Assembly: GCA_022575985.1 (NCBI GenBank)
Contig: JAKSXM010000007.1
Span: 65,998,501-66,062,500 of the forward strand
From: Anagrus nilaparvatae
Taxonomy: Eukaryota > Arthropoda > Insecta > Hymenoptera > Mymaridae
DNA length: 64,000 bases
Direction of reading: 5' to 3'
The notes below the pieces were generated by a model that saw nothing but the letters and a program-made list of their open reading frames with translations, did not search any database and was not told where the DNA came from. The translations under genes and the position numbers were made by a program. Shown here piece after piece: positions 1 through 64,000 of this stretch (positions are counted from its first letter, which is position 1; each line of letters opens with the position of its first letter).

Positions 1-3000
1 AATCTAAATCCAATGTGTTAGCCTAGTCTGAGTTAAATACCGTCTAAACTTTTTCTTGCTAAAATATTTTAAAATATTAAAAGTTTTCTATTTAGAACAA
101 TGAACAAAATTCAAAAACTACCCAAAGGCAAAATGGGCCCATTTTTAACTTCCAGGGCCCATGTTCTAAGGAGAAATCTTCAAGAATATTTTCCTCTTGT
201 CTAAAGATCTAGATAAATTCATCATCAGAAAAAATAGTAAAATTAATTTGAAAATTTCAGGCTCCAGGTGTATTTTATGCTGTTAACTTTCCATGAGGTC
301 ACTGTATCGATTTCGCTACCTAACAGCCTTTTGACTATTTGCAGTTTTATTATTTTTGAATTCCTGAGTGTATTTTACTGAATCCAATTAGTAATGGATC
401 AAATATATGATTATTCCTAAAGTATAAACTGTAATTTGAACATAGGCCAATTTTTCGGTGCTGTTAATAAAAAAGCCACATAAAAAAACAATTATTCTGA
501 AATCAAATTGTGATACTCATGAAGAAAATAAAAAATTAATTTACAATTCTATATAAGCACTCCATTAAATGAATTCAAGACACATAACTCAAAATAACTC
601 AAAAGACTTAAAATAAACTTTCCTTCAATATACAAAAATTAAAATTTTCCACTTTAATCAGTAAGCATGAAATAACCCATATTTTTACTAACTCAAACAA
701 ATATATAAATATGTATTTTTCCTCTCAAAATATTACACTAACCCAGTTTAAAAAAATCTTTATAATTAAATAGAACATTTCCGCATATATATATTTTAAG
801 AAAATTGGAACCTCTGCTTTAAAAAAAAAAAATCCTAAAATATATAATACAGAAGTACATAATAATCTTCTTCTCTCTATTATCATCAAAATGTATATTT
901 TATGGTGTGTGTAAAATAAAATAAAATTTATATATATTTTTTCTTTAAAAAAATTACTTTTTTTTTGGAAAATATCCAATTTTTAAATGTGCTATAAAAA
1001 AAATGTTTTTTTATGAGTTTATGAAAAAAATTGTATTTATTGTTATAAATTTTTATGTTGTACAATTACTGTACTTGTTTTAATTTATTTATTAATAAAA
1101 TAATCCCTTTCAATTTATAAATCATGTATATGATTTGTTTGTGTGTAAAATTTATATACTTAAGAATATAAGTTTGAAAAATTGTTGTTATTGTTGAGAG
1201 TGCATTTTATATTATATTTACTGCAATACAAATATATTTAATACTGTAATTATTCTTATTGTGTGTATATAAATTTTAATAAGTTTTGTATAAATATATT
1301 TTTTGTATATTAGACTGGTACAGAATTTGGAGATTGGTAAATAAGAAAATTAAATGTTAATTAGAAATGTTTTCATGTATTCACCAGTACTGGGTAGACT
1401 CAGTAATTTCTAATTAATATTAAATTAAATATGGGTGATAAATTGAATACCATTTATGATAAGAAAATTAAATATATTGTTTTTCAAGTTACTGAAAATT
1501 TATATTGTCTCATATATACAGCCAAATTAAGTACTATTTGGTAAAATTTTGGAGCTAAAAATTGTAAGGTTATTTTAATCTGAAAATTTTAATAAAAATT
1601 TTGCTTGATATTTTAATAAATTATTGAAATTTACATTTAAAATTCAAGTACAGAAGCCTATCAATCTAAAAAATCTGCACAAAAATATTTTAAAAATAAG
1701 TACCAGTCTAATATACAATTTATTCATAGTTAATAAAACAATCATTGAACATAATTAAAGAAATAAAAAAAATTTTTCATACTCAATTTTCATACACAAA
1801 ACTACTACATACAAATATTATTAACATTTAAGATTTTATAGACATTAATTAATTAATTAAAGAATTTTTTTTCTACTTAACCTATATTTTTTAAAAATTG
1901 GAGTCCAATCTCATAAAATATGACTTATACATAAATTCATTTATATTAAAATGTACACATGTTATTTATTTATTTAAAATTAAAATTCTTAATATGCACT
2001 AAAGTTTATAAAAAAATGTAATTTTTAAATAAATAAATAAATATTTACAAATAAAGAGCATATTCAATGGCCTTATTTTTAAAAATTGTAAGCCAAAATA
2101 AGTTTTAATACATCTGATTCATAAAAGATCCAAGAATATAAATAAATTATTGTATAAGAAACCACAAAAAGAAATAATATACTCCCAATATTACTAATAA
2201 ATTTTTTTCTCAATAAAATATGAGTAAAAAAAAAAAAGAGATTGTTATGATTGTTGTGATTCATGTCTATTTTAGGAGACACACATTTATATACACAACT
2301 TTTTTGCAGCATTAGTTTCAGTTCCCTAACCCCTCTGATCTTTCTATCTCATTTTTTCTTATATTCTTTCTCATTCAAAATCTCTTCTTATTTTTACCTA
2401 TAGCAGGATTTTGAGGTTATATTTATATATCTTTTATTTATAAATTACCAGCTAATGTTTAAATTTATAGTCTGCTATGTTTTTATACTAAAATTTTTAT
2501 GGTATTTATTACCTTTGCTTGATGATTATTTAAATAAAAATAAAAGAAATTAAAATAAGTAAAAACAAGTAATACAAGAGCAAGCGCAGCACACCCATAT
2601 ATAATATAATCTCAATATATATAACTCCGGAGTCCGGAACGAAAAAAGCAGAAAATAAAAGAATTTCAAAGAAAAATCAATAAAACACATAAAATAAAAC
2701 TTTTAAATCCTAATTAACTAATTAATAACTAAATAAATTACTTACATTTACCTAAATATTCAAAAAATCTTAAAAATATATATCAAAAAAACTAGTCTCA
2801 CTCCAAAATAAAATTCTATTTATTTAAATTCACATTAATAAACACTTAAAAAAAATCCACATTTTCTTTTTTACTTTACTTAATTTAATAATTAAACACT
2901 TTAATTAATTATTATATTAAATTTGCACATATTTTTTTATTAAAACACAAAAATAATAAAAACATTAAAGACGACGATAATTTTACGCCGACCGCCATTC

Positions 3001-4253
3001 CGGACATATATATATATATATATATCGTACAAAGGGGAAATATATACACTAAAAACACACTCACTCTCTTCGTTATACGATGTGTGACTAACTTTGTATT
3101 TTTCAGACTTTCATACATATATAAAAAATATAAGAATATAAATATGTGTCTGTGTGTATTTGTGTCTTACCGCTTTTATTTTATAATATTTAATACACGT
3201 ATAGCTTCTTATTTCAAGCCTGACGCAAGCCAAAAAAATTGATATTTTGTACTTTTTGATCGTGTTGAGCACGTTTTTAAATTTTTTTAGTTTATTTTAT
3301 ATTCAAATACTCTCAACTTTTAGCTTTTATTGTATTTATTTTTCTTAGAATATTTATATCCACGATGAAATTTTTTAAACATAAACATTTTTTTCTTAAA
3401 TAAACCTATTTTTATTTTTAAATATGTTTTTTTAAAAAAAAAGTTTTTATTTAGCATTAATTATTAATATAGTAGTTTTATTTAGCAGCAGCCGGTATAG
3501 TATACATGTTGTTATCTCTTTTTATCGTATTAATATGCGTATTTTTTTGAAAAATTTCATTGAAGAAACAGCTGATAATATAAACAATATGTTTTTTTAT
3601 GATGTAATAATACTAATTTTATAAATGACACAATTTTTACTATCTATAAACAAATTGTCAATTATTTAAATATATAAACAAAATAATTTAAAAATTTTCA
3701 TACAAAGTATTGTAATCTAGCATATTTATATTTATCTCAACTGTGTGTTAAAAACTAAAATATAAAAATAACCGTTCCAAAATTAATGTAAACATCCTAG
3801 TTGTTTTTTGCATATATAACATTATATGGGTTGACCTTATTAATTTCACCAGGGAATTTTTTTTCATATAGTTTGCTATTTTATTGGCCTATTTTAGGCT
3901 CAAACAGTTTTACATTTCTTCAATTTTGATTTATTTATCAAGTTGAAAGTTCCGTGACGTCAGGTGTATTTTTGACAAATTTTTCTCGCAAACGAAATAA
4001 TATTTCGATCTTATATAAGCCATAGATTTTGGTGTAAATTTTATATTGTATATGGAAAATCTTCCTATTTTATTTCCTTTTCAAATTCTGTAGGAATTTC
4101 CGGTTAGTTGAATTTTCTCTCTTATTTGCCTAGCTTTGGAGAATATGGTGAAGAATGTGCTTTGGAGAATATCCTGGAGATCTCCAAAGTTAGAGAAATC
4201 GAAGGTAGAGGTTATCATTAGTCATTACAATATGTTAGTAATAGCTATTTTAT
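1..4253. other. AT-rich intergenic DNA, no gene seen
   Basis: Very AT-rich sequence with many homopolymer runs and a (TA)n microsatellite near 3006-3025. The open frames here are short, low-complexity and have no recognisable domain. I see no exon, RNA gene or bounded mobile element. Confidence 0.6.
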
Positions 4254-4463
4254 AAACAAGGGACAAAATATTTGTTTTGACTTTGCATGCAGTTGTATAT
4301 GCACTATAGCGAGCGAGAATGCAAAAGTACAAAAAAGCCTATTTTCTACCCTAGGGAAATGGCTTTTTTGTCCTAGATATGTAAAATAATTTCAGCAGAC
4401 AGCATGCAAAAGTCGATTTTTTTAAGGTAGAAAATAAGCTTGTTTTGCCCTAGATATGTAAAG
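4254..4463 (+). repeat. Dispersed repeat family A, copy 1
   Basis: Starts with AAACAAGGGACAAAATAT, continues with GTTTTGACTTTG, has a GCATGCAAAAGTCGA block inside and ends near CCCTAGATATGTAAA. The same order of blocks occurs at 8616-8815 (+) and, inverted and partial, at 7257-7415. Likely a non-autonomous mobile element; its class is not clear. Confidence 0.6.
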
Positions 4464-5201
4464 ATGATTTGTTTTTCAACATAAAGTACGCTGATTTTAA
4501 AAAATTTAAATTTAGCTTTTTTGGAGTTTTAAAAGTCAAAATCTCGTAGTATACTTACGAACCCTAAAAGACAAATCTTATAGAGTGAAATTATTTATAT
4601 CAGTCTACATAACATCAATAATAGCTGCTTTTGAGTAGCTTCATTCACCAAGACAACTCTAAGGGGGCTTCGATCCCCTGGACCCTCTAGTCATGGATTC
4701 CCAAGAGAAAAACTGTTTTAGCTTACCGCAGAAATATCATCTGGAAATTATCAAACTGTAAAAATTGTAGCACTTATAAATATTCAATGATACTCAAAAT
4801 TGAATAATATTCTGGAATATAAAGCACTCCAAATCATGTAGTAAAAAACACTTTGAAAGTTTAAAATGAAAACTAGCCAAGTGAAGATAAATTTTTTCTT
4901 AAAAATAATTTTCTAACTATATGTCAGTTAACATAAAATAACCCATATATATTTTGTACGTTTTTATCCAGACTTGTCTAAATTTATCAAAAATTTATTC
5001 TACCCTATTACTTTATGACTATGCTTGAGTTATATTTTCAGTCGTTCATTTAAAATATACGTCAACAATAAAAATTTAATGTGTAAATCAAAAAGAAATA
5101 TGCAAAATTACAAATTTTAAAAAATTTTGAAATTCATTATTTTTTTATTAATTTTTTGAAATTTTTTTTTTAAATAAGCAAATTTAGATAGTTATTATAA
5201 A
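4464..5201. other. AT-rich intergenic DNA
   Basis: No coding signal or bounded repeat seen. Confidence 0.5.
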
Positions 5202-5412
5202 AAGTTGCTTGGATTTTTTATTACCAAGTGAAACGAAAGTGTCATTTACCCAAAAAATATGATTACCAAAATTTTAGCTCATTTAATCACTCCAAGGTAA
5301 ATTAAATATTTAGTCCCATTTTTAGGTCATCGGTGGCAACCATTAGGTGTTTTACAATTTTTTCGGTAAATGGAAACTAATTTCATCCAGTAAAAGAAAA
5401 CCCAAGCAACTT
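5202..5412. mobile_element. MITE-like inverted-repeat element
   Basis: The left end AAGTTGCTTGG and right end CCAAGCAACTT are reverse complements. Similarity extends imperfectly inward (TTTACC blocks in both arms). About 210 bp and non-coding. A target duplication could not be fixed. Confidence 0.6.
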
Positions 5413-7256
5413 CTTAAAATACCCGTCAGTCTAATTCCTACATTAATAAATTAAAATTCAATTATCTAAAATCAGTAAAATTAAATTTAAAAGAATTTCG
5501 TATATGCCCAAAAACGCAACTTAATATTTTAATAAAGCAAATATTTTATTAAAAAAAAAAAGTTGAATAATAACGTACAGTAGATAATAATGTACATAGT
5601 AGGAGTATACAACCTTGCCAAATATGGTAAGACATCGTTTTCACATCTCTTTGATAATTTCACAAATATGTGTATTTATAAAAATACCATATATTTTTAA
5701 AATTATGCAACTTTCATTTTATATGTTTGTGTATAAAGAAATTTTTATAATATTATGTCAGTTATTATAACACATATCTTTTTTTATAATATAATATCGG
5801 AAGTTTATTGTCCTCGAGCGTTTTATACATAAAATTATCATTTTTTATTAGATATAAATAATTATTTTATTTTTTAATTAATTTTGACATGTATTAATTG
5901 TATCAGCGTTTGATGAAATACGCTTGATTTATTTATTAAGTTTGAGGTAAGATGGACAAGGTGAGACCATGACCTTTAGGGTGAATTTTTCAAATTTTTA
6001 GAGTGGACCTTTGCCTTCGGACGGAGTTTAATATACGAAGATAAAAGAACCATCCCTGGCCCTTGTTGCATTGCCTATTGGGTTCAAAATATAAATATAT
6101 AAAATTAGGGTTTTTGGGCTTAATACCTTGAAAATATAGATTGTTTTTCAACTTGATCAGTGACTCATCTGCAAATCAAATGTCCATTTTTTTATTATAA
6201 AAAAGAATTTTATTAGTCTCTTTTTTTCTCTTATACTTTTTAATTTTCAAAAATTTTGATTTATTTGTTTATCTGTTTATGATATATGACAGTTTAATAA
6301 ATCTTTAACAACATAACCATTCTTTAAAACTTGCTAAAAAATGACAATTTTGACGTCCAACAATATAGACCTATCTCTGATTGGATTGAAGATACAAAGA
6401 TGATATTTTTTGGGGCAATTAATTTGTTGACTATCATGGTATTGGTAATTTATTGAAATTTTTATATTGAAAAAAGTTTTTAATGTTTTTTATTTTGGAA
6501 CCATTTAGCAGTAGTTTTAAAATGAGCCATAGTGCTTTCTGTAACAAACTTTTTTCAAAATTTTGTATACACCAAATTTTTCTAATTTTTAATGAATTGT
6601 AATTCTTAGAAAGCTCCCTTCTCCATCCTTTTGGCATTATCTATTTTTTAAAAACTCCTAAATATTTTTTAAAAGTATAAATAACCATTTGACAAGTTTG
6701 ATGTAGACTAAAAAAACAATTAAAAAAATACATTTAATTATATAGACTCTAACAACCAGAACTGCAAACAAACCTACTTAAAAAAAAAAATAAATTAATA
6801 TTTATTTTTCCAACTTCAAAACACATGTTTAAAAAAAAAAATTTTTTCAATATTTATTAAACAGTAAATTTGCATCGTACAATAAAAAAAACTAAAACTA
6901 GAAGAGAAGGGGTATTATACTTTATAAAATAAAAGAAAAAAAATAAAATAAGAAGTTTATCCATATGCAGACATTGCAAATATAAAATGACCTTGCATTC
7001 ATGGAATGAGGTTTCAAGAACTTTTTGTTATTACATATAAAAAAATAAAATCATGTTTTAATACTATATAGTAGTAATACAACATTTTATCAGATCTCTT
7101 TTTTTATAAATGAAAAAATATATTTATTTTTGTCAAGTTCATTATATTTTTTTTATTTTTTATATTATAAATTTATTGTTTGTGTATTATTATGTAAACA
7201 TTTTATATTTTTCTTACTTCAAAATTTTTTTCATAAACTTAAAATAGTAATAATAT
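5413..7256. other. AT-rich intergenic DNA
   Basis: No supported gene. A 67-codon open frame on the minus strand near 6434-6637 is less low-complexity than its surroundings but matches no family I recognise. Confidence 0.5.
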
Positions 7257-7415
7257 CTAGGGCAAAAAATGACTATTTTCTTTATATATAAAACTATTTT
7301 TCAAATCGCAGGGCAAAATATTGGGGTTCGACTTTTGAATGCTCGCTCGTACATACAACTGTATTTGAATACTTTGAAGTCAAAACAAATATTATGTCCC
7401 TTGTTTAGAAAATAG
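7257..7415 (-). repeat. Dispersed repeat family A, copy 2 (inverted, partial)
   Basis: Read on the minus strand it contains the AACAAGGGACATAATAT and GTTTTGACTTC start and the AAAAGTCGAACCCCA block also found at 8616-8815. Confidence 0.55.
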
Positions 7416-8615
7416 CTATTTTTTAAATTTAAAATTAATAATTAGGTTTATTTGGAGGAAAATAGTCTTATTACTCGCTATATACCTGTATTTCAAAATT
7501 AAAATCTGCTGTAAAAATAAAATATTTTTATTATTTTATAAATAATTAGCAGTTTTAACCAAGGCCTTCTTTGTTTTTTCGCATCCATATAGGTAAAAAT
7601 CGGTTTTCAGCATGCAGGGATTCAAATAAAAAAATAATTGAAAATTAAATTTTGACCTGTCACAATTAAATTGTACGAGTTATATTCCAGACCATATTTG
7701 GGTAAGGAGATGTACCCACCTTGCTAAGATTTGATCTACTAATAATACAAGTTTTTTGGGATACTAATCACGCATTTTTGGGTTTGGATAGTTTTTTTAG
7801 GGAGTAAGACCCTTTATTTACAAAATGAATCGTTATGGGATCCTGGAGGAGAAAATAAATGTATAGCATCCATTGATTTTAAGGATATTTTCACAATTTT
7901 AACTTATCCATGCCCTCCCTTTAATATTATAAGCATCGTAGGATTTAAGAAATATTCATTAGCGTTTTCGAACACCTATGAGGCTTGGGGGTTGGGTTTA
8001 TAGAGATGATTTTTTTAATCCAAAAGATAGATTCCCTATTTAATCAATATTTATTAATAAGTTTTTAATAACAGCAGTGGTTGCAAATTGATTCAGATGT
8101 GCTAGCTTTTTCAGGCACGGCCAGGCACTTAGTTACTATTCTCTAAGCCAAAAGCCCCTTGGTTGTTAACGGACAAAATATTGACTAATAATTTTAAACC
8201 AATATTCCTTATTTTTTTTAGATTTTCTAATAAATTATAAAAGAAAACTGTTAAAAACTAAAAAAAGCAAAAAATTCAAATTAAATTATTCGAAACGGAA
8301 AATCCGTACTACTGTATTCAATTTCGTCTTATCTTGAAATGCTCGTTATATACAATATTTTGAATGAATAATTTTTTTACTATTATATTTAATAGTCGTG
8401 TAAATGAATAGGCATCTTTTTTAAATTAATAGACAATTAATTAAATAAATAATTTCATTTAATTAATAAATTATAGTATACTCAAGTGAATAATAATATA
8501 GAATTAAAAACTACACTGACAAAAATCCACTATCATCAAAATTTTTTTTTAAGTACAAATTATTGCAAATGACTTGAAATTTAAAGAAAATTAAAAAAAA
8601 AGTATGCTATTTTTC
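7416..8615. other. AT-rich intergenic DNA
   Basis: Nothing supported. A GCATGCAGGGATTCAAA block near 7610 may be a scrap of repeat family A. Confidence 0.45.
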
Positions 8616-8815
8616 AAACAAGGGACAAAATATTGGTTTTGACTTTGTATACAGTTGTACGCACAAGCGAGTGTAGCGAGTGACTGCAGGCAGCATGCAA
8701 AAGTCGAACCCCATATTTTATCCCATGATTTAAAACATAGTTTTGCATATAATGGGCAAAAAAGCCGTCTCCCTAGGTTAGAAAGTATGCTTTCTTTCCC
8801 TAGATATGTAAATAG
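8616..8815 (+). repeat. Dispersed repeat family A, copy 3
   Basis: Same blocks as 4254-4463: CAAACAAGGGACAAAATATT, then GTTTTGACTTTG, GCATGCAAAAGTCGAACCCC, and an end at CCCTAGATATGTAAAT. An accidental open frame runs through it and is not a gene. Confidence 0.6.
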
Positions 8816-8930
8816 TCTTTTTTTACCTGCCCAGATTGTAAGTGAAATAAAAAATACTTATTGATAATTTTACATTTTCTTTTTTTATTTGTAATGAAAT
8901 TATCGTATTAACAAATTTATTGTAATAAAT

Positions 8931-9114
8931 ACAGCTGGGTCTAGATTCTGCATTTATATATCATCTATAGCATATCACTTTTATAACCAAACTTTATCAC
9001 GAAAAGTATTACCATTCCTAAAAACATTTGTTTTGCCCATGCGCAGTACTACATATTGTGAATGGTACGGCTGTTTATCACTGTGATATGAATGCTGAAT
9101 CAGGTCCCTGCTAA
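8931..9114. mobile_element. MITE-like element with CAG-type ends
   Basis: The left end CAGCTGGGTCTAGATTCTGC resembles the inverted right end CAGGGACCTGATTCAGC, and both continue into an ATATCA block. The CAG start suggests a hAT-type MITE. I found no matching 8-bp flanks, so the boundaries are uncertain. Confidence 0.4.
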
Positions 9115-9953
9115 GGTTTTAATAAGAACAAATCGTTATAATAGTTAAACAGAATAATTTTCTCATTTTCAGCAAAAATATGAACGCGGATAAACGGAGG
9201 TGACATAATATAGAACAATTGGGACTGCGGAATGGTGATAATGCTTAAAATCAGTTTAATAACTATGCCTTTAAAAATTTTTGGAATAATAATAAACTGT
9301 TTAAAATAAAAATTTAATGGCAGTTATAAGAGCCCGGGTAAACGACGATAGAAAATTTTGAATTTTTGGGTATTAGAAAATGGTTCTTCATTTGGTAAAT
9401 TTTCTAAAAAATTAAAAAATTTTGATTTTTACCCCACCAGGATTATAAAAAAAATTTTTTCATTATACGCTGCAAAAAAGATCTACTTTTTTACTTTCCA
9501 GCGATCTTTTTTTCGCTTTTAATGAAAAACTATGTATTGAACACGGGAAAAAATGAGGAAATTTTAGCCAAATCCTATTTTTTTCCCATGTTGAACAAAT
9601 AGATATAATTTTGTGGTAAAAAAATCGATTTCAAAAAAATTCAAAATTATATTTTGGGGCCTGAAAGGGGTCTAAAGAAAAGGCTTAAAGAAAATATTTT
9701 CTTAAAAAGTATATGTTAATTTTTTCAGCCAATGTGCAGAGTTATTATCTGCTCCTTGGTTGGAGATATTAAGTAAAGCCTAAAACCGAAAAGAGATCAA
9801 AACTAAATTTAACAAAATTTAAATAAAAATTATTTACAATATTGATAAGATCAATGTTATATATATAATAATTATATATAACACGCGAAATCAAAATTTT
9901 TATATCAGTATTAAAAAATAAAATAAGATTAATAAAAATTTTTTTAAAAAAAT
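9115..9953. other. Upstream region of the EcKinase-like gene
   Basis: AT-rich DNA. The last 120 bases before the ATG at 9954 are almost pure A/T and should hold the promoter and 5' UTR. I cannot identify a specific TATA box or start site. Confidence 0.4.
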
Positions 9954-11141
9954 ATGGAAGAAAAAAATATTGATAAAATATTAAGTGAAATAGATATTTT
10001 AAATATTATTAAAAATATATACAAGAATTCAAGTGTTAAATTAATTAATTATAATTTAAAAAATTATTCTGAAGAAAAATTAGGTTTTTTATCAATCCAT
10101 AAACATTTAAAAATAAATATAAAAAAAGATAAAAATTTAAATACAGACGAATTAAATTTTTTTGCTAAAATATATCCATATCATTATGATTCAATAAAAT
10201 TATTCGAACAATCATTTCGTGATACTGGTATATTTGACGAAGAAATTAAATTTTATAAAGAAATAGTACCAGAATTAACAAATAAAAATTATAAAATTAA
10301 AAAATGGTCATCAAATTTTTATTTAATTAAAAATGACGTAATCGTCATGGAAGATCTACGTGATAAAAATTATAAAATGTGTCCTAGACCATTTGACATT
10401 GATAAATTAAAATCAGTATTAAAAACATTAGCTAATTTTCACGCTTCTTCAATTTTAACAGAAATACGTTTATCAGACAGATTGGACAAAATTTTTCCAA
10501 AATCATTTAAAGAAAAATTATACAAAGATTATGATTGTCAATTTTTCGATTTTATGATTGATGCAAGTGTAGCTGCAGCTAAAAAATTGAATATTCAAAA
10601 TTACGATGACATAAGAAATATAATAAAGAATGAATTTGTTGAAATTATTAAACCTTCAAATAAATATAGAAATGTTATTTGCCATCTTGATATATCAATG
10701 TTTAACGTTTTATTTGATGATAAAAATGATTCTTTATTGATTGATTTTCAAATGATAATTTATGCCCCATTGGTATTAGATTTGTTAATGTTTATATACT
10801 TAGAAACTGATATAAATTCAAGAAAAGAAATTGAAAATGATTTAATTAAATATTATCATGAAAAATTGAATGAAATATTAATTTATAATAATTTAACTGC
10901 AACTGAAGTACCAAGTTTGGATGAAATAATTAACAGCTATAATGAATTAAGAATTTTTGGTAAAACAATCGCATTATTATATTTACCAGCTATGAATTTG
11001 GATAAATCAATTATTAATACAAATAATGATAATGATCATATTCATTTAAATAGAACGAAAACAATACTTGATTATATGGATAAAAATGAAGGATTCAAAA
11101 ATATGGTTAAAATACTTACTGAAGACTTTTTAGAAATTTAA
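9954..11141 (+). CDS. EcKinase-like (CHK kinase-like) protein
   Basis: Single-exon gene of 395 residues, the usual length of insect ecdysteroid-kinase-like proteins (EcKinase/CHK family, aminoglycoside-phosphotransferase fold). These cytosolic enzymes are thought to phosphorylate ecdysteroids or xenobiotics. Visible motifs in order: an FAKIYP block near residue 71 with the likely ATP-binding Lys, FYKEIVP near 100, a hinge IVMEDLRDKNYK near 130, LANFHASS near 161, the catalytic-loop equivalent CHLDISMFNVLFDD near 243, and LLIDFQ near 261 with the metal-binding Asp. The usual HGD of the loop is HLD here, but its Asp and Asn are kept. No introns or breaks. The ATG follows a very A/T-rich leader. 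A poly(A)-like AATAAA overlaps the stop region. Substrate cannot be predicted. Confidence 0.92.
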   Translation: MEEKNIDKILSEIDILNIIKNIYKNSSVKLINYNLKNYSEEKLGFLSIHKHLKINIKKDKNLNTDELNFFAKIYPYHYDSIKLFEQSFRDTGIFDEEIKFYKEIVPELTNKNYKIKKWSSNFYLIKNDVIVMEDLRDKNYKMCPRPFDIDKLKSVLKTLANFHASSILTEIRLSDRLDKIFPKSFKEKLYKDYDCQFFDFMIDASVAAAKKLNIQNYDDIRNIIKNEFVEIIKPSNKYRNVICHLDISMFNVLFDDKNDSLLIDFQMIIYAPLVLDLLMFIYLETDINSRKEIENDLIKYYHEKLNEILIYNNLTATEVPSLDEIINSYNELRIFGKTIALLYLPAMNLDKSIINTNNDNDHIHLNRTKTILDYMDKNEGFKNMVKILTEDFLEI

Positions 11142-11290
11142 TAAACGATTTTTTTTTGTAATCTTGATTTTCATTATTTTATCTACATTATTTATTTTCA
11201 TTATGTGAAAAATTTATTCCTTTGATAAATAAAATTCTGATTACTTTAAATGCTAATGCGTATATTTTATTATTAAAATTTCATTTTAAC

Positions 11291-11568
11291 ATGGAACATG
11301 TTTAACGGTTCCTGGAAAAAATCGTGTAGCGGAGGGGAGGGGGTCAAATTTACTTAGAATATTTTCGATTTAGGGACCTAGATACTTAGAATAATTTAAA
11401 ATGGGAGTCAGGGCCTGATAAGGACCTGGTATTGAACAAAAGATCTTAGAATACTTTAGGTTTATGGACTCAGGATAATTTATATTTTTAGGGACTAATT
11501 ATAATTTCGATTCTAGAACTTATAATAATTAGGATAAGTTAAAACTGTTATAAGTTAACATGTTCCAT
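11291..11568. mobile_element. Short element with ATGGAACATG ends (family B, copy 1)
   Basis: The ends ATGGAACATGTTTAAC and GTTAACATGTTCCAT are inverted repeats. The interior contains several degenerate TTAGAATA and TTTAGGGAC motifs. A related sequence lies at 47767-48000. About 280 bp, non-coding; probably a MITE. The target duplication is unclear. Confidence 0.6.
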
Positions 11569-11693
11569 GATTGCTCTGAACACATAAATCAGGTAAAACT
11601 AGTCATTTATCAAGTTGGATGAAATAATAAAGTTAACTTAGATTTATTATCAATTTCAGATGCATTACAGAATTCACTTGCTACCTATTTAGC

Positions 11694-13215
11694 TCTTTTT
11701 TTTCAAGTGAAATATGTGAATCTTGCATCAGACAAGAAGTATTTGCGGGCCTTAAAGACCCGCAAATTTCCATGACCGCCCAGTTGTACAAGTACAACCG
11801 GAAGACTGCCGACGAACGTGGTCGCCGGCTTTGCCCCAGATTTTTACTGGATAAATTCCCCTTCTGCGCTTGTTTGCCCCAAACAAAGGGAACTCCCTTT
11901 TTAGGTATAACTTCAGTTTCAGGTATAACTGGTCGCTGCCTTACCCCCTGCCTAGGGACGGGAGAGCTCTATACGATAAAAAGCCTTCCTCCTTCTTTTT
12001 CAACAAGGTGGCCCTTACGTACTCTGCTACTTTGTTCCAATTTTCAGAACTCCGTAGCATTTCCGGGACCACCGTCTCTGGCCTCCAAATCGGGAAGGAC
12101 GGGAGCCCCTCCAAATAGCGCACGCATCCGAAGAATGTGTGCTCTACGGTATCTACCTCACCCAGACAGTGCAAGCACTGCCGTGTGCCACTTCCTCAAC
12201 ATGTCACGGTAGTATCCGTGACCTGCTAAGAACTGGGTGAGATAGAAATCTACCTCCCCATTCTCGCGTCCCGTCCATGCCTGCACATCCGGGATCAGTC
12301 TGTGCGTCTACCGGCCAATCTTGTCGCTGTCCCATCGCCGCTGCCATTTAATCATAGCATTGGAGCGGGCGCGGGTGGAGGCCACTTCGCGCTCCTCTAC
12401 ACTTTTGTATGGCTGGTACTACAAACGCCGTAAATGAGTGTCGTAACCGCAAGCGCAGCTGCACGTTTGTGCACATGCGTGTTCTGATATGCGCATTGCG
12501 TTACGGCTACGCTTGCGGTTGCGACCCACATTTACGGCGTTTGTAGAATCAGCCTATATGAATTTGCGCTCCAATGCTAGCAGGTCAATAGGAAGGACAC
12601 TAGCTACCACCTGAATCGCCGATTGCGATACCGTGTGGTATGCGCTGGCATTCCTGAGTGCCACTTGCCTCTATACAGAGCAGATCTTATACCTGTACTT
12701 ATTGATTCGGGTGACGTCCACCCAAACTTCCGAGCTGTATAGCAGAACAGAGTTCACCACGGACATCAGGAGTCTTCGTTTTCTTGGTTTGGGCCCCCCT
12801 ATGTTGGCTATGAGCCTTCTGAAATTGTTTATAGAAGTTCAGCTTGTTGTCAAGCAGAACTCCCAGGTACTTCACCGATGTTCTGGTTCGGGTCGAATGA
12901 GGATTCCCGCCATCGTCAACGTTTATGTCAAATATGGTGGGAAAGCTTCGACGGGTCAGCAGTACGATCTCCGTTTTCGGGATCCCATCCAGAGGTTGAT
13001 CTGTCTCATGACTTGATTCAGCCTCTGCTGAGCCACTTCCTTTTCTCTAACCTTTATAGATAGGGCCACGTCGTCTGCGTACCCGATCAGGGAGACTCCT
13101 TCCATGAGGTCGACGCGCAGCAAGCCATCGTAAAAGGCATTCCACAGGTCAGGCCCGAGAACCGACCCTTGGGCAATGCCCGAACTTAACACCCTTTCCT
13201 GCTTAGCTGTTAATA
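11694..13215 (-). pseudogene. R1-like non-LTR retrotransposon, 5'-truncated
   Basis: On the minus strand this encodes the end of an ORF2. It begins inside the reverse transcriptase (13.2-12.96 kb: motif B QGSVLGPDLW, then the catalytic YADD), runs through the thumb/connection region with frame breaks, and ends in the C-terminal zinc motif with VEHTFFGC and the block WRPETVVPEMLRSSENW. The 3' end is a poly(A) tail read as T's at 11696-11703. It is broken by frameshifts and by a MITE (12411-12554). A TTAGCT string sits at both ends and may be the target duplication. The 5' truncation is typical of target-primed reverse transcription. Same family as the fragment at 32813-33356. Base composition is clearly richer in G+C than the surroundings. 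Confidence 0.85.
12411..12554. mobile_element. 144-bp MITE nested in the R1-like fragment
   Basis: Long near-complementary arms: GGCTGGTACTACAAACGCCG at the left and CGGCGTTTGTAGAATCAGCC at the right, continuing into GCAAGCG/CGCTTGC. It is flanked on both sides by TAT, a possible 3-bp duplication. CpG-rich, unlike the region. It splits the retrotransposon reading frame, so it is younger. Confidence 0.75.
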
Positions 13216-13382
13216 ATTTAAATATTATGAGCTTCAAGAAGTTTAGAGATCGTAACCTTATTTTTTGAACTCACGTATATTTTAATTTTCCTTTTTCTAA
13301 AGAAAAATCTTTTTACAGTTTTAAAATTTAGACCGGTTCCAGATTACGGATTTATTGGCCCTTTTTTTCAAAAAATGGTTAT

Positions 13383-13716
13383 TAGTCCTGTCGCCAGCAA
13401 TGCTATTTAATGCCATAAAATCCTAAAATAGCATAAAAGTTCCATGGAAAAAAATGGGTGATATTTATGTTCTTTGGCCCGCTAAACACGAATCCGGGGT
13501 CTATTTTGCGAAATTTGTGGTCAATTTTTTGTTATTAACAAATTATTGGCAAATTTTGCAATAATTTGTTAATAAAAAAAAATTGACCACGAAATTTGCA
13601 AAATAGACCCCGGATTCGTGTTTAGCGGGTCATAAAACATAAATACCACCCATTTTTTTCCATGGAACTTTTATGGCATTTTATGGTATTAAATAGCATT
13701 GCTGGCGACAGGACTA
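13383..13716. mobile_element. Near-perfect 334-bp palindromic MITE
   Basis: The sequence from TAGTCCTGTCGCCAGCAATG to its inverse ending GGCGACAGGACTA folds back over almost its whole length, with its centre near 13555. A likely TA duplication suggests a Tc1/mariner-type MITE. It contains the GCTAAACACGAAT motif shared by other foldbacks in this window. It lies about 150 bp past the UGT stop codon and so might be transcribed in that gene's 3' UTR as a hairpin. Confidence 0.8.
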
Positions 13717-13868
13717 TATGTAATAATTTTAGTTCTAGAATTTTAGCCTAATTTTTTATACCAATAGATACTTCAATGTAATAATTATTATAAATAATTT
13801 TACAACATTATATTAATTGAGTTTTTTTTATTAAAAAAATTAATTCTTTCTATATACATATATATATT

Positions 13869-15267
13869 CTAAATTTTCTTATCTTTTGGATATTGAATAT
13901 GTGCATAAAAAATACAATTTAATAATGTTTGAAATAATTTTTTCATTAAATAATAAAATATTAAAATAATTAATAAAATAAATCCATAAATATCCAATAA
14001 ATTATTTTTCCACCATGATAAATTAATACTCGGTGATTTAAGTGAATTTTTACCATAACGAACAACGTAATCAATCCAAAATATTGCTGTATCAATTGGT
14101 TTCATTGGAACATCTTTAAATTGTTTTGATATTTCTTTAACATTTTTTCTATAAATAATAAAGTAATAAATTATTAATTTTATTATGTAAAAATTAATTT
14201 ATTAAACATATTTACTTGTAAATAGGATTATATAAAATTTCATTTACAGCTTTAGTAAATGATTCTTCAGTTATGTCACCTAATTCTTGCATTACAGCTA
14301 TTTTCTTTTTAACAAAACTATCTATATTGAAGTATTGATCTGCAAATAATGGTATGCCAACCATTGGAACATTATAATAAATGGATTCTTGGGTACTCAA
14401 AAGTCCTCCATGGGTTATAAAAGCTTTGATATTTTTATGTTCTGAAAATTCAATATTTATAATTTATCCAATGATATAAACAACAGTAGTGAGCGTATGT
14501 GTGTGTGTGTACACGTGCATAAAAATTTAAAAGGAGATATATTTATTTTACTTACTCAAAACCTGGATTTGATTAAACCATTTTTGTGTCAAAACATTTT
14601 TTGGTATTCCTAATGGTAAATCTTCAATGTTTTCTATTTTTATTAATACTCTTACTGGTGATATTTTTCTAAAAGTCTTGTAAAATGCTTCAATAATGTG
14701 CTTTGGAAACGTTTCAATTTTAACCATTGAACCAAATGTGAAATAAATAAATCCAGCTTCAGAATCATCTAACCATTTTTTAAGATCCTGAAAAAAAATT
14801 AATTAAATTTCACCTTAAAATATAATTTTAATTGAAAAATATACTTTAGGTAAGGGTTCGTCATCTTCTTCAATATGAACTCCTGCAACAGGAACAACAA
14901 TAGGTGCAAAAGATCTGATTCCAGTTATTGCAAAATTATGGTTTAGTAATACAAGTGATAAATCTTTTTGAATGTCCATAGCATTTGGATAACCTTTTCC
15001 AAAATATTTCTCAATGTACTTGTTTTGATTCCTCATGTAATAATCTGCTTGTAAACTAATGAATGTTGTTTTTATAAAATTATTTAGACGTTGAAAAAAG
15101 TTATTTAAAGATGTTTCCTTATTATAGTAAGTACTATCAGTTGCAAGATTAACTGGATTTCCTATATAACTGTTTAGCCAATCTAACATCACTGGTAAGC
15201 TAACAACTCCAACCATTGGAGCATTTAAATATCGACCCAGACCAAGATAACAATTCATTGAAAAAAT
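13869..15267 (-). CDS. UGT exons 2-5
   Basis: Exon 2 (15267-14845) starts after TTTAG and ends CCTAAA|GTATAT. Exon 3 (14787-14556) starts after TTTCAG and ends TTGA|GTAAG. Exon 4 (14441-14216) starts after TTTCAG, carries the UGT signature and ends ACAA|GTAAAT. Exon 5 (14148-13869) starts after TATAG, carries the membrane helix and ends at TAG. Introns 2-4 are only 57, 114 and 67 bp, in sharp contrast to intron 1. Confidence 0.92.
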
Positions 15268-18200
15268 CTAAATAATATTCAAATTTTTAATTTTAAAGTT
15301 TAAGCAATTGTTCATATTTATTAAATTTTTATTAACGCCATCCTAAACCCCTATGTTTTTAACATTGAGTCGGTAAGGCAGAGTTCATTTTGAAAAAGGT
15401 CGCCAATCCATTTCTAATAAAATTTGTGGCTTCATATTGATTTATTCACTTAAAAAAATCATTCTTTATAGCCTAAAATATTTTTTTTGTTTTTTCTACA
15501 GCTTAAAAAAGAAAGCCGACATTTAAGAAATTCTTACCGACACATTTGGGTTTAGGATGGCGTTAAAGCTATAAATATCCTTGATCAATTCATATAAGTT
15601 TTTTAATCCTTTAGTGCAGTATAACGAGTATACTCGTCATGACTTTTTTTTCACATTCTCGAGTTCTATATCAATATTTTCAAAAAATCCACATAGGTAA
15701 GGGATTTTTGGGGTCACCATTTATGAATATGATGTCAAAAAATAATGAAAATTCAATATGGCGTCGGAAAATTGGCTATAAACTAAAATTGAAACTTCAG
15801 TTTATACATCCTTTGCATTTATTTTTGATCAAATCAAAATTCTGTATCCTGCATATTAAATTGTAATAAGGGTAATTTTTTATGAATTTTATGTTCGAAA
15901 ATGTGAAAAGTCAAGATGGTTTTAGAGAACCGTATTTTCCTAACCGTAATTCATAACAGAGCTGGGATACTGTGACACGCTGTTATCCGTATATACGGCA
16001 TACGGTGAACGGTTACTAGATGTATTTAGCCGTATATACGGCAAACTGCATACGGTAGCCGTATAAAATAGTCCATTAATACGGCAAATTTCAAACGGAT
16101 CCCGTATTGACTTTTGCCGTATAAAAATTCATACGGCAAAATCCAATACGGGAACCGTACGAAATATGCCGTATTAATGGATCATTTTATACGGCTCCCG
16201 TATTGACTTTTGCCGTATGAAAATCCATACGGCAAAATCCAATACGGGAACCGTACGAAATATGCCGTATTAATGGATCATTTTATACGGCTCCCATATT
16301 GACTTTTGCCGTATGAAAATCCATACGGCAAAATCCAATACGGGAGCCGTATAAAATATGCCGTAATAATGGGAAATTGTATACGGCTCCCGTATTGACT
16401 TTTGCCGTATGAAAACCCATACGGCAAAATCCAATACGGGAACCGTACAAAATATGCCGTATTAATGGACTATTTTATACGGCTCCCGTATTGAATTTTG
16501 CCGTATGGATTTTTATACGGCAAAAATCAATACGGGGGCCGTATCGAGGGTATTTTACGGGATTTGATGGATTTGATGGATTTGCAAATCCATCAAATCC
16601 ATTCAAATCCATTCAAATCCATTCAAATCCATTCAAATCCACTCAAATCCATAAAAAACTATAAAAAACATTAAAATTCTTTCATACTTCTAAAAATACT
16701 TTCAAATCTGATTTAAAATCCGTTTTATAGGCGTTTATGTAAAAGTTCTTACACTTGTACTCAATGTTCTTATCAAATAATTTAATTTAAAAAGGCGTAT
16801 GATTACAAGCAGTAATTTCTCTTGTTCTCGCGCACGATCAATCTTACCCAAATTTCGCATCGCCTCGTTCTCAGTAACGATCTGGGTCTCACATATATAG
16901 TATTTTTTCTTACAGATATTTATTTATTTTAACTAATTTTATTTGTCAAAAATAGGAGCAAACGTAGATTTCTCGATATACTTATAGAATTATAAGATTT
17001 TTATTTTGCAAAAACATTTTTAATTAATTAACAATTGTTCTACAACCCACGTCATAAACTAATTTGTAAATTAATTAAAAAAAAAAAATTAAAAAATAGG
17101 TTCTTTCTTTTTAAAACAGGTTTTAAGATTTTTATTTTATTTAGTGTACTTTTTTGATCCAATTAATAAGTATTTATTTATTTATTTATTTAATGGAAGT
17201 TAGTGCAGGCATTACCGATGCACGATTACAATATTATACAATTTTAAATAAATATGTGAAGCAGTAAAATTTGAAAATTTATAATAATAATAAATGCTTA
17301 AGTATAATCAAATTAAATATTATAACTTAATACATCTGAGAGCTAAATTATTAGATTTTTTTAACCATTATGTTTTGAAAATAAAATCCTTGGGATCAAA
17401 AATTTGTGCACACATGAAGAAAATTTTATAATCTAATTTTTTTAGGCCTGTAAAATATTAATTATTTATCGTTGTTTTAGTCTCTAATTGACCTGTATCT
17501 ACTTAATAAAGTTCTGGTTTATTTAAACAACAGTAATATTTATAAATATAATTCTTTTAATTTTTTATCAATGATAAATGATTCCGAGGTACTCGGTGTT
17601 TCTGCTGAAAAAATCTCCGAAAAAATTAACTAAATAATCAAGGGTCTATCATCAAAAAAAGACACTTCAGAAATAGTATTTAATAGAAAAAATCACACGT
17701 CAGGCCTTACACTAGCGTAGCCTAAGGAAATAGGCTATAATAAGAAACGACACGTCAAGCTTTACACTAGTGTAACCTAAGCAAGTTGGCTATAATAATT
17801 AGCGACTCGTCAAGCCTTACACTAGCGTAACCTAAAGAAGTAGGCTATAATAAGAAACGACACGTCAAGCCTTACAGTAGCGTAACCTAAGGAAGTAGGT
17901 TATAATAAAATAACGACACGTCAAGCCTTACAGTAGCGTAACTTAAGGAAGTAGGCTATAATAAGAAACGACACGTCAAGCCTTACAGTAGCGTAACCTA
18001 AGGAAGTAGGCTATAATAATATAACGACACGTCAAGCCTTAAAGTAGCGTAACCTAAGGAAGTATAGTCTATATTAAAAATACAACACGTCAAGCCTTAC
18101 ACTAGCGTAACCTAAGGAAGTAAGTTATAATAAAATAACGACACGTCAAGCCCTACAGTAGCGTAACCTAAGAAAGTAGGCTATAATAAAAAACAACACG

Positions 18201-21200
18201 TCAAGCCTTACAGTAACGTAACCTAAGGAAGTAGGCTATAATAAAATAACGACACGTCAAGCCTTACAGTAGCGTAACCTAAGGAAGTAGGCTATAATAA
18301 AATAATGACACGTCAAGCCTTACAGTAGCGTAACCTAAGGAAGTAGGCTATAATAAAATAACGACACGTCAAGCCTTACAGTAGCGTAACCTAAGGAAGT
18401 AGGTTATAATAAAATAACGACACGTCAAGCCTTACAGTAACGTAACCTAAGGAAGTAGGCTATAATAAAATAACGACACGTCAAGCCTTACAGTAGCGTA
18501 ACCTAAGGAAGTAGGTTATAATAAAATAACGACACGTCAAGCCTTACAGTAGCGTAACCTAAGGAAGTAGGTTATAATAAAATAACGACACGTCAAGCCC
18601 TACAGTAGCGTAACCTAAGAAAGTAGGCTATAATAAAAAACAACACGTCAAGCCTTACAGTAACGTAACCTAAGGAAGTAGGCTATAATAAAATAACGAC
18701 ACGTCAAGCCTTACAGTAGCGTAACCTAAGGAAGTAGGCTATAATAAAATAATGACACGTCAAGCCTTACAGTAGCGTAACCTAAGGAAGTAGGCTATAA
18801 TAAAATAACGACACGTCAAGCCTTACAGTAGCGTAACCTAAGGAAGTAGGTTATAATAAAATAACGACACGTCAAGCCTTACAGTAACGTAACCTAAGGA
18901 AGTAGGCTATAATAAAATAACGACACGTCAAGCCTTACAGTAGCGTAACCTAAGGAAGTAGGTTATAATAAAATAACGACACGTCAAGCCTTACAGTAGC
19001 GTAACCTAAGGAAGTAGGTTATAATAAAATAACGACACGTCAAGCCTTACAGTAACGTAACCTAAGGAAGTAGGCTATAATAAAATAACGACACGTCAAG
19101 CCTTAAAGTAGCGTAACCTAAGGAAGTATAGTCTATATTAAAAATACAACACGTCAAGCCTTACACTAGCGTAACCTAAGGAAGTAGGTTATAATAAAAT
19201 AACGACACGTCAAGCCCTACAGTAGCGTAACCTAAGAAAGTAGGCTATAATAAAAAACAACACGTCAAGCCTTACAGTAACGTAACCTAAGGAAGTAGGC
19301 TATAATAAAATAACGACACGTCAAGCCTTACAGTAGCGTAACCTAAGGAAGTAGGCTATAATAAAATAATGACACGTCAAGCCTTACAGTAGCGTAACCT
19401 AAGGAAGTAGGCTATAATAAAATAACGACACGTCAAGCCTTACAGTAGCGTAACCTAAGGAAGTAGGTTATAATAAAATAACGACACGTCAAGCCTTACA
19501 GTAACGTAACCTAAGGAAGTAGGCTATAATAAAATAACGACACGTCAAGCCTTACAGTAGCGTAACCTAAGGAAGTAGGTTATAATAAAATAACGACACG
19601 TCAAGCCTTACAGTAGCGTAACCTAAGGAAGTAGGTTATAATAAAATAACGACACGTCAAGCCTTACAGTAACGTAACCTAAGGAAGTAGGCTATAATAA
19701 AATAACGACACGTCAAGCCTTACAGTAGCGTAACCTAAGGAAGTAGGTTATAATAAAATAACGACACGTCAAGCCTTACAGTAGCGTAACCTAAGAAAGT
19801 AGGCTATAATAAAAAACAACACGTCAAGCCTTACAGTAACGTAACCTAACGAAGTAGGCTATAATAAAATAACGACACGTCAAGCCTTACAGTAGCGTAA
19901 CCTAAGGAAGTAGGCTATAATAAAATAACGACACGTCAAGCCTTACACTAACATAACCTAAAGAAAAAGACTATAATAAAAAACCGACACTAAAATTTAA
20001 TGGAGATGAAGATAATTAAAAAACAAATCCATTGATCCCAAACAATACCCAGGTTCCTGGTTAATTAAGAAAGAAATAAGCAACTCAAAATTTTTAAGGT
20101 TAAACACGCGTTCTTATTGGAGTTGATATTGTTTTACTTCGTACTCATTCAATAACGAATCTTTTTAGATAAAATTGTACACACGTGTTATTTGACAAAA
20201 GTAGAAACTTTTCCAAGAAAAAAATACAATAGTTGCCGATCAAATTATAAACGCATAATTTTAGTCGTGGGCTCCTTTCAATAAAATGTTTTGTAAATAA
20301 AAAATTTTGTTCATACCACACTCATTATATAAGAAAATGCATTATTATTAATAATAACTTCTAAATATTCGCATATCCATAAAATAATTAATATAATTTA
20401 ATTAATTAGTTATACCCCCCTCTGATCACACCCTAAAATCTACGGACCTAACACCGGGAGCCACCTTAAATATAATTTTCTCTGATAAAAAATAACCTTT
20501 GAGTGAAGTGTAAGTCTGATGAAATAAAAAAATAAATCAATCTTTCAGCTCTAGTTGTAATTTCGGTTTTATTTGAATTATTATCGGTTACTTATATTTT
20601 TTGGGACACTAAACACGAATATGATGTTTGTTTTTACTTAAAATGCACCAGTTGACCACATTAAATATCTTTAGGTAATTGCTACGCATTCATCTTCTAT
20701 TGTAGGGAATAAGAACAATTTAGGTAAAAACAAATGTCGTATTCGTGTTCAGTAGAGCGTGTTTTAATTTTTTGTTTTCGAGATTTTTTTGCTCTCCCCA
20801 CATTTGGATATTTTGGTCATAAAACCCCCCATCTTCAAGGATTTTACTCGTACCACCGAGCACTTAAAGTTTCCCATTTAAATAACATGGGAATTTTTAC
20901 TTTATAGTTTTCTAATTTTTTAACATGCTTTAAAATTTTTTTAAACACTAGCCAGCAGATAGAAAATGATGTTTAGACGTATAATATTAAAAAATGATCA
21001 TTTTTATTTATTTTCAAAAATACTTTTGTCCCTTCCTTTTTAAATCAATTTAATAATAAAAATATATAATACAGAAAATATAGTAAATTTAATAACTAGA
21101 GTGCAGATATAGTTGGGTATTTAAATTTAATATTAAATTTTGAAAAAGAAAATGTCTGAAATTTACTAAAATTTGTTTGTAGGAAACTCTGGAAATTCAG

Positions 21201-23799
21201 GGAATTTGGTTTGTAAAATTTAGTTGAAACACTAAAAAAGTACTGGAAAATTTAAGGAAAAAAGTCTGGAAAGTCAGGGAATTTTAAAACTTCAGTTCCG
21301 TGGCCACCCTGACTATACCATTGCATGAGGTTATGTTGGTGTAACTCTTGCGTGTGTCTCAATCTAATGCTTTCAAAAATTAAAAAAAAAAACCACTAAA
21401 TTTTTATTATTTTTGGACGTAATACCAAATACTTTTCAATGAAAGTAATAATTTTAGAAAACTCGGTTTTAATAGATTTATTGGATCTGATAATTAATGA
21501 TTTGAAAAATTTTTTATTAATTATTAACGTTTTTGTCATAAAAAAAACTCGAAAAAAACCGAGAAAAAAACTGACCTGATACTTAATTATTTGAAAAGTT
21601 TTGTCTCCAAAATTTACGTTGTGTTGGTGTTAGGCTTGACGTGTGTTTTTTATTATAGCCTACTTCCTTAGGTTACGCTACTGTAAGGCTTGACGTGTCG
21701 TTTCTTATTATAGCCTACTTCCTTATGTCACGCTACTGTAAGGCTTGACGTGTCGTTTATTATTATAGCCTACTTCCTTAGGTTACGCTAGTGTAAGGCT
21801 TGACGTGTTGTATTTTTAATATAGACTATACTTCCTTAGGTTACGCTACTTTAAGGCTTGACGTGTCGTTATATTATTATAGCCTACTTCCTTAGGTTAC
21901 GCTACTGTAAGGCTTGACGTGTCGTTTCTTATTATAGCCTACTTCCTTAAGTTACGCTACTGTAAGGCTTGACGTGTCGTTATTTTATTATAACCTACTT
22001 CCTTAGGTTACGCTACTGTAAGGCTTGACGTGTCATTATTTTATTATAGCCTAATTCCTTAGGTTACGCTACTGTAAGGCTTGACGTGTCGTTTCTTATT
22101 ATAGCCTACTTCCTTAGGTTACGCTAGTGTAAGGCTTGACGAGTCGCTAATTATTATAGCCAACTTGCTTAGGTTACACTAGTGTAAAGCTTGACGTGTC
22201 GTTTCTTATTATAGCCTACTTCCTTATGTCACGCTACTGTAAGGCTTGACGTGTCGTTTATTATTATAGCCTACTTCCTTAGGTTACGCTAGTGTAAGGC
22301 TTGACGTGTTGTATTTTTAATATAGACTATACTTCCTTAGGTTACGCTACTTTAAGGCTTGACGTGTCGTTATATTATTATAGCCTACTTCCTTAGGTTA
22401 CGCTACTGTAAGGCTTGACGTGTCGTTTCTTATTATAGCCTACTTCCTTAAGTTACGCTACTGTAAGGCTTGACGTGTCGTTTATTATTATAGCCTACTT
22501 CCTTAGGTTACGCTAGTGTAAGGCTTGACGTGTTGTATTTTTAATATAGACTATACTTCCTTAGGTTACGCTACTTTAAGGCTTGACGTGTCGTTATATT
22601 ATTATAGCCTACTTCCTTAGGTTACGCTACTGTAAGGCTTGACGTGTCGTTTCTTATTATAGCCTACTTCCTTAAGTTACGCTACTGTAAGGCTTGACGT
22701 GTCGTTATTTTATTATAACCTACTTCCTTAGGTTACGCTACTGTAAGGCTTGACGTGTCATTATTTTATAAAAAGGTTATAGCCTAATTCCTTAGGTTAC
22801 GCTACTGTAAGGCTTGACGTGTCGTTTCTTATTATAGCCTACTTCTTTAGGTTACGCTAGTGTAAGGCTTGACGAGTCGCTAATTATTATAGCCAACTTG
22901 CTTAGGTTACACTAGTGTAAAGCTTGACGTGTCGTTTCTTATTATAGCCTATTTCCTTAGGCTACGCTAGTGTAAGGCCTGACGTGTGATTTTTTCTATT
23001 AAATACTATTTCTGAAGTGTCTTTTTTTGATGATAGACCCTTGATTATTTAGTTAATTTTTTCGGAGATTTTTTCAGCAGAAACACCGAGTACCTCGGAA
23101 TCATTTATCATTGATAAAAAATTAAAAGAATTATATTTATAAATATTACTGTTGTTTAAATAAACCAGAACTTTATTAAGTAGATACAGGTCAATTAGAG
23201 ACTAAAACAACGATAAATAATTAATATTTTACAGGCCTAAAAAAATTAGATTATAAAATTTTCTTCATGTGTGCACAAATTTTTGATCCCAAGGATTTGA
23301 TTTTCAAAACATAATGGTTAAAAAAATCTAATAATTTAGCTCTCAGATGTATTAAGTTATAATATTTAATTTGATTATACTTAAGCATTTATTATTATTA
23401 TAAATTTTCAAATTTTACTGCTTCACATATTTATTTAAAATTGTATAATATTGTAATCGTGCATCGGTAATGCCTGCACTAACTTCCATTAAATAAATAA
23501 ATAAATAAATACTTATTAATTGGATCAAAAAAGTACCCTAAATAAAATAAAAATCTTAAAACCTGTTTTAAAAAGAAAGAACCTATTTTTTAATTTTTTT
23601 TTTTTAATTAATTTACAAATTAGTTTATGACGTGGGTTGTAGAATAATTGTTAATTAATTAAAAATGTTTTTGCAAAATAAAAATCTTATAATTCTATAA
23701 GTATATCGAGAAATCTACGTTTGCTCCTATTTTTGACAAATAAAATTAGTTAAAATAAATAAATAAATTATTTAAATAAATAAAATTAATTATTTAATA

Positions 23800-23838
<39 letters not shown>

Positions 23839-26800
23839 CCAAGTCCAAAACTAGCACCGCATACCCTATAAACCCTAAAAACGGCGCGTCCCCCACTTTT
23901 CCGCGCGTCGCTTAAAACTCTGGCCGAACTGCCGCGGAACTGTCTAAAACTTTAACGAACTCGCGCATTACAGTTTTTATAAAACTGCCACTGAACTGGC
24001 GCGGAACTCTTGCGCAGTCCACTGCTATGTACCCCTCGAGGGATTGGTTATTGCCCTCTTAACCCCCCCTACGTACCTTAAGTATAATAATTCCATGTTA
24101 TTGCCCCAACTTTACTCGGGACTGCACGTAAAGGGGTTAAGGCAGATAACAGCACTGTAGAATTTTAAGATCCTGATTTTTGTAATCAGCAACCCAAAAA
24201 ACATATATAATGTAAGTTTTAAGAGTCATTTAAGGTTTGTATTTAGATTTTCGCGAATAAGTCCTAGCCCTAACATGGGTAGGTTTTATCCCAGTATGAG
24301 CAGATAACAAACTTAGGACTTCGACACCCACATAAGCAACCCAAAAAACATATGTTGGTAATTTGAACCGTTATGAACGATTATTCAAAGTTTACACTTA
24401 GACTATCGCGCAAAAGCCCTAAAAAGGGGGAACTTTTGCCCATTATGAGCATATTACATAGCGATAGGATTTCAGTACCCCGATTTTCGAAATTAGCGAC
24501 CCAAAAAACATGTAAGACCGTACTTTGAGCGTTTATTCAAATTTTTTTGATAATTAGTTTATCAGCTTTTGCTCATTATGGGCATACAATTCAACCTTAG
24601 GATTACGGGACCCTGATTTTCGTAATCAGCAGTCAAAAAGTATACAAGACAGTATTTAGAAAGGTTATTAGAAGGTTATTTAAAGATTTTGCTTAGATTT
24701 TCGCAAAAAGGCCCTAAAATGGGCAGCTTCTGCCCATTATGGGCATTCCGCATAACCTGAGGATTTTGTAACTCTAATTTTCGTAATCAGCTACCAAAAA
24801 AATATCAACAATGGTATTTTGAACTGTTATTTTATATTCATGCTCAGATTAATTATCGCACAAAAGCCCTAGCATGGTCAGTTTTTTGACTATTATGGTC
24901 GGACAACACAACTTTGGGGCTTTGCAATGCCGGGACTCATGATCAAAAACATAAAACACATACAAAGAATGTAATCTTCATTTATGGAGTGTAAAAAACA
25001 TATTGCGTTGGACGCTTACTATAATATAATGCGTAATTACAATTTTAAGGTTTTTCCTTGGATTTGAGTGGATTTGCAAATCCCAAATGCATTCAAATGA
25101 ATTAAAAACCATTCAAATCCATTCAAATCCATTCAAATCCCATTCAAATCCCATCAAATCCCATCAAATCCCATCAAATCCCTTCAAATCCAAGTGGGAT
25201 TTGCAAATCCACAAATCCTCAAATCCCGTAAAATACCCCCCGGGCCGTATAAAATGGTCCATTAATACGGCATATTACCTACAGCTCCCGTATTTATTTA
25301 TGCCGTATGAAAAACCGTACGACAAGATTCAATACCAAATCGCCTATTTGTACGGCATAAGAATATACGGCCCCATATTTTTCTCATACGGGCCCGTATG
25401 CATATAGGACCTGGGTAACTTCATAATGCCCACGGACCCGTATGCGTATAAAAGAGGGTATTTTCATAATGCCCACAGGTCAGTATACGTATGAGACCTA
25501 GGTATTGTCATAATGCTGACGGGTCCGTGAGCATTATGAAAATACCCAGATCCTATATGCATACGGGTCCGTATGCGTAAAGGACTTAGGTATTTTCATA
25601 CTGTGTACGGATCCGTGGGCATTATGAAAATACTAGGTCTCATACTCATACGGACCCGTATGCATATAGGACCTATGTTTTTTCATAATGCTGACGGGTC
25701 CGTGGGCATTATGAAAATACTCAGGTTCTATATGCATACGGGTCCGTATGCGTATGAGCTTGGGTGTTTTCATAATGCCCACGGACCCGTCAGCATTATG
25801 AAAAACCCAAGTCTCATACGCATACGGACCCGTATGCATATAGGACCTGGGTATTTTCATAATGCTGACGGATCCGTGAGCATTATGAAAATACTCAGGT
25901 CCTATATGCATACGGGTCCGTATGAGTATGAGACTTGGGTTTTTCATAATTCTGACGGGTCCGTGGGCAGTATGCATTAAAACTTTAACATACTACCAAC
26001 TGATCCGTATACTTATAAAAATAAAGTATGGACAGACTCTGCACGGATCATTATACTGCTTGGCCGTATATACGGCTGTTAGTTTTCCGTGCCCAAAATG
26101 CCGTGCATGCCCAGCTCTGATTCATAATCATAAGTACTAAGTTGACTTTAAGCAATTAGATAGTTTATGGGATATGTATGCACAAGAATTAGAAGGTTTT
26201 CCTGATAAATTATGAAAATCATGTCAACTATAATATTTATTACAATTGGCATGAAAATTGAAAAATTGTATACAATACCAAGATGTGACTTCAAAGCAAT
26301 TAAATAGTTCATAGAAACGTAATCATGGTTTATAAAGTTTCCCTGATAAATTATGGAAACCATGTCAACTATAAGGTTTATTACAATTGGCATGAAAATT
26401 AAAAAATTGTATACAATACCAAGTTATGGCTTCAAGGCAATTAAATTTCCTGATAAATTATGAAAATCATGTCAGCTATAAGATTTATTAGATTTTTTTT
26501 GTATATAATATATAACAAATATTTTTGACAAAACTAATCTATTCTTATTTTATATTACTTTTAAAAAACTCAATTTTTTGAATATTAAAAAAATTTTTAA
26601 TTTACTTATTAATTTAAAAAATTTTAAAGTTTTTTTTAAAAATTAGCTTATTTTGAAAAATTATAAAATTAATTATATAATTATTTATATGCTGCAACCA
26701 AAACTGTTATATCTGTCATACTATATGCCATTTTATGTATCAAATTTTGTATTGGAGCAAAAAAAAGACTATTTATATTTTTACTTAGCATATTTTAAGG

Positions 26801-27275
26801 ATATTTTAATTTATTAGGCTAAAACTTAAATATAAGGGATTTTATAGTTATCTATAATTACCTGTGTGATTATTACATCATATTTTGGTGGATTTTTTAA
26901 AAGTTTTTGAAACACTGGCAAATCCATTAATTCACAAGCGCTAGAACCATAATGTTCAATTAAATTTTGAATACTAGCTGAAGCTTTGTGTATTTTAATT
27001 ATATCATATGTTATATTGTTCATTACTGATTGGAGTGAACCAGCTAAACTATAATCTGTGTAATTAACTATTGGAATTTTTAATGGATAATGACTGTAAA
27101 CATCAACTTGATGTCCTTTTGATACAAGTCCTTTTAAAATACTTTGTGTTATTATTGTTTGACTTTTTGAATTCAATGGTATAACCGCTAATATTCTCAT
27201 TCCATAAGAAATACTTAAAAACAAAATATTTATTATAAATATTAAAAAAAATTTTTTTAATTTAATTAACTGCAT
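13869..27275 (-). CDS. UDP-glycosyltransferase, complete five-exon gene
   Basis: Spliced CDS of 1575 bp (524 residues). Minus-strand exons: 27275-26862, 15267-14845, 14787-14556, 14441-14216, 14148-13869. All introns are GT-AG and all phases join correctly. The enzyme transfers sugar from a UDP-sugar to small lipophilic acceptors in the ER lumen. Domains: signal peptide at residues 1-25; acceptor-binding N-terminal half; donor-binding half with FTFGSM near 300 and the UGT signature around 362-392 (AFITHGG, then VGIPLFADQ); one membrane helix near 484-500; a short basic tail ending KDKKI, which fits a KXKXX ER-retrieval signal. Odd points: the first intron is 11,594 bp and holds a 10.16 kb transposon, and the usual catalytic His after the N-terminal strand (SH in most UGTs) is Gln39 (KSQT). 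The reading frame is otherwise intact. Sequence style resembles hymenopteran UGTs. Confidence 0.9.
15332..15566. mobile_element. MITE in UGT intron 1
   Basis: The ends TTAACGCCATCCTAAACCC and GGGTTTAGGATGGCGTTAA are perfect inverted repeats, with a second matching block GTCGGTAAG/CTTACCGAC inside. About 235 bp, starting only 65 bp upstream of UGT exon 2. Non-coding. Confidence 0.8.
15567..15948. other. Intron sequence
   Basis: AT-rich UGT intron sequence between the MITE and the large element. An open frame at 15639-15866 has no recognisable domain. Confidence 0.5.
15949..15956. repeat. 8-bp target-site duplication, left copy
   Basis: ATTCATAA directly before the CAGAGCTGGG terminus; the same 8 bp follow the right terminus at 26120-26127. 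It fits the hAT preference nTnnnnAn. Confidence 0.9.
15990..16556. repeat. Palindromic ATACGG/CCGTAT satellite, left block
   Basis: Tandem units of about 125 bp built from dyads such as TTTGCCGTATGAAAATCCAT followed by its inverse. Each unit is largely self-complementary. Related blocks lie inverted at 25243-26080. Confidence 0.85.
16557..16665. repeat. 10-bp tandem repeat CAAATCCATT, left copy
   Basis: Opens with GGATTTGATGGATTTGATGG, turns over at GGATTTGCAAATCC, then several CAAATCCATT units follow. The same motif, inverted in layout, is at 25060-25235. Confidence 0.85.
16926..17693. repeat. Inverted arm, left copy (0.77 kb)
   Basis: Reverse complement of 22990-23757. Paired positions add to about 40682-40684 along the arm, so there are only about 2 bp of net indels. 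Contains a short (ATTT)n run and no coding potential. Confidence 0.9.
17694..19990 (+). repeat. 56-bp satellite S1, left array (about 41 units)
   Basis: Unit blocks in order: CGACACGTCAAGC, CTTACAGTAGCG, TAACCTAAGGAAGTAGG, CTATAATAAAA. The period is exactly 56 bp over most of the array. Marker variants recur at multiples of the unit: CCCTACAG near 18151, 18598 and 19215 (8 and 11 units apart), and AGTATAGTCTATATT near 18061 and 19125 (19 units). This shows segmental higher-order duplication by unequal exchange. Confidence 0.95.
20606..20758. mobile_element. Small inverted-repeat element with AACACGAAT ends
   Basis: The left end CACTAAACACGAATATGATG and the inverted right end ATTCGTGTTCAGTAG are near-complementary, followed inward by TTTGTTTTTAC/GTAAAAACAAA. 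The AACACGAAT motif recurs in the foldbacks at 13383-13716 and 62254-64000. Confidence 0.65.
20775..20930 (+). repeat. Dispersed repeat family C, copy 1
   Basis: Contains a GAGCACTTAAAGTTTCCCAT block and AACATGGGAATTTTTACTTT. Related copies lie near 27520-27670 (+) and 60605-60740 (-). Confidence 0.5.
21160..21311 (-). mobile_element. Partial hAT-type MITE
   Basis: Read on the minus strand it begins CAGGGTGGCCACGGAACTG and continues with AATTCCCTGACTTTCCAG, the pattern of widespread insect hAT MITEs. The opposite end was not found, so the start here is approximate. Confidence 0.55.
21630..22989 (-). repeat. 56-bp satellite S1, right array (about 24 units, inverted)
   Basis: Same 56-bp unit as 17694-19990 in inverse orientation (GCTTGACGTGTCG reads on the plus strand). 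The variant with ATAGACTATACTTCC recurs near 21821, 22322 and 22545. It is shorter than the left array, so the arrays changed length independently. Confidence 0.95.
22990..23757. repeat. Inverted arm, right copy (0.77 kb)
   Basis: Reverse complement of 16926-17693. A visible small difference is GTACCC here versus GTACAC in the left arm. Confidence 0.9.
23800..23838. repeat. (AAT)n microsatellite
   Basis: About 13 AAT repeats just outside the inverted arm. Confidence 0.95.
23870..24060. other. CpG-rich patch
   Basis: Dense CpG (ACGGCGCGTC, TCCGCGCGTCGC, GCCGCGGAACTG) in otherwise AT-rich DNA. The motif GAACTG(C/G)CGCGGAACT occurs in repeated form. It is not coding in any frame I could follow. 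Confidence 0.6.
24160..24960. repeat. Diverged tandem repeat, about 185-bp units
   Basis: About four to five units, each carrying a CGTAATCAG or GAAATTAGCGACCCAAAAAA block, then a CGCAAAAGCCCTAAAA block, then TTTTGCCCATTATGAGCAT. The units are well diverged. The GCGACCCAAAAAAC motif also occurs in the foldback at 62254-64000. Confidence 0.7.
25060..25235. repeat. 10-bp tandem repeat CAAATCC, right copy
   Basis: Mirrors 16557-16665: GGATTTGCAAATCC turnovers and CATTCAAATCC/CATCAAATCC units. The outer flank (CCCGTAAAATACC) is the inverse of GGTATTTTACGGG in the left copy. Confidence 0.8.
25243..26080. repeat. Palindromic ATACGG/ACGGACCCGT satellite, right block
   Basis: Units combine GTCCGTATGCGTATGAG-type and GGGTATTTTCATAATGC-type dyads. 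Both strands encode near-identical accidental peptides (PVRIMKNPSL, GPYAYETWVF) because the units are self-complementary. Not genes. Confidence 0.85.
26120..26127. repeat. 8-bp target-site duplication, right copy
   Basis: ATTCATAA directly after CCCAGCTCTG, identical to 15949-15956. Confidence 0.9.
26145..26495. repeat. Tandem repeat, about 140-bp units
   Basis: About 2.3 copies of a unit with CCTGATAAATTATG, ATCATGTCAACTATAA, TTACAATTGGCATGAAAATT and AAATTGTATACAATACCAAG. In UGT intron 1, outside the hAT-type element. Confidence 0.85.
26496..26861. other. Intron sequence next to UGT exon 1
   Basis: AT-rich, no repeat or exon recognised. The splice donor of exon 1 lies at its right end. Confidence 0.5.
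26862..27275 (-). CDS. UGT exon 1 (N-terminal acceptor domain)
   Basis: 138 codons from ATG to the donor CAG|GTAATT. Encodes the signal peptide and the first half of the acceptor domain, ending in NPPKYDVIITQ. This end joins in phase 0 to IFSMNCYLGLG of exon 2, the usual order in insect UGTs. Confidence 0.9.
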
Positions 27276-28370
27276 TTTTTATAAACCGTAAAAATAAAAA
27301 AAATTAATAAAAATAATCTAGCAATTATCATGAAAGACTTTTGAAAAAATAAAATATCTTTAAACTTAACTTATACAAAAATAATTCCATTTATTTAATC
27401 AAGATAAAAAATTAAAATAAAAAAAATTAAAATTTTTTTATTATACAAACATTTATTTTGAGTTGTATAACTAATCTTAACATGATATATATGAGAGCGG
27501 ACCTTATTTTGGACTTTGTAGAAAAATTTTGCTCCCGAGGTTTTTTTTGTGAACTTTTGCTCATAAAAAGTCCCTAGCTCCAAGGATTTTTCTTTTGCTT
27601 TGCAAAAACGCGTGCCTGGAAGTACCTCAATTTTTCCATTTATGTATAACATGGGAATTTTTACTTTTCAACTTTTTAATTTTTTAATGTGGTTCAAAAT
27701 ATTTTAAATATGTTAAGACATCTAAAAATTGATTCCAAAAACTGTAGAAGTCTCAGAACACTTTATTTTATCAAAATAAAATTTTTAAAAATTTTAGTTT
27801 TCCCATTTAAAATACATTACAAATAAGATTCACTCTAATATACAAACGTAGATGATTAAATCATTAAAATAATTTTAGTAATGAATTATATTTTCAGTTT
27901 TATACCTATATTTGCTAATGCGTAAAAGAATTTATTTAAAATCTTGAATTTATTTAAAATGTTTATTAAAAAGAAATTGATAATATTTTTGGCAAATTGT
28001 TATTCATTATTATGAAAATATTCTGCCAAAATTTCAGAAAAGGGGTTTACTTTTTCACCAAGAATTAATAAAACTAAAACTTTTGGAAAGTTCTTATAAC
28101 AAGCATGTGAGAAGTGCAATAAGAGATTTGACGACAAATGAAGGAGTACGGGTCTAAATAATTAAAAGAAAATTGAGTAAAAAAATGATATTGAAAAGAA
28201 GTTTGCTAACTCACTAATGCATATCAAAGATTCAAGAAAAAATGTTAACTTCTTGAGAAATTCATTAGCTTCAATTTTACTAGGTAGATTAGGATAGTAG
28301 ATAAACCACCCAGTATACCTTCAGTTTACTACATAGTATGTAGTAAATGAAAGTAAGGTATTTAGTACAT
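27276..28370. other. Upstream region of the UGT gene
   Basis: Should hold the UGT promoter on the minus strand. A dispersed repeat family C copy lies near 27520-27670 (ends AACATGGGAATTTTTACTTT). A short perfect dyad TTTACTACATAGTATGTAGTA is at 28325-28345. No other gene seen. Confidence 0.5.
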
Positions 28371-29761
28371 CGGTAGTTCTTAGCTATTTTTACCCAAGTC
28401 TGAGGTCGATGTCTTGGATTTAAAAAATACCAATTGCACTGTGTTTGGTATGTAAAAATATGGTTACTGGCCAATTTTTAAGGCTCTAGGTGGCTTGGTT
28501 GCGATTTGGCAGCTGTTTTTCCAATTTTGATTTTTTACGAATTCTCAGCCATCCGTTTACTTTTTATTTTCTGGACGCCCTAAATAAGCCTAAAAAATAT
28601 TTTCTATATAAAGGTGGGTAGTAAAAATTCCCGCCCAATCCGAATCTGACCATATTTTTTTGGAAAAACCTCAGGAAAAGCCGGAAAATCGGAAAAACTA
28701 TAGGAAACCGGAAAATACAAATTTCTCAAAAAGCGTCACTTTTTTTTTTTTTTTTTTATTTTTTTTATTTGTGTTTTCCCATACTTTTCATGCTGGTAAC
28801 CTCCTTTTTTGACCCATTTGCCTTTTAAGTACTTAAAAATCAATTTTAGGCTCAAAAAAATGATTTTAAAAATTGTTCATTTTCTAAATTTTCCAATTTT
28901 CTCGCTTTTCCTGATAGAAAATAAAAAATCTGACTTGATTTTCGGATTCCTCAGGAAATTTTACATTGAAAACCTTCATGGGTAAAATTTTAGAGGCCTT
29001 TGTGACGCTGTAAAAAAAAGAAAAACAAAATAACCTGCTAAAATCAAACATAATTAAACATAATTAAATTTTGCTATTTTTTTATTCTGTTTATTTTTTT
29101 GATTTTAGCAGGTTATTTTGTTTTTCTTTTTTTTACAGCGTCATAAAGGCCTCTAAAATTTTACCCAAGAAGGTTTTCAATGTAAAATTTCCCGAGGAAT
29201 CCGAAAATCAAGTCAGATTTTTCATTTTCTATCAGGAAAAGCGAGAAAATTGGAAAATTCAGAAAATGAACACTTTTTAAAATCATTTTTTTGAGCCTAA
29301 AATTGATTTTTAAGTACTTAAAAGGCAAATGGGTCAAAAAAGGAGGTTACCAGCATGAAAAGTATGGGAAAACACATGTAAAAAAAAATAAAAAAAAAAA
29401 AAAAAAGTGACGCTTTTTGAGAAATTTGTATTTTCCAGTTTCCTTTAGTTTTTCCGATTTTCCGGCTTTTCCTGAGGTTTTTCCGAAAAAATATGGTCAG
29501 ATTCGGATTGGGCGGGAATTTTATATAGAAAATATTTTTTAGGCTTATTTAGGGCGTCCAGAAAATAAAAAGTAAACGGGTGGCTGAGAATTCGAAAAAA
29601 ATCAAAATTGGAAAAGCAGGTGCCAAATCGCAACCAAGCCACCTAGAGCCTTAAAAATTGGCCAGTAACCATATTTTTACATACCAAACACAGTGCAATT
29701 GGTATTTTTTAAATCCAAGACATCGACCTCAGACTTGGGTAAAAATAGCTAAGAACTACCG
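28371..29761. mobile_element. 1.39 kb foldback element
   Basis: A long near-perfect palindrome: CGGTAGTTCTTAGC at the left pairs with its inverse at 29748-29761, and pairing continues through arms of roughly 650 bp to a centre near 29065. ACAT flanks both ends (28367-28370 and 29762-29765), a possible 4-bp duplication. Poly(T)/poly(A) tracts sit symmetrically in both arms (near 28740 and 29390). No coding potential; open frames on both strands are palindrome artefacts. Confidence 0.85.
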
Positions 29762-29869
29762 ACATACCTTATCTATTTTAAAATTGAATGTTATAACTCG
29801 TTGAAGATTAGTATTTAGTATTTTTTTATATTTTATAGAAAATATTAATTGAGATTCTAGCCTTTAACC

Positions 29870-30170
29870 GTCATATCTCATTGGTAATTGCCTTCCACAA
29901 GTGGGGGCCTGTAGGCTAGCGCCTTGAGCGCCTAATGGATGATTTGGCCTCGTAAAGCCCAATTCTAACTAATTATCTTTTTCGTGCCTTCGGCGAGCCC
30001 TCGGTAGACTACGCTGTTCTTATACTGACTAAAAAACACACAACTCACCTATACCTTAGCATCCCAAACCGTAAACCCCTTTTCAAGTAATTTAGTTTAG
30101 GAAGGGCAGCCTAGGTGGCAATCTTATTCCCCTACCCTGCCTAGAGCTAAGCGACTATAATTATAGAATT
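29870..30170. other. GC-richer segment of unknown origin
   Basis: Compositionally distinct (GTGGGGGCCTGTAGGCTAGC, CCTTCGGCGAGCCCTCGG, GGCAGCCTAGGTGGC). No open frame, tail or inverted ends found. It could be a scrap of a retroelement UTR. Confidence 0.4.
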
Positions 30171-30732
30171 TTTTTTATATTTTACTTTATTTTTCTGTTA
30201 ACTTAGTACATTATGTAGTAAACAAAAAATTTCGTAAATTAATAAAGATTTAATGAATTCCAAAATTTTTTATTTGCAAAATTGTTACTTGATTCAACAG
30301 TAAAATTATTTGGTCCCGATATGTGCATTTAAATATGCCCCTAGCAAGCATAATAGGGTAAAAAAAACGTCCATTAAAAAAAATTTTTTTCCGGCTATCC
30401 CATTTTTTTATTTTTTGGGTTTTTTTTCTATTTTAGGTGAATTGCCCTGTGAGACACATCAGTTATTAAGAATCTTTTTGATTTTTTTGTTTCTGACATG
30501 CCAATCCTGAGATTAACTCCTGGCCATGGATTTTTTGCACGTGTACTTTGGCGCCCTCTATAAGTATAACTAATTATACAATTTAAAAAAAATTTTTTTT
30601 TCATGTATATAAATGCATAATAAATTCATAAAAAAAATTGTAAACTGATAACTAATAAAGGGGCTGAAAAATTAAATAAAGAAAAATGTCTTGAAACACG
30701 CCTTTCCCGTTATATCCGGTACCTTAAAAAAT
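30171..30732. other. AT-rich intergenic DNA
   Basis: Downstream exons of the esterase would be expected here and none is recognisable. Confidence 0.5.
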
Positions 30733-31666
30733 TTAACATACTGTAATTAATTTTAATGCATTCATTAATTCTTGACCAGAAATTTTCTTAAGACAAGTAA
30801 CCATAACTAAAGAATTTTTGAGGGTACAGTTAAGAGCATTGGATATTAAATTTGTGTATTTTAATGGATTACTTTTAATAGCCCATGAAGATAAGGCACT
30901 ACCACTAAGAGAAATTCCATTTTGAAATAATCCAGTACTTTTAGATGATAAATAATGGTAATGTACACTAGCACCACCTGCACTGCATCCAAATAATGTT
31001 ATTTTTTATTTGGATTACCATCAAAATTTGCAATATTATCAAATACCAATTTTAATGCTATACTTTGATCTTTTAACCCCATATTACCAGGTACGATACT
31101 ATCGTTAGTACTTAAAAATCCTAATGGTCCTAATCGATAATTTACTGTTACAAAAATCAAATTTCTATCCATTATATATTCTGGATTATATTCTGAAGCA
31201 CTTCCTTAAAAAAAAATCACCACCATGTATTGAAAATAATACAGGTAATTTTTTAAAATTATTTGTTCTCAATGGTCGATAAATATTAATGTATAAGCAA
31301 TTTTCATTTCCTTTAACTATTTGTTTTTTAATAGCATATTGTAAACAATATTGCGGTATTTATTTGCTATTATAATTTTAGGCCAACTTTTAATAGAAAC
31401 AGGAGGCTAAAAATATAATTTTATTTTAAATTAATCTTTTTTAACATAAAAATATAAATCATTGCCTCAAAACGTAAATTTTCAATAGGAGGCAAAGCAT
31501 AAGGAATACTTTCATAAGCTTCATAAGTTCTACCTTTATAAGATTTTTTAAAATGGCCAATAATTTTAGTTGATGATATATTTACTATTGGTTGATTATT
31601 ATTTGATAACACATAACAAAATTTCCCTAATAATACTAATAATATAGTAATATTTAAATTTTTCAT
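30733..31666 (-). pseudogene. Carboxylesterase (COE family), truncated and frameshifted
   Basis: Minus-strand remains of an alpha/beta-hydrolase esterase. Exon 1 (31666-31466) has a signal peptide (MKNLNITILLVLLGKFCYV) and the family block YEAYESIPYALPPIENLRFE. After a 59-bp intron with a GC donor, the next exon has PPVSIKSWP, then NCLYINIYRP, the oxyanion-hole HGG, VTVNYRLGPLGF, the nucleophile elbow GCSAGG, and SGSALSSWA. At least three frameshifts occur: near 31335-31360, at the T-run after HGG near 31228, and at the A-run near 31008-31013. The exon could end at a GTATGT donor at 30741-30736, but nothing downstream matches, so the catalytic Glu/Asp and His are absent. It is dead unless homopolymer errors and missing exons explain all of this. 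Confidence 0.85.
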
Positions 31667-31711
31667 TGCCAAATTAATTTTAATTATTAATACAGTTACG
31701 TTGTTAATCAA

Positions 31712-32007
31712 AATAAAGCTGTTTAATAATTAACGGAATTAATCATAAATGTACTTATTTCTTATCAAAACTGTATAATAGCTTTAAATATTTATAATAA
31801 AAAAGTAAACTGTTTTATTTGTAATATAAAATAATTTTAGTAAACTTAAAATAAGCTAAATTTAAGGCTAAGAAAAAAGAAAAGCATGTCGACCTTTAAA
31901 ATTAAATTCTACATTATAAAATTCTATTCCATAAAGCTTAAGATAAAAAAGGTACCTTTTATACCATAAAAATGTACTATAAAAATGTAGATAAAGAAAA
32001 TATATAC
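31712..32007. other. AT-rich spacer
   Basis: No feature recognised. Confidence 0.5.
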
Positions 32008-33990
32008 AATTTATTGTACCATAGATTCACTAGTGTTTACTAAGCCACAGCAAACGATGACAATTTTGTTAAATAAGGTTTCACCTTGCGCATCTTGCAA
32101 TAGTATTTTGGTAGGTAGAGTTCCCTGATGTAATATTGCATACTTTTGGCGAATGGAACCGATAACTGTTTCCATATGGATCCTTAAATTTGCAATCTTT
32201 GTTGTTGATTCCACATCAGGTGGTTCAAATTGATTTAGTTCTAAAAATAAAAACAAAATTTTTAATTATTAAAACGCACCCACACAATTTAGTGAATCTT
32301 CAAATTTGAAGGTTCAAAAACCTGGAGTTTTCAACAATAAACTAATCACTGACACGACCACCCCAGCCTTTAGATACATACGCAACAGATTCCTGTGGAA
32401 TGATCCCAATCAAAATTTTTACTGTTAACCAATGCTTATAATTTGACCAGCATTTTGCCATGGATCGGATACTACTTTGTCTTTCCATGAATACTTCAAA
32501 GCAGTCTATCAGTATACTAACTTTGTCATTAAAATTTTCTTTGTAGCAATAAGGTGGTTCGTGGTTCGAAGAGTTTCTTGGTCTGACCATTTATTTTTTT
32601 AGAATACTATGAAGAACGTGGATGCATCGCCTAAAGTAACGTGAAGCAGTACTTAAAACTATATTAAACCTAAAAAAAATAAAAGAAATATATTTTCATA
32701 TTCTTTTATTAAAACATGTAATTATATACATATATTACCTGTATCTGAGATAAGTAAACGGCAAATCAAGTCTTAGTTTTAAAAATGTAAGAATCAATTG
32801 TTCGAAAGGTAGACTTCTATATCACCCAATTATTAACAGGTCACGAGGACTTCCGTAACATGTTGAGGAAGTGGCACAAGGTGGCAACAGGACAGTTCTT
32901 GTACTGTACGGGTAGATACCGTAGAGGACATATTCTTCTGATGTATGGGCTACTCGGAAGGGCACCTGCCCTTCCCACTTGGAGGCCAGAGCAAGTGGTC
33001 ACGGAAATGTTACGAAGTTCTGAAAACTGGAAAAAAGTAGCAGAGTACGTGAGGGCCACTTTGTTGTCGAAAAAGGAGGAAGGCTTTCTATCGTAGAGAG
33101 ATTTTCCACCCCTAGGAATGCAGCGGCCTGTTTAGGGGAGTTCCGGTTTGGGGCAAAGAAGCACAGGGTGGTTTAAAGTGTGTTTGCCCAGTAAGAATGT
33201 GGGACGAAGTCGGCGACCGGATTCGTCGGCAAAGTCTCCCAGTTGTACTTGTACAACTTGTACAACTGGGCAGTCATGGAAATTTGCGGGTCTTTAAGGC
33301 CCGCAAACACTCCATGGCTGATGCATGATTCACATATTTCCCTTGAAAAAAAAAAATTTGTTTGAAAAGGCTGATAGCTGGATTTTTATTGTAGAGAAAT
33401 GGTTTTACCTGGTTATAGAGGCGCAAAGGAACTTTATAATTATCTAGCCCTGTAAAATACTTTGTTTTACTACAATTTTCATGAAATGATTCTTCTGTAA
33501 CCTCCATCCTCATTTCTTTTTTTCTTAGATCTATAACTTCAACTCTTAAGGAATCATTATCCTTGATAAGGCTGCTAGCTTCTTTTTCTTTTTTTTTTTA
33601 AGATCTAAAACTTTAGCAATCAAGAATTAAATTTTTTTTTTAACTTATCGTTTTCTTCTCTTAAAATCTTTAACTGTTCCATAAGTGACCTAATTTTTGC
33701 ATTAATATCAGGAACATGAGGTGTTTCAGCCTGTTCCGAAGCAATACCAGAAACTCGAGGCATTTCTGCCTGCTCCGAAGCAATACCAGAAACTTGAGGT
33801 GGTTCAGCCGGTTCATCATTCATTTCAGAAACTTCATCTTGATTTGGCTGAAAATCTTTAGTTGCATTGCTATCTATTTCAAGTACTTTATTGTGCTTTT
33901 TCCATTTTGGTTTTGGTGATATCTTTCTATTCCTCCGTTTATTTACCCTGTCATATCTTTGAGACGAGGAAGTACTTTTTACAGCAACAG
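32008..33990 (-). pseudogene. DDE_Tnp_4 transposase (HARBI/ISL2EU type), dead
   Basis: Minus-strand blocks in order. About 33990-33620: a charged linker with two copies of VSGIASEQAE and a coiled coil (IRSLMEQLKILREENDKLKKK). About 33513-33357: FTGLDNYKVPLRLYNQVKPF. About 32812-32740: PFEQLILTFLKLRLDLPFTYL. About 32665-32342: LSTASRYFRRCIHVLHSILKK, then FNDKVSILIDCFEVFMERQS, WSNYKHWLTVKILIGIIPQ and KGWGGRVSD. 32256-32011: ANLRIHMETVIGSIRQKY and the C-terminus. These are the HTH and DDE blocks of DDE_Tnp_4 proteins. It is dead: an in-frame TAA precedes MVRPRN near 32591 and an R1-like fragment splits the HTH. An N-terminal THAP domain might be expected but is not visible. Confidence 0.8.
32813..33356 (+). 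mobile_element. R1-like retrotransposon 3' fragment inside the transposase
   Basis: Plus-strand copy of the last part of an R1-like ORF2 (FYITQLLTGHEDF, MLRKWHKVATGQ, WRPEQVVTEMLRSSENW) plus about 250 bp of 3' UTR and a poly(A) run at 33346-33356. The UTR has CCCAGTTGTAC and GGGTCTTTAAGGCCCGCAAA in common with the element at 11694-13215. Direct repeats resembling TTGTTTGAAAAGG flank it (32799-32811 and 33357-33370), a likely diverged target duplication of about 14 bp. Confidence 0.85.
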
Positions 33991-34719
33991 CAACTAATTA
34001 TCCTAGATTTTGACTTGGAACCCAATGTGTATTATTTATATCAATTTAAATTGATGGAGTACCTCTTATTTAATTTGCAAAAATATTTTAAAATGAAATG
34101 AAGTTGAAATACATTACTTACCATTAATAAAATGTTTATTACAAACTCTGTTATTTGTTGTAAGATTCTTTTTAACGCACGAATCCAGGTTTTTCTGCGT
34201 TCAGTAGATAAAAAACATAATTTTCTACTTTTTTATATTGTAAAGAATTTTCACTAATTATAGCTATTTAGAATCCTAAAAAATCTAAGTCCTGCTTCGT
34301 TTCCAGTCTCAGATTTACAACCCACTACAACCCAATATACCATTTTTGTATTTATTTATATTGAGTTTAATGAAAATAAAACTAAAAAAGAAATCTTTAA
34401 GGGGGTTTATCTGTTAAAAAAAATAATGACAGAATGTAATGAAACGTGAATAATATTAAAATTTAAAAATTTTTGAGCATAAATTAACTTATTTTTACCA
34501 ATGTCACCGGCTTAATTAATTTTTTATGAATAGAATAAAAGTGGTATTTTAACATTGCGCTTATGGGAAAATTTGTTTCGGATTTATAAAAAGTAGGGTG
34601 CTAATGACACAAATCGATAAAACTTAATAAATCTGATAAATAGTTGTTCAAAAATTACATTTCCAATTATTTTTACATACTTTATCAACTTTATTTTCGT
34701 AAGATTAATAAAAAAAACC
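33991..34719. other. AT-rich spacer
   Basis: No supported gene. The open frames are low-complexity. Confidence 0.5.
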
Positions 34720-37282
34720 TAAGAAAGACGAAGACGGGAGATGTCCTGGTTGAGCTGAAGGAACTTAGTGATAAAATAGGTTCCTTCTCACAAGAAGTAA
34801 GGAGAGTATTGGGTGAGGAGGCCCGGGTTAGGGATCTTGCTCCTAAACGAGTTATACAAATACTTGACTTGGACTGTCTCACCCAGTCAATAGACGTTCT
34901 AAATGTCATTAAAAGCAAAGAAGAACATGCGGAGATAGCAAGGGTGACTATTTCTAAGAGCAACGCAAGAGAACAGAGAGCTGCTTACGTTGACTTTGAT
35001 GAAAGAACCGCCTTCAAATTGGTCCGCATGGAACGTATCAAAATAGGATGGATGAACTGTAGGGTAAGGCTAAAAACCCCATTAACCCGTTATTTTAAAT
35101 GCCTACGTTATGGCCATTTTGCTACAAAATGCAATGGACCAGACAGGAGAGCAAGAGACATTATATATCAACTTGCTAGAAAAAAGTCGGCAGACCTCCT
35201 CATCATAAGTGAGCAAGGGGTCCGACCAAGCTCTCTGAACTGGTTTACGGATGAGTTGGGTACTGCGGCAATCTGGGTAGTGAATCCGAGAAAGGTTCTA
35301 GTACAGGAAAAAGGCGCTGGCAGAGGCTTTGTCTGGATTAAAACAAACGGTGTTACCTACATAAGCGTGTACTTAACGCCAAATGAGCTTAGGCAGGACA
35401 CTCTGAGTAAAATGAATAGTTTGGAAGATGCCATAAGGGATATGACTGGTGAAATTGTAATGGCAGGCGATTTCAACGCGAGAGCTCCAGAGTGGGGTAT
35501 GTCAGAAACGGATGCAAGAGGAGAGGACATACTTGACCTGTTTGCCAGGCTCAACTTGGCTGTGCTAAATGTAGGTAACACTACTATTTTCAAAAAGCCA
35601 GGCTACGGACAGACCATCCCAGATATATCGTTTGCAACAGAAAATTTGGCTGCCAGGATTACTGATTGGCAAGTCCTAGAGGACTTCTCAGCGAGCGACC
35701 ACCAATATATTTCTTTTGAGGTGCATGATGAACGGCGGCTGACACGAAGAGACGAAGCACAGAAATGCTGCGGATGGAACATCAAGCGGTTAAACCGCGA
35801 AATTTTGGTGAACACGCTTAGAAGAGGAGAGACTGCTATCCAGGGAAAAGCAATTAGACCAGGAAATATTGACGATGCAGAGGATATAGTCAAGGGAATC
35901 ATGACGCTGCTGGAAAAAGCATGTAACAAGCCATGCCAAAAAAACGGACCCGTGATGGAAGACCACCAGCCTACTGGTGGAATGCTGAAATAGATCGTCT
36001 AAGGAGTGAAAGCTTAACTACAAGAAGGAGAGCAACACGTGCAAGGAACAGAACAGACGCTGCTGAGCTGATGGCAGAGCATAAGCAGGTCAAGAAAAGG
36101 CTGAGACTTGCTGTTAGGAGAAGCAAAAGAACATGCGAGATAGCTTTGTGTAACGAGGTTGATAATGGCCCATGGGGTCTTGGGTACAAGATAGTCACCA
36201 AGAGAATCGGCGCTCTTTCCGCAAGTGGTGTTATAAACGAAGACGATTACTTATAGTTGACGGACTTTTCCCTACCCACCCGGAGAGGGAGGAGGAAAAT
36301 GACTCAGGTGAAGATGATGAGGCTTTCCCCGAATTTACGGAGGAGGAACTCTTCACAGCGGTGGACTCTCTCAAGAACGGTAAGGCACCAGGTCCTGATG
36401 GGATACCTACCGAAATACTGAAGATAGCTGCGCACGAATGCCCAAAACTCATCTTATATATGTACAATACTTGTGCACGTGCGGGCATCTTCAGTAAACT
36501 CTGGAAAAGAGCAAGACTGGTCCTTATCAGTAAGGGCAAAGGGGACCCAAGACTGCCAAACTCTTGGCGCCCTCTAGGATTACTGGATACAGCCGGCAAA
36601 AATTACGAGAAGATGCTACAGCCAAGGATACTGAGGGCCGTAGAAACTGCGGGAGATCTCTCTCCTAGACAATACGGATTTCGTCGAGGGAAGTCAACAA
36701 TCGATGCAATAAGCAGTATTGTTCGGGCCATCGAAAACGCACAGACTGGTAATCACTATTCGAAAAAGATCACGCTAATAGTGACCCTCGATGTGAAAAA
36801 TGCCTTTAACTCAGCAAGATGGAGCGATTTCATGGGGGGACTCAGGAACTTCAAGGTGCCAAATTACCTGCGAAGAATAATCAGCAGCTACCTGAGTGAT
36901 CGGGAAATAATCTTTGAAACTGCACAAGGAAGAAGAGTGAGGAAAGTAACTGCAGGTGCAGTTCAAGGATCGGTCCTTGGACCGGATCTATGGAACATTA
37001 TGTATGACCATGTACTAAGGCTACCGATGCCGGCTGATACTTTTACTGTAGGCTACGCGGACGACCTGGTCCTAGTAATTACGGCAAAAAATGAAAAAAT
37101 CGCCGAGGAGAAACTGAATCAGGCAATGCATGGGGTCAATTACTGGATGGAAGACCACGGCCTAAAGCTTGCAACGGCGAAGACTGAGATTGTCCTATTC
37201 ACCCGCAAGCATATTGAGACTATTATCCCAATATGTATTGGGGAGGATAGGATAGAAACGAAGGAACACTTCAAGTACTTAG
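34720..37282 (+). pseudogene. R1-like non-LTR retrotransposon, 5' part (gag/EN/RT)
   Basis: Starts inside a gag-like ORF1 (KTKTGDVLVELKELSDKIGS) and passes through one CCHC knuckle (CLRYGHFATKC). It then runs straight into the endonuclease domain (LIISEQGV, GDFNARAPEWG, the SASDHQ end motif), so the ORF1 end and ORF2 start are deleted and the two are fused. The linker follows in a second frame from 35933, and the reverse transcriptase in a third (GKAPGPDG, YGFRRGKSTIDA, TLDVKNAFNSA, AVQGSVLGPDLW, YADDLVLV). Two one-base losses explain the frame changes: one in an A-run near 35940, one near 36250. The ORF is cut at 37282 by the 18.7 kb hAT element and resumes at 56013. Confidence 0.9.
37275..37282. 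repeat. 8-bp target-site duplication, left copy
   Basis: GTACTTAG, repeated exactly at 56005-56012; it fits the hAT preference nTnnnnAn. Confidence 0.95.
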
Positions 37283-39565
37283 CACGGTTGTTAAAATACC
37301 TTGCGCGGGTATAATATACGTATCTTATAGGTATAATATACGGTATTTTATAAGTATATTAAAAATCTAGTGACCCTATAGATAATATCATTGTAAGAGC
37401 AGACGGAAAGAGCATGCATGGTTTATTTTGTAAAAAAATGTCAGTTGTTTATTAAATTTGTTAATAATTTAAAATAAAAGAAAAAAATACAGTGTAAATA
37501 AAAAATAAAGAATAATCTGAAGTTTATGAAAATAAAGTAAGTAAATATTCAACTACAAATTAATGAAAATATTTAAAAAGAAATCTTATTTACATAATAT
37601 TGTCACATTGTATTAACTGATTTTTTAAATATTTTTAACAAATTTTTACAAAAATACTTTATCATATAACAAAAACATTAATTGATAAAATACAACATAA
37701 AATACAATAATAATTAATAAAATTAATAAATTTTTACAAATGAGAGAATAAATGTAAGAAAATTTAATGTAAATTACCAAACATTGTGCAAATTATGTTG
37801 TTTTAAAAATATTTTTAAATTTTCTTATTCAACAAAAGAGACAAACATTAAATTACAATTATATGCTTTCAATTTTAGATCTGAGAAAACAGTAATCTGA
37901 ATTCTGAATATATAGTTACTCAAGCTACCAAATTATTTAAAAATTCCTCGCTGAGGCATCATCAATATACTCATTGTTCTTCAATTTAGCTAAACAATGT
38001 AAGTACAATTTAAATGAATCAACTACAATCAACTTAGGTTACTTATTTACCTTAGGTTTAGGCAGTTCAAGTTAATTTAACTAATTTAGTTGATTCTTAT
38101 TTTATTAACCAGTTGTCCGAGCTCATTTGAATCAGTTATTTGCAAAGAAGTATGCTCGTATTATCAAATTTTAGAATATTAAATCTAAATCTGCAACCAT
38201 GATTACAAAGATTCACTTATAAATCTATGAAATTAATTAAAAATAGTGTAAGATTAAGAAAATATATATTCATTCAAAATTTAAATTAACAAATAATGAC
38301 AATAAATTTTTTGAATATTTTTAACAGCTTTTCACAACAATTAATACTTTATCATAATATAACAAAAATAATAATTTTCATAATTAATATAATTAACAAA
38401 TTGTTACATATAAGAGAATAAAAATAAGAAAATTAAATCTAAATTACCAAAAAATGTGAAAATTATGTTATTTTAAATATATTTAAAAATTTTTTAATTT
38501 AACAAAAGAGACAAACATATAGTTACAATAATATGCTTTCAATTTTAGATCTGAGAAAACATAGGATCTGAATTCTGAATACTGAAGATACCAAAATATT
38601 CAAAAATTCCTCGCTGAGACATCATCAATATAATTATTGTTCTTTACTTCAGCTGAACAATGTAAGTATATTTTTAATGAATCAACTGCAATCAACTTAG
38701 ATTACTTATTTACCTGAGGCCTAGGCAGTTCAAGTTAATTTAACTAATTTAGTTAATTATTATTTTAACAACCAGTTGTCCGAGCTCATGTGAATCAATT
38801 ACTTGCAAAGACGTATGCTCGTATAGAATATTAAATCTAACTCTGCATCCATGATAGGTTCACTCATAATTCTATTAAATTAATTAAAAATAGTGTAAGA
38901 TTAAGAAAATATATAATCAAAATTAAAATTAACAAATAATGAAAAAATTTGATCCAATTTGTGAAATCAAAAATCTTTTAACCCAATACACATTTATCAT
39001 CTGTGCTCAAAATAAAAACAACTTTTTCATACATAACAAATTCTGCATTTACCTCAAACATTAAGATTGAATCAGGTGGATAAAATATTATTTTTCAATT
39101 TAAGATTTCAAGAAATAGAAACCTCTGAAATCTTTGATTCTTGTAGCCATTTATCAAAAATTATGTCCTTTAAAATTTAAAAAAAAAAAAATTTTAATTA
39201 TTGACTGCAGGCGCAGAGAGATACTAGCACTTAAAATATCCTGCAAATTTGAGCTACTAAATTAATCAAGATTTTTTTACAAATTTTTTGAATTAAAAAT
39301 CTTTGAATATAAAATATAGAACATTATTTAGCATCGATTCATTGAAAAATTTTTTTTACATCCTATTTTTTTCCCCAATAAATGTATATATCAGAATACA
39401 AAAACTATACCACCAGACTTTCATAACATTAAAAAGGCCTATATAAAATAAAAACCACACGATATGCCCGACTCCCAAATAGCTTAAGGAAGATCTTTCT
39501 TTACAAAATACAAGACATTCACCACATAACTTAAGTAAGACGTCTAAATTTAAAAAAAATGACAC
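37283..39565. repeat. Terminal inverted repeat, left (about 2.28 kb)
   Basis: Reverse complement of 53722-56004. Within each TIR there is also an internal direct duplication of about 0.9 kb: the blocks CAATTTTAGATCTGAGAAAA, CCTCGCTGAG and CCAGTTGTCCGAGCTCAT occur twice (near 37869/38539, 37949/38608 and 38110/38772). Confidence 0.92.
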
Positions 39566-41330
39566 GTCAAGCATTACACCCACATAGCCTTATGCAGCGG
39601 ACTTTAGTAAAAAAACGACACGTCAAGCTTTATATCCACATAACCTAATGCAGCGGACTTTAGTAAAAAAACGACACGTCAAACTTTATACCCACATAAC
39701 CTAATGCAGCGGACTATAGTAAAAAAACGACACGTTAAGCTTTATACCCACATAACCTAATGAAGCGGACTTTAGTAAAAAAACGACACGTCAAGCTTTA
39801 TACCCACATAACCTAATGCAGCGGACTTTAGTAAAAAACGACACGTCAAGCTTTATACCCACATAACCTAATCCAGCGGACTTTAATAAAAAAACGACAC
39901 GTCAAGCTTTATACCCACATAACCTAATCCAGCGGACTTTAGTAAAAAAAAGACACGTCAAGCTTTATACCCACATAACCTAATCCAGCAGACTTTAGTA
40001 AAAAAACGACACGTCAAGCTTTATACCCACATAACATAATGCGGCGGACTTTAGTAAAAAAACGACACGTCAAGCTTTATACCCACATAACATAATGCAG
40101 CGGACTTTAGTAATAAAGCGAAACGTCGAGCTTTATACCCACATAACCTAATGCTGCGGACTTTAGTAAAAAACGACACGTCAAGCTTTATACCCACATA
40201 ACCTAATTGAGCGGGCTTTAATAAAAAAACGACACGTCAAGCTTTATACCCACATAACCTAATTGAGCGGGCTTTAGTAAAAAAACTACACGTCAAGCTT
40301 TATACCCACATAACCTAATGCAGCGGACTTTAGTAAAAAAACGACACGTCAAGCTTTATACCCACATAACCTAATTGAGCGGGCTTTAATAAAAAAACGA
40401 CACGTCAAGCTTTATACCCACATAACCTAATTGAGCGGGCTTTAGTAAAAAAACTACACGTCAAGCTTTATACCCACATAACCTAATGCAGCGGACTTTA
40501 GTAAAAAAACGACACGTCAAGCTTTATACCTACATAACCTAATGCAGCGGACTTTAGTAAAAAAACGACACGTCAAGCTTTATACCCACATAACATAATG
40601 CAGCGGACTTTAGTAAAAAAACGACACGAAAACTTTATACCCACATAACCTAATGCAGCGGACTATAGTAAAAAAACGACACGTCAAGCTTTATACCCAC
40701 ATAACCTAATGAAGCAGACTTTAGTAAAAAAACGACACGTCAAGCTTTATACCCACATAACCTAATGCAGCGGACTTTAGTAAAAAACGACACGTCAAGC
40801 TTTATACCCACATAACCTAATGCAGCGGACTTTAGTAAAAAAACGACACGTCAAGCTTTATACCCACATAACCTAATCCAGCGGACTTTAGTAAAAAAAC
40901 GACACGTCAAGCTTTATACCCACATAACCTAATTGAGCGGGCTTTAGTAAAAAAACTACACGTCAAGCTTTATACCCACATAACCTAATGCAGCGGACTT
41001 TAGTAAAAAAACGACACGTCAAGCTTTATACCCACATAACCTAATTGAGCGGGCTTTAATAAAAAAACGACACGTCAAGCTTTATACCCACATAACCTAA
41101 TTGAGCGGGCTTTAATAAAAAAACGACACGTCAAGCTTTATACCCACATAACCTAATGCAGCGGACTTTAGTAAAAAACGACACGTCAAGCTTTATACCC
41201 ACATAACCTAATGCAGCGGACTTTAGTAAAAAAACGACACGTCAAGCTTTATACCCACATAACCTAATTGAGCGGGCTTTAATAAAAAAACTACACGTCA
41301 AGCTTTATACCCACATAACCTTATGAGGTA
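39566..41330 (+). repeat. 56-bp satellite S2, left array (about 32 units)
   Basis: Unit blocks: CGACACGTCAAGC, TTTATACCCACA, TAACCTAATGCAGCGGAC, TTTAGTAAAAAAA; period 56 bp. Marker variants (GGACTATAGT, CACGTTAAGC, TAATAAAGCGAAACGTCGAG) occur in the same order as in the right array, but the left array has two extra units near 39860-39980. Units with TTGAGCGGGC and with TGCAGCGGAC alternate in blocks. Confidence 0.95.
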
Positions 41331-41379
41331 TTGTGTACAGTAGTCACAATACTTTTTATAATTTTACTGCTGTATTTAA

Positions 41380-43054
41380 CCCTCCGTGGGGTCACTATAT
41401 TTTTACCCTCGCGTTTGGGGTCACTGTAACGATATCGACAATGACAATTTTTGGCTCCTTTAAAAATAATTTTTGGCCAAATTTTTTTTTTAAGGTTTTA
41501 GATAAATATTTCAATTAAAGTATAAAAAGGGTTTTAGGCCAAAATGTCCGCTCAGTTTTGGGCAAAAAATTCCGGAATGGCGGAAAACGAGGATTTTTTT
41601 AACTTTCGGTCCAAAATTTATATCTCCGGCCCTAATTGATATTAAGGGGAAATATTCTAGGGATTTAATCTTCAGATATATATCTTCAAAAAAAGAAAGC
41701 CCAGATTTGGCTCCGTTGCAAAAACCATATTTATTTTGCAATCTGAAAAATGGTGTTTTTTCGATTTCAAAAATTTAAAAAAATTGAATGTTTTATGGGT
41801 TAAACACCACCCCAGGGGCATTAAATGTCGAAAAAATTATTTGTAGATGAACTTCAACATTTATATGAATAAATAAAAAAAAAATGCCCAAAAAAAATTA
41901 AGGTGTTGGCCGCAACAACCGGATAAGCTGTAATAATCAGAAAAAAAATTACGTTTTTTTTGGGAAAAATTAAAATATGTTATTAAAATATGTTATCACT
42001 ATTTTTATTATTTTTTTTTTTATTTCAAACACTATATTATAAAAAATACAAAAAATTAAGTACAAAATTTAAAAATTTTATGTTCTACATTTATAACAAA
42101 TATTGATACGATCTTCGCACGCTGCTCTTCCACAGTTAGAATAGCAAAAAGTTGTTCTCTTCTTATCAGTAGGAGCAGTGCTGGATTTAGGCTTGTGGGG
42201 GCCTGTAGGCACCCAATGTTAAAAAAATTTTGTGGGGGCCTTTTCTAATGGCTCAATTTGTGGGGGCCCGTAGGCCGGGCCTACAGTGCCTACATGGTGA
42301 ATCCGGAACTGAGTAGGAGGACAGCAGGAACACAAATGTCTTTTACCATCTTCGAATTAAATCAACTTCCTCTCGTGTTCTTGAGGCTTATTTAGGATGT
42401 TCCGAATCAACTCTCGAGTTGAATAGGAACATCCTAAGGTCGAAACTTCCAAACGAGTCGATAAATGAGGTTTGATAAGATCTAAACCAAGTTTCATTTG
42501 GAAATCTTTTCTTGGCAGTTCAAGTTCTTCTTTAAAATTTAAAATTATGTTTGAATTGACTCCAGCCTGATCTAGCATTCCATAAAATAGTCTCATTGGC
42601 CACCTTTAACTGACTCTGGTCACAAAATAGTTCCCTCAGAACGTAATCTGCAGGTAAAAAAACTTTTTATTTGAGAAAAACAAGAATTTCGGGCACTTTT
42701 TTTGGTAAAAGACACGTGGTTATCATGTATAATTAATTTGTACGCGAAAATAAGTTAAATATTTTAACAAATAACTTTATTTAGAGCAAAAATAAATAAA
42801 TTTTTTACTTACCAAAAGTAGCAAAAAAAATCACGTCCTGGGGTCACTGTCACGATATCGTCAACGGTCCAACTTTGCACTGACGCTACGACTAAACGGC
42901 TAAATCGATACTGACGCGGCTTGGCAGATGTTCATATAATGGTGTCAAGTTTTTTTAGGAGGGGTTACCAACTGCCAACCATTGTGCATGTCTGAGATAC
43001 GAAAAAGGTGCAATTCCTTAGATGACGAAATCGTTACAGTGACCCCACGGAGGG
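41380..43054 (-). mobile_element. piggyBac remnant nested in the hAT element
   Basis: The ends CCCTCCGTGGGGTCACT and AGTGACCCCACGGAGGG are flanked by TTAA (41376-41379 and 43055-43058), the piggyBac signature. On the minus strand it keeps only the transposase C-terminus: RWPMRLFYGMLDQAGVNS near 42606-42553, then LGLDLIKPHL, and a cysteine-rich end with CSCC, CYSNCG and CYKC (about 42340-42090). That end is split by a hAT MITE. Most of the transposase is missing and an in-frame stop precedes RWPM, so it is non-autonomous. It ends only 28 bp before the ATG of BED gene 1. Confidence 0.85.
42176..42311. mobile_element. 136-bp hAT MITE in the piggyBac remnant
   Basis: The ends CAGTGCTGGATTTAGG and CCGGAACTG (inverse CAGTTCCGGATTCACC) are inverted repeats. 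AGTAGGAG flanks both sides (42168-42175 and 42312-42319), an 8-bp duplication. It splits the piggyBac cysteine-rich domain between CCPPT and DKKRTTF. Confidence 0.85.
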
Positions 43055-43082
43055 TTAATAAATTCGATCCTTTTTGTTTTAG

Positions 43083-45660
43083 ATGCCTCGAACGGCGAAT
43101 GTAGATGATTGGGCTGGTTTTCGGCAAGTCCGAAATGATGCGAATGTTATTAAAAAGGCTCAATGCCTTAAATGTAATACAATTTTCTCAAGAATTAACA
43201 AGGAATTTCGAGTTAGTCATCGGTAAGTTATATTTTTTTACTTGACAAACATTTAGAAGTCGCATCAATTTCAAGTACTAAAAAATTTAACCTATTAGTT
43301 GTGAACATTATGTCTTTATTTTTAATTATAAATTTTTAATGCTTATGTTCGACTAGATTTTAATTTATAATTAATTAAATTAATCTTTGTTTAAATGGAA
43401 ACAATTTCTTATATGCATAAAGTACCAAGGACACAAAAGATTTGGCAACTAAAAGACGAATATAAAGTTGTTTACTCATGCGTTTTTTTTGCGTACGGGG
43501 TTATACAAAGTGTGTAGAAAATCCCGTGTTATTTCGTGATTAAAACTTGGAACGTATTTTCTTGCATTCCCGATTGGATATATTTCTTTAAAAGAATTAT
43601 GTAGTATTATGTTAGTCTTGCGTTTCGAACATCTAATTGTTAACAATTACACTGTAAAAATATTAAATTTTCAAATTACAAAAATCTATGACCTGCTGTC
43701 AGTCATGTGTGAAAAAATTAATAAAAATAAAACAAAGTTTAAAAAATTTCATGATTTAGCTGTATTTAATTTTATGTGAGGTTTATTAAAAAACATAATC
43801 AATATATTTATACACTATCTCATACTTTTCATGAATTTAATAAATGAATATTTGTTAAAAACCTTCGATTGCTTTTTTTTTATGTGTATATCATATATAT
43901 TTTTTTCTTAATTTTTTATAAGTCTTTGTTATTGATAAAATAAATTATTTTTATATATTCTTAAGATTTATATACACTGCTGTTAAAATGACCTATATGA
44001 TAATTATACAAAATTTTCGTTAATTAACAAAGATAATTGTAAATTTACAAAAAAAAGTCGTAATTTTGCGATCGATCGTAAATTAACGATTTTTTAATAA
44101 TTTGACAATATTTTAGTAAATTTACGATTTTTTAAATAAAAATACGACAAATTCGTAACTTTACGATAGTTTCGTATATTTACCATAGGATATTTTTTAC
44201 AGTGTATTTTTTAGAAATAATAATACAAAACTACATTTACAAGATTTTTTATTTAACATTCGTATTTTCTATAAATAAGAAGATAATAAAATAAATAATT
44301 TCCTACATTTAAATTTTTTTTGTTTTTGTTTTTATCAGTGAAAAATGCCATGGACAAGTAATTGCTTCAGAGCCTTTACAAGCTGATACTGAAGAAAGTA
44401 ATTTGATGCAAGAGACAGATGAATCACTGTCATTAACTGAGGTAACGATAATGATCGAAAAATAAACGGTTCTTTTTAATAATTTTCTTTTTAAAAAACA
44501 TTCATCTTCATCATACGAATTTAAAATTTTAATTTTTTTAGCAATCCAGAGAAGATAGCTTACTAGTGGAACCAGTTGACAAAAAACAATTTAAAAGTGC
44601 ATTGTGTAAAGTTTTCATTGCCTATGATTTGAATTACAATGAAGTTGGTTCTGGAGTTTGGACCGAACTGTTCACAGCATTAAATAAAAATATTGACATT
44701 CCAAAACCTGAGGAGTTAAAAAATAGTTTTTCCCAGGTGTATCAAAATATAATAATAGATACCTTAACTGCAGGAGTCCTGCCCATTCTGATAGTCATTT
44801 TAAATGGAAACAGCGATTTACATTTATTTAGTTTCCTTATGACAAGAAACAATAGTTTTACATTAATTGATGTTAGTAAAATTCAGATGATAAGTTTTTT
44901 AGATGATTTTTATACGTTTTGCGATGCAAGTGTTGAGAAATGTTTAAATTTATTTGACGTTAAAATTAATTTTATTATGCATAATATTGAATTCGCAATA
45001 AGTGGTGAAGGAAAAGATTACAGCATTATACAGTGTTTTTCTTTTTTGTTAAAAAGATTAAAATCTAAAAATTTTTCTTACTTAAATTTACCACTTGAAG
45101 AACACAAAAAAATTGCTGAATATCAAGAAGCTTTGAATGATATCGAAGAAAATTTAAGTGATAAAAATTATACTTTATCAGATGCAGTTCAGGATTTACT
45201 AGTGCGTATGAACTATTTTAATGGCCGAATTCCACTAAACGTTGAAAACGATATACTAGATCAAATTTATGATTTCATTGAGCCAATACATGTTGCATCT
45301 AATTACTACAATTGTAATTTTCGAGCCAAAAAAGCTCGAAAATTTCATGATTTATGCGAAAAAATGACTACATTTTTTTTACGAGAAATTCCTAAAGAAG
45401 CTGAAAAATTAAACACAAATTATATAAACAAAACTGGGCCTTTTTTAGAATTTTACATAAATGATAATAAAACTATGCATGCAAAACATTTTTGGATAAT
45501 TCATAAAGAGGCTGCAAAAGAACTAGCTCTTATTGTTGAACCACTGGTATATTTACCAGGGATGATACCCGAAATTAATTTAGATAAACTTTTAACATGT
45601 TATGATGAGTATACTTCTTTTTTTGTAAAAAATAATTTAACTTTAAAATATAGTTATTAA
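43083..45660 (+). CDS. BED-finger protein, hAT-derived, catalytic acids absent (gene 1)
   Basis: Three exons, 43083-43222, 44339-44441 and 44542-45660, all GT-AG, giving 453 residues. Exon 1 plus the start of exon 2 encode a BED-type finger C-x2-C-x14-H-x3-C (CLKC to SHREKC). The same spacing, start (MPR) and 140-bp exon length occur in the transposase gene on the opposite strand. The rest aligns loosely with that transposase's N-terminal half: a cryptic region near residues 98-152, then LIVILNGNSD near 165-172 where the transposase has LLVDGW, and IMHNIE where it has IVTDND. No hAT dimerisation region follows. I infer a non-catalytic DNA-binding partner or repressor. The ATG follows TTTTTGTTTTAG, so a 5' UTR intron is possible. 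The piggyBac remnant sits just upstream. Confidence 0.8.
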
Positions 45661-48600
45661 GAATCATTTCAAAAAGTTAAATATTTTTAAGATTTACTGT
45701 CATGTCAATCTTAACAGTCATGATTTAAATACAAAGTATTTAAATATAATATAATAACTTAAGTAATTTATATAAGCAAAAAAGAAAGTAGATAAAAATT
45801 ATTAGCAAAGGAAATTAACTACATTTGGAACACTTAATTACTTGCTACATTTATTGGTTAATTTGTTAGATAGACAAAAATGTTTTTTTAAATGCGCTTT
45901 AAACTCCATGTGCTTTTTGATCCCTAGTATTAGAGCCTGCTATTTTTCGTCCACGGTGCTTACAATATTCTTTGTCTACCGAGAACGAGTGTAAACAATG
46001 ACGCGCTAAATTTTACGTACGGGAAGGCACAAAAATTATAAGCATCATATGCAACAAATTTTAGATAGTACTAGCGTGATTATTTATCACTAATTTTTGG
46101 TTGTATGAGACATTTCTACTTTTGAATGCTCTTGTTTCAAAGTTTGTGATGATCTTAGTTTAAATTCTAAGGTAAAAACGTTATTATGAAGAATTTGGTG
46201 TGTCCAGATTTAGTGAACTTTCCTTATAAATTGGTTTATTATTAGGAACAAATTGTGGACATAGGATATAATAAATGTATTCAAAAATAGTAGTAATATT
46301 ATCTGTGATAATAACGAAATTCGTACCTGAATATTTATATGATTCGGTCCACAAAAAAAAACCAAAAGCTTTTTTGTTACAAAGCTAAATTGCTTGTGTT
46401 GAAAGTATTTAATAATATTTATGTTAAATAACTAATTTTGTTAACATATCCAATGCAGGGTAAAAATTTTCATTGCAAATCCCTACTTTCAACCACAATA
46501 AAGCTTAAAAATGTTGCCAAAGTAAAAAACAAAAGATAAGCATGTTACAAATAAAATGGTTAAAAAAAATAAGAAAAATTTTAGTACAACGTGAATTTTT
46601 TTAATAAATAACTTTTAATAGCATATGCATAGTTTAGAATAGCATGTGCATTATTTTAATATTTAAAAAAAGATATTCTTACCTTACCTGTTTTTAGTAG
46701 ATGTTTCTTTTCAAAAAGTTTAATTAGAAAAATGTTACATTTTAAATTTTATAATGTTTCAAGTAACATGTATTTCAGTTCTTTTAGTCAAACCATTTAT
46801 CAAACCAAAGGCTTTTAAAAAAGATAATCTAAAGTATTTAATTAGTTATTTTTAAGAAATTAAAAATGAAAATTTTGTTTTAGGGCCAAAATTCACGTAT
46901 TGAATATAGAGAGTAATAGAAAGTTTTTAGTGCCATTAATTCTATGAAACCAAGTATCTACTGTAAGGTGCTTATTTAAAAGTTAACAATCAGAAAGATT
47001 GCATGATTATAAATATTTCGTAAATTATTAGCTCCAAATACTTATTTTTAAAGATTATTTTAAGTGTTTATATTATTTTATTGGTAAACAATTGTTCTTG
47101 TTTTAAATGGTGCTAAAAAATTTCTATGATAACCTATCTTTAACACAATACCTTTGGCCCCGTAAGTTTTTATGAATAATAAAACGAAAAGGTTCTGAAC
47201 ATAGTTAATATGTTGAATTTTTCATTTTTTATTTTTTCAATATTATTACATACATATAATAAAAAATTTTTATAATTAGTAATAACTTACAAATTCTTGT
47301 TTCTTTTAAAAATTTGTTTTTTGTCATATTCATGTAAAAGTTGAAGCCACTGTATTAAAAAAAATAAAAAATTACTTTTTGTAAACTACTGTGTATATTT
47401 TTTTTTTTTATAAAGTCTCTAATTATAGGTAATTTATTTTTATTGTATTTATAAATACTCTTGTCTTCATTTGATCCAAAATAAAACGAGTGTAAACATT
47501 TAGTGTAGATTTTTTTTACATTTGTTATAGAGTAATTATCAAGTAATCATAAAAAACTGTAACTTAAGAAGGCTGGATGTTAGCCATTTTTTTGTTATTT
47601 ACCAATAGGAGGCTAGGTAAAGTATTATTTTCCCAAAAAAATACGACTTTAATTTTCAATTAAATTTAAAAAAAAAAATAGCAAATAACCATTATAAGAT
47701 AATTTTTTTGTTTTTTAATAAATATAGAATTAATTTGAAATATACTTTTTAAATTCAGAATTTTAGAATGGAACATGCTTATAAGGAGACGGTACCTCAA
47801 GAACTTGAAAATTCAGGGGGGATCGAATTTGTCCGGTTTAAGGGGGTAGGTCAAATAAGATTTAGAATAATTTCAATTTAGGGACTTTGAAGAATCTGGG
47901 CTTAAGGAATGACACAGGTTTATGGACTTAGAATAATATCAATTTAGGGAGTTAAAATAAATCGGATTTGGGGACTTAAATTAATTTTTCTTCATAGCGG
48001 GTCAAAAACACTTTTTTCGCCCCGCAACCAGATTGAAAAAAACGCGTTTTCACCCCACTGAGAAAGAAAAATTTCGTTTTGTCCATGGGAACAAAAAAGA
48101 AATACCCCAGATCGCAGTTTACCATCCTCGGCTTCGCCTCGGATGCTTATTAACGTACGATCTGGGCCATTCTTTTTTTTTGCTCCCTTGGTTAAAAATG
48201 TACTATTAAGTAAGGGACCTAGAAAAATGCCCTCATCTGGGAGTAAATATTTTCCACGCATTTAGGTTGTGTTTACACAAACCGATTGAGTTTTATTTAA
48301 AGTTTCAATCATCTTAATTTTTGTTTAGTTATGAAAAACCAGTATCCATTAAGGTGTTAGAATACTAAAAATTTATGATAACAGAAATGAATGAAACTTA
48401 TACAACACAAAGATAAAGGCTTTAAGAAATGAAATAAACTTTCTTTTATAACTTTGGTTGCCTAATTATTATTTAATCAAGAAAACAGTGTAGGTAGTTT
48501 AACATTGCTCTTATGGAAAATCATCTTTGGAGATTGTAAAAAGGATGATTGCGATTACACAGATTAAAAAACTTAAATAATATGGTAAATAAAAGCTCAA

Positions 48601-48781
48601 AGATTATATTTCCAATTTGTTTTACTTGTTTTATTGCTTAATTATTAAATAATTAAATAAAAAGTAAGTAAATAACCTAATATTATACTAATACATATAC
48701 AATTGTACATATGTATGTAGCGTCGATAATTCAGAAATCGAAAAAAAAACCAACAAAATTGCGTCTTACTATTGTAACACC
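45661..48781. other. Spacer between the two convergent genes
   Basis: AT-rich, 3.1 kb, no supported gene. A family B repeat (ATGGAACATG, TTAGAATAAT, TTTAGGGAC motifs) lies at 47767-48000. A GC-richer patch at 48000-48240 has an open frame on the minus strand without a recognisable domain. Confidence 0.55.
47767..48000. repeat. Dispersed repeat family B, copy 2
   Basis: Begins ATGGAACATGCTTATAAGG and carries repeated TTAGAATAATTTCAATTTAGG and TTAGGGA motifs, like 11291-11568. The inverted right end seen in copy 1 is not recognisable here. Confidence 0.5.
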
Positions 48782-50869
48782 TTAAAATATTAAATGTCTT
48801 TTTTTGCTTTTCTTCGTTTTTTGAATTTCTTGATCAAAATTTAAATGCTTTAAAGAATGATAATAATCAACAAGCTGAGCAGATTTTAAATCTCCTAATC
48901 TGTTTCTTGTTGATGAGTGAATGTAAGTCCAACTAGAAAAATAACCTTCAATCAAAGCTGTAGAAGCTGGAATCAACATCAATTTTACGGCAAATTTTGA
49001 TAATTCAGGCATGATGAATTGCAGATAATTCCAAAACGATATAGGAGATTCGCACCTTTCAGCAAAATTGTCATAATCGTGCATATTTCTTTCAAACCTT
49101 AAAAGTTCTTGTTTTCCTTGATTATTCAAATTTTCTTGAATAAAAAGGTTACCCATACCAAATTGCAAGTTATCCAAGGAACGGCCTTTATATTTATGAT
49201 GGAGAATGTTTGCAGCGAAGCAAACAGGTCGTAAAGCTTTTGATATTCTTAACTTGACTGCATTATGATCATCATTGACTTGTAAAAGCAAAGATATCCA
49301 GTATTCTGTTGCATCTGCAATATTATATTCAGGGTCTTGGCATTTATTTATCAGTTTGCATATTGGAGTCAGTTTTCGAATACAAGTAAATAATTTGTCT
49401 ATAAATTCTCCATCATTTAATTTATCTACAATATCATGTGGAATATTAACATCTTCTAGTCTACTAATGTCCTTTAATTTATCAATATTCAATAAAACAG
49501 ATTCAAATGAATCGCGAACGTAACAAAATCTTGTATCTGGAAAATTTCTTAATTTAGTACCCCCTAACCTTAAAAGTAATGACTCGTGTTTTGGTGTACT
49601 GAATACAGTTATTATTTCTCTTACTTCTTTGTACAAATCTTCATCCATTAAAGATTTAATAAGCAAGTTTCCACTATGACTGGAGCACGTCGATTGCCAT
49701 AAACTTTGCAGATTCGCTGTTTCAGCTAGTCTCCCAGCTCTAACAATTTTACTATCATTGTCTGTCACAATTGCATATATATTAGTATCATAAACTTCTT
49801 TAGCTAGCAAAATAGCATTGTTAATATGATAAGCCAAATTTTCTCCATCTTCTGTTTCTAATGAAATATCATTAAAAGTAAGAAACGTTTGATAAGTATG
49901 GATATTGCGAACTGTGAAGACTAAATACTTTTTATTAACTGCTTTATTTTTCCAGCCATCTACCAAAAGAATGCTATCTGTATTTTTTAAAAGACTTTTC
50001 TTTTGATCAATAATATCATCATAGCAAGACCTAAGAATAGAAGTTGCTAAAGTTTGCCTACAAGGCGGTTTGTAATTAACTTTTATATTGCACAAAGTAT
50101 CAACTAAATCAATAAAATGCTTATTTTCCACGGATCTAAAAGATACGCTGCACGAAAAAAAAAAATTTGCAACTTTTTTATCTACCATTTTCTTAACTTC
50201 CTCAAAATCCATATCATCATCTTCGGAGGTGTTTTCATTTTCAACATTTCTATTTTCATGACGCCTACAAAATTTGGTGATAAGTATATAATTTGTCAAA
50301 AGTGAAATAGATATATAAATAAAAGTTTTGAGCCATCGCTCATACATCAAATCTTGGACAATAAAAAAATCTAAAGTATTAAAATAATAACAATTGAAAT
50401 AATAACAATTGAAATTATCAAAACTAAAACTTTCGAAAAATTTAAGTTGTGACATAATTGTAGTTAATATTTACATTTTTTTTTTCATTTAAAATAGGTT
50501 TAAAACAAGTTGTATATAATTTTATATGATTAAAGAACTTACACACTATTTATTTCATTATTTGATGCAACATTTTCTAAAAAATTGGAAGTATTTTTTT
50601 CAATGGTATTATTGGAAACATCCAATTGTTTCTTTTGCATGATATCGCAGATATTTCTGAAAAATAGAAAATTTTATCAATATTTGATATGATATTATTG
50701 TAATAGCAAATTGCAAATGTGCAAAAAACCTGTGACTATTTAAACTTCTGAAGGAGCAAAAGCGTATAATACTTTTACAAGAATTGCAAATCACTCCTTC
50801 TATTTTATAATTATCAATATTTCTCAATTTAGAAAATCCAGTATAGTCTAAACTTGATTTTCTAGGCAT
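48782..50869 (-). CDS. hAT transposase with BED finger (gene 2)
   Basis: Minus-strand exons 50869-50730, 50656-50543 and 50264-48782, all GT-AG, phases consistent, 578 residues. N-terminus: BED-type finger C-x2-C-x14-H-x3-C (CNSC to SHRNIC). An acidic linker follows (ENTSEDDDMDFEE). The DUF659/hAT-type RNase H core has LLVDGW (Asp about 187), IVTDND (Asp about 253) and the CSSHSGNLL block. The C-terminal hAT dimerisation region has IPASTALIEGYFSS (Glu about 524) and STRNRL. These would be the DDE triad by comparison with known hAT enzymes such as Hermes; that assignment is from memory of the family. The frame is intact, so it could be active. The start is set at MPRK because it aligns with MPRT of gene 1. 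A basic tail (KKSKKR) may be a nuclear signal. Confidence 0.88.
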
Positions 50870-51142
50870 GTTAACCAAATCATCCAATTCAGAACCTGAG
50901 TTTATATAATGTTGTGAACAAGTTAAAGAGTAAACCCAAAAATTGTTTAAGTAAGGTATAAGATCTGAAAAAAAATTTTATTTATTTTAATGTTTATAGT
51001 AAAAATAATCATGCACGATTTAGAAAATAAAAATATTTATTTTATATTTAAGTGTGGTATCTTAAAAAAAACTTGGTTATATTCTATTTGTTGTCAAGGA
51101 ATAAAAAAAATATTCGGTTTTAAATGTTTTAAAATTCAGTTA
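50870..51142. other. Upstream region of the transposase gene
   Basis: About 270 bp between the transposase start and the S2 array. It must hold the promoter unless the satellite does. No specific element identified. Confidence 0.45.
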
Positions 51143-53721
51143 AAGCTTGACGTGTCGTTTTTTTACTAAAGTCCGCTGCATTAGGTTATGTGGGTATAAA
51201 GCTTGACGTGTCGTTTTTTTACTAAAGCCCGCTCAATTAGGTTAAGTAGGTATAAAGCTTGACGTGTCGTTTTTTTACTAAAGCCCGCTCAATTAGGTTA
51301 TGTGGGTATAAAGCTTGACGTGTCGTTTTTTTACTAAAGTCCGCTGCATTAGGTTATGTGGGTATAAAGCTTGACGTGTCGTTTTTTTACTAAAGTCCGC
51401 TGCATTAGGTTATGTGGGTATAAAGCTTGACGTGTCGTTTTTTTACTAAAGTCCGCTGCATTAGGTTATGTGGGTATAAAGCTTGACGTGTCGTTTTTTT
51501 ACTAAAGCCCGCTCAATTAGGTTATGTGGGTATAAAGCTTGACGTGTCGTTTTTTTATTACAGCCCGCTCAATTAGGTTATGTGGGTATGAAGCTTGACG
51601 TGTCGTTTTTTTATTAAAGCCCGCTCAATTAGGTTATGTGGGTATAAAGCTTGACGTGTCGTTTTTTTACTAAAGTCCGCTGGATTAGGTTATGTGGGTA
51701 TAAAGCTTGACGTGTCGTTTTTTTATTAAAGCCCGCTCAATTAGGTTATGTGGGTATAAAGCTTGACGTGTCGTTTTTTTACTAAAGTCTGCTGGATTAG
51801 GTTATGTGGGTATAAAGCTTGACGTGTCGTTTTTTTACTAAAGTCCGCTGGATTAGGTTATGTGGGTATAAAGCTTGACGTGTCGTTTTTTTATTAAAGT
51901 CCGCTGGATTAGGTTATGTGGGTATAAAGCTTGACGTGTCGTTTTTTACTAAAGTCCGCTGCATTAGGTTATGTGGGTATAAAGCTTGACGTGTCGTTCT
52001 TTTACTAAAGTCCGCCGCATTATGTTATGTGGGTATAAAGCTTGACGTGTCGTTTTTTTACTAAAGTCTGCTGGATTAGGTTATGTGGGTATAAAGCTTG
52101 ACGTGTCGTTTTTTTACTAAAGCCCGCTCAATTAGGTTATGTGGGTATAAAGCTTGACGTGTCGTTTTTTTACTAAAGTCCGCTGCATTAGGTTATGTGG
52201 GTATAAAGCTTGACGTGTCGTTTTTTACTAAAGTCCGCTGCATTAGGTTATGTGGGTATAAAGCTTGACGTGTCGTTTTTTTATTAAAGCCCGCTCAATT
52301 AGGTTATGTGGGTATAAAGCTTGACGTGTCGTTTTTTTATTAAAGCCCGCTCAATTAGGTTATGTGGGTATAAAGCTTGACGTGTCGTTTTTTTACTAAA
52401 GTCCGCTGCATTAGGTTATGTGGGTATAAAGCTTGACGTGTAGTTTTTTTACTAAAGCCCGCTCAATTAGGTTATGTGGGTATAAAGCTTGACGTGTCGT
52501 TTTTTTACTAAAGTCCGCTGGATTAGGTTATGTGGGTATAAAGCTTGACGTGTCGTTTTTTTACTAAAGTCCGCTGCATTAGGTTATGTGGGTATAAAGC
52601 TTGACGTGTCGTTTTTTACTAAAGTCCGCTGCATTAGGTTATGTGGGTATAAAGCTTGACGTGTCGTTTTTTTACTAAAGTCTGCTTCATTAGGTTATGT
52701 GGGTATAAAGCTTGACGTGTCGTTTTTTTACTATAGTCCGCTGCATTAGGTTATGTGGGTATAAAGTTTTCGTGTCGTTTTTTTACTAAAGTCCGCTGCA
52801 TTATGTTATGTGGGTATAAAGCTTGACGTGTCGTTTTTTTACTAAAGTCCGCTGCATTAGGTTATGTAGGTATAAAGCTTGACGTGTCGTTTTTTTACTA
52901 AAGTCCGCTGCATTAGGTTATGTGGGTATAAAGCTTGACGTGTAGTTTTTTTACTAAAGCCCGCTCAATTAGGTTATGTGGGTATAAAGCTTGACGTGTC
53001 GTTTTTTTATTAAAGCCCGCTCAATTAGGTTATGTGGGTATAAAGCTTGACGTGTCGTTTTTTTACTAAAGTCCGCTGCATTAGGTTATGTGGGTATAAA
53101 GCTTGACGTGTAGTTTTTTTACTAAAGCCCGCTCAATTAGGTTATGTGGGTATAAAGCTTGACGTGTCGTTTTTTTATTAAAGCCCGCTCAATTAGGTTA
53201 TGTGGGTATAAAGCTTGACGTGTCGTTTTTTACTAAAGTCCGCAGCATTAGGTTATGTGGGTAGAAAGCTCGACGTTTCGCTTTATTACTAAAGTCCGCT
53301 GCATTATGTTATGTGGGTATAAAGCTTGACGTGTCGTTTTTTTACTAAAGTCCGCCGCATTATGTTATGTGGGTATAAAGCTTGACGTGTCGTTTTTTTA
53401 CTAAAGTCTGCTGGATTAGGTTATGTGGGTATAAAGCTTGACGTGTCGTTTTTTTACTAAAGTCCGCTGCATTAGGTTATGTGGGTATAAAGCTTGACGT
53501 GTCGTTTTTTACTAAAGTCCGCTTCATTAGGTTATGTGGGTATAAAGCTTAACGTGTCGTTTTTTTACTATAGTCCGCTGCATTAGGTTATGTGGGTATA
53601 AAGTTTGACGTGTCGTTTTTTTACTAAAGTCCGCTGCATTAGGTTATGTGGGTATAAAGCTTGACGTGTCGTTTTTTTACTAAAGTCCGCTGCATAAGGC
53701 TATGTGGGTGTAATGCTTGAC
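51143..53721 (-). repeat. 56-bp satellite S2, right array (about 46 units, inverted)
   Basis: Inverse of the left array; on the plus strand each unit reads GTGGGTATAAAGCTTGACGT. Outer units match the left array unit by unit except for two missing units; inner units differ more in order and number. Every unit carries TATAAA pointing outward from the gene region. Confidence 0.95.
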
Positions 53722-56004
53722 GTGTCATTTTTTTTAAATTTAGACGTCTTACTTAAGTTATGTGGTGAATGTCTTGTATTTTGTAAAGAAAGATCTTCCT
53801 TAAGCTATTTGGGAGTCGGGCATATCGTGTGGTTTTTATTTTATATAGGCCTTTTTAATGTTATGAAAGTCTGGTGGTATAGTTTTTGTATTCTGATATA
53901 TACATTTATTGGGGAAAAAAATAGGATGTAAAAAAAATTTTTCAATGAATCGATGCTAAATAATGTTCTATATTTTATATTCAAAGATTTTTAATTCAAA
54001 AAATTTGTAAAAAAATCTTGATTAATTTAGTAGCTCAAATTTGCAGGATATTTTAAGTGCTAGTATCTCTCTGCGCCTGCAGTCAATAATTAAAATTTTT
54101 TTTTTTTTAAATTTTAAAGGACATAAATTTTGATAAATGGCTACAAGAATCAAAGATTTCAGAGGTTTCTATTTCTTGAAATCTTAAATTGAAAAATAAT
54201 ATTTTATCCACCTGATTCAATCTTAATGTTTGAGGTAAATGCAGAATTTGTTATGTATGAAAAAGTTGTTTTTATTTTGAGCACAGATGATAAATGTGTA
54301 TTGGGTTAAAAGATTTTTGATTTCACAAATTGGATCAAATTTTTTCATTATTTGTTAATTTTAATTTTGATTATATATTTTCTTAATCTTACACTATTTT
54401 TAATTAATTTAATAGAATTATGAGTGAACCTATCATGGATGCAGAGTTAGATTTAATATTCTATACGAGCATACGTCTTTGCAAGTAATTGATTCACATG
54501 AGCTCGGACAACTGGTTGTTAAAATAATAATTAACTAAATTAGTTAAATTAACTTGAACTGCCTAGGCCTCAGGTAAATAAGTAATCTAAGTTGATTGCA
54601 GTTGATTCATTAAAAATATACTTACATTGTTCAGCTGAAGTAAAGAACAATAATTATATTGATGATGTCTCAGCGAGGAATTTTTGAATATTTTGGTATC
54701 TTCAGTATTCAGAATTCAGATCCTATGTTTTCTCAGATCTAAAATTGAAAGCATATTATTGTAACTATATGTTTGTCTCTTTTGTTAAATTAAAAAATTT
54801 TTAAATATATTTAAAATAACATAATTTTCACATTTTTTGGTAATTTAGATTTAATTTTCTTATTTTTATTCTCTTATATGTAACAATTTGTTAATTATAT
54901 TAATTATGAAAATTATTATTTTTGTTATATTATGATAAAGTATTAATTGTTGTGAAAAGCTGTTAAAAATATTCAAAAAATTTATTGTCATTATTTGTTA
55001 ATTTAAATTTTGAATGAATATATATTTTCTTAATCTTACACTATTTTTAATTAATTTCATAGATTTATAAGTGAATCTTTGTAATCATGGTTGCAGATTT
55101 AGATTTAATATTCTAAAATTTGATAATACGAGCATACTTCTTTGCAAATAACTGATTCAAATGAGCTCGGACAACTGGTTAATAAAATAAGAATCAACTA
55201 AATTAGTTAAATTAACTTGAACTGCCTAAACCTAAGGTAAATAAGTAACCTAAGTTGATTGTAGTTGATTCATTTAAATTGTACTTACATTGTTTAGCTA
55301 AATTGAAGAACAATGAGTATATTGATGATGCCTCAGCGAGGAATTTTTAAATAATTTGGTAGCTTGAGTAACTATATATTCAGAATTCAGATTACTGTTT
55401 TCTCAGATCTAAAATTGAAAGCATATAATTGTAATTTAATGTTTGTCTCTTTTGTTGAATAAGAAAATTTAAAAATATTTTTAAAACAACATAATTTGCA
55501 CAATGTTTGGTAATTTACATTAAATTTTCTTACATTTATTCTCTCATTTGTAAAAATTTATTAATTTTATTAATTATTATTGTATTTTATGTTGTATTTT
55601 ATCAATTAATGTTTTTGTTATATGATAAAGTATTTTTGTAAAAATTTGTTAAAAATATTTAAAAAATCAGTTAATACAATGTGACAATATTATGTAAATA
55701 AGATTTCTTTTTAAATATTTTCATTAATTTGTAGTTGAATATTTACTTACTTTATTTTCATAAACTTCAGATTATTCTTTATTTTTTATTTACACTGTAT
55801 TTTTTTCTTTTATTTTAAATTATTAACAAATTTAATAAACAACTGACATTTTTTTACAAAATAAACCATGCATGCTCTTTCCGTCTGCTCTTACAATGAT
55901 ATTATCTATAGGGTCACTAGATTTTTAATATACTTATAAAATACCGTATATTATACCTATAAGATACGTATATTATACCCGCGCAAGGTATTTTAACAAC
56001 CGTG
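53722..56004. repeat. Terminal inverted repeat, right (about 2.28 kb)
   Basis: Reverse complement of 37283-39565 with exact positional symmetry. Confidence 0.92.
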
Positions 56005-56012
56005 GTACTTAG
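56005..56012. repeat. 8-bp target-site duplication, right copy
   Basis: GTACTTAG, identical to 37275-37282. Confidence 0.95.
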
Positions 56013-56830
56013 GAGTGTTGCTGGATACGAAACCTAGCTTCATGGCGCAGATTCGGAGAAGTACGGAGAAGGCTGCTAGGTCTACTACTGCGTTAAGCAG
56101 GCTCATGAGAAACACGTGCAGACCTAAGACTGGAAAGCGCAGGCTTCTTATGTCGGTAACCAACTACATACTACTGTATGGTGCAGAAGTATGGACCGAC
56201 TGCATAAAGAAGGTCACTTATGCGTCTAAGCTTACGAGCGTGCAGAGGCAAGGAGCCCTGCGAATCTCCTGTGCCTATCGAACAGTGTCGTTGGAGGCAG
56301 CTCTGGTCATTGCTGGGGTAATCCCGATAGATCTGCTGGCTCTTGAGAGACAGTATATCTATCTGAACAAAGAGAGGGAAGGTATTGACCGCGCGAAGGC
56401 TACTTCGCGCCAGATCAGCCTAAGCGATTGGCAGAAGCGCTGGACCGACTACACGGAGAGCAAATGGACCAAGAGATTGATAGGAGAGATATCACCTTGG
56501 ATAAATAGAGGGCATGGGGACATTAATTATTTTTTGACCCAATTCCTAAGTGGACATGGACTTTTTTTCTCCTACCTCTTTCGGATCCAGAAGATGAATA
56601 GTGCTGAATGTATATACTGTCCTGGCAAAGAAGACACGCCGGAACACACATTCTTCAAATGCGATAGGTGGGCTGCTAAAAAGTTTCAATTAGAAGCTAA
56701 CATCGGTCAAATCACACCTGAGAATGTGGTTACCCTGATGCTTCGAAATGAAGAAGTATGGTCCAAAATTGGCCAGTATGTGGAGTACATACTCCGCACC
56801 AAAAAACCTGAAGTCCAAGGTATAGGCTAA
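56013..56830 (+). pseudogene. R1-like retrotransposon, 3' part after the hAT insertion
   Basis: Continues the ORF2 frame interrupted at 37282: with one copy of the 8-bp duplication counted, FKYL reads straight into GVLLDTKPSF. It contains the post-RT region and the C-terminal zinc motif (CIYCPGKEDTPEHTFFKC) and stops at 56828-56830. The insertion itself causes no loss of retrotransposon bases. Confidence 0.92.
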
Positions 56831-57065
56831 TATTAAGACGTATTGCTGTTATCCGGATGACTGCAGCTGTTGTACTAACATACTATCATCCCTGCAGTTA
56901 CTCTTGATACCGCAAGCAATAGTAAATGGTAGGATAATATTTATTTATTTATTTTATTTATGTATCTATTTATATATATTTATTTATTTATTTATTTATT
57001 TATTAACCTTCTTTTTGATGATAATGAGAAATAACGTATATTTTTAGCTAACATATATTTTTATT
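56831..57065 (+). other. 3' UTR and simple-sequence tail of the R1-like element
   Basis: About 105 bp of UTR follow the ORF2 stop, then a TTTATTTATT-rich tract (56940-57004) that may be the retrotransposon's tail or a later expansion. Confidence 0.5.
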
Positions 57066-57069
57066 AAAG

Positions 57070-57361
57070 ATGACAGTACATAAAGACGAAATTTCAACCA
57101 GATGGAATGACGGAGTCCTTAACCAGACTGGCGAGTCAGTGGATGCAAGTCAAAATATGGAGTTCATGAATAGAACTAAATGGCCTTGAACCTGTCCTGA
57201 AGTAATGTGATAACAGTCCCGGGATAGGCTCGCATAAGGTAGGAAGGGAGTGGAGTTTTAGTGGGTATAGGCAAGGTAGGTCGAGTCCCACATAACTGTC
57301 AGTTCGGATGCTGATCAGTATGCGTAATGCATTTCTCCACTTCCTACGCAAAAAAAAAAAC
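57070..57361 (+). mobile_element. 3' fragment of another non-LTR retrotransposon
   Basis: GC-richer block with GTCCCGGGATAGGCTCGCAT, TGGAGTTTTAGTGGGTATAG and GTCGAGTCCCACATAACTG, ending in an A11 run at 57350-57360. This is the look of an R1/I-clade 3' UTR. It could also be the true 3' end of the neighbouring R1-like copy. Confidence 0.55.
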
Positions 57362-57780
57362 CTAACATAACTAAAAAGCTCATTATTTTAGTGACGTTTT
57401 TTTAAATTGTATAATACTATGATACTTTTTTTGGTAATTTTCTTGGATAACTAATGGTTTTTTATAGTTTCTTTTCAATTAATAGCTTCCAAAATAAATT
57501 TAAAATAAAAAAATTTATGGCGGTAATCGTAATAATTCTTGCAAAAATGTGGTAATCAAAAGATAAACCTCCTTAAAAATTTACAAAAATATAAAATATA
57601 AACTTTTATTTATTTATTATTTTTTCATTGAAAAACCTTCTAACTATAGTTAAATACATAAATAGCATTGATTTTCAAGATGTCGCTTTTCTCACGTTAC
57701 TTTCCAATACAGAAGTATAAAAACATTTTCAAATAACATTAAAAAAATTTTTTTTTGTTAAAAAGGTATAACAATTATTT

Positions 57781-58475
57781 TTAAAATATTAATTCTTTTT
57801 CTGATAGTGGATCAAATCTTTTATCAATATTACTCTTTGAAATTTCTTTCAATGACTTTGGATTCCAATTTGGTTTTTTATCTTTATCCATTAATAACGC
57901 CCTAACACCTAAAAAATTAATTATTGAGTTTAAATGAAACAAAATAACAGTTTTTAATAAGTAAAATATTAAATTATGCCTTCAACAAAATCACTTTGTC
58001 TGTCTAATAAAGTAACTCCTAATCTATATTCCATTTTTAAGCAATCAGACAAAGACATATTTTGACCTTTTTCAATTGCTGCTTTTGTTATATTTAAAGA
58101 AGTTGGTGACATTTTATTCAATGATTTTACAACTTCGTTTGACCATTCAGAATTATTTTTTTGCAATCTAGTAAATAAAATTATTTTTCATATTTACAAT
58201 AATTATTTAAATATCATTTATACTAATAATTGAGTACTGTCAGATACTGTGCTGTTACCTTAAAATTATTTCTTCGACTGTTGGAGCAGAAAAACATTCA
58301 TTTATTACATTAATGTAAGGATTTAAACTCAATTCTGTATTTATATTTTTCATACTGTAATTTTTTAAAATTGAATCTGTATTATGAGGTTCATTATATA
58401 ATTGCTCAATGACATCTTCAAGTTTTTCTAACGAAACGTAATGGGTTGCAATACCAGAAAGTAATACATCTACAC
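57781..58475 (-). CDS. HIBCH: 3-hydroxyisobutyryl-CoA hydrolase, last three exons
   Basis: Minus-strand exons 58475-58259, 58167-57980 and 57908-57781 give the C-terminal 177 residues of a mitochondrial crotonase-fold enzyme of valine catabolism. Blocks: GVDVLLSGIATHYV, NECFSAPTVEEIILRL, SEWSNEVVKSL, MSPTSLNITKAAIEKG, CLKMEYRLGV, DFVEGVRALLMDKD, PNWNPKSL, and a stop after KELIF. All phases join. The donor after exon 58167-57980 is GC (GAAG|GCATAA), not GT. An acceptor (TTATTCAG) shows that more exons lie upstream, toward higher coordinates. None is recognisable in 58.5-64 kb, so the intron is either at least 5.5 kb or the gene was cut by the gypsy-type insertion. Confidence 0.88.
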
Positions 58476-58544
58476 CTGAATAATAAATTATTTAATTATT
58501 TCAAAATATTTAAGAAACTAAATACTTATCTTTGACCGAAAATG

Positions 58545-59656
58545 ACTAATTTTGAGGAACCTGGAAAATGGCACAAGAAGGTTGCACGGGGGCAGAAGGC
58601 GCTGAATGGATCTTACCAACGGGCGATTGGCAAGACTCCGTTTGAAGTGATGTTTGGAGTAAAAATGAGAATGCCTGAGGATGTGGACCTAATAAAGATG
58701 ATAGATGAGGAAATGTACGAAAGTTTCCACGAACAGAGAAGAAAAGTTCGTGAGCAGGCAAGACAGCAGATCGAGAGGGTGCAAGAAGAGAACCGTAGAA
58801 CGTTTAATAAGAAGCGAAAGCCAGCGACAAAGTACCGAGTACGAGACATTCTCGCAATTTTAAGCAATCAATGGAGACCTGGGCTAAAATTAGCAGTTCG
58901 GAGTTACGGGCCATGTCTCACCAAAGTCAAGGACAATGATCTTTACGATGTGATCAAAGCGGGTGATCACGACGGACCAATGACTACCAACTGTAGAGCA
59001 GACGAGATGACGCCTTGGCGGGGTTTCGCAGACGATCTGGATCCCAACGATTAGAAGGTTACACACGAAGAGGGTACTGACAATTATGATGGCCAAGAAG
59101 AAGGCCACCTGGGGCATGTGGGCCGAGTTGTAGGATTGGGAAAATATCTAAAATTTCGTATATATATGTGTATGTTCGTAGATCTTTTGTATTAGTTTAT
59201 CGGTATATTTTGTAGATTTTACAGCTTCAAAACTTTAAAATATTATATGGCAGGTATATCGTTACCTGGCATAGCTTTTGACTGTATTACGCGTTAACGG
59301 ATTCATGACGGGATGAGTCGGACTCTAAGGAATGTGGCGTGTTTTTTATTTAACTAGTGTTTTTAGGAGAAAGTCCATTAGAGTCAGTGTTTGATGGACC
59401 GTTGATTTAGAGGCATGTAATTGATATGTAAAGATAGGGCGTGTTGTTAAATTAGGAGTGGCTATTATGTATCAGTGCAGTCTTGTATTTTTGTATGTAC
59501 AGATTTTTTGTATGCAATTTTTGGAGTGATAAGACGATTTAATAGAAGCCTGTATTTTATTCTTTAAGAATTATATATTCAATAAATGTGGGTTTTATTT
59601 GTATTAAAATAAACTTAAAGTGTTGTTATTGTGTTGGATCTATGCCTATTCCTACA
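58545..59656 (+). mobile_element. gypsy-type LTR retrotransposon, 3' fragment
   Basis: Contains the end of pol: the integrase C-terminal part (RAIGKTPFEVMFGVKMRMP, QIERVQEENRRTFNKKRKPA, ILSNQW, DLYDVI, ADEMTPWRGF) up to the stop at 59052-59054, then about 75 bp and one LTR. The 5' LTR, gag and most of pol are missing. It sits in the HIBCH intron in the opposite orientation. The reading frame in the remaining piece is intact. Confidence 0.85.
59129..59656 (+). repeat. 3' LTR, 528 bp
   Basis: Starts TGTAGGA and ends TCCTACA, a perfect TG...CA terminal inverted repeat. A polyadenylation-like AATAAA occurs near 59580. Confidence 0.8.
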
Positions 59657-60794
59657 GAACTACTGATTGATTACTAAATCTACAAAGGAGCTTTTAAAAA
59701 TTTTTGGTTCCCTTTTATATAAGATTAAAAATTTTCATATGTATAATGACACTTTGTTAATCATAATTGTATTTGAAAAAATAAAATTTAAAAATCGATA
59801 ATAAAAATTGTTTTTGGATTCTGCGAATCAAAGGAAGCGGTTTCTTTTTATGACTAGAATGTTATTTAAAAAATAAAAAAAGTGCAAGTTTTTATGATCC
59901 ATGTTTATAAATATTTTATTTTATTATATGTGTCCTGTTATTTATAATATAAATTGGTATAAATTTGTCATTGACTATTTTTGATTATAGTTTAATATTA
60001 CATATAATTTAATATTATTTTAAAATATATTTTTATTACGTTTCAGAATAATTTTATACCTCTGTTTACTCTGTTTAAAATTATGTAACGGAAATGGGTA
60101 AAATAAGAATATTAAAAATATAAAAAATTTTACACACATTTGCAATATAGGCGTGTAAATTATATGAAACTATAATGAGTAAAATAAATTTTTTTCACCG
60201 TTTGGGGGGGGTCAATTGCCCCCAGTGACCCCCCTTCAGATCCGCCCTTGCTTATTTAAATTTCTATAAATTATAAGGTCTCACTACATTAGCACATTTT
60301 AGCACGATACACGAAACGTGCAATTTAATTAAGTTACCTGGAGAGCATATCTCATCTACAGGAACAAAAGGAGCGTGCGCGAGATTATATAATTCGACCG
60401 ATTTCTAAGAAATCAGAGGGACATGAGAGCAAGTTATTTTGTAGAAACTCACGTGACCCCCACTTATTGATCAATAATATTGGTTTTAGCGCCGCAATTC
60501 TTCAATTATTTACGTAGTATATTGGCAAGCAGTTCATTACAAATTCAAATAAAAACACCGCATTACATTGTGAACTCTGTAAAAATTTGTAAAGCTAAAA
60601 ACTAAATATTCCCATGTTAATTTAATGGGAAACTTCGAGTGCTCGGCGGCGTGGTTTAAAAAAATCGAAAATTTATATTCTTATAGCTGTGGGTTTTTTA
60701 TGACCAAAATATTCTAAAAAATGGAAGGAGACAAAAAATATCTAAAAAAAAATAAGATACACTATTATAATATATATGGGTAGACTTAAATGAA
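59657..60794. other. AT-rich intron or intergenic DNA
   Basis: No exon recognised. A short GC patch with GTTTGGGGGGGGTCAATTGC near 60199 looks like an eroded repeat. A dispersed repeat family C copy (-) lies near 60605-60740. Confidence 0.5.
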
Positions 60795-62043
60795 GCGTAG
60801 ACGACTTGTATGGTCGGGTTTCAAAACTGCCCCAAGGTGTTTTTTTTTCTGAAAGTAATACCAAAAATAAGTCACCAGCCCAATTTTTAGCCTCCCAAAG
60901 CAAAATCTCGATTTTTGGCAGCCATTTTTGTGTTTTGGAATTTTACAAAAAAAGAAAGAAAAATGAGGGATAATTTTTCTTATTTTTTCTGTTAAAAACT
61001 ATCATTAACATGAAAAATTTTTTCTTCTTGGGTTCGGATAGGAAATTTCCCTGGCTATCCGATTCCGGGATCAAAAATTTTTTTTGAGTAGCGCATGCGC
61101 GATAAATCGCTAAGATAGGCTGTTTTTTTTTCAAAAGTCTATTTCTCAAATGCCTATTAGTGAAAAATCTTCTAAACAGGCATAAATTTTTCCTTGAACT
61201 GTATATTTTTTGGTAAAAAAATTTAAATGGGACTTAGCTTTTTAGGAGCTCTAGATCAAAAAATAGCAGCTTTCAAAAGTTCATTTTTTTAAGGGCGTTT
61301 ATGTTAAAGCAGAGAAATTTTAAATTGAAAGGTTCAAATAAATATCTCATTTTTTTAAGGAATTCTTTTTATTTTTTAAATTATACTGAATTATTCAAAA
61401 TTAATCAGGAAATTCTTTATTATTTAGCTGCTTTAACATAAACGCTCTTAAAAAAATGAAATGATATATCCTTATGTAAAATTTCCCAAATTTTCCAAAT
61501 TTTTGGTCAGATTGTTGATTGGTCACGTGACTTGGCGGGAAATTCGAAATTTGTAAAAAATGAACTTTTGAAAGCTGCTATTTTTTGATCTAGAGCTCCT
61601 AAAAAGCTACGTCCCATTTAAATTTTTTTACCAAAAAATATACAGTTCAAGGAAAAATTTAAGCCTGGTTAGAAGATTTTTCACTAATAGGCAATTGAGA
61701 AATAGACTTTTGAAAAAAAAACAGCCTATCTTAGCAATTTCTCGCGCATGCGCTACTCAAAAAAAAAAAACGGAATCGGATAGCCAGGGAAATTTCCTAT
61801 CCGGACCTAAGAAGAAAAAATTTTTCATGTTAATGATAGTTTTTAACAGAAAAAATAATAAAAATTATCCCTCATTTTTCTCACTTTTTTTGTAAAATTC
61901 CAAAACACTAAAATGGATGCCAAAAATCGAGATTTTGCTCTGGGAGGCTAAAAATTGGGCTGGTGACTTATTTTTGGTAGTACTTTCAGAAAAAAAACAC
62001 TTTGGGGCAGTTTTGAAGATCCGACCATACAAGTCATCTACGC
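60795..62043. mobile_element. 1.25 kb foldback element
   Basis: GCGTAGACGACTTGTATGGT at the left pairs with its near-inverse ending ATCTACGC at 62043. Arms of about 600 bp meet near 61415. Both arms produce near-identical accidental open frames (RLLKKKQPILAI) on opposite strands. No clear target duplication. Confidence 0.8.
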
Positions 62044-62253
62044 ACAGTGATCTAGAAAAAAAAAAGAGGAAAAAAATAATATTTGATCAAGGTTTCGACC
62101 GATTTTCATGCGGTTTGCGGCATATTACAACCAAAAGCTTGTATTTTTGGAAAAAAACGACAAGAGAATTTTTTCATGTTGTTTTTCCCCCCTTAGGCTA
62201 TAAAAACCACCCCTACTCCAGTCAAAATACGGGTTTCGTTGTATTTTCACTGG

Positions 62254-64000
62254 CGGACACCAGATTTGCTCATCTATAAGTTTTTTGGGTCGCTGAACAC
62301 GAAAATTGGCGTCATTTCATAGTAAAATTGGGGCTTCACCCTTAAATTTTTTAAAACTACACCCAAAAAGGGGTTTTTCTTACATATTCGCACTTTGAGC
62401 GCTCAGATTTGTACAATACGGATTTTTTTGGTCACAAATCAAGAATTTTGACTTCCTTTTCATAGTTAATTAAAATTTCACTCCTAAATTGGCTAAAACT
62501 ACCCCCGAAAAGGGGGTGTTTTTGTATTTTCGTACATTTAGCATCCAGGATATGCCAATATTAGATTTTTGGATCGCTATTCAAGAATATCGACTCCTTT
62601 TTCATAAATAATTACTATTTCACCCTTAAAATAATTAAAACTACTCCTAAAAGGGGTGTTTTCGTTATTTTTGCACTTTGAGCGTCCAGGAAATACCCAT
62701 ATAGGTTTTTGGGTCTCTATTCAAGAATTTTGACTCCTTTTTCATAAATAATTACTATTTTACTCTTAAAATAAATAAACCTACCCCTAGAAGGGGAGTT
62801 TTTGCTGTTTTCGCACTTTGAGGATCCATATTAGGTCCATTCAGGTTTCTGGTTCGCTATTTATTTATTATTGAACTAAACATACATAAAATAAAATTTA
62901 TAGATATACTAACACTTATTTAAATATATTTTTAATTATTTTGTTAATTACTTAACCCTTTTTACACCAAAACAATCCTTAAAGCTACCCTTATTATTTG
63001 AGTTTCGAGAAATAAACCATAAATTAATTTCTAATTAGCAAAATTATATAAAAATTCGTCGTTTTTTATAGAAAACACAAATAAACAATATTATGATTTG
63101 GAAAAGTATCATTTACCACCATTTTTATCTCTTAGATCCACCCTTAGAGCCTAAGTTTAAAACTGATTAAATATTGTATTGAAAAAAGGTGAAATTAATT
63201 TCACAGACACATCAAAACTTACTTAGACATATTTTTATAGTATACTATTTCTTTTAACCCAGAAGAAACCTGAATGGACCTAATATGGATGCTCAAAGTG
63301 CGAAAACAGCAAAAACTACCCTTTTAGGGGTAGTTTTATCTATTTTAAGAGTAAAATAGTAATTATTTATGAAAATGGAAACAAAATTCTTGAATAGAGA
63401 CCCAAAAACTTATATGGGTATTTCCTGGACGCTCAAAGTACGAAAATAACAAAAACACCCATTTTCAGGGTCGTTTTAATTATTTTAAGGGTGAAATAGT
63501 AATTATTTATGAAAAAGGAGTCGAAATTCTTGAATAGCGACCCAAAAAACCTATATGGGTATTTCCTGGACGCTCAAAGTGCGAGAATAACAAAAATACC
63601 CTTTTTAGGGGTAGTTTTAATTATTTTAAGAGTGAACTAGTAATTATTTATAAAAAATGAGTCGATATTCTTGAATAGCGATCCAAAAAACCTATATGGC
63701 CATATCCTGGATGCTAAATGTACGAAAATACTAAAACACTCTCTTTTCGGGGGTAGTTTTAGCCAATTTAGGGGTGAAATTTTAATTAACTATGAAAAGG
63801 AAGTCAAAATTCTTGATTTGTGACCAAAAAAATCCGTGTTGTACAAATCTGAGCGCTCAAAGTGCGAATATGTAAGAAAAACCCCTTTTCGGGGGTAGTT
63901 TTGAAAATTTAAGGGTGAAGCCCCAATTTCACTATGAAATGACGCCAATTTTCGTGTCCAGTGACCCAAAAAACTCATAGTAGGGCAAATCTGGTATCCG
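62254..64000. mobile_element. Foldback with tandem-repeat arms, cut by the window end
   Basis: CGGACACCAGATTTGCTC at 62254 pairs with GGGCAAATCTGGTATCCG at 63983-64000. Each arm holds about four diverged units of roughly 195 bp (AATAATTACTATTTCACCCT, AAACTACCCCT, GCACTTTGAGCG, TTTTGGGTC) in inverse order around a spacer at about 62860-63260. The right terminus may lie beyond the window. Confidence 0.85.

Follow-up and report, generated by a model that had tools for sequence, protein, structure and literature searches.

The locus described here raises the question of whether kilobase-long inverted repeats, satellite arrays and a hAT transposase can belong to one transposon, and if so how such an element is built and moves. 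It is found in a window of 64,000 nucleotides from Anagrus nilaparvatae, the whole stretch of DNA that was analysed, and coordinates refer to this window. The element, E1, spans positions 37283-56004 (18,722 bp). The 18-bp end CACGGTTGTTAAAATACC is present once on each strand of the window, at 37283 and at 55987-56004, and the 8-bp sequence GTACTTAG has just two occurrences in the window, at 37275 and 56005, where it immediately flanks E1 on either side. The two copies of this target-site duplication (TSD; 37275-37282 and 56005-56012) match exactly, as the first-pass annotation had claimed for both the inverted ends and the duplication. The target is a reverse-transcriptase open reading frame (ORF), with the RVT_1 part left of the insertion (36166-37282, plus strand) and an in-frame continuation on the right (56013-56830, plus strand). 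When the flanks are joined minus one TSD copy, a single open frame runs over the junction (...EHFKYLGVLLDTKPSFM...), and the four stops in the 1.8 kb of joined sequence all lie at 56828 and beyond, where the ORF ends; the host frame does resume beyond E1, as stated earlier. E1 is a real transposon of the hAT superfamily.

The outer arms of E1 are 2,270 bp each (37283-39552, plus strand, starting with CACGGTTGTTAAAATACC, and 53735-56004, minus strand) and differ by one mismatch. They are followed inwards by arrays of a 56-bp satellite, with 31.8 units on the left (39553-41325, plus strand) and 46.4 units on the right (51141-53734, minus strand). These arrays belong to the inverted repeat, so that the full left arm measures 4,043 bp and the full right arm 4,864 bp, with 97.3% identity between them over 4,048 columns. 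The 2.3-kb terminal inverted repeats (TIRs) first described are thus correct for the outer arm and too short for the TIR as a whole, while the paired 56-bp arrays are indeed arms of E1. Inward of the left array lies a nested element (41376-43058, no strand assigned) that had been missed; it has perfect 21-bp TIRs, TTAACCCTCCGTGGGGTCACT, is flanked by TTAA, and by that criterion is piggyBac-like.

In the assembly of the same genome (488.7 Mb) the 18-mer end is matched exactly at 10 forward and 11 reverse sites, while the reversed pattern, used as a control, gives 0 and 0. Nine further inverted pairs with the 18-bp end of E1 were found, all nine with exact and mutually different 8-bp TSDs; the search for copies with the same TIR and other flanks that had been proposed along with the original claim has thereby given a positive answer. 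The nine relatives are foldback elements that lack the transposase and carry the 56-bp satellite of E1. The innermost facing motifs are separated by 52-87 bp in 9/9, and in L011 the left array is broken by gaps of 1.3 and 3.5 kb. The figures for arm identity and for the cores between facing motifs refer to these nine paired relatives, the single-ended copy L017 in C317 being omitted.

A second giant element, E3, is 20,922 bp long, has the TSD AATAGAAG and TIRs of 3.1 kb, and carries the same convergent pair of genes as E1 (A and B, see below) with the main exon of each open. No satellite array was found in E3; two apparent satellite motifs in each of its arms are two-mismatch matches outside any array context and were rejected. 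Giant TIRs therefore do not need the satellite. The two-gene design can do without it as well, and it may simply be a passenger. At a third locus, C365, the same convergent pair is found, again with the main exon of each gene open. This copy may be dead, since element ends were looked for there and not found, the locus extends across more than 40 kb, and some 25 kb separate exon 1 of its gene B from exon 3. A relic at C79:6128001-6138000 is broken; it has gene A at 84%, but its 10 kb yielded no transposase. Further matches in the assembly lie on C157 and C161.

Gene B is encoded on the minus strand by three exons (50730-50869, 140 nt; 50543-50656; 48782-50264) with GT-AG junctions and is intact; the models of both genes were made by eye. 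The third exon encodes the transposase core, with the Pfam families DUF659 and Dimer_Tnp_hAT scoring above cut-off. The similarity to Hermes is weak by sequence (E 0.002) and clear by fold (E 5e-15). An alignment of 28 proteins (gene B and 27 of its 98 homologues) shows no variation at D171, W173, D237, C262, H265 and E508, and we take D171, D237, E508, C262 and H265 to be the DDE-type catalytic and CxxH residues. Five of the 98 homologues carry a species name, and these are four Hymenoptera and one beetle. An N-terminal BED zinc finger is common in hAT transposases, and exon 1 of gene B does encode a BED-like finger by pattern (CxxC...HxxxC). It has no zf-BED match in Pfam, exon 1 alone being a weak test as the last cysteine is encoded by exon 2. 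None of the six first exons of genes A and B at the three loci reaches the Pfam cut-off of 20.6 bits for zf-BED, and just one gives a match below it (18.6 bits, E 0.0019). When it comes to the "intact BED-hAT transposase" of the first-pass annotation, the intact hAT part holds by Pfam and by the Hermes fold, whereas BED is a matter of pattern. Searches of the viral and GTDB collections for relatives of the E1 transposase, end and satellite came up empty, and Rfam gives zero matches at the gathering score.

The assignment to hAT thus combines the Pfam families, the residues invariant in 28 proteins and the Hermes fold with exact 8-bp TSDs in all 11 paired elements (E1, the nine relatives and E3), no two of which are the same. 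The hAT end motif is 5'-YARNG; the end of E3 (CAGAG) fits it, while that of E1 (CACGG) departs at the third base. Named hAT subgroups have the TSD consensus nTnnnnAn or nnnTAnnn, seen here in 2/11 and 0/11 elements, respectively, which bears on the subgroup and not on the superfamily; TA occupies TSD positions 3-4 in 7/11. Short TIRs, a single gene and a length of a few kb are typical of hAT elements without defining them, and E1 and E3 depart from this with 18,722 and 20,922 bp, TIRs of at least 3 kb and two genes. The family has a foldback build: in its non-autonomous copies most of the length is taken up by long TIRs with internal repeats. The 7-bp TSDs and P-type transposase of the P superfamily are not what is found, the TSDs being 8 bp and the transposase hAT. 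The claim of a hAT transposon with multi-kilobase TIRs and satellite arms is thus upheld by exact ends, TSDs, a family of copies and a hAT transposase. E1 is a cut-and-paste hAT of foldback build and is apparently autonomous, where the autonomy is judged from the open genes and the near-identical copies.

The 56-bp satellite is not confined to this family. Exact copies of its 19-mer core number 5,696 in the genome, and the window itself contains another element with satellite arms, E2 (16545-25241), which had also been missed. The arrays of E2 are about 71% identical to those of E1, but it has other ends and a 9-bp TSD, and because of the latter it is not filed as a hAT. An alternative delimitation, in which E2 was a relative of E1 ending at 16917 and 23765 without a TSD, was rejected, as genome copies (40 of 144 candidates scored) extend it to about 16545, and it has the 9-bp TSD. 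The satellite could accordingly be selfish, moving as a passenger from one transposon family to another without contributing to the transposition of E1, and the ability of E3 to manage without an array fits such a passenger. However, when the consensus units of the E1 type and the E2 type are compared, AACGACACGTCAAGC and TAACCTAA are unchanged and keep a constant spacing, whereas outside these two blocks 15 of the 56 positions have changed. Furthermore, the unit faces inward in all ten mixed clusters among the 17 formed by the first 100 of the 5,696 places, on one contig. With evidence on both sides, we put a purely selfish satellite at somewhat below an even chance.

Gene A, the more surprising part of E1, was missed by the first-pass annotation. 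It lies on the plus strand, convergent with gene B, and consists of exon 1 (43083-43222, 140 nt, a BED-like zinc finger by pattern without a Pfam match), exon 2 (44339-44441) and exon 3 (44542-45660), the last encoding a degenerate hAT core without recognisable catalytic motifs. Gene A matches the transposase profile with E 3.6e-12 and 1.2e-11 over 327-328 columns, and the real score of 93.9 compares with a maximum of 23.4 in 60 column shuffles; a further shuffle control for exon 3 gave 404 scores from 500 shuffles. The first 50 residues of proteins A and B of E1 are 33% identical (blastp, E 0.002), and at all three loci the first exons of both genes have an ATG start, a GT donor in the same phase, a length of 140 or 143 nt and a CxxC...H pattern. 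The gene A ORF of 372 amino acids may be compared with the longest chance ORF of 174 amino acids in 400 simulated 10-kb sequences. Exon 3 gave no homologue in the protein collection (0 of 2,869 candidates at E 0.001), and against Pfam and PDB sequences there were only sub-threshold matches. A structure prediction without alignment was discarded (pLDDT 35), and so was a MAFFT alignment in which gene A was added to the transposases, because the N-terminus of gene A was badly placed in it; the profile comparison was used instead. Gene A is apparently catalytically dead.

At 3/3 loci where the transposase shares 70% identity or more with gene B, it is accompanied by gene A. Its exon 3 is open at all three, with 39-41% identity, and the NG86 dN/dS values are 0.24-0.31 for gene A and 0.08-0.14 for gene B, rough values because dS is saturated. 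The retention of gene A in related copies hints at an unusual mode of transposition with two components. A dead relative of a transposase might also act as a repressor that poisons the multimer or shields the ends and so limits copy number. Repression of this kind is known from truncated products of the P element, gene A retains the transposase core in the profile and not the catalytic motifs, and the assembly has one E1-type element with a transposase against nine paired ones without. The presence of a constrained gene A at every transposase locus examined is easier to understand if the protein is helpful, though it is compatible with repression, and we regard a repressor as unlikely, though far from negligible. 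An accessory role in transposition seems to us about as probable as all other roles together.

The two arms of an element are, as a rule, alike. Over the first 650 bp the two arms are 98.0-100% identical in 10/11 elements, the exception being L014 with just 76.9%, while E1 is 92.0-95.6% identical to the nine relatives and 58% identical to E3. In the same 10/11 elements, the left and right arm resemble each other more closely than arms do between subfamilies. Since arms match within elements and differ between subfamilies, one arm has probably been copied onto the other. Alternatively, the arms could be alike only because the elements are young, in a recent burst from one master and without any such copying; over the first 650 bp, the identity among several of the non-autonomous copies is 99-100%, and L014 does have unlike arms. 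Yet the groups E1, L009/L011/L013/L014/L016, L010/L012, L015/L018 and E3 have diverged while the arms of each element, L014 excepted, have stayed alike, and a master with independent arms would differ between left and right. Furthermore, both E1 arms contain a 1.3-kb segment (38112-39431, plus strand, in the left arm) that is unmatched in the non-autonomous relatives (40 of 1,106 candidates scored). It includes most of one copy of an internal duplication (37543-38394 and 38207-39042) old enough to have diverged by 23% (77% identity), as well as a piece of another dispersed repeat (39061-39389). Youth alone is therefore an improbable explanation.

It is very improbable that E1 is a compound of two hATs, or an ordinary hAT between unrelated inverted satellite arrays with boundaries owed to coincidence or misassembly. 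Inverted repeats of this size are difficult to assemble and the locus is known from the assembly, but the TSD is exact at the outermost bases and the host ORF is in frame. Exact TSDs of their own are also found in the nine relatives, which share the end and arms of E1, and in E3, which shares its gene order, making 11/11 with E1.

We are highly confident of E1, its family and the two-gene design. As to how such an element might move, the gene B protein would cut at the ends of E1 and insert it with 8-bp staggers, and would also mobilise the transposase-less foldback copies that have its end. Gene A would be a duplicate of the transposase gene that has lost catalysis and now serves in the transposase complex, most likely by binding arm DNA, including the 56-bp repeats where these are present. 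The arms would stay alike when one is copied onto the other, by template switching or by gene conversion across the hairpin, and this copying may also let repeats grow into satellites. Taken further, these elements may represent a two-component hAT lineage. In it, a dead transposase would have become a DNA-binding partner that transposition requires, recognising the kilobase-long arms (in E1 also the 56-bp array) and keeping the two ends together, and each arm would continually be rewritten from the other. This larger proposal is tentative, with the odds leaning against it, and is weakened because Pfam does not support the DNA-binding finger.

Parts of this design are known from other systems. 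Hermes shares with E1 the transposase fold, the dimerisation domain and the 8-bp TSD, but has one gene, a few kb and short TIRs. MuDR, the maize Mutator element, likewise has two convergent genes between its TIRs, one of them the transposase; unlike E1 it is of the MULE superfamily, its TIRs are about 0.2 kb, and mudrB is not a transposase relative. Foldback (FB) and Phantom also belong to the MULE superfamily, and thus to another superfamily than E1. Like E1 they have tandem repeats in their TIRs, whose role as binding sites is called untested (PMC3688188). Galileo, of the P superfamily in Drosophila, is described as a foldback element with internally repeated TIRs of up to 1.2 kb, where the repeats hold sites for the DNA-binding domain of the transposase (PMC3688188; PMC2775673). 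It resembles E1 in its foldback build and long, internally repeated TIRs and differs in superfamily, THAP domain, 7-bp TSDs and shorter TIRs; a second, dead transposase gene is not mentioned in the cited passages. Tetris, a foldback element of Drosophila virilis, similarly has tandem repeats in its TIRs, which according to the excerpt seed satellite arrays (PMC4079207); it is apparently non-autonomous, and its repeats are about 220 bp. A hAT-derived element close in build is the gadMor-hAT-1784 MITE of Atlantic cod, with TIRs of about 600 bp made of 167-169-bp tandem repeats (PMC12368964). It is much shorter than E1 and has no ORF, and the excerpt describes no autonomous partner. The earlier statement that no described hAT with multi-kilobase TIRs and satellite arms is known must accordingly be narrowed, as long TIRs of tandem repeats do occur in these MITEs, though only at about 600 bp. 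Among the matches listed in the open-access literature, covering titles and the beginnings of abstracts, there was no hAT with a second transposase-like gene or TIRs of several kb.

In the cited passages, long internally repeated TIRs have so far been discussed for Galileo, Foldback and Phantom, and E1 is a hAT of that build. What is new is a foldback-built hAT with a putative dead-transposase partner, whose function as a partner we infer from the sequences. E1 and E3 offer a system with an intact transposase, a constrained and open dead sister gene, and a giant sibling without the satellite. They open three questions to study: what drives the evolution of giant TIRs, whether the work of a transposase can be divided between a cutter and a partner, and what connects the arms of transposons with dispersed satellites. 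In addition, the arms seem to be a natural record of arm-to-arm copying.

The giant foldback hAT element E1 (window 37283-56004) is 18,722 bp long. Its ends, its 8-bp duplication and its inverted arms are present in the sequence as the first-pass annotation described them, and its flanks rejoin, in frame, one reverse-transcriptase open reading frame, a putative R1 copy in which Pfam recognizes RVT_1 and endonuclease domains, bearing out the claim that the host frame resumes beyond the element. The terminal inverted repeats (TIRs) had been put at 2.3 kb. The outer 2,270 bp of the two arms do differ by only one base, but the inverted repeat extends further, through arrays of a 56-bp satellite, and since these arrays belong to it the arms become 4,043 and 4,864 bp, together nearly half of the element. 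A 1.7-kb element with TTAA flanks and the TIRs TTAACCCTCCGTGGGGTCACT (window 41376-43058) is nested in E1, with the left satellite on one side of it and, on the other, gene A, the second, degenerate hAT-like gene of E1. Both E1 ends contain 11-bp subterminal repeats of the GTATATTATAC type (window 37309-37361 and 55926-55979), and similar repeats are seen in both ends of E3, a second giant element; they are candidate transposase sites. Further tandem arrays, with units of about 140 bp and apparently in opposite orientation, are found at the right edge of the window (62335-62822 and 63286-63974).

In the own assembly of the wasp (488,676,385 bases, 393 contigs) the 18-bp E1 end is matched exactly 10 times forward and 11 times in reverse (control 0 and 0). 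These matches make up 10 inverted pairs, one of them E1, and leave one end alone. With up to three mismatches allowed, the end pattern matched 13 and 15 times, against 0 and 0 for the control. The single end (G000:C317:1473607-1473624) has 19 satellite motifs adjacent to it, and its partner is absent in the stretch examined. Copies sharing the E1 end between differing 8-bp flanks, for which a search had been suggested, thus exist: all nine further pairs have exact target-site duplications, every one distinct (GACGCACT, AATAAAGA, GCTATAGT, TATACAGG, AGTAAAAG, CGTAGCTT, CTTAAAAA, CATGTAAC and ATGAAGGC). These relatives range from 2,512 to 8,467 bp, and tblastn (E 0.001) found no gene A sequence in them and none of gene B, the E1 transposase gene. 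They carry the E1 satellite on facing arms, with the innermost facing motifs 52-87 bp apart in all nine; in the longest, L011, gaps of 1.3 and 3.5 kb break the left array. TA occupies target-site positions 3-4 in seven of the 11 paired elements, unlike the hAT subgroup consensuses.

In 10 of the 11 elements the left and right arms are 98.0-100% identical along their first 650 bp; in L014 the figure is 76.9%. Over the same stretch the nine relatives are 4-8% different from E1, and E1 and E3, at 58% identity, are almost beyond recognition to each other apart from the terminal ~115 bp (84%). Both E1 arms also have a 1.3-kb segment that finds no match in the relatives. Part of a different dispersed repeat lies within it, as does most of one copy of a duplication with 23% divergence between its copies. 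This segment, whether gained by E1 or lost by the relatives, implies a common history of both arms and suggests arm-to-arm copying. The arms of an element are thus probably rewritten from each other, and the route could be gene conversion, a switch of template in a hairpin, or repair once the element has been excised.

Gene B is on the minus strand and, modeled by eye, has three exons with GT-AG junctions encoding 578 amino acids. It had been called an intact BED-hAT transposase. The hAT part holds, with DUF659 and the hAT dimerization domain above the Pfam cut-off. Among solved structures Hermes comes closest, with a weak match in sequence (E 0.002) and a clear one in predicted fold (mean pLDDT 83.6; Foldseek E 5e-15, TM 0.54). 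As to the BED part, the N-terminus has a CxxC...HxxxC pattern resembling a BED finger, but Pfam called no zf-BED on the first exon. The protein collection contains 98 homologues, the best 56% identical over 82%. A whole-genome search with the transposase gave four places: E1, contigs C234 (70%) and C365 (74%), and a 26% relative on C161. Gene A is present at E1, C234 and C365; C79 has a broken relic of it (84%), and C157 a fragment. The C234 pair belongs to E3 (C234:22780753-22801674; 20,922 bp), which has the end CAGAGATGTTAAAATACC, the exact target-site duplication AATAGAAG and TIRs of 3,127 bp that are 99.7% identical; its genes are convergent like those of E1, and exon 3 is open in both. 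The C365 genes are likewise convergent with exon 3 open, but their parts are spread over more than 40 kb, probably due to other insertions, and element ends were not found there. Among the three loci gene A is 39-41% and gene B 73-76% identical. With saturated dS, the NG86 dN/dS values are 0.24-0.31 for gene A and 0.08-0.14 for gene B; by these estimates both genes look constrained, and gene A is evolving faster than gene B.

Gene A (plus strand, three exons, 453 amino acids) has a first exon of 140 nt, exactly as long as that of gene B, and the finger regions of the two are 33% identical (E 0.002). Beyond this region no Pfam family scored above the cut-off and no homologue was found in the protein collection. 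Compared on its own with the transposase profile, gene A reached 20.6 bits, and 500 shuffles, 404 of which gave scores, did not exceed 8.9; in hhalign it scored 39.4, and the highest of 100 shuffles was 27.8. The kinship is firm because the relatives at the two other loci allow a three-member profile, whose alignment to the transposase spans 327-328 columns (E 3.6e-12 and 1.2e-11) and scores 93.9 against a maximum of 23.4 over 60 column shuffles. In this alignment the DGW motif is missing, CxxH has F for H, and TDND is aligned to HN[IL][ED], so that its first D, a catalytic residue, is N; the alignment stops just short of the last E. Judged from these residues, gene A has the look of a paralogue of the transposase in which catalysis has been lost. 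Of the first exons of both genes at the three loci, just one, that of gene A of C365, has a zf-BED match, and this is sub-threshold; DNA binding by the gene A protein is therefore something we infer.

The satellite extends well beyond E1. Exact copies of its core AACGACACGTCAAGCYTTA number 3,019 and 2,677 across the genome, against 0 and 0 for the control. The first 100 places fall into 17 clusters on a single contig; 10 of these clusters contain both orientations, and all 10 run plus then minus, with arms facing inward. The other satellite-armed element of the window, E2 (16545-25241), has inner inverted arms of about 0.78 kb with 56-bp arrays ~71% identical to those of E1; the two consensus units agree at 41 of 56 positions and share the unbroken blocks AACGACACGTCAAGC and TAACCTAA. 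The short outer ends of E2 have GGGTATTTTACGGGATTTG in common and are flanked by the 9-bp duplication GGGCCGTAT, and E2 therefore belongs to a non-hAT family, perhaps MULE-like, carrying a related satellite. Its left arm region has at least 26 further full matches in the assembly among 40 scored candidates. E2 probably inserted into the common repeat with palindromic tandem units beside it (window 15951-16543 and 25244-25335), which has about 25 further copies at 94-97% among the matches listed. E3 has no 56-bp array, which favors a satellite that is a passenger spreading between elements, or one with a dispensable role. The arrays also remain candidates for binding sites, for which the THAP domain, shown by footprint and gel shift to bind sites in the TIR repeats of Galileo (PMC3688188), is a precedent.

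Foldback builds are already known for P and MULE elements. The claim that no hAT with multi-kb TIRs and satellite arms had been described agrees with searches of an open-access library, in which none of the titles and abstract openings reported TIRs of several kb or a second transposase-like gene for a hAT; it is tempered by a cod hAT without transposase whose short TIRs are built of repeats (PMC12368964).

From family membership and the target-site duplications, the gene B transposase would pair the ends, cut, and insert with an 8-bp stagger. Since the two genes converge and lie between identical arms, they may share promoters located there, with MuDR, whose TIRs hold the promoters of its convergent genes, as the model. 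The long TIRs of Mutator are described as containing transposase sites and promoters (PMC3310237). The gene A product would most likely join the transposase complex and bind the arms; alternatively it may restrain the complex. Since E1 is the only transposase-bearing copy with the exact end among those found in this assembly, E1, or a sibling absent from it, would probably have mobilized the nine other copies. Several of these are mutually 99-100% identical over the first 650 bp, so that they moved fairly recently. The relative L010 (G000:C1:40136736-40139247) has an exact target-site duplication and is inverted-repeat over all its 2,512 bp at 94%.
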